A program made the position numbers and the translations under genes. Positions 1 to 64,000 of a stretch of 64,000 nucleotides of DNA are shown here, piece by piece (within the stretch, counting starts at the first letter, position 1; the number at the start of each line of letters is the position of its first letter). The notes below the pieces were generated by a model that saw only the letters and a program-made list of their open reading frames with translations, did not search any database and was not told the DNA's origin. Source of the DNA: Selaginella tamariscina (lineage: Eukaryota > Streptophyta > Lycopodiopsida > Selaginellales > Selaginellaceae); contig PUQB01000206.1 in NCBI GenBank assembly GCA_003024785.1, positions 62,001-126,000 of the forward strand, in the 5' to 3' direction.

Positions 1-497
1 TGTCGAGCTAAAAGCTCAATACCTACACGTGTAGTTTACATGTACGTACATCTGTACACGTTGCTGTTTGTGGATAACTACATTATATAATTCTGCTCTT
101 CCAGATAAAAAAACAGCATACAAAGCTGACCTACATCTCATTCGTACACAGACCATGTACAGTACGTACACATGCATATTGCTGTACATCTCATATTACG
201 CATATCTGTTGCAACGTACACATACCGGTAACTTGAATTGACACACTTATTAATATATAAAAACTGTTCAAACATAAGGAATAGCTCAGAGCTTAGAGTG
301 GAAAAGATAAGAATGAATGAGCTCCACGTACTCTGTCAATTCATTCGTATCATGCTCTTCTGTCTCCTCTTGCACGTCCTGTTTAAGTGTATGCATTTTT
401 ATGCCCCCATGCATTTCCGTGGGCTCCATATAGATTCTCTCAGTACAGCTGTAGATACATGTACAGAATTATATATATATATATTCGTGAACATATG
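1..497. other. No gene seen; low-complexity leader
   Basis: This stretch holds short, imperfect repeats of the kind TGTACGTACA and (TA)n and no convincing coding frame. It lies downstream of the BAHD acyltransferase relic that reads in from the right on the minus strand, so it may include that gene's old 3' flank. The long plus-strand open frame here overlaps the acyltransferase antisense and is a shadow. Confidence 0.6.
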
Positions 498-1895
498 TTA
501 CCTTTCATATAAGATGAACTCGGTGACTAGCTTGTTCTTCATGAACCTTTCCATAACTGGCTCTGACATGCAGATTGCAATCTTTCGATTCCGTCCTCCT
601 CCGCTGAAGGCAGTAGTGGACGCACCCATCACCGAACCAAGGCTCCGTGACAAGCGTGTAATGGACCTGCTTTCCCCATCCAAAGTCCGTCTTGAAGATG
701 GGGAACGTGTGCATGGTCGTACAGTTAATGTCCTTACCACCGTAGTAATCTATGTTGAACGCACACTGCAGGCCCTTCCTGCGTTGAATCTCCATCCAAT
801 CTATTGCAGACTGAATATACTCTCCCTTGATCTTTGAAATGTCCTCCTTTATCAGCCTTGCAACGAAAGATATGTGGTGAGATTTTATATCACCAGCTCG
901 AGCAGGTAACACGGCCACATGTTCGCGTTCCCAAAGTAGTTCATTGGGACAGGCGGGTTCTTGAACCTCTTGTACCCCTGCAAGAAACTGGGTACAAGTA
1001 CTTAGTTACTTAGTGTCAGGTATCTGGCGTGCCTCCGTCATTGCCTTCCAGATGAGCGCGCAGGATGGCCACAAACTGCTCGTCTCGCCGAATCGGAATG
1101 GGCCAGTTTCAATTCCTTCATGAGTTTATCCACATTAGCTGCAGTGAGGGTGAGTATCTTCTTCCTGTAAGTGGATGCTTCCTCCCCAATCTGTAATCGA
1201 AGGACATCTCGGAGACATAGTCCCGAACGGGAACGGTTACTCTTGGTGGTTCTCTAGGCTTTAAACATGCCTGCATTGAACAGTGGTGCTACTGTGATTG
1301 GGAAGCCACGGTACACCCTCGACCATGCATGGATAAACTCTGCACTGAGTAACCATCAGCTACCGTCTCTGCCAAAGAGCATCCCAGGGCAATACCTCAC
1401 AGGCAAAGCGTGTCACCTACAGATATCACAAATCATGCATGCAGTTTTTATACTTAGACCGTACGTGTATATTACTTGTATTTGAAGGATTGGGGAGTTA
1501 TCATGGTATTTTCCTTTGTGTTCAGTTCCTCCTCTATGGAACACTCTTCTATGCTCTTCCAGTCAGTAAATCTGGCTTCCGTGTGGGCCACGCGGATGGG
1601 GATGCCAGCGTCGTTACAGTTGACTTGCAGCTGATCGTTGCTTCCGATCTGCACTCTCCCTGCAAAGACGTAATAATGGTTGAGCGTGAGTGCGAGGAGA
1701 CTGCCTAAGTTTGGACAATATAACGCCAAAATATGCAATGGTGGGATCCTGTGGCGGCATATAATAGTGTATAAAGCTAGAATAATAAGAAGAACTGGCT
1801 AGCAGATCGATGTTTGAGAGGGATTTCCAACAGGGCTGTGGAGTTGGAGATGAAGGGGAGACATTGTATATGCAGTCCAGAAATATGGAAGACAT
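498..1895 (-). pseudogene. BAHD-family acyltransferase, broken
   Basis: BAHD enzymes transfer acyl groups from CoA thioesters to alcohols or amines in cytosolic plant secondary metabolism. Read on the minus strand, landmarks occur in family order: an N-terminal stretch with SPSSPTP and LSNIDLL (about 1,800-1,870), LNHYYVFAGRV (about 1,660), a segment matching the catalytic region (about 1,330-1,390), the NYFGN block (about 930), the structural DFGWG motif (about 700) and a glycine-rich tail ending in a VMERF-like M..F motif (about 540). The catalytic HXXXD site reads ETVAD, so the active-site histidine is missing. Several reading-frame changes separate these blocks, and no single frame covers the protein. 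MULE-1 begins a few bases upstream of the probable ATG at 1,895 and separates this gene from sequence that contains a TATA box. Family assignment is firm; subfamily cannot be told. Confidence 0.85.
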
Positions 1896-1903
1896 TTAGA
1901 GCA

Positions 1904-1912
1904 AGTGGATGT
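1904..1912. repeat. Left 9-bp target duplication of MULE-1
   Basis: AGTGGATGT here is repeated exactly at 10,305-10,313. Nine base pairs is the usual Mutator-like target-site duplication length, and the terminal inverted repeats start directly inside each copy. Confidence 0.88.
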
Positions 1913-2060
1913 GGGTCTCGGCGAAAAGGAGGCTCCGGCTCAGGAGGCTTCATTATTATTCTAGTATATTCGCGGATATTCCAGGTATATTCTAACATAT
2001 TCTAGAATATTCTCAAGAATATTCTAGAATATATAAGTTTTTTTAATATGCCGACTGGCT
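1913..2060 (+). repeat. MULE-1 left terminal inverted repeat with GAATATTC array
   Basis: After the outermost TIR there are about six GAATATTC-like palindromes between 1,966 and 2,034, several joined as GAATATTCTAGAATATTC. This arrangement matches the heat-shock element consensus nGAAnnTTCnnGAAnnTTC. A GCCGACTGG motif follows at about 2,050. The right end has the same two motif types in inverse order. Confidence 0.8.
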
Positions 2061-2091
2061 TAATAAAGCATTATCCTAAACCCTAAACCAT

Positions 2092-4910
2092 TTATCCTTG
2101 TAGCACCGGTGGGTCATGAACTCTGCTGTAATTCATCAGCAAACGGTGGACCTCCATCTCACTGAGCGATTGCCTTTGTAGAAAATATGTGACGTCCGGG
2201 TTCAAGCCAAGCACACGGTATAGACGAAGTACATGTGTACACATGGGCTCCAACTTTTGCTCTTCTGAAAGGTAGAACAACTGCATGTAGGATAAGTACT
2301 AACAGTCACCTTTGCAGAGTCATTTCTTGCCGACACAACGAAAGCCTCCTTCCGTCCTTTAACTGTCACTTCAACATTTCTCACACGACCTAAAAACGTC
2401 TTGGCCTTGTGAAAATTCTTCTCTTGTTCCTTAGACATTTTTGTTGGAGTCCGGACCATACGTCCTTCGAAAGGTGGAATTGTTGTAGATCCAGCTCCAC
2501 GTGGTGGGCGATGGTGTTTTGTCCTTCTGACCCTCATCTACTCTTCTTGCCATCCCCTGTAAACCTTCCAGAACAAAGCCTGCATCCTGTAGTTCTCTGA
2601 CCTCCTCACTTGTTAGCTTCGTTTCCTTAAGCACAGGCCAAACCGTTGGTGGTGTTGGAATTCGTGACAAAGAATTTTGCCGTTTGGCCGTGTGAAACAC
2701 CCTGAATCTTTTGGGCAGAACCCATCATCTGTTGTACATACTCCTCATTTCCTAAGGTATCAATGTACATTCGTTTTCCATAGAATCCTGGTGCTGGCAC
2801 TCTGCTTGGATAACCGATTGGTTTTCCACACAGAGCAGTTCCTTCCTGATTCATCCTCAAACACTTAACCTTACTGGATGCTCCGATTCATCTGATGGCC
2901 CACTCTGTTTGAGCAATCTCTCTCTCCAAAACCTCTTCGAACCTTAACCTCTTTCTCCTGTTGTTTTGGACCACCCGCTCTGTGTACTCTACATCATGTC
3001 TGTGTGAACGTCGACAGACTGTTCTGTTCCTGTGATTGTTTCCTAACAGTTTGCACTTGAACGTTAGTGGTACTCGTGAACTTCGGGCTGGTCAAGTGTT
3101 CCTCGCCTTCCACTAGATTGATAATTGTTGATGGAGATACACTTTTCCCCTCAGAGAGTTTCCGTTGCACTCGTTTCAATAGAGTTTCCTTCGAAGGACC
3201 TGACCCTTATAACCTCCCTTCTATTGCCGCTTTCACCTTCGCACTCTGCATAACTGCATCGGTGAGTCTAACATTGTCGCCTCCAGCAGTGGTACTCTTT
3301 TGGCCAATCTTGCTCTTCTTGCTCTCGTGTGATCACTTCAGCATTGTTTGTAGTTGGAACGCTCGCGAGTCCTTCTTCTGTCATGTCTCTCAGTTCGCCA
3401 TGGAGATGTGGTCCTCATGCCTAATCCACCAAGACAGCCATGTCTTCAAAGCTCGAATGTTTGACGCTCGTCCTTCCCAAAAAGACTCGAGAATTGCTAG
3501 TTGTTCTTTCTTAGATTGTTCATTCAGTGCTGCAGGCCGGGCACGAGCAAGTTTCATGTGTTCTTCGCGATGTTCTTTTGCGATTCATTTCTTTGTCACC
3601 TGACGCACGGATTGCATAAAGTGAAACAGACAGCTTCTTTCTCCCTTTCATCTTTCTTCTGTTGTTGAATACTTGGCGCAAGGCTATCCATATCGCTCCA
3701 GCCTCATCCAACATGAAACCAGCAAGTTGACATTCTCCAAACCCTGCTTCTTACAAACCTCTAGCATTGTGTTCAAGAACTTCAGCACTGCAACATTATC
3801 TTTGCGGCACATATCTGCGTAAGCTATAGTCACCATGGATCTGACACTGTAAGAGAGCATTAGATAACTAAGATTAGAAAGTGTTATGAAGAGTTCTACA
3901 ACTTACAATGGATCATAAAGGTGTATTCCAATTGTCGCCCAGTCTGGTATACGGTACGTGTGGTCCAGAACCACCCATTGATCATGAAGGTCTCCTCCAC
4001 TTTGACACCTTCTGATGTAGTCAACTCCTGAACCCGGTCCCTCAACTGTCATTTTGAAGATCAGAGGCTTCTCCTCAGCACCATGCAGTTCCATCCCTGA
4101 ACATGTATGACGTGAATGAAAGGTATTGGCACTTTGTCTTCAGCTCCAGAAGACCCTCGTAACCCTCTCTAAAGTGTGTCTCCTTCTGTCTTGATTGTGT
4201 AATCCAGTCTCGAGTCCTAAAGGAAAGGTCACGTCAGTGTGTAGAGATCTAAAGAAAAATACCTTCGATGGTTTGTTAGAGGTTCAAGTTTTGAGAGTAA
4301 ACCAGTGTACGAGACTTCTTCTTCTTCCTTGAAAAGTTCTTCAAAGATGAGCTCACGCGCAGCTTGAAACTCAACCACTCGTTGATTGGTTTGCGGACTG
4401 TTCTTTACCACGTTGCTGACACTAGATCTGGCATGCTGAACGTTTGAAGCTGACACTGAGGGGCTGACTGGATGCTAATGAACACCTCTATGAATGAACA
4501 ACCTTGTAAAAGAAATGTCGTCTGGCAGAATGTAGTACACATAAGCCAGACAAGTGTGCACTAGCAATCATGGCTCCTCTCCACATGCTTACATTTCATG
4601 CCTATTACTTTGCCTGTCTCAGTTGTCTTTGCCTTCTCCATAGCACCCTGAAGTGACATTCATTTGCTTTCTTCTCAAAAGCCAAGTAAGGGCAGGTAGG
4701 ATTGATGCATTTGAGATGTCCGACACATGAACTTCGACTGACTTGTGCCGAAACATGCCAGTGTTGTGCTCGGGTGTGTCCAATGGTAGCAGCCATCCTT
4801 GCGATTCATCCCCAAGTACTTCTCTGTGCTTTCTTTCTTTGGGGAAGTTCATAAATGACATTTCCATTGTATATCTGCGGTAGGTCAGGGACTCGTTTAA
4901 CTTTAATTTT
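2092..4910 (-). pseudogene. MULE-1 transposase (DDE plus SWIM), broken
   Basis: The minus strand carries pieces collinear with the MULE-2 transposase. A zinc-finger-like stretch with SSCVGHLKC and CPYLAF lies near 4,690-4,770. The RVVEFQAAREL segment is at about 4,350, followed by WVVLDHTYRI with the first catalytic Asp (about 3,960). A DEAGAIWIALRQVFN segment (about 3,690) should contain the second Asp. The C-terminal SWIM finger CSCSTFQ...SPCVHMYF is near 2,230-2,270, and the tail ends at 2,092. SWIM fingers are usual in MULE transposases. Compared with MULE-2 the first roughly 120 residues are missing and replaced by repeats, and there are many frame breaks. It shares a central regulatory region with the divergent methyltransferase gene. 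Assignment to the MULE superfamily rests on motifs and the 9-bp target duplication. Confidence 0.82.
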
Positions 4911-4959
4911 TTTCTTTGCGGCTCAATTATCCGTATCACAATGTTTTTTTTTTTCACAG

Positions 4960-6880
4960 TTAATGTGTCTTCCATTTGTGTCGGAATCCCATAGATAAAG
5001 GGTCTTCCCATTTGTGCCGACTGAGAGTGATGGCACCATCCTGGTTCAGTCGGCAGCCACAAGGTATTTTGAATTTGTTTATATTTTGCTTTGCGGCTCA
5101 AGTATCTGTATAACAATGTTTTTTTTCAGAGTTAATGTGTCTTCCCATTTGTGCCGACTGAGAGTGACGGCACCATCCTAGTTCAATCGGCAACCATAAG
5201 GTATTTTGAATTTGTTATTTTTTGCTTTGTGGCTCAAGTATTTCTTTTTACAGAGTTATAATGTTAACTTAATAAAATGGCAAATATGAATTCTATACTT
5301 TGTACGATGGAAAGAAAAGAAATGAACTAACCTTTGTGATACACCAATCGCATGTGTTACTGGCAATAGTGGCATACATTTCACCCTTATAGTTAGTTAT
5401 CCTTATAAACCTTAACAAATCCTTTTTGGAATGACAAAAAGATTCAACAATCCTTTTTGGAATGGCAAAATAGGACGTGATTAACACTTGATTAAGAATA
5501 TTTATGAAAATGATTAACACTAAATCCTAAATCGTTAACTAAACTTACCATAATAAATTAAGGATTTAGCTACAAAAAAGTACATATATACTGCATGCCA
5601 ATGTTTATAAGTGTTTATAGAATTAACAAGTTGGTTAGCCCTTGTGGTTTGTAACATAGAGGTTGTGGGTTTGATTCTTGCTAACAAACACTTCACTAAG
5701 CCAGGTCAATATGCACCACATGCCAATATGCTCTTGTGTTTATAGAATTGTTGGGTTCGATTCTTGTTCTTTACATCTTTGTTCTTTTACATCTTGCAGT
5801 TTGTAGCGTAGAGGTTGTGGGTTCGATTCTTGTTCTTTACATCTTTGTGCCGACTAAGAGGGTCGGCACCATCTAGTTTGAGTCGGCAGCCACGGGGTTA
5901 GGTTCGATTCCTGTTCTTTTACATCTTGCAGTTTTGTAGCGTAGAGGTTGTGGGTTCGATTCCTGTTCTTTTACATCTTGCAGTTTGTAGCGTAGAGGTT
6001 GTGGGTTCGATTCCTATTCTTTTACATCTTGCAGTTTGTAGCGTAGAGGTTGTGGGTTCGATTCCTGTTCTTTTACATCTTGCAGTTTGTAGCGTAGAGG
6101 TTGTGGGTTCGATTCCTATTCTTTTACATCTTGCAGTTTGTTAGCGTAGAGGTTGTGGGTTCGATTCCTATTCTTTTACATCTTTGTGCCAACTGAGAGG
6201 GTCGGCACCATCTAGTTTGAGTCGGCAGCCATGGGGTTAGGGACGGATTAGGCAGGAGCAGGTTAAGGATGTGATTAACACTTCACTAATCCAGGTCAAT
6301 ATGCAGCACATGCCAATATACTCTCATGTTTATAGAATTGACAAGTTGGTTAGCTCTTGTAGTTTGTAGCGTAGAGGTTGTGGGTTTGATTCTTGTTCTT
6401 TTACATCTTTGTGCCGACTGAGAGGGTCGGCACCATCTAGTTTGAGTCGGCAGCCACAAGTCCTGTTAACTTACTTTTTTTCCCAGGAAGAGGAAGAGTT
6501 TAAGAACGTGATTAGCTTGTAGCGTAGAGGTTGCGTTTTCCCAGGAAGAGGAAGAGTTTAAGAACGTGATTAGCTTGTAGCGTAGAGGTTGCGGGTTCAA
6601 TTCTTGTTCTTTTACATCTCTGTGCCGACTGAGAGGGTCGGCACCATCTAGTTTGAGTCGGCAGCCACAAGGTTAGTCATTTTTTATTTTTATTTTTTAT
6701 TTTAGGAGATCCTAGCTCGCCGTCTGAGAGGGTCGGCACTAACCTGTCTCAGTCGGCAGGAAATGCTCTTCTACATCTCTGTGCCGACTGAGAGCGACGG
6801 CACCATCTAGCTTGAGTCGGCAGCCACAAGGTTAGTCATCTTTGTTTGTTTTTTTATTTTGTCTCCTAATCAATTGACTT
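4960..6880. repeat. Central repeat region of MULE-1 with GCCGAC hairpins
   Basis: The stretch between the two divergent genes contains at least eight copies of a module GTGCCGACTGAGAG-GTCGGCACCATC followed by TTGAGTCGGCAGCCACAAGG. They lie near 5,020, 5,150, 5,850, 6,190, 6,411, 6,622, 6,715 and 6,781. Two copies (6,411-6,433 and 6,622-6,644) form perfect 8-bp-stem hairpins, GTGCCGAC/GTCGGCAC, and 5,847-5,869 is another. Some modules end in TTAGTCAT, directly before the methyltransferase gene. MULE-2 has related palindromes at the same place, so these probably act in the element's own regulation or DNA recognition. Confidence 0.8.
5905..6180. repeat. 51-bp tandem repeat with A-box and B-box-like motifs
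   Basis: About five head-to-tail copies of a 51-bp unit run TTTTACATCTTGCAG, then TTTGTAGCGTAGAGG, then TTGTGGGTTCGATTCC. Related single units occur around 5,640, 5,800, 6,360 and 6,570. TAGCGTAGAGG resembles a Pol III A box and GGTTCGATTCC is a perfect B box, but they sit almost side by side without an anticodon arm. A longer relative at about 5,625-5,680 and 6,345-6,400 has TTGGTTAGC upstream. The unit may therefore derive from a tRNA-related sequence. The open frame through it is a repeat artefact. Confidence 0.75.
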
Positions 6881-6907
6881 GTGTGTTTGCTTTCCAGAGT
6901 TTACAAA

Positions 6908-9900
6908 ATGGTGAGAGCTTCAAAACGTCTACTAGAGACTGCGCCTGATGAAGAGCCACGGGAAGAGAAGAGGATATCGAAGCAGAAGCGAGGCAAGAGA
7001 GGAGAACCATCTAATGTAGCAAAGGAGGATCCTCCAGTGACTCAGTCTGGAGTAGTACCAGTTGAGCAAGACAGCCTCCACCAACATCACAGATTTCCCG
7101 GAGAGCTCGTCGCAGTTGCCTCCTTCATCCGCTGAGGTTGCAGTCCTGAACGAGCAAGTAGATGACAGAGGCAGTTGAAGCTAGCGAGGACGACTTGGAG
7201 GAGGCAGTCAGCAAAAAGAGAGGCCGCGGGAAAGCTGATTCAAAAGGCAAGAAGGCGAAGAGCGATAAGGAGCCGAAGGAGTTATACAGCATACCGGCGA
7301 GCCTGCATTTGGAGAGCTCAGCAAACCTGCTCGACAAAATTACTATCAAGGGACTTGGTGATCCTCCTGATGTGCCCATCTGTAGAATACATTCAACGAG
7401 GTGGTTCGACGAGTGAACCCAGGGGACTTGGACAGGCTGGTGTCATCGTTGAAGAAGGCTGGTTATCTACGCAACACGGCCTTGTTCATTCTGTCCATCG
7501 GAGATCGACTCACTGCTGAGGAGCTATCGGAGCTGTCGAAGGACACGATTCAGTACGAGCAGCACCGGTCTTTCGAGCAAGCTCTTACTCAGCCGGAGTA
7601 CAAACAGTGGGCTTCAAGGCTCTCAAACAGGAAGTTTAGCTGCTGGGACGGGAACCATAGGCTACAGGCTTTGCAGAAGCTGTACCGAGAGGATGCAGAG
7701 GACAACCAGCGATGGGCTATTCGCGTTCGATCGAGTTTCATCTCCACGGAGAACCTCGACATTCTTCAACTGGTTTCGATGTTCCAATCGATTAACATGT
7801 GAGTATTTTCTTTTTTTTTGTTAAGAGTTTAGACTTACAGTTTCGTTGAACAGATCTTCAGCAACATCTGTGGAAACAACGCTACCACATATTCTCCTCG
7901 CTGTAAAGGCGGTCTGCACTAGTACAGAAGGAACTCAGAAAATCCTCGAGTCACTCACGGAGGTTGATCGTCTTGAGGTGCGGAAGTGGAAGGAGAGTTC
8001 AGCAGGAAAGACGGCTTGGCATCCTCTTCCGAACCTGATCTGCGCAAAGATCCTTTTCAAGGTAACCTCCGATTTAATTTATAGGAAAGAATTTTTAACT
8101 TTTCTATGTGCAGAACGAGATCGACGATGATCTCGACAGAGCAGTCACCAGTGCTAAGGGCAATTCACAGGTTGAGGTGAACCTGAAGCAGCTAGTGTAC
8201 AAGAAGCATGACAAGCGTATGCACAAGTTCCTCTCCATCATAGACCCAGACTTGGGGGAGGAGTGGTTCCAGAAGGTGACGAACATCTCTCATAAGCAGT
8301 GTCGCTGGATGGGCATTGAGAAGCTGTATGCGATGTCAAGGCGAAGATTCCAAACATGCTGCGACTCCGATACTGAACAAGCTCACCCGTCTCGAATCCA
8401 AGGCAGAACAACAGACACTTGGGCTACCGGGCATGCAGGACAAAGAGTGGATCAAGTGGTTCACCTTGGACTTATATTGGAAGGCTGTGCGCGAGGAAGC
8501 CATTCAGATCCTTAAGGGGTTGCGAGAGGATGGTGAAGAAGTTGGAACGGATGTCGACTTCATGAGCTGGTTTGACGAGATGAGAACTCGGAGCAAGTGC
8601 CTGGTCTTTCAGCCCTTCCATGACTGCATACGGTTCACTTATTCGATGGAGCCGAATGAGTTTCTGGAGCGTGAGGATCTGCGCGTCGGATGATATGGAG
8701 GTAAGCTTTCATTCCAGCATTGCTACTGTCTGACTTTGTGTTACAGGTTCATACTGGCGAAGAAAATGCACCGTCTTAGATGATGAAGCTGTGGACAGAT
8801 CATACAAGCGAGCCTCACATGTGGTCGAAGAGCAGAGGAGCTCTAACACCGTTCGAACGGGAGCATGTTCCATTCTGGCTCGACTGTCCGTCGCAACAGC
8901 CACCAGCTTGGGAGAGCTCACTATTCGACGTGCACGGCAATGATCTACCAGCGATTGTTTGGGAGCCGGAGAAGTAGAGGCTATCAAGAAGAGCAAGATG
9001 AAGAAGACGGTGCGGAAGACAACTACACCTGCAAAGGGATCGGGAGCGGGACCAAGCTCTTCTACAGCACCTCCGCCGGCATCGACTTTACAATCAATGA
9101 GGTGCAGCCACTTGTAGCTAGTTTGGACATCAAGGACGACCTGATGACCTTCATCCCGACCCTGGCTGCATCCCGTGGATCCTACGACCTGGCTGTGTGC
9201 GATATGGAGGAGATGAGCAGGTCTTTCTTCGAGCCGGGTGCTTCCCAGAGGTGTACACCAAGCTCCGACAACAGGTTGACAGAACATACGGTTGAGTCAC
9301 AAACGGTGTTCCAGGAAGTGGTAGGTGAATACGGCTTCAACCTCATCATCCTCGACTTGCCCAATGAGCTTGTATATGGAGGTGCTAGCATCAACAAGGA
9401 CATTGTGCAGCTAGATCCGGTGAAGTTTGAGGAGGCCTTGCAGTTCAGTGGAATGCACTTGGCAGCGAGTGGTTTCATGGTCGTCTTCGCGAGTTCTCCT
9501 TCTGTTCGGCGGTGATTCAGGCGGCTGCAGTAATCAACTTGGAGGTTGCAGGGACTTACAGCGTTACCGTGCACGAGGCTGGGGTACCGTGACAAAATTA
9601 AGGTAAGCTAGCTATTCAAGTTCAAGTTTAACTTGGTCTATGTGGCAGGATAACTTGTTAGTTCTCTTGGTGCTGCAAAGCTCTGAGAAGAAGTCGAAGA
9701 GGCCAAACCCTCTGGCGTTGACGAACACGATCCTCGTCGACACTGCCGACCGTTTCAGGAGGCTTGGTAAGGAAGTACTTTGCTTTGTTTATCCTAATGG
9801 AAGTTTGTGCAGGATGATGATTCAACCGAAGAGTGTTCGACTCATGCAGCTTTTGATCGAGCGTCTCAGTAGACCTGGCGACCTAGTCTGGGATATTGGT

Positions 9901-10110
9901 TCCGGAACCGGGTCATCGTTGTTAGCTGCCGTCGAGCTCGGAAGGAATATTATAGGAACCGAGAAGAGTTTCGAACTCTCTAGGTTGGCAACAAACAAGC
10001 TCGCAGAGAACATTAGACCAGAGGAATTACCTACTCAAACACCTCCACGTCCAAGCGTAACTGGTGGTTCGAGAACTGCAGCTTTACTTAAGATGAAGAA
10101 GAAACTTTAG
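6908..10110 (+). pseudogene. MULE-1 ParB/Srx-DNA methyltransferase gene, broken
   Basis: The start MVRASKRL at 6,908 leads into a charged, low-complexity tail. The ParB/Srx-like domain follows in one exon (7,401-7,798): VRRVNPGDLDRL, KKAGYLRNTALFI and the hallmark WDGNHRLQAL at about 7,650. Further exons with GT-AG borders match MULE-2: introns at about 7,799-7,853, 8,061-8,113, after 8,699 (to about 8,747), 9,603-9,648 and after 9,766. The C-terminal half resembles N4/N6 DNA methyltransferases: FNLIILDLPN in the place of DPPY (about 9,340), LAASGFMVVFAS, then PGDLVWDIGSGTGSS (about 9,880) for S-adenosylmethionine binding and LGRNIIGTE. At least four frame breaks lie outside the ParB exon and final exon. 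It ends at 10,110 with AATAAA-type signals just after. The role is probably DNA marking or binding for the transposon. Confidence 0.82.
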
Positions 10111-10189
10111 CTAATGTATATTGAGTAATAAATTAAGCTAATATAAAAAAAATAAAAAGAAATACAACAGTTTTAATAGAATTCTTTTT

Positions 10190-10304
10190 TGCCGACTGAG
10201 GCCAATACTGCCGACCAGAAAGAATATTCCAAAATATTCTAGAATATTCTTGAATATTCGAGCCCAGGCCTCCTGGGCCCCAAGCCTCCAAAATGGCGAC
10301 ACTC
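10190..10304 (-). repeat. MULE-1 right terminal inverted repeat with GAATATTC array
   Basis: GCCGACTGAGG and GCCGACCAG (10,191-10,217) are followed by four GAATATTC-type palindromes (10,221-10,259) and the outer TIR ending in AAGCCTCC...GACACTC. The order mirrors the left end of the element. Confidence 0.8.
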
Positions 10305-10313
10305 AGTGGATGT
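10305..10313. repeat. Right 9-bp target duplication of MULE-1
   Basis: AGTGGATGT, identical to 1,904-1,912. Confidence 0.88.
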
Positions 10314-10333
10314 CTCGTACCAATGTACGATAT

Positions 10334-10344
10334 CTTTATATATA
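10334..10344 (-). promoter_or_regulatory. TATA box, possibly of the BAHD gene before MULE-1 inserted
   Basis: On the minus strand this reads TATATATAAAG. Removing MULE-1 joins this site to the BAHD gene, placing the TATA box roughly 40 bp upstream of the probable ATG region. That short spacing argues for some caution, but the strand and proximity fit a former core promoter now 8.4 kb away from its gene. Confidence 0.45.
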
Positions 10345-10570
10345 CGCTGTCGCTAATACTGTTTGCTAAGTGAGATCCAAATTTATTTGAGCATGGATAT
10401 CGTGGGCGAGAGATCGGTCGCTTTTGCGTAGGGCGTGCCAATTAAAAATTTAAAATGCGACGGGTTACGACGTGACTTAACCATTTCAACAACATAAATA
10501 GCCTACATTATAAAATATAAACATGTACAAACGTATCCCACGAAAGACACGTTGGATACAATCTGTGTCA

Positions 10571-10773
10571 GGGTCGTTTTGCACCACACTTAGCAGTCAA
10601 ACCATTAAACATAACTTTCATTAATGCAGCCGGAAATATATAATAAATAAAAACTAAGGGACGCTAAGGAAATCCCTTAACTTACCATCCGGCATTATTT
10701 ATACATATTTCCGGCTGCATTAATTAAGACCATTCTTAAGGGTTTGACTGTTAAGTGTGGTGCGAAACGACCC
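10571..10773. mobile_element. MITE with about 75-bp inverted arms
   Basis: The ends GGGTCGTTTTGCACCACACTT and, in inverse, GGGTCGTTTCGCACCACACTT continue as paired arms through AGTCAAACC and TTAATGCAGCCGGAAATAT. The element is 203 bp, nearly a full foldback, and codes for nothing. It is flanked by TCA on both sides, a 3-bp target duplication as made by PIF/Harbinger or CACTA elements. The ends do not start with CACT, so Harbinger-like is more likely. Confidence 0.85.
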
Positions 10774-10779
10774 TCAATC

Positions 10780-12180
10780 CTTTACATATATGTACATTAT
10801 ATAAACATGTGTTAGAATAGAATTGGAACCATTAGATAAATCACTGCAGCACTAGATTTTAAACATACATTGAAAAAAAATTAAAAATTAGAATTTAATA
10901 TGTTTTATAATTTATATATAATATTATATTTATATAATATAAAAATGTGTATAAATATTTTATTTTAAATTAAATTTTATTATTTAATATTTTAATGTTA
11001 TAATAATAATTTTTTTTGAATATAATTATTATATTCACTTCAAAATAGTAATTTCATTAGTACATAAGTTTAATATATTACACATAAATAAAATATACAT
11101 ATGTTCCTACTAAGATTTAAAAGAAGAGCATTTATTAATGTTTTCATAAATAGATATTATACTTATGATATAAAATGTATTGTTGAAAAGTATAATATCG
11201 AAATATTTTAAATCAAATTTTAAACTTATGTACATTGAAAATCAATATGTATGTTTAATGTTAACTGCGGATATAAGTGTATTGGGTTTATTACGGGTTG
11301 AAGAAGTTCAGTGTTTTAGATATGTCATAAGCCTGTAAATATATTAATATATTTTAATTTTTTGAATTATAATTAATCTACAGTTTTAAAGTTATTTCTC
11401 ACATGGCAGTATTCTCACCAGATTAAGGATAATAATTAAATTATTAAGTTAAGTGTTATTAAATAATTAAATTTATGTATAACTTAAAGATAAACTCACT
11501 GTGTTAAAGATAATAATTAAATTAAAAAATTAAAAATAATAATAAATTTATATTTATATTGTGTGTACCTATGTATGTTGCGAACACCCCCGTCCAACCG
11601 TTAATATCTTATCCAATCCAAGATTATCCTAAAGTCACCATATAACCGACCGCCATCCCATGTTGGTGCAGAGTACATTTAAGTGTAGAGTGTATATAAT
11701 TTGTCTTTGTAATGTATATGAAATTCCAAGGAATATTAAATATGAAATAAACAAACGTTTAATTCAAATATACATAACAGATTTGAATCTGTTTTCATAT
11801 TATCTCATTTTAATATGAGTAAAATATTTATATGGAAATAAAATGGTCTTTTATAAACCTGTCTGTGTTTACGTGAAAGTCGTAGCTTAGTTTTTATTTA
11901 TTATTTTGATTTTTTGTTCTATAACTGTTATTTATATACTATTTCATATTCAAATACTTATATGTATTAATAAAAATCAATACTAAGTTTTGATTCATTA
12001 TTTGATATTACATAACGAGTAGAAGTAAAGTTATCCTTGAAATACAAGAATATACAATATATGTTTAATTTTTTTTTTAATTTATTAATGTATATAATAA
12101 CTTATAAAGGTACATGTGTAACAAATTTATCTGGCAGACTTATTATATTACATTTATAATTCTAAGAAAATTCTTTGATA
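10780..12180. other. AT-rich gene-free stretch, partly duplicated
   Basis: No coding frame is seen. From about 11,450 to 12,180 the sequence matches 47,880-49,030 (for example AATGTATATGAAA.TCCAAGGAATATTAAATATG and TGGAAATAAAATGGTCTTTTATAAACCTG). It is the left part of a segmental duplication that continues into the P450 and PPR fragments. Confidence 0.7.
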
Positions 12181-12189
12181 TAAAAACAG

Positions 12190-13055
12190 CCATACAATGA
12201 ACACTTCAAGCAACTGCAACCTGTAACTCATCGTACATAGCCACTTTAACATGTTCTTCCCAATCAGAAGGCAGGAGATGACCAAGTTGCTTGTGGAGAT
12301 CTGTCGCTCCACTGCCCTGTTGCATGTGCTGGATCGAGTCATGGATCTCACCAACGACGTTGTGCCGAGGATGCTGCTGACCAAGAACACTTTCTGAGGT
12401 CGGAGACATAGGAAGGATCAAAGATCTCATCCTAGACATCTTTGTTATAGCCACTGATATGGGAATTGGGGACTTTGTACCATATCTCAAGTGGATGGAC
12501 AAAAATCCGTAACGTTCTTAATTCTGGAGGTACTTCATTGACAACATGCTGTCCAAGGGCAGGACATACTTGGAGCGGGAAACGGAAAGCATCCCTGTGA
12601 TGGTGGAATGGGGCTTAGCACAACTGCTCAAGAACGGCAAGGTGCAAGCAGAAAGAACAGAATCATGGAGGAATCATACATCCCAACGCTAAAGTTCTTC
12701 GATACAGTCGTCAAGAAGATATTCCGCCATGCATCCGTCGGTGCCAATGTTCAACCATGAGACAACAGAGGCATGTAGAGTCGACAACTTTATGATACCC
12801 AAGGGCACCAGAGTTATGATGAATGCATATGCCATTGGGAGGGATCCCAGTGCTTGAGAGTCTCTGGACACATTCAATCTCAATAGGCTCCAGGACTTTC
12901 AACTAGATGTCCAAGGGCAGCACTTTGAGTTGCTTCTTGTCTTGCGCTCCTGCTTATGGTTTAGTTCACTCTTGGAAGCTTGGTACATACTTTCGACTGG
13001 GATGAGAGTAATCCAAGGGAGCTTAACATGACGGCCAAGTTCGGTGCCACTGTGT
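12190..13055 (+). pseudogene. Cytochrome P450 fragment, copy 1
   Basis: P450s are heme mono-oxygenases, normally anchored to the endoplasmic reticulum. The plus strand matches the better preserved copy at 49,030-49,950: a segment MTKLLVEICRSTA, then VATDMGIG-type I-helix entry, a KNRIMEESYIPTLKFFDTV stretch (K-helix region) and TKGTRVMMNAYAIGRDP at about 12,790-12,850, and a tail ELNMTAKFGAT near 13,020-13,055. Copy 1 has small deletions and frame changes throughout, and the heme-binding FxxGxRxCxG loop is not recognisable. It is only the middle and C-terminal half of a P450. Followed directly by the PPR fragment on the other strand. Confidence 0.72.
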
Positions 13056-13348
13056 GGTAGTTAGCTGAAACTGCATCCTTATGTAGTTTTCTTTTCTCCT
13101 TGCAAGTCCCTTGTTTTGCTACATTGTTTTAATGCAACAACAACTTCCTTCATTTTCCATTGTTACCTTTTTTTTTTGTACTTTTCTAAGAAAGACTTGC
13201 TTCCACATTCAAGCTTTCCTTTCATTCCGCTCAAATTTGAAATTTAAAATTTGAAACTCGAATATGGAAAGTATATATCACTGCCTGAGTGTACATGTAT
13301 ATTGTTTCTTGTTGACATTCTTAGATTTCTTTGTACATGTTGTAGAGC

Positions 13349-13353
13349 AAAAC
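13349..13353. repeat. 5-bp target duplication, left of the composite LTR insertion
   Basis: AAAAC here recurs at 17,322-17,326. In the duplicated copy near 50,760 the uninterrupted site reads GAGCAAAACTACATGG with a single AAAAC, which is the empty site. Confidence 0.88.
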
Positions 13354-13470
13354 TGTTAAAACTAAGCTGAATATGCACACAACTCGGGTAGGTAGCTCAG
13401 TGGTAGAGCACCTCACACCAGTGTGAGAGGTTTCGGGTTCAATCCCTGGCCTGTTCAAATTTGTTTTCCA
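13354..13470 (+). repeat. LTR with tRNA-like core, copy 1
   Basis: TG...CA, 117 bp. Positions 13,386-13,457 form a 72-nt tRNA-like unit with A box TAGCTCAGTGG and B box GGTTCAATCCC. Confidence 0.88.
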
Positions 13471-13473
13471 ATA

Positions 13474-13484
13474 TGGTATTGGAG
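13474..13484 (+). promoter_or_regulatory. Primer-binding site of the miniature LTR element
   Basis: TGGTATTGGAG lies three bases after the LTR. The downstream LTR at 14,812-14,928 is followed by TGGTATCAGAG, the initiator-Met-tRNA type site common in plant Copia elements. Confidence 0.7.
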
Positions 13485-14250
13485 CTCGATTGTAGATGGA
13501 ACAGAGCCGTCGCCAGCTCCAAGTTCTACTGCTGAGGTACGTGACTGGAATCTCCGGGATTCCAAGGCTCTACTGCTGCTGAGGTACGTGACTGGAATCT
13601 CTGGGATTCCAAGGCTCTGCTGCTCCATCCATTCCCAAATCCACTGCAGCAGCACTTTGGAAATGGTTGAGCTCGATTGTAGATGGCGACGGCTCTATGG
13701 TATTGGAGCTCGATTGTAGATGGAACAGAGCCGTCGCCAGCTCCAAGTTCTACTGCTGCTGAGGTACGTGACTGGAATCTCCGGGATTCCAAGGCTCTAC
13801 TGCTGCTGAGGTACGTGACTGGAATCTCTGGGATTCCAAGGCTCTGCTGCTCCATCCATTCCCAAATCCACTGCAGCAGCACTTTGGAAATGGTTGAGCT
13901 CGATTTAGATGGAACAGAGCCGTCGCCAGCTCCAAGTTCTACTGCTGCTGAGGTACGTGACTGGAATCTCCGGGATTCCAAGGCTCTACTGCTGCTGAGG
14001 TACGTGACTGGAATCTCTGGGATTCCAAGGCTCTGCTGCTCCATCCATTCCCAAATCCACTGCAGCAGCACTTTGGAAATGGTTGAGCGACACCTATGGC
14101 ATCAAGAGTGAAATGGATGTTCTACTGCTGCTGAGGTACGTGACTGGAATCTCCGGGATTCCAAGGCTAGAGGAAGTATTGCAATGCTCCAGGTTCTACT
14201 GCTGCTGAGGTACGTGATTGGAATCTCCGGGATTCCAAGGCTAGAGGAAG
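13475..14250. repeat. Tandem duplications inside the LTR element
   Basis: Two to three copies of a roughly 200-225-bp block are arrayed head to tail, followed by shorter partial copies. Each contains CTGCTGAGGTACGTGACTGG, GGGATTCCAAGGCT and the start of the gag region (CCATCCATTCCCAAATCCAC). The duplications lie between the primer-binding site and the retained gag segment. Confidence 0.85.
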
Positions 14251-14257
14251 TATTGCA

Positions 14258-14752
14258 ATGTGCCTGTCCTCGAATGTATTATTTGCTGCTCCATCCATTC
14301 CCAAATCCACTGCAGCAGCACTTTGGAAATGGTTGAGCGACACCTATGGCATCAAGAGTGAAATGGATGTCTTCAACGTCCATTCACAGCTAGATTCCTT
14401 GAGGCTAGAGGAAAATGGTAGTATCCAGACTCACATTGCCAAGCTCCAGGGATTTTTCACACAGCTTGCGGCTACTGGGGCGAAGCATTGTCTCACGGAT
14501 GAGCAGCAGAGGCTGCGACTCTACAAGTCCTTGCCGGCTAGTTGGAAGAATGCAGTTGAGAGCTTGCTTCTCCAACCAGGGATGACTTGGGCAGATGCCG
14601 TGAGGAGTCTTCGCAATATTGAAGCCATGCGAAGTGAGAGGGCGGAAATGCCACATGCTATGTATGCTTCACAGGCTCTTGGTGATGCCAAAGTGGCAAA
14701 AACGTATGCAGCAGCAAATGCCCAAAAAGGGCTTTCCGTTTGTGTCCGTTAG
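14258..14752 (+). pseudogene. Copia-type gag remnant of the miniature LTR element
   Basis: The frame encodes a segment with ALWKWLSDTYGI, LDSLRLEENGSIQTHI and the LYKSLPASWKNAVESLL block, typical of the Copia gag (UBN2/Retrotran_gag_2) fold. No zinc knuckle, protease, integrase or reverse transcriptase follows before the 3' LTR. It belongs to a gag-only (TR-GAG-like) fossil element. Confidence 0.8.
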
Positions 14753-14799
14753 CACGGTGCGCTTGGATCCTGATTGTCTCATGGTATCAGAGCTATTCA

Positions 14800-14811
14800 G
14801 CTTAGGGGGAG
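14800..14811 (+). promoter_or_regulatory. Polypurine tract of the miniature LTR element
   Basis: CTTAGGGGGAG lies directly before the TG of the downstream LTR, as expected for the plus-strand primer. The same junction is repeated many times in the following array. Confidence 0.75.
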
Positions 14812-14928
14812 TGTTAAAACTAAGCTGAATATGCACACAACCCGGGCAGGTAGCTTAGTGGTAGAGCACCTGACACCGGTGTGAGAGGTCTCGGGTTCAA
14901 TCCCCGGCCTGTCCAGATCCGTTTTCCA
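14812..14928 (+). repeat. LTR with tRNA-like core, copy 2
   Basis: 117 bp, TG...CA. The tRNA-like part is 14,844-14,915: acceptor arms GGGCAGG/CCTGTCC pair over seven bases, D arm GCTTAGTGGTAGAGC, T arm TCGGGTTCAATCCCCGG. The anticodon arm is instead a palindrome ACACCGGTGT. It is followed by TGGTATCAGAG, so it also serves as the first LTR of the array that follows. Confidence 0.88.
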
Positions 14929-17205
14929 ATATGGTATCAGAGTTATGGTTGGATGGCAGGTAGGGATGTGTGGTAGGCCCGGACTGGCAATATGGTATCA
15001 GAGTTATGGTTGGATGGCAGGTAGGGATGTGTGGTAGGCCCGGACTGGCAGGTAGGGATGTGTGGTTGGATGGCAGGTAGGGATGTGTGGTAGGCCCGGA
15101 CTGGCAGGTAGGGATGTGTGGTTGGATGGCAGGTAGGGATGTGTGGTAGGCCCGGACTGGAAGGTAGGGAGAGTTATGGTTGGACTGGCAGGGATGTGTG
15201 GTTGGATGGCAGGTAGGGATGTGTGGTTGGATGGCAGGTAGGGATGTGTGGTAGGCCCGGACTGGCAGGTAGGGAGAGTTATGGTTGGACTGGCAGGTAG
15301 GGATGTGTGGTTGGATGGCAGGTAGGGATGTGTGGTAGGCCCGGACTGGCAGGTAGGGAGAGTTATGGTTGGATTGGCAGGTAGGGATGTGTGGTAGGCC
15401 CGGACTAGCAGGTAGGGATGTGTGGTAGGCCCGGACTGGCAGGTAGGGATGTGTGGTGTGTTCAGCTTAGGGGGGAGTGTTAAAAAACTAAGCTGAGGTA
15501 GGGATGTGTGGTTGGATGGCAGGTAGGGATGTGTGGTAGGCCCGGACTGGCAGGTAGGGATGTGTGGTGTGTTCAGCTTAGGGGGAGTGTTAAAACTAAG
15601 CTGAATATACACAGGGATGTAGGGATGTGTGGTAGGCCCGGACTGGCAGGTAGGGATGTGTGGTGTGTTCAGCTTAGGGGGGAGTGTTAAAACTAAGCTG
15701 AGGTAGGGATGTGTGGTAGGCCCGGACTGGCAGGTAGGGAGAGTTATGGTTGGATTGGCAGGTAGGGATGTGTGGTAGGCCCGGACTAGCAGGTAGGGAT
15801 GTGTGGTAGGCCCGGACTGGCAGGTAGGGATGTGTGGTGTGTTCAGCTTAGGGGGGAGTGTTAAAAAACTAAGCTGAGGTAGGGATGTGGTTGGATGGCA
15901 GGTAGGGATGTGTGGTAGGCCCGGACTGGCAGGTAGGGATGTGTGGTGTGTTCAGCTTAGGGGGAGTGTTAAAACTAAGCTGAATATACACAGGGATGTA
16001 GGGATGTGTGGTAGGCCCGGACTGGCAGGTAGGGATGTGTGGTGTGTTCAGCTTAGGGGGAGTGTTAAAACTAAGCTGAGGTAGGGATGTGTGGTTGGAT
16101 GGCAGGTAGGGATGTGTGGTAGGCCCGGACTGGCAGGTAGGGATGTGTGGTAGGCCCGGACTGGCAGGTAGGGATGTGTGGTGTGTTCAGCTTAGGGGGG
16201 AGTGTTAAAACTAAGCTGAATATACACAGGGATGTGTGGTTGGATGGCAGGTAGGGATGTGTGGTAGGCCCGGACTGGCAGGTAGGGATGTGTGGTAGGC
16301 CCGGACTAGCAGGTAGGGATGTGTGGTAGGCCCGGACTAGCAGGTAGGGATGTGTGGTAGGCCCGGACTGGCAGGTAGGGATGTGTGGTGTGTTCAGCTT
16401 AGGGGGACTGGCAGGTAGGGATGTGTGGTAGGCCCGGACTGGCAGGTAGGGATGTGTGGTAGGCCCGGACTGGCAGGTAGGGATGTGTGGTGTGTTCAGC
16501 TTAGGGGGGAGTGTTAAAACTAAGCTGAATATACACAGGGATGTAGGGATGTGTGGTAGGCCCGGACTGGCAGGTAGGGATGTGTGGTGTGTTCAGCTTA
16601 GGGGGAGTGTTAAAACTAAGCTGAGGTAGGGATGTGTGGTTGGATGGCAGGTAGGGATGTGTGGTAGGCCCGGACTAGCAGGTAGGGATGTGTGGTAGGC
16701 CCGGACTGGCAGGTAGGGATGTGTGGTGTTCAGCTTAGGGGGAGTGTTAAAACTAAGCTAAATATACACAGGGATGTGTGGTTGGATGGCAGGTAGGGAT
16801 GTGTGGTAGGCCCGGACTGGCAGGTAGGGATGTGTGGTAGGCCCGGACTAGCAGGTAGGGATGTGTGGTAGCCCGGACTAGCAGGTAGGGATGTGTGGTA
16901 GGCCCGGACTGGCAGGTAGGGATGTGTGGTGTGTTCAGCTTAGGGGGATTGGCAGGTAGGATGTGTGGTAGGCCCGGACTGGCAGGTAGGGATGTGTGGT
17001 TGTTCAGCTTAGGGGGGAGTGTTAAAACTAAGCTGAATATACACATAACCCGGGGAGTGTTAAAAACTAAGCTGACACCGGTGTGAGAGGTCTCGAGTTC
17101 AATCCCCGGCCCGGATTGGCAGGTAGGGATGAGAGGTCTCGAGTTCAATCCCCGGCCCGGATTGGCAGGTAGGGATGTGTGGTCCAACCATAAGCTGAAC
17201 ACACC
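14929..17205. repeat. Minisatellite made from LTR-element pieces
   Basis: More than fifty copies of TGGCAGGTAGGGATGTGTGGT alternating with AGGCCCGGAC (combined unit about 31 bp), interrupted at intervals by TTCAGCTTAGGGGGAGTGTTAAAACTAAG, that is the polypurine tract plus LTR start. The units derive from the region right after the primer-binding site. Long open frames on either strand here are artefacts of the repeat. Confidence 0.9.
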
Positions 17206-17211
17206 AGCCTG

Positions 17212-17321
17212 CCAGGCCGGGGATTGAACCCGAGACCTCTCACACCGGTGTCAGGTGCTCTACTGAGCTAGTGGTAGAGCTACCTGCCCGGGTTGTGTGC
17301 ATATTCAGCTTAGTTTTAACA
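17212..17321 (-). repeat. Inverted partial LTR closing the composite insertion
   Basis: Reverse complement of the LTR from its TG end (17,321) through the tRNA-like part; the opposite edge is incomplete. The D-arm region is rearranged into a small palindrome. AAAAC follows at 17,322-17,326. Confidence 0.85.
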
Positions 17322-17326
17322 AAAAC
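17322..17326. repeat. 5-bp target duplication, right of the composite LTR insertion
   Basis: AAAAC, matching 13,349-13,353; the flanks rejoin to the uninterrupted sequence seen near 50,757-50,772. Confidence 0.88.
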
Positions 17327-17334
17327 TACATGGT

Positions 17335-18380
17335 TACATGCATTCAGAAGAGTCGAGAAACTAACGTGGTCCTTGCAAAGCCATCGCGCGAAGCACCTCC
17401 ATGGCACGCTTTCCATGCCCAGATCCCGCATACGATGTGATCGTTGAGTTCCAAGCTACCACATCTAACACAGGCATTTGCTCAAAGAGTTTCTTCGCTC
17501 TCTTTATATGTCCAATCATTGCAGACCATGAGAGAAGGTCCCTCTCTGGCATCATACAAAAGATCTCCCTCACTTCGGCAATCTGCATGACGTGCACAAA
17601 TCCAGTAATCTATGATGTCCATGTGATGGAATCCTTCGCAGGTATTGATTGAGTAGAAAGGCTGCCTCCTGCATTTGTCCTGGCTGGGCATATCCAGATA
17701 TCATCATGTTGTACGAAACTAGATCATGTTCCTGCATCTCTCTCTCTCGAAAAGCTCTATTGCTTCCTTCAGATACCCACTCATGATGGAAGTCCATGCC
17801 ACCAAGTTTTGCTCCTCCATTGTATCGAACAGTTTCCTCGCTTCTTGTAAATCACCTTCTTGGGAAAATGATTCCACCATTGTGCTCCATGATATCACGT
17901 TAAACTCTGGCATTGCATCGAAGGACCTCACTTCAGCAAATGCTCTTTATGGGTAAATGCTATAAGCATTGTATTCCAAGAGATAATAGACCTTCTCAAG
18001 AACAGATCCCACGCATCAGTATCATACACATCTAGAAGAATTCTCCAGGACACAACGTTCCGCACGGGCATGCTGTCAAAAAGTTCCTGAGCTTTTTGTA
18101 AATGCCCCTCTCGGGCATATGCTGCAAGCAGGGTGTTTACAGACATTTCAGTATACTCAGGTATCTGGCCATAGACGCATTTTTCTTGTTCGATTTCACC
18201 ATTTTGTGCAAGTATCCCCAGCATAGAAGTGCATGCAACGGAGTTCTTCTCTGGCATCGTTTCGAAAGTCTTCTTAGCATTGTACACTTGCCCATTCACG
18301 GCATATCCCACAAATAAGATGGTCCAGGAGAAATAATTGGGTTGATCTATAGCATCAAACACGAGCTTTGCTTCCTACCG
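17335..18380 (-). pseudogene. PPR protein fragment, copy A
   Basis: Pentatricopeptide-repeat proteins bind organelle RNA and guide editing or processing. Minus-strand blocks show successive 31-35-residue repeats: SWTILFVGYAVNGQVYNAKKTFETM, AREGHLQKAQELFDSMPVRNVVSW, MVESFSQEGDLQEARKLFDTM, DLLSWSAMIGHIKRAKKLFEQM and VVAWNSTITSYAGSGHGKRAMEV. The tail ends in a short LLNACNHV segment at about 17,360. Frame changes split it into at least six pieces, and no E or DYW editing domain follows. Related copies lie at 50,060-51,680 and at 55,010-55,256 plus 63,286-63,960. It is a broken member of a locally duplicated PPR locus. Confidence 0.85.
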
Positions 18381-18689
18381 CATTTTCTGTATATTTCTAT
18401 GAAGAGGTTGGATAGATATTGGTTGTTTCGGCAACTACTGTGAAGAATTTGCGCATGGATGTGCCAAGTAAGCTTTTACATCAGATTCCGTGGGGAGGTG
18501 ATTGAATGTTCAATTGGCTGTTTGCCAGTATGAAGTTTCACCTTCACATATAATGACATGCTTATATACACATACCATAGCTTCAACACATGAACATGAA
18601 CACGAATACAAACATGACATTCAATTTTTTGGATACAAACACAAACACGGAAATGAACATGGATAAACATGGATAAACACAAATATTCT

Positions 18690-20560
18690 CTAGAGTATTT
18701 TATTCATCACTTATCTCATTTAGAAGCTACTTATTAGCATCATAATCATCTTCATATTCTTTGATAGTCTCAATATCAATGTTGCTAATATGAAGAATAC
18801 TTCCCACTTGGCTCAAGCTCACTGCCAAGCTCTTTTTTGAAGCAACGTGCTCAAAGATGCTGAAACATGTGGGGAAGAACTTGCTTAACTAGGCATTGAA
18901 TTGCAACTTTTACAAATCTAGACCAAAGTAACTGTTGTCCTCCCACCATTGCATATAACCTTTTGTTGTATGATCCATCTGGGAGTCTCTAGTGCCAAAA
19001 CTTCCCTCAAAGTTCATGTATTGGCAAACTGATTTTTTTAATAATTTACATATACTGATAATCAAGGAATTGCATCTCCAAATATGTATTCCAATCCTTA
19101 GAAACTTCCTTGGATTTTTATTATTCTTAGCCCTGAAACTTGAATTAAGCACATATGCCACAAAGTGAAAGGTGTTATGATAATCCCACCATCTTATTTA
19201 AAATTAATTAGTTTAACTCGTCATACTTAAGATCATCTTCCTTTAATTAATAGATGTTCTCACTCATTTGATTTATCTCCTCATAGACCTTCCCAACCAC
19301 ATGCACGTCTTTGTGAACCATTTGTAGCAAATACATTACCCTCCTTAAAACAATAAGCATGTATTTAACCTCATCCCAATATTTATCGTTGAATACTATT
19401 GGCATATGTCCTTAATTTTGGCTTTGCATTGTAAGCATTCCTCACAAACATATGTTGTATCTTCGACGAGTGTTGAAGTTCAATGAAACACGATTTGACA
19501 ACAACTTTCTTATGATGGAGAGATTGGTGGAACTGAAGAGAAGAATGTTAAAATCGCCACCAAATGTGGATGGTTTCGGAGGAAACCAACAAGAACCTTC
19601 CCTCATCTAGAAGCCTACCCATCCATGGTAGTTTTGTGAAATCCTTAAGAATGTTGTTTAAACAATGAGCGAAATAAAATCCCACACAATCTTTGGCCTC
19701 CTCGCCTCTAAAATCTTAATAGCAACCCTGTTTGAAGCCTTGTTATCCGTGACAACAAGAAGAACATTTTCCTCTTCAACAATCTCGATACCTCGTTCCA
19801 TGTTGCAAAGACATTATCAGTAATCTTCCCATTAAAAGATGTATCAATGGCCTCAAGGATAGTCGATTGTCTTTAGCTGTATACAACAAGCCCCATGATA
19901 TGACGATTCCTTGTGTCATTTCATGCATCAGCGACAAGAGTAACCCCATAATTCTTCTAGTGTGCCTTCACCTTGGCAAGTTAAACATTGAGACTGGTTT
20001 TCTCTGCTTGCAACAATTGCTCTTGCAATGCCATCTCTATTGGAGGGTCATAAGAATCCCATGCCTCACAATCCATTGTACCATTTCCTTGAAATGATAA
20101 AAATGAACTTTCACAAAAGATATGTGCTTGTTCTAGAAAAATTGTTCTATGTCCATATCTACTACTTCCTTCTTTTTCGGATCAAGGGAGTCCCTAATTC
20201 CCTGATGTCATTGTGAAAAAACCTAAAAATCCCTTATATAGAATTGCTACTTAGTGTAGAACTTTAGGAAGCAACAAAATTCTCACCTTCGTTATCATTT
20301 CTTTCTGATGTTTTATAACCAAAACTTGGTCATCAATGGTTTTGACCATCTCCCTGAATTGGTATCTTTTCTTTGCTGAAATGACATCATAACTTAAAAT
20401 GCCATCTTCCCCTATGAGATGCTCCCTAACATGTTATACACCTAAAACTTTTTCTCTCAATGAACACCACTTACCAGACTAGCATCAATGCCCACTATGA
20501 TAGTTCGTTTGATCATCGAGAATCACCTCTTCCCACCAATAAGATAATGGATGTTTAGAT
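18690..20560 (-). mobile_element. hAT-type transposon relic
   Basis: Minus-strand pieces resemble a DUF659/hAT transposase: NYGVTLVADAWND and FNGKITDNVFATW near 19,800-19,950, VVTDNKASNR near 19,740 and, nearer the C-terminus, GYMQWWEDNSYFG (about 18,950) and CFSIFEHVASKK (about 18,850), which fit the hAT dimerisation region. An N-terminal segment around 20,290-20,420 is only weakly BED-like. Frames are broken many times, and I found no clear terminal inverted repeats or 8-bp target duplication, so the limits are approximate. Confidence 0.5.
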
Positions 20561-20569
20561 TTACAAAAG

Positions 20570-21270
20570 TGTAAGTTTAGATTTACAAAAGTGTGGAGAT
20601 GTCCCAGGAACAGAATGATTTATTTCAAACAGGCATCTGTAACAGATTAAGAAGACGTACGAGAAAATCTCATGCAAGGGTGCTATCTCTTAGAACATGG
20701 TGATACATGATTTCATTGTGAATTTGCATCTACACAGAGCTAATCCAAATCCAAATATTTGATAGTGCAGCAGAGACTAAGATGTATTCGTAGAACTCCC
20801 TCGTTTCAGCATATACATTGAAGGACATTTGACGGAATGTCGGAGACAGATGCTGCCTCCTAGATGGCAAGCAATCCTATCTTCCACATGTCCTAGAGAC
20901 AGTGAGAATGTCTACTGTGAAGGAACATTCTCTCATGGACATATTTTCAATGGCCAGCTGTAGCGAGCAGGATTATAATTTAACATTAGATACATGCATG
21001 TGTATGTGGATATCATACATGGTATGAAGTAGCAAATATATATGCACACATGTATATAAATATATTTTATAATATATTGAAACTGGCATTAATTAATAAC
21101 TAATTATCTTGAAATTGCATATCTTTGTTCTTTTATTATTGAATATTGAATATTATAGTTATTGTTTAAATCTTATAATATGTTAAAACTTCAGTTTCAA
21201 CACTCAACTGAATTTACCAGCTATAGCCTTGAGAATATATCTTAATTAAATCATTTAGAATTAATTTTAA
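20570..21270 (-). repeat. Interspersed repeat family R1, inverted copy
   Basis: Contains the reverse complement of a sequence also seen at 30,870-31,430, 42,880-43,220 and, in part, 28,225-28,490 and 52,460-52,740. Shared landmarks are AACATTTTATAAGATCTAAACAATAACTATA, TAATTAATGCCA, ATTCACAGTGAAATCA, and AGAGATAGCACC followed by TTGCATGGGATTTTCTTGAAC. Part of it (CATATGCTGAAACGAGG) resembles the PPR fragments, so the family may have picked up PPR sequence. It codes for nothing visible. Confidence 0.7.
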
Positions 21271-21984
21271 AAGTTTTTAATGATAAAAACATTTAAATAT
21301 CCTATGTTGATCCTAAGATTTATAGAATATACATGATTATGTGTTATATTTAAGTGTTTCAGCCAGATAAGATTAATACGTGTCATATTAACTAATTGAG
21401 AATTAATATGCGACAAAACATTTTTCCAGTGGCCAGTTACGCATGACATAAGGATACTGTATTCATTGAACATTTTCATCTTTCGGTGTATTAATTCGTA
21501 GTCCCTGTTTAAAATAACATTCGAGAGGTCATCATACTCAAAAATCAATTATTTTCGTGTCATACTTTACAACCATAGAACATGAACAAGAGGTCCTCGT
21601 GAAGTCGAAGGCAATCTTAAAGTATATATCAGCTCGAAGTACATATTAAGATCCAGGCAGGTTTGCAGCGTCCATATGTGTATCCCAGTTCTTGCATCTT
21701 CTTATATCTCCTACCATTTTGCGTATCCTGGGTTAAAATCTGGCATTCACTTCACAGAGCAGCAATTTAATAGTAGAACCACCTCCCATTAACAATGCAG
21801 ACGTTATGATAAAGCCAAGTATTACTAAAACTTACAGAGGGAAGTTTGTAATTCGTAATTATGAAGTCGGTGTAGATCGCAAAACATCAATGTTAACGAT
21901 AGCTCGTTCATATAAACTTAATTAAAGAATGTACTTCATTATTAGAATGTGTAATAATCTTATAGGTATGAAATTTTTAAACAC
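21270..21984. other. AT-rich stretch, no gene seen
   Basis: Only shadow frames are present. If the thioesterase exon at 21,985-22,083 was once part of a gene, this side would be its downstream intron or flank, but no further exon is recognisable. Confidence 0.5.
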
Positions 21985-22083
21985 CCATATCAACCCATGT
22001 TTAAGCATGCCTGCACTGAGTCCAAAACCACCGTTAGGTCCTTCAGTAGACCAGGTTGCATCTGTATGGTTGACAGCCACTTC
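21985..22083 (-). pseudogene. Acyl-ACP thioesterase exon, minus strand
   Basis: A single exon flanked by splice-like sites (TATTGCAG before GAAGTGG; GG|GTGTTT after). It encodes EVAVNHTDATWSTEGPNG then GFGLSAGMLKHGLIWV, matching the first hot-dog domain of plant FAT thioesterases (LQE-ALNH...GFG.T..M...LIWV). These plastid enzymes release fatty acids from acyl carrier protein. It points away from the other FAT exons at 25,371-26,226, and the PIF element begins 12 bp upstream of it. Confidence 0.7.
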
Positions 22084-22657
22084 CTGCAATATAGACAGCC
22101 CACTCCCACCGACAGTTAACATAGTTAAGTTAAGTTAATTATTATAATTAACTAGATTGATCACACTCCCAAAGCTTAGTTAAGTTATATTTTAACTTAA
22201 CTAAATTAGTGTGATTATGATGAAGTTAAGTTAAGTTAAATAAGTTATTTTAACAAAATCACACTCTCACCATTAGTTACATAAATAAAGATTAAAATTA
22301 ATTAATTTTTAATAAATTAATTTATTATGCTGTATTTGAACCACAGACCTTCAATATAAAAACGTAGATTTTTACAAAGCAAACTAAAAATTTACCATAT
22401 GGAAAGTGTATTTACAAAGCAGGTGTTTTTTTTTTTTTTTTTTACTCCACGCCCCCTCCCTAGTGGAACGGCAGCCACTCCTTCAGAGCCTCCCTCTTTG
22501 CCAGCCCTCCGCTTCCTCCGCTTCCTCTTCTCCGGCCGCTTCGGCCCTTCCGTCGTCCTCGTCGCCCTCTTCCTCGCTCCTCGCCCTTGCGTGCCTCCCC
22601 GCCCGCTCCTCCTCCAGCTCCTCACCTCTTCCTCCGTGTCTGCCTCGTTCAGGTCTA

Positions 22658-23792
22658 TCAATAAATTTTGAGAATGCAACACGTCACAATGCTGTCTGTT
22701 GCATTCCGGACCTCCAGATTCATCTCATCGTGCAGGATTCTAAACTTCATTTTCAGCACACCGAATGCCTGCTCCACAACCACACGCGCCTTGGAGACTT
22801 CGTAGTTGAACATCGACTCTGCAGGTGTCCAGTGCCTTGGGTTTCCCATGTACGGTGCCGTCACCCACGGCCTACACCGATATGCCTTGTCTGCCACTAG
22901 GTAAGGTGATATCTCCCTCCCATCCCCCAGCACCATGCGCGTTGTTGCAGCACGCTGCCCCGACGACAGCGCTCTTGAAAACCACATAGCCTCCATATTC
23001 TACTCTCGTGCACAGAGCCAGGATATCCTGCATGCAAATCCAAAAACCTTCTCCTGCTGTCTACTATAGCCTGTGCAACAATCGTATACCTGCTCTTTCG
23101 ATTATAATAGTCATTCCCATGCTCCACTGGCCGACGAATGTTGAAGTGTGTGCAATCCAATGCCCCAGCAACATTTGGTAATTTGGAAAGTTGTTCAAAT
23201 CCAGCAATACTCTCCATAACCTCTTCCAAATGACTTGGCCATTTCAACTTATATCTGAATACTCGGGTGATTGCCTCGCAGGTCCGTTTAAAACATTGAA
23301 CTGCTGTTGATTGACCAATAGCAAACCGTTCTGATAAATCCAAAAAGCTCGGATTATTTAACAACTTATATAATGTGCAAGCAACTTGAACAACAACCGG
23401 CACAGCAAATCTGTAGTTTGTGTCTTGATGTTTCAAGTCCGCAACAAGCATCCGACATAACCAAAGAAACCTCTCCTTAGACATTCTAAAAATGTTCTCC
23501 AACGCTCCTCATCATAATAAGCCATTAAGAAATTATCAAACCATGCAATACTACGTGGCTTCACCCACCAAGGCCCGACATCCCTATATCTACAAGCTAC
23601 AAAGAATCTATTCTCTTCAAGAAACCACATATCTAAAGGATCAAATAATATTCTATCTTCACATCTTGCTCTCTTAACAGGTCTACTACGACTTTTAAAT
23701 AACTCTTTAAATAAAACAAAAAATAAAAACATAAACTGAAACGATGCTTCAAATAACTCATCAACATCACCTACATCTAATTGATAATCCAT
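22658..23792 (-). pseudogene. PIF/Harbinger DDE transposase, broken
   Basis: The N-terminal part has WFDNFLMAYYDEERW, then SKERFLWLCRML. The catalytic core shows GALDCTHFNI (first Asp), YNRKSRYTIVAQAIVD and RFLDLHAGYPGSVHESRI (second Asp), and SPYLVADKAYRCRPWVTAPY. KARVVVEQAFGVLKMKF contains the expected terminal Glu. All catalytic residues are thus visible. Frame changes occur at about 23,500 and just after HESR at about 23,000, so the protein is not made as one frame here. The length, about 370 residues in total, is normal. Its partner is the Myb-like gene upstream at 23,935-25,015. Confidence 0.88.
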
Positions 23793-23934
23793 AATTAATT
23801 AACTTCTTATACTAATGATGTCCCTCGTTCTCGCTCTCACTTTTAGCTAATCGAGCTGATATTCAAAAAATATAAAATGTGTTAAAACCATGAAACATGC
23901 AACAACTAAACTATAATGAATGCAATATCTAATG

Positions 23935-25015
23935 CCAACTTTAGTTTTACCTTCACGCATCTCCATTGCAGTTCCCATCCTCTTCATGCCTTCTGCCATA
24001 ACTCCCAACACCCCCAGTAGCCCAGCCCTCTCTTCTTTATCAACACAAACTCGCTCTCGCTCAAGTTCCACCCACTCCTTATCGAGCTCCATCTTCAACG
24101 TGTCTCTATGAGCTTGCGACTCAGAAATATGTAGCAAAACCTTCCCTTGATTTTCTAAGAAGCTCTAAGCGTGTCTACAAGTAACTTTGTACTCTCGTTG
24201 ATTCGCTTCAAGCCCTTTGCCTTTCCAGTACTTCCAGGAGCTCTATCTCCACGTGCAGCAGTTGAAGTGTCACTTTGGAGCTCGTTTTCTTCTTCTGCTT
24301 CTTCTATGTGTTCACTCTCCGGTCTACTGCTATCAAACATTTTTGTAGGAGTCATCACTGGTCGTCTCTGCTGCACCTGTCCATTACCTTGTATGTCCTC
24401 TCATCCATAGTAGGAAGGTTCTCTTTCTTACGCTCTGCAGGAGTCATCTTAAAGTAAGCTCCACTGCCAGTATGAGTTTGATAATCGTGTATCATACGAT
24501 AATCCGAGAGTAAATTCTCCCACTTAAGGCGACATTGCTCTGCAGTCCTATCCACGTTCTTAATCACTAACTCTGCAGCAATCTTCTTCCACTTAATGTC
24601 AACCTTTTCAAACTTGTCCCGTGATGAAGAAGATTGTTCTTGACGAAGCATCTCTTCTATTTTGGCAGTGATTAAAGCGTCAATCTCATGATCCCTCCAG
24701 TTTGGAGCTCTCTTCCTCTTTTTTGAAGGCTCTCCACCTGAAGTTGGAGGAGCCTCAGCTATTGGTGTTGTTTCAGCATGTGCAAAGAAAGGTGTGGGAG
24801 TAACAATTGGTGTAGAATTAAATGCCGGTTGCAGAGGAGTTGGTGAGGGAATAGCTACTGAAGGTGTGGGAGTACTTATTAATGGTGTGGCAGAAGGTGT
24901 AGAGGGAATACTCCTCCTGTACAAAATTTACATTCTACTGCTCAAATGTTGTCCAATCTATTGCAAAAATATATGCATACTGTTACCTGGCTGCACTAGA
25001 ACCTCCTCGTGCCAT
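23935..25015 (-). pseudogene. PIF/Harbinger Myb/SANT-like DNA-binding protein, slightly broken
   Basis: The start MARGGSSAA at 25,015 is followed by a short intron (about 24,986-24,916) and a proline/threonine-rich stretch. A trihelix Myb/SANT-like domain comes next: APNWRDHEIDALITAKIEEM, KWKKIAAELVIKNVDRTAEQ, CRLKWENLLSDYRMI (24,480-24,730). The C-terminus, after a frame change near 24,365 and another near 24,160, is acidic and then coiled-coil-like (LKMELDKEWVELERERV). In this superfamily such a protein helps the transposase reach the nucleus and the DNA ends. Confidence 0.85.
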
Positions 25016-25370
25016 GTTTAAATTATCACTGGATTCACAAATGACACGATACTGATCCACGAACACACAATACCCTAACCTTTATCCTAATTCAATAAAC
25101 ATTAACTAAATCTTGTTAAAATTACTAACCGGGGGGAGCACCCCCTAAATTTTACATTCAATTTACTAAAATAGTTAAGTTAACTTAACTTAACTAATTT
25201 GGTGTGAGTACAAACATTTAATAAACCCCTGTTAAGTTTCACCTTAACAAGTTTTAGTAAATCTAAACTAAACTAATTTGGTGTGAGTGTGATTCAGTTT
25301 AGTTAAATCCATTTTAACTATTGTGTGAGTGCGCTGAGAAGAATAACTTAATTAACACAATTAACACTAG

Positions 25371-26226
25371 AGGTTGAGGAGTTCCCTCTCTGGTGAGAAA
25401 TTTATAAATATATATTTATGTTTTTGTAACTCGATATTAATTTTCAGGAAAGATACTATAGAGATCGAGACATGGTGGCAGTTACAATTAGGAAAGACAG
25501 TTGGAAAAGAATGGATCATTAGAAACCCAATGACTAACAAGCTATTTGCAAGAGCAACAAGGTGTATATATGTGTGTGTGTGCTTACAAAATGATAATCA
25601 AGGTTTCTTTCACAGTTCAATGTTGATGATTAACAAGTCGACTAGACGACTTTGTATGCCCTTAGAATGTCTAAATGAGATCACTCAGTTCTTTTTAGAT
25701 CCTCCAAGGTACAGAAGAAGAAAAATTGTGTCTAAAATGAATAATTATGTCTTATGGCACAGGTTTGTGTTTGAGAAGAATCACCCCTTGAAAACTTCAA
25801 GCTGGAAAAATACCACACATTAAACATGGAATTAAGGTATGAAATGCTTCCTTATTCAAGAACTTCCGCTGATCTGGAGTTTCCAGCCCATGGCTGAAGA
25901 CATTGATATGAATAACCACGTCAATAATGTGTCCTACATCAGCTGGCTGCTTCAGGTATATATATATACACACATGATGATATATAGTTTCTTTGACATT
26001 TACATAAATATATCAGGGGTTACCGATTGAGTTGCAAAAGGCATGTCAGTTGAAATCTATCTCTCTAGAGTATAAACGAGAGTGCATGCAAGACGATGAA
26101 ATTATGTCAAAGTCTTATTGCTGCCATTCTGTCTCTTCTTCTTTGCTAGATTTTAATCATGCATTAGAATTAGCTCGAGATGGTAAAAGAGTTTGCTATG
26201 GAAGAACAACATGGGAGAGAAAATGA
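25371..26226 (+). pseudogene. FATA-like acyl-ACP thioesterase, 3' part
   Basis: Plastid FAT enzymes hydrolyse acyl-ACP to end fatty-acid synthesis. Exons are visible as VEEFPLW, then DTIEIETWWQ, GKEWIIRNPMTNKLFARATR (25,448-25,561), SSMLMINKSTRRL and EITQFFLDPPR (25,616-25,708), FVFEKNHPL, DIDMNNHVNNVSYISWLL (about 25,900-25,955) with the conserved Asp-Asn-His region, and a last exon with LEYKRECMQDDE and RTTWERK ending at 26,226. GT-AG borders are reasonable. The N-terminal exons, including the transit peptide, are missing, and at least one frame change lies near 25,820. The spacing between R and F in DPPR/FVF fits FATA rather than FATB, but weakly. Confidence 0.82.
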
Positions 26227-26229
26227 ACT

Positions 26230-26985
26230 TAGGATGTGGGGATTTTGCTATAATGGGGATCATTTGCCTGAATTGTTCTTAGAATATTCTGTGTAAGATT
26301 TTTGTTGCATGTGAGAATTATTAATTAAAAACTATTTTATCATTAAAAAACAAGACAAGCTTGGATATGCTTCATGTTTCACGCTCGGAATATTATAAAT
26401 ATATTTATATATATTCATGGCTTATATTGAAAAAGATTAAGGTTTATGTTGAAAATAAATATGTAAATAAAAATCAATAAATATGATTAACTTACATCTA
26501 TAGGTATGTAATTAATACATATATGTACATTTAATGTAATATCAAGGAAAAAATAAATTCCTTGTATGTGTATGTATATCTTTTAATACTTATAAGATTA
26601 ATAATTTAATTTTTGTTTGTTTGTGTAATTATTAATTACTGTGTATTTTAAAACATAAATGTTATATATAATATAATCATTGTATAATTATTAAATAACG
26701 TTGTTTGTTTTATACATATATGTATGTTACATGATATATTTGTATTTTCTTTGTGCTTATAATATAATGCACATGCAGGGGCTAATCAACTTTGAAGTTC
26801 TGATTAGTTATATAAAGATGTAGAAAATACTCACTTAAAGCTTACCTCATATTTTATTTAAACATTATTTATTGTCACCTAATAATATGAAAGGCTTTTA
26901 GGTAAATGCATATTCTCTCATATGCAGGTTTTTTCATCACACATTTTTCCTGGATAGCAAGTTTTAATGTAATCGTGATTAACAT
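26230..26985. other. AT-rich stretch, no gene seen
   Basis: Downstream flank of the thioesterase relic: long AT-rich runs and (TA)n, nothing coding. Confidence 0.6.
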
Positions 26986-26989
26986 TAAC

Positions 26990-27265
26990 ATCATTCACAC
27001 ACACACTTGCTGCACCACTACTCACACACACACACACACACTCTTGTAGTGTAACTGTCCATATGCACGCACGCACACTTGTAACGCCATTGTTCACACA
27101 CTTGTAGTGTAACTAGCACACACACATTTGTAGTGTAAGTGTCCATATGCATGCACACACATTTGTAACGTCATTGTTCACACACTTGTAGTGTAATTAG
27201 CACACACACATTTGCAATGTAATTGTCCATATGCACGCACACACACTTGTAAGTCATTGTTCACA
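26990..27265. repeat. CA-rich minisatellite
   Basis: Three imperfect copies of a unit of about 85 bp that includes CTTGTAGTGTAA, TGTCCATATGCACGCAC, TTGTAACGCCATTGTTCACACA. It sits inside (CA)n microsatellite. Confidence 0.8.
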
Positions 27266-27279
27266 CACTATAAATTAGG

Positions 27280-28500
27280 GCATATCAATGTAAGGTAAGG
27301 TTCATTTGCCAACTTAAATGCATTTGCATTTTCAGTGCTTTAAGTAAGCATAGATGCAATTTGTATAGACACTAACCAATGTTATTATTTAAATTAATTG
27401 AGAGAGTTTGTTTGATAGGGTTTTATGCAAGTTGAATAGTAAAAGGGCTCTGCCGTCTCTGGAAAAAAAGATTAAGATGTTTATTCTGGAAAAGATTGTG
27501 TATGAATGAAAAAATCAGATAATTTAACATTTAAAAACCCTATAAGCAAGATTGTAAGGTCTTAAGCAAATTGTTGAAGAGACCCATAATTAAGTTAGTA
27601 TTTAAATTAGGTTCATGCGTGGTAACAATAATGAACCCAAACATTACCATTACGTACTCACACATAGAACATCTAGAGTTGTAAGTGAGTTTTTAAGTTT
27701 TATAACTTGTTAAATTTTTAATTTATGTATTTTCGATAAGATTAAAAACAAGCTCCATATCGCAATGAATTTAGGATTATTTATTACATGAAAGTGCTAA
27801 ACAAGAACAATGTTGAAAATGTGATTGCCATGAAGTTACATCTTTCAAACTCATTAAATTAAAGTTTTCTCACTACTTCGGAATATTATATATATGAAAT
27901 ATCACATATTTACATATTTTTTTGAATTGGTAAGTGCAATTGAAAATATAGCAGTCGGGAGGTACCAATGGGTGTGACCACGGACTTAAGAAGAGAAGTT
28001 TTTCACAGTGATACTGATGTTCTTGCTGGTATCAATGGAAAGAGCAATTAATTAATGTGTTCAAGAAAATGTTATTTTACCTTTGTTTACCATACTCAAT
28101 AAGTTGAGGTCTTTATACTGATGAGAGAAGGTGTTATTGTTGAGCATAAGAGACAAAGATATAACACTAGTATCATATTTAATATGTAATTTTTTAATAT
28201 TTAGAACAACCATTATATATAAGTTCTTGTTAGCAATCCTTCAACGTGCCCCTTGTGGGCATATGCTGAAACGAGGGAGTTCCACGAATATATGTTCAAA
28301 TTTGGATTGACTTTGTGTAAATGCAAATTCACAGTGAAATCAGTGTGTCACCGTGTTTAAGAGATAGCACCTTGCATGGGATTTTCTTGAACATCTTCTT
28401 AATCTGTTGTTTTATCATGTTCCTAGGCATATGCATTTAAAGGGAGATATTCTTGCATCTTCACACTTTTGTAAATCTAAACTTAAAAAATTTACACATA
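27280..28500 (+). repeat. Repeat block R2 with R1 end, copy 1
   Basis: Matches 31,540-32,290 and 51,720-52,740 in order: AATTTAACATTTAAAAACCCTATAAG, CACATAGAACATC.AGAGTT, TGAAAGTGCTAAACAAGAACAATGTTGAAAATG, CTTTTAAACTCATTAAATTA. It ends in the R1-type segment (28,225-28,490). It is non-coding and probably an old transposon or duplicated intergenic block. Confidence 0.7.
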
Positions 28501-28539
28501 AAGTTATATGTAAGTCGTATATAGCATGATTTGAGATAT

Positions 28540-29030
28540 AGTTAATTTAAATAGTTAATAAAACATTTAACGGATGTGGTTTCACGAATGTGTATATATA
28601 ATTGTGTTGTGCGAGTTAGAGAAAGAGCTGTATTATTAACCTAGTAAAGAAATTAAAATAAAATATTAAAAATATAAAAAGTAAAAAATAACTATGCAAA
28701 GAATCAAATTAATATAATAAGTAATAATACATACACATTTAAGTGTAGAGCATGTGTATGTGTATATATAAATTAATAATCTTTATATATTTTGTAAATT
28801 CATATATGAAAATTAACTAGGCACTGTCAAAGAAGAAGTCATAAATGGGTATATGAATTGAAATATAAGAGGTTTGAATTTTCTAACACACATATATAAA
28901 CGAGCATACGAGAGATTCTTCTTTGCACTCTTCAGAGGCATTATTGCATGTTGTGTTAAGGTGGGATGTGCTGTATTACCATGGTTGAGTGGGATTTCTT
29001 TGTCCTAATTATAAAATAACGCAAGAGAAT
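28540..29030 (+). repeat. Duplicated AT-rich block upstream of the unrecognised gene
   Basis: Sequence such as AACGGATGTGGTTTCACGAATGTG and TGTGCGAGTTAGAGAAAGA is repeated at 52,825-53,090. Together with R2 and the gene at 29,392 this makes 27.3-30.4 kb and 51.7-54.6 kb two copies of one segment. Confidence 0.75.
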
Positions 29031-29259
29031 ATTCTAGCTACGTGGCCGTGGGTTCAATACCGTTGAAGGGGGTCTCTTTATGTAGGGCAAGGATGGGATG
29101 TTTACGTTTACGTGTGTGTGCAGCTGCGGGATGAGAAAGGTAGGCCATTCAATCCACCCAAATTGATTTGTATTGGTGAGGTAAGATTTTCTTCTTGTGT
29201 GGATGATCTTATCTTTATCTGAGAATAGATTGGTTTGAGATTTCAAACCAAGGTTTGCT

Positions 29260-30180
29260 ACAGAAGGATGATTCTGTCGATGTAGCAAAAGGCTGTTTGA
29301 GTACAATCTCAACAGGACACGCAAATTAATCAGGTACACGAGTTATACTTAGGTACCATATATACAATTTATTTTACAAGACTCACGAGGTGTGAGTACC
29401 GAGGAACATAAGGTGAGAAGTTTATACAATAAATACGAGTGTGGAGAGACAATTAGAATGCGGTCGGAAGGGGTCATTTCCTGCTCGTTACGGCGATGGA
29501 TCGTGGACCTTGAGGGCGAAAATATAGAAGGCTGGGACTACGTTGCACGAGAAGGTGTCCCACTGGTTGGAAGGGATGAGAACGGCAACAAGGCTGTACT
29601 TTGGCAAAACTTGCTTTGCACGCTCTCCATAACGGGTGCACAGGAGAAGGTTAAGACAGCTGGTGTGGTTGTCAACTTGGTTTTCCCGTTTGTCAAGTCC
29701 GGGACGAAGAGGTGCAAAGGCATTATTATCCAAGAGCTTTTACGGGGTTCTCACGTGGTTACTATGTGAGGATTGTTGAGGGTGAGGATGGAATGCCTGA
29801 GCCAATCCTGCAGGACAGGTCAGGAACGACGACGTCATCTTCCTCAGTTGTAATATGCAAGACAGCTTGTTGCGAAGTCGGCTATATGGACCGAAGTCAA
29901 CTTACGTAGGCTGGCCTGTGTATCACAAACTACGGTCCATGGAGATGTAATCTCACGTATGGGGAGGGCTTAGTAATGCTAGTGGGGACTACTTTCTCTT
30001 GCTCACGCAGCACCGAATGGGGCGCATATTTTCCAATGGGACATGGGAATGTGTGCTTACAATTGTTTTGCGAGCCAGAGACTAGAAGAGCTATCCAGGA
30101 TGCCGGGTACGGCGTGTAATACCACCCCATTTCATGAGTGTTAACGGCACACAGCCTTGCCCCTATGTCTACGATAAGCT
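29260..30180 (+). pseudogene. Unrecognised gene, copy U1
   Basis: I do not recognise this protein. The best preserved stretch (29,490-29,750) reads RRWIVDLEGENIEGWDYVAR, then REGVPLVGRDENGNKAVLWQ, a NLLCTLSITGAQEKVKTAG stretch and VVVNLVFPFVKSGTKRCKGI. Further downstream, in other frames, come LRHRLRIVEGEDGMPEP-like and SLVHATK..GAHTI..WDM-like blocks and an end near VIPPHFMSVNG. Two other copies (46,766-47,760 minus and 53,700-54,445 plus) preserve the same blocks with different breaks, so the coding strand is well supported. No signal peptide, membrane segment or known motif is evident. Confidence 0.6.
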
Positions 30181-30359
30181 CTCCCTCTCCCGTATGTGTA
30201 TACACAATTGTGTGTGACGTTTCCGGTGGAGTTTTAGTGTTTCTTCGTTATAACTTTTAAATAATATATCTATATTGCAGTGTTTGCGGTTTATATACCA
30301 GTGGGCCAGCAGCAGATAGTGTAGCTCGAGTGCACAGAATGAGTAGAAGCGCACACATA

Positions 30360-30860
30360 TATTGTTTATTTTCACATGAAAGTATTGAAGTAATCATACT
30401 TATGCATATATAACATTTATATGTGTACATGTACACACGTCTTAAATATTTTCACTGCATATGTCCATGTCACATTGAATATTTAATTTTATATATTTTA
30501 AATGAATAATAGATCAAAAATATTAATTTTTAATCATTGAAACACCTTCTTCTTCAAATATAACACATAATCATGTATATTCTATAGATCTTACGATCGA
30601 CATATGCACTTAGTAAATGTTGAATTCATTATGAGATTCAAGGAAACAAAATAAAAGTTTAATAATAACCTGCATATTAAATTATATACATGTAGCTATT
30701 TCACTCATGGCAGTCGTATAATCGGATAAACTTGTCATTATTTAAATACCATCGATAAGTGCCTTGTAAATTTTGATTTTAAATAATTAAAAATGAAAAA
30801 AAAATTGTTACTAAAATAAATAATTTATTAAAATTTAATTAATCAAGATAATTAACCACT
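30360..30860. other. AT-rich stretch, no gene seen
   Basis: Low-complexity sequence; a segment about 30,430-30,600 recurs near 54,700-54,950 as part of the larger duplication. Confidence 0.5.
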
Positions 30861-30869
30861 CGATAATAA

Positions 30870-31430
30870 AAGGTGGGCCTAAGATGTGCTAAAACTAAAG
30901 TTTAACATTTTATAAGATCTAAACAATAACTATACTATTAGTTATTAATTAATGCCATTTTCAATATATTATAAAATATACTTATATACACGTGTTTGCT
31001 ACGTATGAGACATACATGCATGTATGTAATGTTAAATTATAATCTCGCTCGCTGCAGCATTGAAAATGAGTATGTCCACAAGCGAATGTTCCTTCACAAT
31101 AGACATTATCACTGTCTATGAGGAAGACAGATTTGCCTTCCAAGAGACAGCATCTGTCTTTAACATTCTGTCAAGCGTCCTTCAATGTATATGTGAAACG
31201 AGGGTGTTCCACGAATATATGTTAGTCTTTGGCACACTATCAAATCGAATTAGCTTTGTATAGATGCGAATTCACAGTGAAATCGCGTGTCATGTGTTCT
31301 AAGAGATAGCACTTTTGCATGGGATTTTCTTGAACGTCTTATTAATCTGTTGCGGATACTTGTTTGAGGTAAATCATCATCTTCCTAGGCAAATACATTC
31401 CGATCAAAATTATTCCTGCATCTCCAAACA
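30870..31430 (+). repeat. Interspersed repeat family R1, direct copy
   Basis: Landmarks as in the family: AAGTTTAACATTTTATAAGATC at 30,897, ACAATAGACATTATCACTGTC, GAATTCACAGTGAAATC, AGAGATAGCAC and GGGATTTTCTTGAACGTCT. The best matching partner is the inverted copy at 20,570-21,270. Confidence 0.7.
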
Positions 31431-31539
31431 CAAATACACATGCACACGAGAAATTTATACATGAAAGTTTTATGTAAGCGTGCTTTAATAACATCTGATG
31501 TATATTAAAGTAAGGTTCAAGGTTCATTGTAAAGTAGGG

Positions 31540-32290
31540 CATATAAATGTTTACATGTATTTGCATTTTTCCATATGCACTAATAATAAATAATTGACAA
31601 AGTTTGCTTTTTAGGGTTTCAAAAATTACACTTAAAATGGCGTTATTAAAGAGAGCTAGGATTTTGGAAACAATTATGTTTAGAGTGGAAAGATAAAGTA
31701 ATTTAACATTTAGAAACTCTATAAGTAAGGTTTATAAGATCTTAAACAAATTGTTAGGAGCACAATAAGTTAAGTTAGTAATCTTGTTACTTAATCTTTT
31801 AAATTAACAATGAATTCTTGTGCAACAATACTAAGCTAAAACATTGCCATAACGTACGCACACTAGAACATCGAGAGTTACAAATGAATTATTAAATTTT
31901 ATTACTTATTAAATTTTTATTTATGTGCTTTTTATAATTATTGAAGACAAGTTTCAATTCGCAGCGAAGACATGATTATCTATTATATAAAAGTGCTTGG
32001 CAAGAACAATGTTGAAAATGATTATCATAAAGCTAGATCTTTTAAATTTATTAAATTACAGTTTATTCACTGCTCCATAGCATTAAGCATGAAATAAATC
32101 TCACATATTTACATGTTTTTTAATTAGTAAGTCTGGATGCGTTCCTAAAAGAAAGAATAATTGGCTCTTATAACAACATCACGGTGCATACTAAGGTACC
32201 AATAGTGAGGACAAGAAGAGACAAAGATGCTAGTAAGAGTATCACAATATTTAAAACCACCGGTATATATAAGCTGTGAGTAATATTTAT
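31540..32290 (+). repeat. Repeat block R2, copy 2
   Basis: Collinear with 27,280-28,200 and 51,720-52,460, non-coding. Confidence 0.65.
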
Positions 32291-32299
32291 AATATTATT

Positions 32300-33130
32300 G
32301 AGCACGACAGGAACATTGTAACCCGAGCCTGGTCCAACACGGCTCCATGTGGGAATAACCCTTGTGAACCTGGCCTGTGTCAGACTGTAGTGTTTGAATT
32401 GGTGAGGAGCGGAACTGGTGAAGAAAACATGGGGTACTCATCGTGACGACATTGATGTTCTTACTGTCCGGTTCACATTGGATAGCCTCTTAAACCTCCT
32501 TGTACACATCTGTTCCGAGAAAGTTGATGTTCTTATCGACAAACAAGTCTGCCTCACCTCCCACCCAATTGTTCTCCTCTTTCAATGCAGGACGGATTGG
32601 TTAAAATACTGTGAAGGATCCATTGCTGGAGTTCCATCTTACCTACATTCTAGGCCTATGAGCCTGTGGTAGGCTTGAGCTTACATAGCTCTGAAACCCT
32701 CGTTTTCTGCAAGATGCGTGTATCACGATTGAACTACAAAACCCTCGTTTTGGTCCCTAGATCCACGCTCTTATATACAAGCTATCTAAGTATCGATCGA
32801 CGAGCCGCCGGAGATCGGCCTCCCCTCCATTCATACATTCATTAAGCTGTCCGGTTGAACTTCGCCACGTGGGTATGTCTAACGTTCGAATATCTTGGCC
32901 GTCTGAGTTCGACACCGTGTACATTATTAAAATGTCTTAATGTGGAATACTCGTGTAAGGTCAATATATACAGTATATACTAAAAACATTCTAGAAACTA
33001 AAAATATTCTAGAAATTACTTCAGATAAGTATTTTTCTTTCATATATTTATTTTGAAAGGATATACTTTAATGATTTCGATCGATGAAACGATAAATCAA
33101 ATATAATGATTCAGATAATTCGTATTCATG
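32300..33130. other. Unrecognised single-copy stretch with one short frame
   Basis: A frame at 32,418-32,672 (84 codons, beginning KKTWGTHRDDIDVLTV) has reasonable composition but resembles nothing I know; it may be part of a lost gene. CCACGTGG at about 32,868 is a perfect G-box. No other gene is seen. Confidence 0.35.
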
Positions 33131-33245
33131 AAGCAGGTTTGGGGTTCGATATCACGTATTTTGATCGATCCAACCTAGTGATTCAAATAATTCGTATTAG
33201 TTAAATATGGAATCCCGAACCTGCTTCATGAGAATATCACGTATT
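33131..33245. repeat. Small inverted repeat
   Basis: CATGAAGCAGGTTTGGGGTTC and, in inverse, CATGAAGCAGGTTCGGGATTC are separated by about 60 bp, with ATTCAGATAATTCGTATT repeated directly nearby. It looks like a remnant of a foldback element. Confidence 0.6.
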
Positions 33246-33587
33246 AGCATTTAATAACGTATTTTGTCGTTTTAACTGACTCTTTGAGCGCTTAGGTTCG
33301 ATCAGCTTTCTGGACTGCGCATGCATTTGCCGGCTCAAAGAAAGAAGTCCTGTTCTTCACCAAGAGATGGTTTGTTTTTTGCTAAATCTTTGCATTCATT
33401 CACGGGTTCACAAAAAGATCGATCTTTGATTCGATTCAACCAAAACGCTGTGTTTTAATCGATAAGGTATGCAGGCTTCGTCTTTAACTCAATATTTATG
33501 TTTCGTAGCGATTTCCCGATCAAACACTTCTTCTTTACCAGGATTTTCGAAGATCGTGATAGTCCATAGCTAGAGCACAGTTTGGGG

Positions 33588-34720
33588 ATGCCTCCACTTA
33601 GCGAAGAAGGTGAGGCTCTGCAGCCGATTTCCAAGAGCAGGCGGCGGGAGAAGGTGATTCTGGACAATGTACATGGGAACATATGCGTAAAGCCGGTGGG
33701 TATTGATTTGTTTCTGCTTTTTCGCAGCTCAGTTTGCAGTCATCGACTCGCTTGAGTTCCAGAGGTATGTCATATCTCTTAGGCATTCATAAACATATAT
33801 ACAATTTATATGATAAGAACTAACGGTTTATCAGATTACAGCAGCTCGGGCTGTGCTACTTGGTATAGTACACTCACGATATGAACACTCTCTGAGCGTT
33901 TACGAGCTCGCTTACAGAGAACTGTGAGTAACTAATCCGTTCTTTATTTTGATTTAAATTTGATTCTTTAGAAAATAACTGATGTTTTATAATTCTGTTG
34001 GGATTGTTTTCAGTTGCGGGAGTTAGATATTACTAAATCAGATATCACCACTGTAAGCTTAGTTGGTAAGAAACTATCTGATTAACCTGGCAAGACATAT
34101 GCCTACTTATGTATTTATGTTTATGGGGTTGTCAGGGTCCATTCAGTCACGAATTTCTCCGTCGTGTTAACCCAGGAAACAAAATTATATATAACGCGTG
34201 CGTGCGTGTCTTGTGTGCGTTGCGTGCGTGTGTGAGCAATATATGTTATCTTGCTTAGCATTATTGTCTAACACACGCATACAACACACCTGCATGTTTT
34301 TAGTACCAGATAATTGGTTTGTATACTTTTTTACAGGAAATGTGCTGACCATATTAGAGATAAATACCACACTGATATTGCAACGAGGAGAGAAAGTACA
34401 TATTATCAATTAATTATTTAACTAATTAACTACTTACTCAGCAAATCGGCTGCAATATCTGGAAGCACGAATGGATATGGTTTTGTTAATGTAAGCATGT
34501 TCAAATTAGATTTAATATTAAATTAGTAACTATTTATTATCTGTCTTGTGTTGACCTCATCTTGTGTATATCCTACGTAAAATATATTAAATATTTTATT
34601 CAATAATGTAAAAGTAATAATTTCTGTTTTTATGTCAGTCATATGCTATAAGGCTTTTCTTTCTATATCGTTGCGAATGGACGAAATGCAATGTCTATTA
34701 CACGACGAGAGAGAGAGAGA
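33588..34720 (+). pseudogene. SAMHD1-like HD-domain hydrolase, broken
   Basis: SAMHD1 relatives are metal-dependent dNTP triphosphohydrolases. From the ATG at 33,588 the frame reads MPPLSEEGEAL, then KVILDNVHGNI; AVIDSLEFQR ends the next block at about 33,765. LQQLGLCYLV and SRYEHSLSVYELAYREL lie at 33,838-33,922. LRELDITKSDITTVSLV is at 34,016-34,065, GPFSHEFLRRVNPG at about 34,137-34,180, ADHIRDKYHTDIATRRE at about 34,340 and FYIVANGRNAM at about 34,660. These follow the SAMHD1 order exactly (FEHSLGV, HDxGHGPFSH, DHIVD, FLYEIVANGRNGID). The exon that should carry the HD pair just before GPFSH is missing, and there are frame changes, so it cannot be an active hydrolase. The C-terminal half is not found. 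Confidence 0.83.
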
Positions 34721-34729
34721 GATGTACTA

Positions 34730-35990
34730 CAATATGCAGTTACAACAATAGGAAAGTATAAAATTGTATCACTCGCGTGAATGTTCTTGTAACATGTGTG
34801 TGCGTATACCATTGCATGGTATAGATATTACGTGTATACATATTTCTCTAATCGAAACAACATATAAATGTGTGTGTCCGTGTTATTAGTCTATGCACAC
34901 ACATACACACGCACGCACACACAATGTACCTGCATGTGTGAACCAAGAGATGCCTCCACGATCTCGGAAACGACAGAAAACTGGCCGTTGATGTAATGCA
35001 ATCTAGAACTGCCACTTGGGAATTTTGGGAACGGATGGGGGAGCTGTGATGTCCTCTTGCATAGATCTAGTTTAACGATAATTGCGATTACTATCCCAAT
35101 TAAATTTCGAGGCTAAGAAAGCTTTTTGGGGTTTATGGATGCTGTCTGGCATAAACTGCATACACATATATGTGTGTTTGTATGTGTACATGGAGTATAT
35201 AGAGTACATATGCATATAATAATAATACATATGCATGTATAAATACATGTATAACTTGTGTGAATGTGTATGCATATAATATAATAGGTTTTTCAATCAG
35301 ATACATATAGATTATGTCTATTAATGTATACTTAATTTCTTACAATAAAATTAAACAATTGTTTTCTTATAGAGTATGATGTGCATATATATGTATATGA
35401 GTTTTTTTGGCTGGCAAACGGTTAATCCTGGCCCTTCAAATTCACGGGATGCATAGTGGACCGGTAGATGGGCATATTCGTGTTCAATGTGCAGTGGACA
35501 TTGGGTACGTAGTTTAATAAAATGTTATTAACACACACATGACAATTTATTACTATTCTTAATGTTAATAGTTTATTGAAATTTTTAATATTGATGACTC
35601 TATGTGTAATGATGAGAGTTTATAAAAATTGCACTTTTAAACATGTATTGTAACATTCCCCAATAATATTACTTATGCGTATATACGTAAATATTCGTAT
35701 GTAAGTATACTTCATCCTTAACTTTGCTAGTTTAATTTGTAATCATAATAATAATATAAATTCAAGATACTCCATGTTATATAATCAAAACCTTAATATA
35801 TGAAATATTTTACCCTATAAGATAACGACTCATGTTTTTTTAATAAAACCATTGATAAAAATATTATTTGATAGTGTATCATTAATTCAATTTAGTAAAA
35901 TATAAAAATAATTATGAACGTTAGCCTAAAGTGGATATACATGGTTTTGAAAACTTATTTATATATAAATAAAAGTTTAGGGTTAGGATT
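34730..35990. other. AT-rich stretch, no gene recognised
   Basis: This lies between the HD-hydrolase and bZIP relics. A short open stretch at about 35,405-35,515 begins FFGWQTVNPGPSNSR in one frame and lies after a splice-like site. It may be a lost exon of either neighbour, but I cannot place it. Confidence 0.4.
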
Positions 35991-36522
35991 TCGCGTTAGG
36001 GTTCATCAGAACAGGGCATTTTAACAGATCGATCCAGTAAAGAACATCGCCCAAGATCATGGATGTTTGAGCGATTTTCTAAGATCGTGTTGTTTTCATC
36101 GATTTGCAGCGCTTTGAGGTGGAGTTCAATTCAGGTTCTGGAACAGGGTATTCCATGTTGTTTCATCTATCTTTCAACAACAGGGATTTGTAAGCACTCT
36201 GAGGTCGAGTTTGAAGATTGCACTAGATAAGGATTGGGTCTCACTTTTGTTGCATAATTCATCCAATTTTAATCTAGATGATCTGACGGAATGCCCTGAA
36301 CCAGTTCTTCCCTCCGTACCTTCTCCCAGTAGCGATGCCGCTTAGCGGAAATTCGACAAGTCAAGACGATAATTTGTAAGTTTTATAACTAATATATAAT
36401 GTGTGCCGCACGCACTATACACACCCTATAACCTGTAGTTGCAAGTTAACCAAGTCGTACGGCTTAGGTGAGAGTAAGAGGGAAGGTAAATATGGCCCGG
36501 AAACTACTATATGTGTAGTGTA

Positions 36523-36527
<5 letters not shown>

Positions 36528-36575
<48 letters not shown>
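36528..36575. repeat. (TA)n microsatellite
   Basis: About 20 TA units inside an intron of the bZIP relic, followed by (TG)n at 36,605-36,620. The open frame across it is low-complexity. Confidence 0.9.
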
Positions 36576-36579
<4 letters not shown>

Positions 36580-38233
36580 TTGTATGTATGTACATTTGTA
36601 TATATGTGTGTGTGTGTATGAAAAAAAAAAAACAACGATATACAGTTTTGCTTGTATAGTCATATTTATGCAATTCATAACCAGTATTCATTATATTTTA
36701 TCTTTGCCGCGAGGGTGAGCTTTGATTTTTCTATAGCTGAAGGTATATGATATAAAAAGAGATAACATATGCAGGATACAGACCATAATCTAAGATTTTC
36801 AACAACTTATCTCTTAGTCTCTTTTATAATTCATGTGTGGATTTCTTTTAAGGTGTTCTGGTGAAGAAGCTGGATCAGGAACTGAGCAATGTAAATCAGA
36901 AGAAGGGTGAAGAGAGGAAGAAGAAGCAAACTGCTTCTCACCCTTCTTCATCAGGTGAATCTAACTCACACCAATCGGAGAGGTAATTTTTTAAAACATA
37001 TGTATGATATGTGCATATGTATATGTTGTGATACGTAAAAGCATGCAACACGCAAGCCTCATATCAAAGAGGGTCAACTTGGGAAGCGAAAGATTGAGTT
37101 CCTTGATGAGGAAAAGGTCAAAGTCGAGGGAGAAATTGACAAGGAGGAAGAGAAGAGAGAAGCAAGGTCTGTTAAACTTATTATAATTTATCTTTATACT
37201 ATTATCATAATATCAGTATGTATGGCACGTGTATCTTATCTTTATTTTGTAACAGGTTATGAGGAACAGAGAGAGTGCACAGGTATCAAGGCAACGTAAA
37301 AAGGCAGATTTAGAGGAGCGGGGTAGAGCTTGAAACGCTACAGTTGATACGGTTAGTCTAATCAGTGTGAGAATGTAAACCTACTAATCAGCTGACAACA
37401 AAAGGGGGCGGCCTTCTCCTGTTGGTATGCCTGTGCACCCTTATCCTACTACTTATACGGCCAACTTCCACTGCTAGTTCCAATACCTCGACTTAAGACT
37501 CAGGTACTGTGTGTATGTGTGTTTCGAATAAGAAATATGATATTTAGTAAGTTATATTACATTTAATATACATTATCTCTCATACATATTGTGTAGGCTT
37601 TGTATGCAAACCATATAACATACTGGTGTTGATCATATGTGTATTAGCATAGCTGCTTTCTTTTTATTGTTTCTTTGCCGTTGCATTGCTTTAGGTACGG
37701 TCTTGTATTCTGTAATACTTAAATTTGTCACAAGTTAATCTTCGTACTTTTTATTATGTAACCACGTCATGAATTTAGTGATCAGTGTTGTATATACACA
37801 GATACGTCATATTGTGGCTCACATATAATATTTCATATACTAACCATGTGATAATTGTGTAGTACAAAACGTGCAAAAGGAAGAGACCCGGGAAAGACAA
37901 AGACGTTGGCAAGTTTTGCAGCTCTGGGATTGTTATTCTTCATGTTCCTCTTCTTCCCGGGAATTCCCAGATATCCCAGAATTCGTATAGTACAGTTATA
38001 CGGTCTGGAGATTTGGTATCAAATAGGATAGGTGGAACAGTTTTAATGAGTATTAACGATGATAACTGGGAAAGGGTAGCCGTTGGATGTGATGAAAATG
38101 GGCGGTAGGGGTGGATGAATCGTGTGTTCCCTGCGAACGTGAGCACGTATGGAAATCCGACTAGTAGGTTCCCAACTTCTCTGATACTCCCAAGAGACAA
38201 CAAGGTGTGTGTGTAATATAAAATTACGGATGA

Positions 38234-38348
38234 TCCAGATAATCTAGACAAAGATTATCTGGATTTACTACTAACTTCTCTCTCTCTCACACACACACAC
38301 ACGTGTGTGTGTGTGTGACACGTGTGTGTGTGTGAGAGAGAGAGAGGG
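38234..38348. repeat. Two adjacent palindromes, one of mixed microsatellites
   Basis: First, CCAGATAATCT/AGATTATCTGG with a 6-bp loop (38,234-38,263). Then (CT)n(CA)n CGTGTG...CACGTG (TG)n(AG)n at 38,278-38,348, an almost perfect inverted repeat of about 70 bp. Confidence 0.85.
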
Positions 38349-40349
38349 GAGAGATTTTGAATACTTATAGTTTTGTATTTTTCTATTTTTAGGCAACATA
38401 AGCGCGCGTCAATATATAATTTTCAGGTAGTGAAGGTGGATGGGGATTTTACAAGCACTATTAGCAGGGGAAAACAGCGGAGAAGAATGTTCCAGCGTTG
38501 AGAAGTCAATCTGAAGATGCGTGAGCTCTTCTTAACAATGCTTTACCCCTCTGGATGAGGATGTTCATACTCAACAGCAGATCCTCAGCGATCTTGGAGG
38601 TATTATGCTTACTGTACATATACACATGCAAGCATAGATAGTACATATACATGCATAGTTTGTCTGCATGTACGATCGATAAGTGTACATAAGACGTATA
38701 CAGCGACAGACACCTGAAAATGCAATCAGAACCGATTGCTTATATATTTCGCTGTTATGAGAGAGGATGTATATCCGAATATAGTTATGTTTCTATGTAT
38801 ACATTATGTGATTCATGGTGGATATATTTTTCAGGAACTGTGTTTAGCACGGGATGTGTAGCAAGGTGTTTCAATTTCAGTAAACTCTAATCCGCGGGAC
38901 ACAGCAACAGCATCTTCTCCAGTAAAAAGAACGGATCGTCGAATTTTGACGGCTGTCCCTCTCCCTTCTTCAAAAGAAACCCAAGGGAAAGAAGTACAAC
39001 ACATCTTCATCAGATTCCTAATCGTCAAGGTGAAGTATATCCACGTGTGTGTGTCTGCGAGCCTTCGCTCTATATCTCTCTTTCATATGTCACGCTCAAC
39101 ATATATTTATGTATAAATATCAGATAGAGCATGTCTTATATTATAGGTATAAGCGTATATATGTGCTGTTTAGATATGTATATGTCTATGGTTATGCAGA
39201 TTATTAGATGTATATGTATAATGCATACACTATATTATTATGTTGTGTGTGTGTGTGTTTAATTGGATCTCTGTTTTGAAACAGGGAATCTTCTTCTTCG
39301 CTGGTGGTATCAATATTTGCGGATCAGGCTCGCATTTTTGTTGTGGTGTTCGTCGATAGTGTGAACTCTTGCATTTCCTGTAATCCAGGGACAGGTATTT
39401 ATATAACTTAAATTATAAGTAAACATGTATAATTCAGTAACTATGGTGTATTATGTAGGTATGGTAAGAGTGATATATTATGTATATGATATTGGTTCGT
39501 TACATATCTACTTCTCACACGCACGCTTTAGGTACAAATCCAACTCCCACAAAGTGGAGAAGTTGAGGTTAACTAACTGACCATAATATAACGAAATATA
39601 ATATTTAGCTGTGAGGGGAGCTTAAACAGTTTATATTATATAAAATAGATTATTTTTATACATTACTTAAACATAATACAGAATGGTCCTTTTGTGAATA
39701 AATTAGACTGGTTTCAATCAACTTCTCCACTCTGGGCCTGGATTCATTGTCTGATATCAAAGGGACTAAATAAGGTATGTAGAAGCGTGTGTCTGCGTGT
39801 GTGCGTTTGATATGAAATGTTACTTGCTCTGAGGCTTAATATCTTTGCCACCTCCAAATCTCTTCTTCCCATTGAAAAGGCATAGCCTCTTCCTGAAATC
39901 AAATTGTATACAAACACTTATACTTAATCTAAACAAATAGACTCTGTCTAAGCTAGAACTTTGGCGCTAGAATCAAACAGTGACCCAACTTTGAGTAGTG
40001 TTAACATGATTAGCATTCTTAAGCGAATACTTATATTAATTATATCTTATAAAAAATCTATTTTACATTTAGTATTACATTTTGATACTAAATCACGTAT
40101 TATCCGTATTCTATAAAGATCACAGAATCAAATATACATTATGAAGTTTCAACTGTTTGTTTGAGTATGATTATTTATTAATGACTTTAATAGACACACA
40201 CATAGAAATCAATATTTGTGAAGTGCATTTAAAACCATAACTATATTACTACATCATAATTTACATAATTTAGGATAACATTTGTCATTAATTTTAAGAA
40301 ATACTTTAATTTTTTAATATATTTTAGTTTTTTTTATATTTTAGTTTTT

Positions 40350-40920
40350 TCTAAGTTATGTTTTTACATTAATGTGTTTTCTTTTTTTCTTTCGGTCTAC
40401 TCTTTTTACTTTTTAATGTTTGAGTTATTTGTAATAAGAAATATAATACTTGTTTTACAAATGTATTTACAATTACCATTGTATGTTATTGAAATTAACT
40501 TTTCACATTATTAATAAATTATTATAAATAAATAAACATTGTTGCATGTAGAATAAATTAATATAAAGTTTTTATTTGGTGTGCTTATGATATTATGTGT
40601 GTAGAAATAATTAATATAAACATTGTATGTTTATTGATATTATGTATATAAGATACAACTGTCAATAGTGATTTATAAAATTTAATGTGTTTTTTTTTGT
40701 GTTTCTTAATTTTAATACATTAGTCTTTTATTTTTATTAATGTTTGAGATTCTATCATAAAAAATGTAATTTTATTTATAAACATATTTATAATTAATAT
40801 TTGCATGTTTCTAAACATTGTTCTCACATCATTAATAAATTAATATAAATTACTTATTTTTATGCATGAAAAAAAATAATATAAAGTTTTTGTGCTTTTT
40901 GATATTATGTATGTTAATAA
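40350..40920. repeat. Diverged tandem duplication, about 320-bp period
   Basis: Two direct copies share ATTAATGTGTTT, TTTTAATGTTTGAG, ATTTACAATTA, CACATTATTAATAAATTA, AATTAATATAAAGTTTTT and TGTGCTTATGATATTATGTGTGT in the same order. Confidence 0.7.
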
Positions 40921-41069
40921 TGGTTACATGATTTATATATAAGTGCAATGTGTATATCTTCTTAATGAACAATAGGTGCACATGACAAATATAAAATATA
41001 TAATGTCATATAACTATATATATAACTTACTTTTGTTATTGAGTTCATAAGTAAAGTGTGCAAGATATA

Positions 41070-42440
41070 TAATTGATCATATTAATAATCTTTAAAATAT
41101 TTTTAAACTAACAAGTAATATTAATGAGAGAAAGAGAGAAACATTATATTATTTAATAAAGTTAATTAGTTTTAATTATAAATTCTATACATAATTTTAA
41201 AAAAAAATTAAAAGTAAAAACATGTTAAAAATATATATTATGTGTTATTTGTTTTTCGAGAAAGTAAAATTTAAAATATTTAAAAAAATGATATTAAAAA
41301 TAAGTTGTATACTTATTGTTTTATTTATTTCTTTTATTCATTATTGATCAAAAAGATTTTTAATCTTAAATTATTTAATCTTTGAAAAAAAATATTTTAA
41401 TATTATATATTGTGAAAGAGATAAAATTTACAACATTGCTCTTTTGAATTTTTATAAACAAAATAATTTTTATAATTAAAAAATTACATTACAAAATAAA
41501 TATACCTATAATAGATTTGACACATGTAAAAATTTAGGTTCTTTGATTATAATATTATTAAAATTGATTAAATTATTTTAGACGTGATTCAAATTATACT
41601 AAATTAACTTAATTTTGTTTATATATAATACTTACAATAAAATATTATAATAATAAGAATTATAATATTTAAAAGCTTATGAGAAATCATGAATTTTAAT
41701 TAAATTATTATAAATTCTCATAATATAATAATTCATATATAATCGATTATGTGAAGATATACATCTAATTTTTAAGATTAAATAACAATATTAGGGTTTA
41801 TGGTTTTTAAGAATTATAATTTTTTGATGTTGCAATAATTTATGCAAACATGCATAAATCAATTTAGACATAAATTTAATATGGTCTAATTTGTGTTAAA
41901 TGTGGTTTAAACCATGACTTAATTATTTTATTAACATTATCATTAAAGAATTTAAATTTTCACGTACATTGGATTTTATTTTTACAAAGTAATGTAATTT
42001 GATAATTATGAAAATTATTTTGTTATAAAAGTTCAAATAAGTAATGTTGTAAATTTATTTCTTTACAATATGTAGTATTGAAATATTTTTTAAATAATAA
42101 ACAATTTAAGCAACACTAAAGAACAAAGTAAACAAAATAATAAGAGAGAAGTAAATCAAGTATACAACCCATTTTTTATTATTTAATTTTCTTTTAATAT
42201 TTTAATTTTTCTATTTATTTTCTTAAAAAGGAGAATAGTTTTAAGTACTTAACACACACACATATATATGTATTTTTAACATGTTTTACTTTTGTTTTTG
42301 TAAATTATATACATAATTTATAGTTAAATCAATCCATTTTTTATTAAATAATATAATGTTTCTCTATTTTTGAATAGCTTCTCTCGTTAATATTACTTGT
42401 TAATTTAAAAATATTTTACTAACTATTGATATAGTCAGGT
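41070..42440. repeat. Large AT-rich inverted repeat (foldback)
   Basis: The left arm (about 41,070-41,640) and the right arm (about 41,880-42,440) match in inverse over most of their length: AACAAGTAATATTAA.GAGAGAA, GAGAAACATTATATTATTTAATAAA, AAAACATGTTAAAAATA, ATTTACAACATT.CT.TTTGAA and AATTCTTT.AT.ATAAT. The loop is about 240 bp. It has no coding capacity and could be a decayed foldback transposon. Confidence 0.75.
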
Positions 42441-42879
42441 ACTAATGTACTTACTATGCAAGTATACCAATCGTGTGTATGTATACGTGCATAGTAAGTG
42501 TACACGTTTATATGTATATGTTAATATATGCTTTGATGTTTAGGATTTAATTCTAATTTTATGGTATTTAATTTGTTTTTGCAGGTCTTTTATGCTAAAT
42601 GCAACGCTAGCTGAGGCCGAAAATTTGACTCATGGTGTTGTAAGGACCTTCTCGGCGTAGAAATGGACATTACCAACTATAGCCAAATTTAATTCTCCTC
42701 TATGTATTTAAGTAAAAGATGCTTATATGCATATCAAATGTAAAAAGCAATTTCATGATTAAAAATTAATATTTATGATTTATTATTCATTTAAAATATA
42801 TAAAATTAAATATTCAGTGTGCACACAAGGATATTTAAATGTTTTATCATTAAATTTCTTAAAACTAATTTTTAAATAA

Positions 42880-43220
42880 TAAATTAAAAGTTTAACATTT
42901 TATAAGATCTAAACAATAACTATACTATTCAAACACAGATATTAATTAATGCCAATATATTATAAAATATACTTATATACATGTGTTTGCTATATATGAG
43001 ACACTCACATACATACATACAATTGCATGTATACAATGTTAAATTATAATCCTTGCTCATGAGACAACATCTGTGTCAAACGTTTTTTAATGTGCCCCTT
43101 GTGTGCATATGTTGAAATGAGGAGTTTCACGAATACATGTTGTTATCAAATTTGAATAGATGCGAATTCACAGTGAAATTATGTATTACCGTGTTCTAAG
43201 AGACAGTACCCTTGCATATA
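42880..43220 (+). repeat. Interspersed repeat family R1, direct partial copy
   Basis: AAAAGTTTAACATTTTATAAG, ATATTAATTAATGCCA and, at the end, GCGAATTCACAGTGAAATTATG and TCTAAGAGACAGTACC; shorter than the copy at 30,870. Confidence 0.7.
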
Positions 43221-43508
43221 TATATATGTAATATATGTAATATTGTAAGTCAAATATTCATTTATAGATGATGTATTTCTATTTAAACAATTAACCAGCG
43301 TTTAATATATATTGTTTTTTAAAAGGTAGGGTTCATTTATAAATGAAATGTAATGTTTATTTGCTAACTTAAATGCATTTTCAGTGTTTCGTCATGGTGT
43401 AATTTTACAAACACGGACCATAATTGAAAAGTTATAACCACCTTATTAATAATAAATACGTGACAGTGTTTATTTCTTATTGTTTCAAAGAGTACACTCG
43501 CGCGCGTG

Positions 43509-43509
43509 T

Positions 43510-43602
<93 letters not shown>
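43509..43602. repeat. (CT)n-(TA)n compound microsatellite
   Basis: About 33 CT units then about 13 TA units. The Ser-Leu repeat frames here are artefacts. Confidence 0.95.
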
Positions 43603-43605
<3 letters not shown>

Positions 43606-43609
43606 CACT

Positions 43610-44760
43610 TAGTTGTCTTTAATCAAAACCTTTTTATTCACAAGGGGGGAAGAAGCTACGTTTGAAGCCACACAAGAATTACTTACGTTTTAATATATCT
43701 TACAGTAACAAAAAGTTCGACCTACTCAGCTACCATAACTAAACGCGTATATTTTCTGAACTAATGTAAACTCATTTGTTTTTAACCTTGGATTACATCC
43801 TGCATATGAGGCATTGTTTAATAGATTATATATGCATTTGCTCACACACACACACACATATACGTATACATACACACACACAGACATATACATACATACA
43901 TACATACATGTATGTATTTGTATATATGTATGCATAAAAGTCTAGATTTGAAACTCAAGTTTGCTAATTGACAATCGACAAACTATGAGTTAATCTTATA
44001 TTTGTTTTTATAACACAAATGCATACAACGATCGACTACTGTATAGAAAGTACATAGAACTGGAAAATGTTAAAACAAATTTGTTATCAAAATTAAATTG
44101 GAATTTCATTTGATCTTGCAAATATTAATTAATTAATATGTTAAATAACTACCCTTGTTTTTGAAATTAAGTGTTTATGTATATATGGAGTGTGTGTGTG
44201 TGTGAGAGAGAGAGTTCCACCAATATGTAACACTTTTAAAGAATTCATTAGGTCCTTCACAACGCTACGCTTAAAGTTTCTAGTTAAATCCTCGTGTATG
44301 TATGTACATATACAAATCATACATGTGCAGCCAGTTACGTGTGCATTCGTGTTTATAAACATGTATTTATAAAGATGAAACCTCGGACTGGTCCATGAGA
44401 AATAGCCTATTGATTAAACATCCAATTGCCTTCCCATGGAACCTGATGTAAAAGCTTAGTCTTGTAGCACAAACATTTGAAGTATGTATATGGGTGTTTA
44501 TAAGTGTGTGTGTGTTACTAATACTTATAGAAGTGCAGCATATGTATTTGTGCTCAACACATATACACGTAGAGCGTCGCCTTCACTACTAACCAATGAT
44601 ATATAGGTTACTGCCACCAACAACACCTCCACCACCTCTTCTGCAGAAAGATATATAGCTTTCGGCCTATACATGTGGATCGTATGTGAATAAATGTTGA
44701 CAGTTGTATTTCTCCCACATACCCTATATCTGTCCGTATTCTACAAAGCCCGCAGAATTA
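43610..44760. other. No gene seen
   Basis: AT-rich sequence with short CA, TA and CATA repeats (43,840-43,930). Confidence 0.6.
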
Positions 44761-44765
44761 GATAA

Positions 44766-44804
44766 CACACCACACACACACACAACCACACACACACACA
44801 CACA

Positions 44805-44860
<56 letters not shown>
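44766..44860. repeat. (CA)n-(TA)n compound microsatellite
   Basis: CA units to 44,808 followed by about 25 TA units. Confidence 0.95.
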
Positions 44861-44861
<1 letters not shown>

Positions 44862-44869
44862 TAATATAT

Positions 44870-46730
44870 ATAAAAAAAATATAATATAATATACAAAGTT
44901 TGTCCTATTGTATAATTAATCATATTATGTATGTTATTAAGTTTTTCATGCCATGTTTATTTATTCAACAATCTCCTTGGATTCACATGCTGCATATGAG
45001 TTCTATTGACTGCATTATGTAATAAAATATCCTTAGGAACATGCATTGCCCACACATAAATATATATATATATATACATACACCATTATAACTTGTATAT
45101 ATTATGTATATATATTTTGCGTAAGTTTGCTGAATGAAAATCACCGAGGGGGTTAAAATGTCAATTGAGTCGATCTTGTATCCTTTCATATGCTTTTACT
45201 TGTACGCAAATGCACACACACACGTATGTATAAATAATAGACACAAAGGTGAATGCTATATGAATTAGCACCTTTAGAAACCTATATCTACTTATACACA
45301 TGCAGCATATGTGTGTGTGTGTGTGTGTGTGTCTACATTTAACACCATTTTGAGGTAGCATATTTATGTCATTTTTACTATCTACTGTGTTGGTTTTGAA
45401 ATATATTCTTATAAATTAATTGTTTTTCTAATGTTTTATTTCTTTGAATTTCCAAAATGAAAATTTATTCAAATGCCTATAATTTGAAATATTATATGCT
45501 CTTATCAATATATAAATGAATATATATATATATTTCTGACCTGTTTCTATTTAAATATGGTTATGAACATAGATTATTTCAAATCTCTTTCATCGTTTTA
45601 ATTTCAAAAAAGAAAAAAGAATTCAAAAGAACATACTTTTTGCAATATAATTTATACATTGTTTAAAATCTGTCTCTATCTAATGGACCAATAGAAATTA
45701 ATTATAAACATAGACTATATGTTTATGCATTATTTCAAATTTATCTCATCGTTTTAAATCTCTTTTACTCGATATGTTATTTCAAATAATTTTTACCTTA
45801 TTAATTTATAAATATAATTTTATATCCTCTCCTTGTGTGACTAAATAGTAATTTATTTCTTTTATCTTCTTAATTTCAATAAAAATAAATTTTAAAAATG
45901 ATTATAAACATAAATTATAATTCCATATATTATTTAACTTTCTTCTTGTAGAAGCTTTGAAATACAGCAACCAAGCACTACACTCATTCACACACACACA
46001 CACACATTCCTTAAATGATCACCGTGGCCGAATGTCCCATCCCCAAAGGAGAAAATCTGCCCTGTTAACTTATAAGTACTATGTGCCAAGGTCCCGCAAA
46101 TGCATGTATCAGCACGGGTGTAGACCGTATGTATATGAACGTGTGTTTAGTTATTACACACACACACAATAGAGAGAGAGAGAGAGAGTGTGTGTGTGTG
46201 TGTTCAACTATACACTATCTACGGAATAGGAGGGATGAGCCTGGGAGGGGAAAAGTCAATATGAACACCTCCACTGGATTCCTCCCTCCCAAGTGTAAAC
46301 TTCCCCTTTCTTAGATATAAGTGCGGCATGTCAAACTCCACAAGCTATTCCTTAACTGTGTTCAAGGGCTTCGGCAGATATGCATCATTCACTAAACGAA
46401 AAGAAAAAGACTTAAACATATATAATATTTAGAATGCACACACACACACAGTTATAAGTTCAAACAAAATTAAATTATTTTGCATATATATTGTTATCCG
46501 TAATACATATGTTGTATGGTATATTTAATTTAATAAACTCACAGCATTATGCATGTACACAGTCAGCATACATATAAATGTTATATATGCATAAGTCTGC
46601 ACTCGAGCTATATACACACACTATCTGCTGCTGGTCCACTGGTATATAAACTGCAAACACTACAATATAGATATATTATTTAAAAGCTATAACCCAAAAA
46701 TACTAAAACTTCATCACCGGAAACGTCACA
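44870..46730. other. No gene recognised
   Basis: AT-rich sequence with (CA)n at 45,985-46,008, (AG)n-(TG)n at 46,170-46,203 and other short repeats. A patch at about 46,215-46,320 has more even composition but only a short frame. Confidence 0.55.
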
Positions 46731-46765
46731 CATAAGTGTGTGTATACACATATAGGAGGGGGAGC

Positions 46766-47760
46766 TTAGTCGTAGACATAGGGGCAAGGATGCCTGCCGT
46801 CAACACCCATGAAATGGGGTGGTATTACACGCCCGTACCTGGCATCCTCGATAGCTCTTCTAGTCTCTGGCTCACAGAAACAATCGTAAGCACACATTCG
46901 CATGTCCCATTGGAGAATGGTATGAGCCCCATTCTTTGTTGCGTGAACAAGGGAGAAAGTAGCATTACCAAGCCCTCCCCGTACGTGAAAACTGCATCTC
47001 CATGGGACGGTAGTTTGTGATCCACAGGCCAGCCTAGGTAACAAGCTGGTCTTACATATTACAACTGAGGAGGAGATGAAGGTCGTCGTTCCCTGGCCTG
47101 TACTGCAGGGTTGGCTCAGGCAATCCATCCTCACCCTCAGCAATCCTCACATAGTAACCCGTAAAAAGTTGGAGAATAATGCCTTTGCACCTCTTCGTCC
47201 CGGACTTGACAAACGGGAAAACCAAGTTAACAACCACACCAGCTGTCTTAACCTTCTCCTGTGCATCCGTTATGGAGAGCATGCAAAGCAAGTTTTTCCA
47301 AATTACAGCCTTGTTGCCGTTCTCGTCCCTTCCAACCGGTGGGGCACCTTCTCGTGCAACGTAGTCCCAGCCTTTCATGTTTTCGCCCTCAAGGTCCACG
47401 ATCCATCGGCCGTGACGAACAGGAAATGGCCCTTCCGACCCTGTAAGTGCATTCTAATTGTCTCTCCACATTCATATACTATGTTCACACCTCGCGAGTC
47501 CTGTAAAATAAATCCGTACATACGGTACCTGTCTAAACCAGAAACTAATGCAAGTATTAAATTCTAACTTGTGTACCTCATTAATTTGCAACTTGTGCAT
47601 TTTGTCCTGCGTTGTTGAGATTGTACTCAAAGAACCTTTTGCTACCTCAAGAGCATCATCCTCCTGTAGAAAACCTTGGGTTGAAATGACAAATATACAG
47701 AGAGAGGAGGGAACCTTATCAACATCAACAATCATTATAAATTTCATTTACAATAAATTT
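46766..47760 (-). pseudogene. Unrecognised gene, copy U2 (inverted)
   Basis: The best preserved copy of the family: minus-strand frame 47,399-47,052 reads DLEGENMKGWDYVAREG, then APPVGRDENGNKAVIWKN, LLCMLSITDAQEKVKTAG and VVVNLVFPFVKSGTKRCKGI. Downstream frames (to 46,766) give SLVHATKNGAHTILQWDM and VIPPHFMGVDG. An upstream exon-like frame at about 47,700-47,570 contains TQGFLQEDDALEVAKGSLST and KMHKLQINEVHKLEF. Breaks separate these parts. The flank at 46,610-46,680 (ACACTATCTGCTGCTGG.CCAC) is also shared with U1 and U3, so whole loci were duplicated. Confidence 0.6.
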
Positions 47761-47764
47761 GATA

Positions 47765-49020
47765 ATTATCATAAATTTAATACGATGGTTATTAAACATC
47801 AGGTTAAAAATAAAATTAAATTAAAAATTAATTTAAAAATAAATTTATTAAGTCAAAAATAACAATTAAGATAAATATTCATAAACTGATTAAGTTAAGA
47901 ATAATAATTAAATTAAAAATCATTAAATAATTAAGCCTATGCATAACTTAAAAATAAATTCCTTAAGTTAAGAATTGAAAAGGTTAATAATAATAATAAA
48001 TTTATATTATGTTATCATCTAAATTATTAATATCTTACACCAGTTTATCTAATCCAATGGTTATGTTAAACTCACCATATAACCATTAATATCCTGCCCC
48101 ATCCCATGTTTCAGAGGACATTTGGTATATGTGTATATAACAATCGTCTTTGTAATGTATATGAAACTCCAAGGAATATTAAATATGGAATAAACAAACG
48201 ATTTAGGCCGTTTGGTTAGAATATGCATAACAGATTCCAATCTGTTTTGATATTCTCATTTTAATATGAATCAGACATATATATGGAAATAAAATGGTCT
48301 TTTATAAACCTGCCTGTATTTAAGTGGTTTTTTTATTTATCATTTTTATTTTTTGTTCTATATCTGTTATGTATATACTAGTTCATATAATCTTTTAATT
48401 GTTCCAAATTTTAGCAAATTTCTTACAAGTTCTTAGATCCAAATGCTTTTATGTATTAATAAAAATCAATATTAAGTTTTTATTAATTATTTGACATAAC
48501 GAGTAGAAGTTGAAATACACATAGATGTGGATGCACACACAAGGCATAGTGTCGTGAGAATATACAATATATGTTTTAATTTTTTTTAACTGAATGTATA
48601 TTAATTAATTATAAAACAAAATTATCTGTATTACATTCATTGACATCATGCTGTCCAAGACCTTGGGTTGAAATGACAAATATATAGAGAGAGGAGGGCA
48701 GACTAATAGAGTCGAGGGCTCTCCCTGCGCATCAGATCATCCACACAAGAAGCAAATCCAAATCAATTTGGGTTGGATTGAATGACCTACATGTACATCT
48801 CTCTCTATATATACATGTGGTGTGTGCGTGTGGATGTACATATGTAAGACATACATATAGGTACTTGAATGCTGTAAGTTATGAATTACAGCACCTGCTA
48901 ACACTATATTTATACACTTTTGTCACACGTATACACAGAAATTTTTTAATACATAAGACATGCTTAATAATTATTTATATGCTAAGAATCATACATATGT
49001 GTGAGCTAGTAAGTATAAGA
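47765..49020. other. AT-rich stretch, no gene seen
   Basis: Duplicated flank (see copy 1). Around 48,650-48,780 a patch repeats CTTGGGTTGAAATGACAAATATA.AGAGAGAGGAGGG, also found at 47,673-47,710. Confidence 0.6.
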
Positions 49021-49029
49021 AAATTCTTT

Positions 49030-49950
49030 GATATAAAACAGCTTCACACTCCACACAGTGAACACTTCAAGCAACTCCGCAAGTTCTGCAACGTGGAACT
49101 CTTCGTACGAGCCGCTTCAACATGTTCTTTCCAATCAGAAGTCAGGAGATGACCAAGTTGCTTGTGGAGATCTGTCGCTCCACTGCCCCGTTCCATGTGT
49201 GCTGGATCGAGTCATGGATCTCACCTTCGACGTTGTGCTGAGGATTCTGCTGACCAAGAACACTTCCGAGGTCGGAGACATACAAAGGATCAAAGATTTC
49301 ATCCTGGACATCTTTGTTATAGCCACTGATATGGGAATGGAGACTTTGTACCATATCTCAAGTGGATGGACACAGCCGTTCAAAATCCGTAACGTTCTTA
49401 ATGCTGGAGGTGCTACCAGGATTTCATTGACATCATGCTGTCCAAGGGCACTCGGAGCGGAAACGGAAAGCATCCTGGAATGGGCTTAGCGCAACTGCTC
49501 AAAAACGGCCTCGTTGGCAAGGTGCAAGCAGAACTGGACAGTGTCATCAGGAAGAACAGGATCATGGAGAAGTCCGACATCCCAAAGCTAAAGTTCTTCG
49601 ATACAGTCGTTAAGGAGATGCCTAAGGGCACCAGAGTTATGGTGAATGCACATGCCATTGGAAGGATCCAGTGTTGGAGTCTTCGGACATTCAATTTCAG
49701 TAAGTTCCAGACTCCCAAATGAATGTCCGATAGCACTTTTGAGCTGCTTCCGTTTGGTTTCAGCAGTCTTAGATCCAGATGGGGCTCCTTATGATTCAGT
49801 TCACTCTTGGAAGCTTGCTGCATACTTTCGACTGGGATGGGAGTAATCAAGGGAGCTTAACATGACGGCCAAGTTCGGTGCCACACTCCCAGTAGGCTCC
49901 TCCTTGAAACTTATGAACGGCCATCCCCTTCTCCAGATTCTCTGATTCTT
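49030..49950 (+). pseudogene. Cytochrome P450 fragment, copy 2
   Basis: Blocks in P450 order: HFKQLRKFCNVELF (C-helix region), then MTKLLVEICRSTA, LDRVMDLTFDVVLRILLTKN and IQRIKDFILDIFVIATDMGM. LLKNGLVGKVQAELDSVIRK and RIMEKSDIPKLKFFDTVVKE (K-helix side) follow, then PKGTRVMVNAHAIGR, and a tail LNMTAKFGATLPVGSS with the stop near 49,948. The ExxR is distorted (KEMP), and the heme-binding cysteine loop is not recognisable. It starts mid-protein, and frame changes are present. It is better preserved than the copy at 12,190-13,055. Family-level P450 only. Confidence 0.8.
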
Positions 49951-50059
49951 TCCTCGGTAGCCAGGCATGAACACGCCTTGAGTACTGCAAGAAACGTGAC
50001 GGAGTTTGGTTCGCAGTCCATGCTGGTAAACAAGTCTAGAGCTTCTCCGTTTTCCACGT

Positions 50060-51680
50060 CAGAATGAGGCAGTTACATGAAATAGCATTCCGACGATCGT
50101 CCGGACAAAGACGTCCAATGCACGTTCCCACATTTTCTGTACATAATCACCAAGGAGGTTGCAACAATTACATCGGATTCAAACCCTCGCTCTCTGAGTT
50201 GTATATGTATTGGTAACGCCTTCTCCAGACAGTACTGTTTCCGGTATTGTTTGCTCATGGAAAGGCTTCCACATGTCTTCAGTGCTGCAATGAAAGTACA
50301 CTTGTCCGGTTCACAGTCCATAGTGGTAAACAAGTCCATTGCTTTGGATCTTTCACCATTCTCCGCGTATCCTGAAATAAAGGAGTTCCATGAGACAACA
50401 TCCCGCAATCAAATACATCCTGAGTACATTGCATGCTTCCACATTTACTGTACATATAGATTAGAGCAGAAGCTACATATTTGTCTGTGTGGTAGTTAGC
50501 TGAAACTGCATCCTTATGTAGTTTTCTTTCTCCTTGCAAGTCCCTTGTTTTGCTACATTGTTTTAATGCAGCAACGGCTTCCTTCATTTTCCATTGTTCC
50601 CCTTGCTTTGTACTTTCTGAGAACCCAAATCTTACATCGAAGCTTTCCCTTCATGCTTGAAATTTGAAATTCGAATATGGAAAGTATATTTCACTGCAGT
50701 ATACATGTATATCGTTTCTTGTTGGCCTTCTTAGATTTTCTTTGTACATGTTGGAGAGCAAAACTACATGGTTACATGCATTCAGAAGAGTCAAGAAACT
50801 AACGTGGTTCGGCTTGTTTCCTTGCAAAGCCATCGCACGAAGCACCTCCATCGCACGCTTCCCATGCCCAGATCCCGCATACGATGTGATCATTGAGTTC
50901 CAAGCTACCGCATCTAACACAAGCATTTGCTTAAAGAGTTAAAGATCCCCTTGCTTCGGCAATCTGCATGACGTGCACAAATCCAGTAATCATTGATGCT
51001 CATGTGATGGAGTCCTTCACAGGTATCTGATTGAATAGTCCTGCAGTGCAGATACCCACTTATGATGGAAGTCCATGCCACCAAGTTTTGCTCCTCCATT
51101 ATGTCGAACAGTTTCCTTGCTTCTTATAAATCACCTTCTTGAGAAAATGATTTCACCATTGTGCTCCATGATATCAGGTTAAACTCTGGCATTGCATCGA
51201 AGAGGGACCTTGCTTCAGCAAATGCCCTTTACGGGTAAATTCGGTAAGCATTATATTCCAAGAGATAATAGACCGTGCAGGCATTATCAAGAACAGATCC
51301 CACGCATCAGTAATTAGCCCGATAATTAGCTCCAGGACACAACGTTCCGCACGGGCATGCTGTCGAAAAGTTCCTGAGATTTCTGTAAATGCCCCGTTTG
51401 GGCATATGCTGCAAGCAAGGTGTATACAAACATTTCAGTGTTCTCAGGGCATCTGGTGATACACACGTTTTTCTTGTTCGATTTCACCATTTTGTGCGGG
51501 TATCCCAGCATGGAAGTGCACGCAACGGAGTTCTTCTCTGGCATCGTATCGAAAGTCTTCTTCGCATTGTACATTTGCCCATTTTCGGCATATCCCACAG
51601 ATAAAATGGTGCAGGAGAAACAATTGGGTTGATATACAGCATCAAAGACGAGCTTTGCTTCTTCGATGCTACCGCATTTT
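50060..51680 (-). pseudogene. PPR protein fragment, copy B (PLS type)
   Basis: From the 5' side on the minus strand: VGYAENGQMYNAKKTFDTMP, AQTGHLQKSQELFDSMPVRN, EEQNLVAWTSIISGYL, LDAVAWNSMITSYAGSGHGK and NHVSFLTLLNACNHV. A further 600 bp not present in copy A follows: SALIYMYSKCGSMQCTQDVF, RDVVSWNSFISGYAENGERS, DCEPDKCTFIAALKTCGSL. The alternation of P, L and S repeats is that of plant organelle RNA-editing PPR proteins. Frame changes split it into many pieces, and no E or DYW end is seen. The order of the last part suggests that two PPR genes, or a rearranged one, were joined. Confidence 0.85.
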
Positions 51681-51719
51681 CTGTTATTTCTATGAAGAGG
51701 TTAATTATTAATAATAAAT

Positions 51720-52740
51720 AATTAAGGGTTTAAACCCTAAACCTTAAACACAAAGAAGCAAGATATGTAGAATCTTAAGAAAATTGTTAAAAGAATAGAA
51801 GAGATTAATATTCAATTAGGCTCGTGTGCAACAATAATGAACTAAAACATTACCATTATGTAACACACCTAAATATCGAGAGTTAGTTGTTAAGTTTTAA
51901 ACTTGATAAATTTTAATTTGTGTTTTTTATAAAATTAAAAATAAGCTCCAACGTCGTAAAAGATGGAATTATTTATTACATGAAAGTGCTGGGCAAAATA
52001 AATGTTGAAGACGTGATCATTGTGAAGCTACATCTTTTAAACTTACTTAAATCAAAACTTATTCACTTGCTTCGAATATTACATATGGTATAAACATTAC
52101 ATGTTTACCATATTTTTTTAATTGGTAGGTCCGGTCAAAGAGTATACCACTGTTAAGAAATGAACCATTAACTATTAATGTCAGGGGTACAGTGGGTGTA
52201 ACCATGGTAACTTAGGAGAAAAGTTTTTCATATGAATATTGTTCTTCTTAGTATTCAATGTGGGAAAGCAATTAAGTCATTCAAGAAAATATTATTTTAC
52301 CTTTGCTTACTATACTTTATAAATTGAAGATTCTTAAAGTGACGAGCGAAGGTGCTGTTTTAGTAGTGGTAGGGAGCATAAGAAACAAAGATGTTAACAA
52401 GAATATCACATTTAATATGTATTTTTTAATGTTTAAAACAACTATTATATATAAATTCTTTTTAGCAATCCTTCAATGTACTCCTTCTAGGCATATGTTG
52501 AAATGAGGGAGTTCACGAATATATGTTAGTTTCTAGCTCACTATCAAATTCAAATTGGCTTTGTAAATGCAAATTCATAGTGAAATCATGTATCACCGTG
52601 TTTTAAGAGACAGCACCTTGCATGGATTTTTTTGAACGTCTTTTAATTTCTTGTTTTATCATGTTTCTGGGCATATCCATTCCGAAAGAGACTGTTCTTG
52701 CATCTTCACACTTTTGTAAATCCAAACTTAAAAAGTTTAT
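51720..52740 (+). repeat. Repeat block R2 with R1 end, copy 3
   Basis: Collinear with 27,280-28,500: TGAAAGTGCTGGGCAAAATAAATGTTGAA, GGTACAGTGGGTGT, GCAATCCTTCAATGT, AATTCATAGTGAAATCATGT. Confidence 0.7.
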
Positions 52741-52799
52741 ATATAAAAGCTATATGTAAGTCGTATATACCATGATTATGAAATATAAATTAAACAGTT

Positions 52800-53700
52800 G
52801 TAAAATATAGTTAAATTAAACTGTTAATAAAACATTTAACGGATGTGGTTTCACGAATGTGTATATATATATAATTGCGTTGTGCGAGTTAGAGAAAGAA
52901 CTGTATTATTAGACCTAGTAAAGAAATTAAAATAAAATTATTAAAAATATAAAAAATAAAAATAACTATGTAGAGCGATATAAAAATCAAATTAATATAT
53001 AAGTAATAATACATGCACATTTAAGTGTAGAGCATATGTATGTGTATATATAAATTAATATTCTTTATATATTTTGTAAATTCATATAAGCATTGTCAAA
53101 AGTATCCAGAATGCTGAAGGAAGTTTTGACCAGGAATGCTTGAACTGACCAGGTGATGTCGTCTGTGTACGTTGACTAAAATTCCTCCACGTGGCAAGTC
53201 TTTGGTTTCTTAGGACTCAAGCTACCTGTAATACAAGATCTCATTCGACACACATGGCATATGAACACCTGAGTAGCAAGAAGAGAGGGCACGGCACATG
53301 CCAGGTGACAACAGCTATTTTTGCATCTCTGGTTCGCTCTATTTACTCTGTTCATGTTCTTTCGATTTCAATAGTAAATCAGACTCCACGAGATAATTGA
53401 ATTCAATGAGGATCAGCAATGTTGCGATTAATCGCTGGGGCTTTCAAGGCTTTTGGAGTGCATGGTCAAGTTGGAAATATATGTAAATGTTAATCAAATA
53501 CTTAAGTGTGTAAATGTTAGTGAAGTACAGTGGTTAATTTTAAATAAATTTATATTTAAAATATTTCATATATTAATTAAAGGTATATAACGTCTCAACA
53601 ACGCAGGACAAAATGCATAAGTTGCAGATTAATGAGATACACAAGTTATAATCTAATACTTGCATTAGTTTCTGGTTTAGACAGGTACCATATATACGGA
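52800..53700. other. Duplicated AT-rich block and an unassigned patch
   Basis: 52,825-53,090 matches 28,560-28,800. The patch at about 53,095-53,400 has more balanced base composition, with a 69-codon frame at 53,191, but resembles no protein I know and is not in the other copy of the segment. It may be an insertion. Confidence 0.45.
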
Positions 53701-54445
53701 TTTATTTTACAGGACTCACGAGGTATGAGCACCGAGGAACATAAGGTGACAAGTTTATGCAATAGATAATGTAGAGAGACAATTAGAATGCACTTACAGG
53801 GGGCAGACCTTGAGAGCGAAAACATAAAACGCTGGGACTACGTTGCACAAGAAGTTCCCCCAATGGTTGGAGACTGTACTTTGGCAAACTTGCTTTGCAC
53901 GCCCTCCATAACGGGTGTTAAGACAGTTGGTGAGGTTGTCAACTTGGTTTTCCCGTTTGTCAAGTCCGGGACGAAGAGGTGCAAAGGCATTATTCTCCAA
54001 AAGGGTTCTCACGTGGTTACTATTTGAGGATTGTTGAGAGTGAGGATGGAATGCCTGAGCCAACCCTGCAGTACAGGCCAGGGAACGACGACCTTCATCT
54101 CCTCCTCAGATGTAATATGCAAGACCAGCTTGTTGCCGAAGTTGGCTATATGGACCGAGGTGAACTCTGCCTGTGGATCACAAACTACCGTCCCATGGAG
54201 ATGCAGTTTTCATGTACGGGGAGGGCTTGGTAATGCTAGTGGGGACTACTTTCTCCCTTGCTCACGCAACAAAGGATGGGGCGCATACCATTTGCCAATG
54301 GGACATGGGAATGTGTGCTTATGATTGTTTCTGCGAGTCAGAGACTAGAAGAGCTATCCAGAATGCCGGGTACGGGCATGTAATACCACCGGATTTCATG
54401 GGTGTTGACGGCAGTCAGTCTTGCCCCCTGTGTGTCTACAACTAA
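53700..54445 (+). pseudogene. Unrecognised gene, copy U3
   Basis: Blocks shared with U1 and U2: DLESENIKRWDYVAQE, GEVVNLVFPFVKSGTKRCKGI, then in other frames FSRGYYLRIVESEDGMPEP and TLQYRPGNDDLHLLLRC, a NMQDQLVAEVGYMDRGELC stretch and CLWITNYRPMEM, and TFSLAHATKDGAHTICQWDM to VIPPDFMGVDG. A short deletion shortens the first part compared with U2. It is broken in several places. No function can be proposed. Confidence 0.6.
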
Positions 54446-55009
54446 GCTCTCCCTCTCATACACACTTGTGTGTGACGTTTCCTGTGATGAAGTTTTACTA
54501 TTTCCTCATTGTAGCTTTTAAATAATATCTCTATATTGTAGTTTTTGCAGTTTATATAGCAGCGGGCCAGCAGCAGATAGTGTGTGTGTGTGTAGCTCGA
54601 GTGCACAGAGAGTCCGATGTATGAGCAGAAGCACATATATACTGTTTTTCATATGAAACTCGATGCATATAAACATTTATATGTATGCTGACTATGGACA
54701 TGCACACACGTCTTAAGTATTTTCACTGCATATGTTGTGTTTACATTCATGTCACTGCAGTTTAAATGTTAAGGAAATGAATAATAAATCATTAATATTG
54801 ATTTTAATCATAAAAATTGTTTTTATCTGTAGACATTTTATATACATATACATATATGTATGCATATAAGCAGGAGAAATAGTTTGGCTGTCTGGCTGAA
54901 ACACTTACATATAACACAAAATCATGTATATTCTATAAATCTTAAGGATATTTAAATGTTTTTATCATTAAAAAACTTTAAACTAATTCTAAATGATATA
55001 TTCTCAAGG

Positions 55010-55256
55010 CTATAGCTGGTAAATTCAGATGAGTGTACTGAAATGTCTGTAAACACCCTGGTTGTAGCATATGCCCGAACGGGGCATTTATAGAAAGCTC
55101 AGGAACTTTTCGACAGCATGCCCGTGCAGAACGTTTGTCCTGGAGCATTCTTCTAGATGTGTATGTTTAAGGAGGGCTAATTACTGATGCGTGGGATCTG
55201 TTCTTGAGAATTCCTGACCGGTCTATTATCTCTTGGAATCCAATGCTTCTAGCACT
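55010..55256 (+). pseudogene. PPR protein fragment, copy D, left part
   Basis: CTEMSVNTLVVAYARTGHL, KAQELFDSMPVQN and RSIISWNPM align with copy A. The next PPR residues continue at 63,286, beyond a nested insertion, as the copy-A order (ISWNTM...HKEHLLK) shows. Confidence 0.78.
55252..55256. repeat. 5-bp target duplication of the solo LTR, left
   Basis: GCACT, repeated at 63,281-63,285. Confidence 0.75.
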
Positions 55257-55582
55257 TGGTTCATAGTGGTTTGACCACTGTCAAACTGCATGGACGAGCA
55301 ACGAGACGAAGCACCGAGCAAGGAACACCGAGCAAGGAACATACCACAAGTACGGACTGACAATAATAGTTATCAAGCGGTATACCAAACGTAGATCCGA
55401 TCGTCCATATTAACTACCTAAGATGCTCAAGACAGCACGTGTAAGGAAGGCACATCGATGTGATAGACAGAACTATGTCACATAATGATAAACAAGTGAG
55501 AAAATGCCACCTGTACCTAGGGTCTAGTGTTAAGTGACCCATTATATGTAATGGGTTAAGGTCTTGTATTTTGTATTTTGCC

Positions 55583-55591
55583 CACCTTCCT
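55583..55591. repeat. 9-bp target duplication of MULE-2, left
   Basis: CACCTTCCT, repeated at 62,947-62,955. Confidence 0.85.
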
Positions 55592-55800
55592 GAGGATTAG
55601 CAAAAACCTTCCTGAGGATTAGCAAAAACCGGGCTTCGTACAACGGGCTTTTCGCATATTCCCGAATATCCAGGAATATTCTGTCAAATAAAAGGGAATA
55701 TTCTAGAATATTCTGCCAAGTAGATTATCTTTAACTTTCATATAAAATGCCGACCAACAAGTGAAAAACGCTAATTATTTGCCGACTAGACTTTACTATA
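55592..55800 (+). repeat. MULE-2 left terminal inverted repeat with GAATATTC array
   Basis: Two 22-bp copies of GAGGATTAGCAAAAACC(TTCCT), GGGCTTC, then GAATATTC-type palindromes at 55,655-55,720 and GCCGACCAAC, GCCGACTAG at 55,747-55,790. Confidence 0.8.
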
Positions 55801-55810
55801 CCGACTAAAC

Positions 55811-58800
55811 TTAAAAAGTCGCAGGTTCGACATTGCGCTTGCAACCAACCAATAACCGATGCACTTCTGCTGGAGTAAGGGTCCGCCTCTGTAAGAAGTA
55901 AGTAATCGTTGGGTCAATCCAAGAACATGAGTGTACACAAAATACATGTGTTGGCAGGGGCTCCAGTTCTTGGCTTTCTGAAAAGTTGCACAAGTGCATG
56001 ACGGAACAGAAATTGTTACCTTAGCAGATTGCATGCCTGCAGAGACAATGAAGGCCTCAGTCTTCCCTCTTTGAACCACCTCCACGTTGTTGATCCGACC
56101 TTGAAGAATCTTTGCCTGGTTGTAATGTTTCTCATGTTCCTTGGACATTCTTGTTGGTGTTCGCACACTCCGTCCATGGTATGTTGGTACTCTATGTGCT
56201 CCCTCTCCTCTTGGTGGTGATGGTGTTCGATCCATTCGGCTACTACTGTCGTCTACCATTTCTTCAAATCCCTCCAACTTGAATCCTGCTTTCAGAAGAG
56301 CTTCAACCTCATTTGCATTCAAGTTTGTTCCTTTTTGAACTGGCCAAACCTCTGGAACTTCTGGAATACTCTCAGGAGGAATCCCTGCATATGGTCGTCT
56401 GAAGCAACAAGAATCGCGTGGGCAGAACCATACATCTGATGAGTGAACTCAATGTTCCCAAATGCATTTGTATATTGCCGTCTACCGTGAAATCCTGGTG
56501 CCGGTACACGATGTGGATATCCTATGGGTCTGCCACACTTGCTGTTACCGTCCTGAGTGAGACCTAGACATTTCACCTGACTTGCCTCCCCAATGCGTCT
56601 GATGGCCCACTGAGTCATCAACGTCTCTCTTTCAGTGACATTGACATCTTGAAACTTGAGTTTTTTCCTGCGTGCATTTGGGATGACTTGTTCTGCATAT
56701 TGTGTGTCATGTCTATGTGTACGAAGTGCATCAATCCCATGGTCCCCAGTTGACGGTTGACGAACGGTTCGAACACGAACATTTGTTGTAGAGGCAAACT
56801 CTGGACTTGCAAGATGCTCTTCATCACTAACAAGATTTGCAAAAGTTGTTGGAGACACTGATTTTCCCGCTGAAAGTTTCTGCTGTGCACGTTTCAGAAG
56901 AGTTTCCATGGAAGGACCTGTGCCTGAATATCTCCCTTCAAATGATGCCTTGACCTTTGCACTTTGGAAAACAGCATCTGTTAAATCTAACATTGTTGCC
57001 TCCAACAAAGGAACACGCTTCGTCAGCCTTGCTCTTCGTGCTCTTGCATGAACAACTTCGGAGTTGTTAGTGGTAGGCACATTCGCAACACCATCTTCTG
57101 TCAAGTCAATTATCTCTGTCATGGAAATATGATCTTCATGTCTTGCCCACCATGACAGCCATGTTTGCAAAGCGCTAACGTTACTGGACCTGCCTTCCCA
57201 AAATGACTCCAACATTACTCGTCGTTCCAACTTATCTTGGTTGGTTAGTGCTGCAGGCCATGAGCGTGCAAGGTTCATGTGCTCCTCCCTGTGTTCCTCA
57301 AGTATCCACTTCTTTGTAACTTGACGCACTGACTGCATGTAATGGAACAAACAACTCCTTTCTCTTCCTCTCATCTTTGACCCATTGTTGAAAACTTGAC
57401 GCAATGCTAACCAAATTGCACCTGACTCATCTGACATGAACCCCGCAAAGTTCACATTATGAAGTCCTTGCTTGCTGCACACTTGAAGCATAGTGTTCAA
57501 AAATTTGATCACCGCCACACTATCCTCCCTGATCATGTCACCATAAGCAAGTGTCACCATCGACCTTAAACTACACAAACATAAGTGCATTATATTAGTA
57601 AGTATTTTAAAACATAGATATGTTAATACTTACAATGGATCATAGAGATGTATTCCCAGTGTACACCAATCATCAATACGATATGTGTGGTCTAGCACCA
57701 CCCACTGCTGTTCGAGATCACCTCCAGATTGACACCTTCTAATGTAGTCTATTCCGGATCCTGGGCCGGCAACTGTCATTTTGAAGATTAAAGGCTGCTC
57801 TTCAGCTCCGTTGAGGTCCATTCCGGGTATGTGGATAACATGTATGAATGGGATTGATAGCTTCTTCTTTAACTGCAGAAGTCCTTCGTAACCTTCTTTG
57901 AAACGAGTGTCTCTTGTTCTAGCCTGAGATATCCATTCTCTTGTTCTACATTGGAAAGGTTAAGCATCTCCAAAAGGAAATAATAATTTTTTTGCTTACC
58001 GGCGGTGATTTGTGAGTGGTAGTAGATATGACAGAACCTTGTCGTATGATACATCTCCAGAATCTGTTACCAGTTTTTCCAAAATTATATTGCGTGCTGC
58101 TTGAAACTCTATGACACGTTGATTAGTTCTTGGGGTTGCAGCGACTGCTTTGTTGATTGTCTCCTTAGCTTTGTCTTTAGAGACCATGGATTCGGGTGGT
58201 CTACGTGGATGTTGATGTTCTCCAAGATGGATGAAAAGCCTCGTGCATGTGATATCATCTGGAATTATGTAATATGCAACAAAGGAGCATGTCTGCACTA
58301 GAAGGGGCTCATTGTTGCAATGCACACACTTCATTCCAAGCACTCTACCATCTGAAGATAACTGGACTTTATCAATGGTGCCCTTAAATTGGCAGTCATT
58401 TGCTTCTTACTGAAGCTGATGAACGGACATGTTTCCTTTACGCATTTCATGTGACCAATACATGAACTGCGACTAACACGAGCTGGAACATTCCAATGTG
58501 TTGTGCAGCGTTGAGTCCAGTAATCACACCCATCCTTCCTATTCATCCCTTTGTACTTGTCCTTCATTGTTTCGTGTGCTGGCAACTCGTAAATCACATT
58601 TCCGTTGCAATCTTCTGGGATCTCAGCAACTTGCTGAATCGATGACGAAACCACCAGTTGCTTCCCAATCCTACATCTCTGACTATTGCGAAGTATTATT
58701 ATCAAAATTGTCCGATCTGTTGTCTCCAACCGGAATAGTGGTCCTTTGGAAGGAAGAAGTGTGTAATACACAAAACTGCTAGCTCTTGCCCCTTCTGGTT

Positions 58801-58975
58801 CTACCTCAACATTCACAGCATCTCCACCAACAACAGACATCAAATGCAGCACTTTAAAAGATTGCCAAGGTGGAATGTCAAATGCAGACCTGAAATCTGT
58901 TTCAAAGACAAATGCAATACCATCTTCATCTGCAGGGAAGTCCTTGTCAACACCATTGTAACTGATTCTTGCCAT
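55811..58975 (-). pseudogene. MULE-2 transposase (DDE plus SWIM), nearly intact
   Basis: The start at 58,975 (MARISYNGVDKDF) is chosen because similarity and composition begin there rather than at the upstream ATG. Order: an N-terminal domain, a zinc-binding-like SSCIGHMKCVKETCPF (about 58,430-58,475), GMKCVHC and EHQHP (58,200-58,335), RVIEFQAARNIIL, intron, LIFKMTVAGPGSGIDYIRRC, and WVVLDHTYRI with the first catalytic Asp (about 57,685). Another intron precedes FAGFMSDESGAIWLALRQVF (second Asp, about 57,425) and CLFHYMQSV. A long C-terminal region includes KCLGLTQDGNSKCGRPIGYP. The SWIM finger CTCATFQ...SPCQHMYF lies at about 55,945-56,000, and the tail ends at 55,811. Frame changes at about 58,405, 56,400 and 55,915 interrupt it. 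It is divergently transcribed with the methyltransferase gene, and both probably share a promoter. Confidence 0.88.
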
Positions 58976-59416
58976 GTAGCAAAAATGGAACAAACAAAAG
59001 TTAAAATTCAAAGACAATGAACATATTACACACGATGGTTAATGTGTTTGTTAGTCGTGAGGCAATCATTTCATTGACAAATATTAAATCATTTCATTGG
59101 CAGGCCGACTGGGGTGGATTGTTCCAGATCCAATCAACATTTTGACCGAGGTTGACTGTTCCAGCCCCAGTCAGCATTTTGACTAGGGTTGACTGTTCTA
59201 GTCCCACCTAGCATTTTGACTGGGCCTCGCTTCGTTCCCAGTCCCAGACTGGGCCTCCCTTTGTTGCCAGTCCCAGTCGGCATGCCGACTGGGACTTACA
59301 GCAACTGCTCTCTCAGTCGGCACGCCGACTGTGAGGGCTAGTATGTTTTTTTAATTTTTATTAAACATCTTTGAACATTTATTACAGTTTTTTGTTAAAC
59401 CTTATTGCTTTTGTAG
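58976..59416. promoter_or_regulatory. Shared promoter region of MULE-2 with GTCGGC/GCCGAC palindromes
   Basis: A 441-bp gap between divergent starts. CCCAGTCGGC-ATGCCGACTGGG at 59,271-59,294 lies in a perfect 24-bp palindrome; CTCTCAGTCGGC-AC-GCCGACTGTGAG at 59,310-59,335 is near perfect; a further GCCGACTGGGG is at 59,103. Between them GACTG.TCCAGTCC-like half-sites recur (59,150-59,260). The same hexamers recur at both ends of the element and in MULE-1, which suggests binding sites for an element-encoded protein. Confidence 0.75.
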
Positions 59417-62400
59417 ATGCGCTCTTCACAACGTTTACAAGAAAAGAAGATGAAGGAGCCTACTGAGAGAGAAGCAGAAGCTAGAGCTGCAATTCAGAGA
59501 GGGCGTCGGGGTCGTGGGAGAGGAAGTAGGAAGCTGGCTGTGGTTCAGGAACAAGGACCTTCAAGTGATGCTCCAGTTGAACAGGCAAGCCAGCAGGACT
59601 GGTCAGGAGAGCAAGAGGATGTAGTTCAACCCCAACAAGAACAATCAGACTTTGTTGAAGAAGTTGAGGATGATGTCTTACCACAGGAGACACAGGAGCA
59701 GACAGAAGGCACACAAGCCTCATGCGCAGTGACTTTGTCGAGTGACGAAGAGGATGAACCCAAGAACAAGAAGAGACGACGCAAAGCTGCTGGAGATTCA
59801 GAGGCTGCTAAGAAGAAGAAGAAGGGTAAAGCAGAAGTGCCAGATAATGAGGAAGTTTACAACATTGCAGCCAGCATGCATTCGGAGAGTGCAGTGCGTC
59901 TTCTCGCGAAGATCACAATCCGAGAATATGGAGAGGCACCGGATGTCCCTATTTGCCGAATTCTGGGAAATGAGCAGGTGCGGAGAGTCAATCCAGCGGA
60001 TCTGGAATCTTTGACTAGGAGTTTCAAGAAGGCAGTTGGTTATTTGCGCAACACCACTCAGTTCATCCTTCAAGTTGGGGACCCCATGACAGATGCAGAT
60101 CTGGCAGCATTGAGAAGCGATGAAGCGATGTATGCTCAGCATTTGGCTTTTGAGGAGGAGCTTCAGTGACATGTTCCGGCAATGGGCACCAATGCTTTCG
60201 ATGAAGAAGTTCATCTGTTGGGATGGTAATCACAGGCTAAAGGTGCTTCAGAAGCTGTACACAGAAGACACGGAAGATAAGAATCAGTGGGCAGTGAGAG
60301 TGCGTTCAGGCTTCATCCGTGCTGGGGTCATGGATAATCTTCAGCTTGTGACAATGTTTCAGCAAATTAATAGGTAAACATAGTGACCTCTAGATCATAG
60401 GATTAACTAACTTCGAGATTTTCAAATATGCAGTTCCTCCGCAACGGCAGTGCAAACCACACTGCCACATCTTCTGCTATCTGTGAAGACATGTTGCACC
60501 AGTGAGGAGGGCACAGCGAAGATCTTGGCCAGGCTCAGTGACAAGGAACGAGATGACATAAGAAAGTGGAAGGAAAGCGACTGGACAACAAGCTTGGCAT
60601 CCACTTCCGAATTTGATCTGTGCAAAGATTTTTTTGAGGTACCACGTCTCACACTTATATACTTAGTTGATTACGTCTGTGAATTACAGAGTGAGATTGA
60701 GGATGATCTTGAGAAGGCTGCAAGGGCATCCAAAGGCAACAAATACCAGGAGCAACAACAGGTCTACATTAAGCATGACAAGCGCATGATGAAGATCTTA
60801 GCCATCATCGATCCTGCATTGGGTGAAGAGTGGTTCGACAAGGTGACCCAAATCACATGGAAACAATGCAGATGGATGGGGTTGGAAAAGCTGTACGCGC
60901 TTTCAAGGGCGAGAATTCCAAACGAGACGAGAATCATGTACTTCAATAAACTGGTACGTCTCGATCTGAAGAGAGAGCAAGAGACACTTGGATTGCCGGG
61001 TGTTCAGGATAAGGAGTGGATAAGGTGGTTTACTATCGATTTGTATTGGCGGCGATCAGAGAGGAGGCAGTACAGATTCTCACGGGACTCATCGAGGATG
61101 GCGAGTGGAGCAGGCCGGTTACAGATTTCACGACTTGGTACGATGAAGTGCGGGTAAAATGCAAGAACGTGATGTTCCAGCCATTCCATGAGTGTGTGAA
61201 GTTCACTTACTCCATAGAGCCGAAAGAGTTCCTCGAACACGAAGAGACAGCAAGAAGGATGATTTGGAGGTAAGGATGATCTTCTTGACATTGTTACATT
61301 CTGACACTACTATATGTTCATTACAGGTATGTCGCAGCGAGAAAGGTGCCTCACACACAGACTATGGTATTCTGGTCAGATTACATGGAAGCACCACACA
61401 TGTGGTCGAAGACAAGATCTGGCCTGACAGAGTTCGACGTGTAACGTACCGTTCTGGCTTGATTATCCACCTGGGCAACCACCAACATGGGAGAAGGATC
61501 TCTACAATGAACACTCAAAAGATCTCCCATGCATCTCATGGGATCCGGCAGAGGTCGACTTCATTAAGAAGACAAAGGCCAAGGCAAAGCGGCGTCAGCC
61601 TGTGCAGCAGTCAAAGAAGACCTCAGATACAGTAGCTGGCACCTCCACTACTCGCGATCCAGCTGCCTTCTTCAATTTATCTGAAGTGCTACCATCGCAG
61701 GGAACCATGGACATCAAGGATGACTTGGTCACATTCGTCCCTTCACTTGCTACAACTCGAGGTGATAATTTCTTGGCGATTGATGACATCGAGGAGATGC
61801 AACAGGCCGTGCTCACGGATGAGAAGGAAGAGGAGGTTCCTGACGCTAGACTGGTTCCTTATAGAAAAGTTCAGACACAGGTGGCCAGGTACCATACAGC
61901 TGACAGCCAGACTCGCTACCAGCATATTGCGGGAGAATATGGTTTCAACTTGGTGATCTTCGACCTTCCAAATGGGACCTTGCCAGGAAATACAACGAGT
62001 GATACGCCATACCTCTACCTTGATCCAGTGAAGTTCGATGAAGCACTCCAGTTTGCAGGTATGCATATGGCTGCAAATGGTTGGTTGGTTGTGTTTGCTG
62101 CAGCAAACACCTGGGATCAAGTTGTCCGAGCTGCAAGTGTGGTGGACCTTCAACTTGCTGCAACGTACTACATCTACAGAGGGCGTGGTTGGGGCTACCG
62201 CAACAAGATGAAGGTACTTTTTTCTTTATTCATGAAGTTCATTAATGATTTTTGATGTTTTAACAGGAGAGCATCCTGCTCCTTCTTGTCTTCCAAGATG
62301 CATCTAGAGGATTGCGCGATAATCCGCTGCGTTTGTCATCAACAATTCTTGTTGATAATCCTGAGCGGTTCCAAGAACCATGGTAGGCATTTCATTTCAA

Positions 62401-62729
62401 CAATTTAAGTATTTACCATTATCTTCACATGCAGGATGGACTACCAACCGAAGAGCACTCGATTGATGCAGCTCGTGATAGAACGACTCACCCGGCCAGG
62501 TGATCTTATCTGGGATATAGGCAGTGGTACGGGGTCCTCAATGCTTGCAGCTATCGAGCTGGGGAGAAACATTGTTGGGACTGAGAAGAACCCTGAGCTC
62601 GGGAGAATTGCTATGAACAGGATTAAAGAGAACATCCAGCCAGAGGAAATCCCAACCCAACCAATAGCGACGTCAAGTAGGACTGGTGGTTCACGAATTG
62701 CAGCATTGCTCAATCGTAAGAAGAAGTGA
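59417..62729 (+). pseudogene. MULE-2 ParB/Srx-DNA methyltransferase gene, nearly intact
   Basis: The ATG at 59,417 (MRSSQRLQEKK) follows an AG acceptor-like site. Residues 1-150 are charged and disordered (RGRRGRGRGSRK, KNKKRRRKAAG), perhaps with nuclear signals. Then comes a ParB/Srx-like domain: DVPICRIL, VRRVNPADLESL, GYLRNTTQFIL, CWDGNHRLKVLQKLY (60,210-60,260). A helical linker domain has SSATAVQTTLPHLLLSVK, HDKRMMKILAIIDPALGEEW and GLPGVQDKEWIRWFTIDLYW. The methyltransferase has FNLVIFDLPN (about 61,950), MAANGWLVVFAA, YYIYRGRGWGYRNK, then MDYQPKSTRLMQLVIERL, PGDLIWDIGSGTGSS (SAM motif, about 62,515) and LGRNIVGTEKNPEL, the beta-type motif order of N4/N6 DNA methyltransferases. Introns: 60,376-60,432, 60,639-60,689, 61,270-61,326, 62,214-62,266, 62,383-62,434. 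Single-base frame changes lie near 60,170, 61,050 and 61,440. Confidence 0.88.
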
Positions 62730-62814
62730 CAAGTGTTGAATTGTACTCTTTGGTGTTGAAATAAAACTTTAATAATACAGTATAAACATGGCTATGATTT
62801 AAATTTTTTTGTTG

Positions 62815-62946
62815 TTAATTGCCGACTGAGCCAAAATCCTAAATTCTAAGAATATTTAGGAATATTCTAAGAATATTCTGGTAGATTCTTTAGAATATTC
62901 CGGGTCCAAGCCCGGAAGCCCGGAAGCCCTCTTTTTGTTGGGACTC
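62815..62946 (-). repeat. MULE-2 right terminal inverted repeat with GAATATTC array
   Basis: GCCGACTGAG at 62,821, four to five GAATATT-type palindromes at 62,846-62,910, CCCGGAAGCCCGGAAGCCC and the outer end TTTTTGTTGGGACTC. Confidence 0.82.
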
Positions 62947-62955
62947 CACCTTCCT
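62947..62955. repeat. 9-bp target duplication of MULE-2, right
   Basis: CACCTTCCT, identical to 55,583-55,591. Confidence 0.85.
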
Positions 62956-63280
62956 GAGGTAGTTTATAATCAAGCAGGCATTGTATAAATACATATTCTT
63001 CTGTTCACCATTTCTTTGTTGATTCTTCTTTTGCTCCACTCCTAGGCCCAACAACATACTCTACCACCAAGTGGCAGCATTGCTCTAGGAGAACTCCCCC
63101 ATCCTTATACATGGACCCTCATGGTGTTGGGTAAAGACCATTCAGCACTTCCCAGTACTCCCGAGGTAAGGCTAGCTTACCGGTGCAAACTCCAAGATTG
63201 GATGCTATCCACAACGTTCTGGCAACCACCGAGACTTCATAAGAAACACCACATCTGGAATGTGAAGTCCCCGACGACCA

Positions 63281-63285
63281 GCACT
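63281..63285. repeat. 5-bp target duplication of the solo LTR, right
   Basis: GCACT, directly before ACCCATAAAGGGCATTTGCTG where the PPR sequence resumes. Confidence 0.75.
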
Positions 63286-63960
63286 ACCCATAAAGGGCAT
63301 TTGCTGAAACGAGGTCCTTCTGATGCCAGAGTTTAACGTGATACCATGGAGCACAATGGTGGAATCATTTGCTCAAGAAGGTGATTTACAAGAAGCGAGG
63401 AAACTATTCGACACAATGGAGGAGCAAAACTTCGGTGGCATGGACTTCCATCATAAGTGGGTAACTGCAGGATTTTCGAGAGAGATATGCAGGAACATAA
63501 TCTAGTTTTGTATAACACGATGATATCTGGATATGCCCAACCAGGACAAATGCAGGAGGTAGCCTTTCTACTCAATCAGATACCTGGACATCATAAATCA
63601 CTGGATTTGTGCACGTCATGCGGATTGCCGAAGCGAGGGAGATCTTTTGTATGGTGCCAGAGAGGGATCTTCTCTCATGGTCTGCAATGATTGCAATAAA
63701 TGCACAGAATGGGCATGTAAAGAGAGCGACGAAACTCTTTTGAGCAAATGCCTGTGTTAGATGTGGTAGCTTGGAACTCAATGATCACATCGTATGCGGG
63801 ATCTGGGCATGGGAAGCGTGCCAAGGAGGTGTTTCATGCGATGGCTTTGCAAGGAAACAAGCCGAACCACGTTAGTTTCTCGACTCTTCTGAATGCATGT
63901 AACCATGTAGTTTTGCTCTCCAACATGTACAAAGAAATCTAAGAAGGCCAACAAGAAACA
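63286..63960 (+). pseudogene. PPR protein fragment, copy D, right part
   Basis: Continues the fragment at 55,010-55,256: PEFNVIPWSTMVESFAQEGD, LQEARKLFDTMEEQN, MISGYAQPGQMQEVAFLLNQ and, near the end, VLDVVAWNSMITSYAGSGHG, KRAKEVFHAMALQGNKPNHV, SFSTLLNACNHVVLLSNMYK. Frame changes lie between the blocks. The sequence after 63,900 to the window end is the reverse complement of the P450-PPR junction seen at 13,260-13,350 and 50,660-50,770, so the same duplicated block probably continues in inverse orientation beyond the window. Confidence 0.83.
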
Positions 63961-64000
63961 ATATACATGTACACTGCAGTGATATATACTTTCCATATTC

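Follow-up and report, generated by a model that had tools for sequence, protein, structure and literature searches.

The window, the whole 64,000-nucleotide stretch of Selaginella tamariscina DNA that was analysed, contains two Mutator-like elements, each carrying a six-exon accessory gene that is oriented divergently from the transposase gene, on the opposite strand. The elements represent two abundant, young and recently mobile families, A and B, whose accessory genes are conserved, match a DNA methyltransferase profile and are accompanied by arrays of short motifs in the non-coding DNA of the elements. By analogy with the VANC proteins of VANDAL elements, we propose that the accessory protein would act as a self-recognition and anti-silencing factor on short sites of its own element, a proposal to which we give an even chance. 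From the arrangement of gene and motifs we infer both that the protein binds these sites and that binding prevents silencing.

Element A (positions 55592–62946; ends GAGGATTAGC... and ...GGGACTC) is flanked by the exact 9-bp target site duplication CACCTTCCT at 55583–55591 and 62947–62955, and element B of the second family (1913–10304) by the exact duplication AGTGGATGT at 1904–1912 and 10305–10313. Each of the two 9-mers occurs exactly twice on the plus strand of the window, in both cases as the flanks of its element. Terminal inverted repeats are present and, by eye, short and imperfect (GAGGATTAGCAAAAACCGGGC versus GAGTCCCGACAAAAAGAGGGC). The transposase gene of element A lies on the minus strand (55786–59038, start codon at 58975) and has three exons according to the splicing of copy L020 of family A; it is frameshifted in the window, and in L020 its reading frame continues unbroken for 972 residues, as far as the fetched DNA extends. 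The sole profile match of the transposase was a C-terminal SWIM finger in a piece of the protein (E = 7.6e-4; 19.4 bits, just under the cut-off of 19.6). No transposase profile was matched at E ≤ 10, and a PDB search with the transposase core gave no match. The protein has DDE-like motifs, and its SDESGAIWLALRQVF...CLFH and D/E motifs resemble those of MULE transposases.

To both families we found numerous matches in the host genome (300,702,823 bases, 1391 contigs), whose PPR fragments are indicative of a land plant. For the last exon of copy A there were at least 151 matches; at least 98 of them, counted by eye and including the window copy, showed 100% identity across all 97 residues. The ParB-like part of the first exon of family B gave at least 150 matches, with at least 90 (also counted by eye) being 100% identical and ungapped over at least 135 residues. 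Twenty family-A copies, all chosen from the 100% last-exon matches, were fetched and differed from the window copy over the right half of about 3.7 kb by 2–28 substitutions (median 5) and 8–48 gap openings. Exact 9-bp duplications were present at the ends of 11 of the 14 family-A copies with both ends read; no 9-bp duplication was found for L023 and L024, both read at either end, and L028, also among the 14 examined, runs into N. The fetched DNA of all 11 duplication-flanked copies aligned to both genes, with a 44-bp gap in L014. The exact duplications, together with the near-identity of the copies, indicate that the two families have recently been mobile. The recurrence of the gene pair between 9-bp duplications elsewhere in the genome, which the sequence-only reading had suggested as a check, establishes its claim that the accessory gene belongs to the element.

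The accessory gene of element A extends on the plus strand from an ATG at 59417 to a stop at 62729. Exon 1 (59417–60373) encodes a charged N-terminus and a putative ParB/Srx-like region with CWDGNHRL and has a frameshift near 60167; exon 2 (60434–60638) contains gaps in the window copy; exon 3 (60690–61269) encodes a conserved middle region with a frameshift near 61050; exon 4 (61327–62213) has DLPN at the position of motif IV and a frameshift near 61437; exon 5 spans 62267–62382; and exon 6 (62435–62729) encodes the SAM-binding motif I, DIGSGTG, within the N6_N4_Mtase match. The accessory gene of element B (6908–10110, plus strand) comprises exons at 6908–7798, 7854–8061, 8114–8700, 8747–9602, 9649–9766 and 9813–10110, and all five intron positions are identical between A and B. 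These models agree with the earlier description of a multi-exon gene inside a MULE with 9-bp duplications and of a second, diverged copy of the same exon plan at 1,913–10,304. The centre of element A is several hundred bp shorter than in most fetched family-A copies.

As assembled, both window accessory genes are frameshifted. An unbroken spliced frame occurred in one of 21 family-A rows (the 20 fetched copies and the window), namely L023 with 1011 aa, and in three of the four fetched family-B copies, which had been chosen for long open first exons (L039, L040 and L042; 992 aa). Over exons 1–4, copy A lacks eight bases relative to this unbroken copy, not counting a 12-bp deletion in L023. We compared 20 family-A rows, consisting of the window and 19 fetched copies; L017, with 41 substitutions and about 35 gaps, was left out as older. 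A recurrent substitution was seen in 13 exon columns, nine of which were also gapped, compared to 0.5 expected (p ~1e-10 if columns are independent). This coincidence suggests that part of the frame damage in the window is probably consensus error of the assembly between near-identical repeats and not biological. Copy B has frame shifts at numerous positions and differs from four family copies by 36–39 mismatches and 19–23 gap openings; the number of mismatches to its relatives indicates that some of this damage is probably real decay.

The accessory proteins of A and B are identical at 543 of 983 aligned residues (55%), with identities of 59% in the ParB-like region, 57% in the middle region, 60% in the methyltransferase part and 34% in the N-terminus, so that the first three are all constrained and the N-terminus is constrained to a lesser degree. 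Identities at the three codon positions were 0.65, 0.73 and 0.37, and fourfold sites were identical at 60 of 207 positions (0.29, where chance would give about 0.26), i.e. near saturation; by NG86, dN was 0.38 and dS had no finite value. Conservation of the proteins at 55% identity while fourfold sites are near saturation indicates that the accessory gene is under purifying selection in both families.

The methyltransferase profile N6_N4_Mtase (PF01555) matched the last exon of A with E = 6.2e-10 and 39.8 bits and the whole B protein with 35.7 bits, both above the cut-off of 26.7. The match is confined to the SAM-binding end, at about profile positions 164–220 of 221 (some 56 positions); of the N4/N6 methyltransferase domain claimed previously, this end was thus recovered and the remainder was not matched. 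In addition, phrog_67 of PHROGs matched with E = 7.4e-12, and PDB matches at the SAM-binding end were headed by MboIIA (E = 3.9e-4), followed by DpnA, the ribosomal-protein L11 methyltransferase (0.0012) and CcrM (0.0032); a further search gave similar matches. As the L11 enzyme is among these matches, homology does not fix the substrate. A search with the methyltransferase alignment among 7996 candidates gave one weak match, P0003 (E = 0.41). The motif DIGSGTG is common to A and B. At the position of the catalytic DPPY, which was located by eye, both families have DLPN (FNLVIFDLPN and FNLIILDLPN), and the aligned position therefore departs from the catalytic motif of PF01555, which we take to be [DNS]PP[YFW]: the base-stacking aromatic residue is replaced by Asn and the first Pro by Leu. 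Such methyltransferases normally need the aromatic residue of DPPY. The matches support a methyltransferase domain of prokaryotic type in the accessory gene, and SAM binding by the protein is plausible. Because DPPY is changed to DLPN in both families, base methylation is doubtful, and so is the suggestion that the element marks its own DNA; the fold may bind SAM or DNA and leave bases unmethylated.

By eye, the N-terminal region displays a ParB-like order of elements, and the motif WDGNHRL occurs in both A and B, as CWDGNHRL in the exon 1 region. ParB (PF02195) gave no Pfam match on single exons, on the whole B protein or on the related fragment P0002 (see below), and none for the joined region at E ≤ 10; PHROGs gave no significant ParB match. 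A six-frame search of the whole genome with PF02195 yielded no match at E ≤ 1, with 11 of 14 control genomes matching; this search also lists no plant sulfiredoxin, and intron-split genes may escape it. Two chance matches (E = 0.38 and 2.4) were obtained against PDB sequences. Alignment of the region by hhalign to one ParB was not significant (E = 0.52), and alignment to four phage ParB-like proteins and a piece of one gave E = 0.056 at a probability of 1%, in the expected helix register. An unrelated methylase used as control reached E = 0.14, which places the hhalign results for ParB at noise level. A structure model of the region from three sequences had a pLDDT of 33.5, too low to judge the fold by. 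The ParB/Srx domain named in the sequence-only reading was accordingly not borne out by profiles, an outcome that this reading had itself listed as a refutation, the motif WDGNHRL being present; ParB-like here denotes a reading of motifs that profiles, hhalign and the structure model do not support.

A search of predicted proteins with the ParB alignment gave a single significant relative, P0002 (E = 5.8e-11; 2297 candidates). This fragment of 178 residues, encoded on a metagenome contig, contains CWDGNHRL, and its end looks like read-through into an intron. The whole-protein search gave no homologue at E ≤ 0.01 among 7998 candidates scored, and pattern-based scans of viral contigs and prokaryote genomes gave no confirmed relative. 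Taken together, the protein, viral-contig and prokaryote-genome searches revealed no close prokaryotic or viral relative of the accessory protein. A recent bacterial acquisition of the gene is hence unsupported, P0002 being the sole significant protein relative; what stands of the proposed uptake of a prokaryotic gene is the prokaryotic type of the methyltransferase domain.

In the window there are 20 copies of the octamer TGCCGACT, five in element A and 15 in element B, compared to a Markov-1 expectation of 0.85 (largest of 60 samples, 5). All 20 sites start in non-coding element DNA; neither the gene spans nor the remainder of the window contain any. In element A, the site at 55780 abuts the transposase stop, those at 59275, 59283 and 59315 lie in the intergenic region (59039–59416), and the last, at 62820, is located among the right-end sites (62820–62900). 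The intergenic region of element B (5015–6822) harbors 13 sites, of which ten are arranged as five inverted pairs with a distance of 33 bp, and further sites occur near the left end at 2049 and among the right-end sites (10190–10259) at 10190. Upstream of the accessory gene, copy L020 contains 37- and 39-bp tandem repeats, the latter built around the perfect 18-bp palindrome CAGTCGGCATGCCGACTG; in family A, TGCCGACT is built into these tandem palindromes beside the accessory gene. In 16 of the 20 fetched family-A loci the CAGTCGGCATGCCGACTG units were counted: 15 loci had 4–11 and L017 had one. The window copy has one, at 59274. Genome-wide, CAGTCGGCATGCCGACTG occurred 1135 times and the reversed control 0 times. 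Among the matches listed, CAGTCGGCATGCCGACTG lay within about 4 kb of a listed family-A exon on six of eight contigs (C10, C58, C69, C72, C90 and C112); C1 and C13 have CAGTCGGCATGCCGACTG and no family-A exon among the matches listed.

For a further motif, GAATATTC, the window has 13 occurrences, where 1.6 are expected, and 11 of these lie no more than about 125 bp from one of the four element ends. Arrays with a spacing of 10–12 or 20–22 bp are present at all four ends of A and B: a palindrome array at the left end of A (55674–55713, with sites at 55674, 55696 and 55706), sites at 62860, 62871 and 62893 at its right end, an array at the left end of B (2005–2024), and sites at 10222, 10242 and 10252 at the right end of B. 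Both TGCCGACT and GAATATTC are thus common to two families with proteins only 55% identical. These shared arrays lend support to the earlier idea that the element recognises its own DNA, of which the binding itself is the part that we infer.

We therefore favour, on the grounds of an arrangement that is the same in kind as that of VANDAL and VANC, namely a non-transposase gene together with variable arrays in which a short motif specific to the element recurs, a model of self-recognition and anti-silencing. An accessory protein of about 1000 residues, composed of a putative ParB/Srx-like region at the N-terminus, a conserved middle part and a SAM-binding methyltransferase domain at the C-terminus, would recognise candidate sites of its own element, TGCCGACT and perhaps GAATATTC at the ends, and would there keep the chromatin of the element open, much like VANC proteins on VANDAL elements. 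Against this model, the end arrays may be bound by the transposase rather than by the accessory protein, either motif may be a target of host factors, both may simply be ordinary promoter elements, and no profile test supports the ParB reading. No VANC protein is known to carry a methyltransferase domain, and a VANC-like mechanism would thus have to be convergent. It is possible, albeit on balance doubtful, that a catalytically altered methyltransferase and a ParB-like region load on the fast-evolving palindromic arrays, in analogy to parS, and shield or mark the copies of the element, which would amount to an anti-silencing system of prokaryotic parts convergent with VANC.

Active self-marking, with 6mA or 4mC set on element DNA through the unusual DLPN motif and protecting or labelling the element, would fit the conservation of the SAM-binding motif in both families and the motif order, IV then I, which is that of beta-class enzymes. 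It was also suggested for similar proteins by the Ectocarpus authors in the available text of PMC12477816. Given the loss of the DPPY aromatic residue and first Pro in both families and a match to 56 of 221 profile positions, we consider it unlikely. Alternatively, in the manner of the second protein of MuDR, the protein might help the transposase to assemble at the element ends, with the methyltransferase fold as a scaffold only; motifs do occur near both ends of both elements too, and, according to the available text of PMC6446971, integration apparently depends on a maize element protein without an assigned function. However, most TGCCGACT sites are central, beside the gene and not at the ends, and such a co-factor role appears improbable. 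The end arrays could also serve host heat-shock factors, with AGAATATTCT repeats driving stress-induced transcription unrelated to the accessory protein, which would be compatible with the other explanations. The repeats fit the heat-shock element consensus nGAAnnTTCn, and the window contains a perfect TTCNNGAANNTTCNNGAA at 10237–10254 and one-mismatch sites at 2012, 10227 and 55659, compared to 0.18 expected; the right end of A has no such site, the TGCCGACT arrays would be left unexplained, and we regard this possibility as rather unlikely. MULEs often capture host gene fragments (PMC6446971, available text), and the accessory gene might accordingly be a passenger without function for the element. 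This is strongly disfavoured by the signature of selection, the same six-exon gene being present in two families with fourfold sites near saturation and proteins 55% identical, and is hardly credible.

The escape of transposons from silencing is directly testable in this system, which offers two large young families, a candidate anti-silencing gene and candidate binding sites. As in VANDAL/VANC of Arabidopsis, short motif arrays lie in non-coding element DNA; the motifs here differ from those described in the available text of PMC5735166, and anti-silencing is proposed here from the analogy. The SAM-binding end of the accessory protein can be aligned to the beta-class DNA methyltransferases MboIIA, DpnA and CcrM of bacteria and phages, in contrast to its catalytic motif and the greater part of the domain. 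Conservation of a methyltransferase fold whose catalytic motif is altered would suggest that the protein reads or shields DNA and does not write marks. Fungal DNA transposons carrying TET/JBP likewise encode a DNA-modifying fold, with a different enzyme and, apparently, in other element groups (available text of PMC12730594). For algae, the concept of ParB-methyltransferase transposon proteins is already in print: such an accessory protein was described for Sola1-1_Ec32 of Ectocarpus, and similar proteins were cited for green and red algal transposons, in the available text of PMC12477816. This was the only report of such proteins found in our literature search, which covered few subscription papers and in which the land-plant Mutator-like setting, two young families, the conserved DPPY change and the motif arrays were not met. 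Compared by description only, and going by the available text of that report, the Sola1-1_Ec32 protein and ours are both encoded by a second gene of a DNA transposon opposite to the transposase strand, have about 1000–1100 aa and combine ParB-like and N4/N6 DNA methyltransferase domains as its authors name them. In contrast to Sola1-1_Ec32, the elements described here are Mutator-like, with 9-bp duplications and a SWIM finger, and reside in a land plant; in contrast to the published account, the ParB-like region has no profile match, motif IV reads DLPN and motif arrays are described. If our interpretation is correct, the ParB-methyltransferase transposon proteins of algae would extend to a land plant and to another transposase superfamily.

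When 20 copies of family A, the family of Mutator-like element A, were fetched from the same genome (L009-L028) and aligned to the window copy over the accessory-gene exons, small assembly gaps were concentrated at sites that are polymorphic among these near-identical copies. This clustering suggests consensus error in the assembly of the young repeats of this genome.

Several other repeats and gene fragments occur in the window. A PIF/Harbinger-type pair on the minus strand (22900-24927) consists of a transposase fragment (DDE_Tnp_4, E = 6.3e-17) and a protein of the Myb/SANT-like kind (E = 1.7e-12). A Copia-type gag fragment (14171-14749; Retrotran_gag_2, E = 1.8e-17) adjoins direct repeats that are 189-227 bp long (13472-14168), and a two-kilobase minisatellite (14946-17016) is built on a basic unit of approximately 31 bp, with higher-order periods nested in the array. 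Pentatricopeptide-repeat gene fragments were found in two places (17931-18374 and 63724-63942) and indicate a land-plant host. Two related open frames (29353-29766 and 47055-47453), which share segments such as RWIVDLEGEN and QEKVKTAGVVVNLVFPFVKSGTKRCKGII, gave no match in a Pfam search at E≤0.01 and perhaps represent a further repeated element.

The end arrays, short repeated palindromic motifs near the ends of element A (55659-55713 and 62860-62900) and of the second-family element B (2005-2029 and 10222-10259), resemble heat-shock elements; at three of these ends the match is perfect or has a single mismatch. As the host is probably desiccation tolerant, this likeness makes stress-induced transposition of interest.
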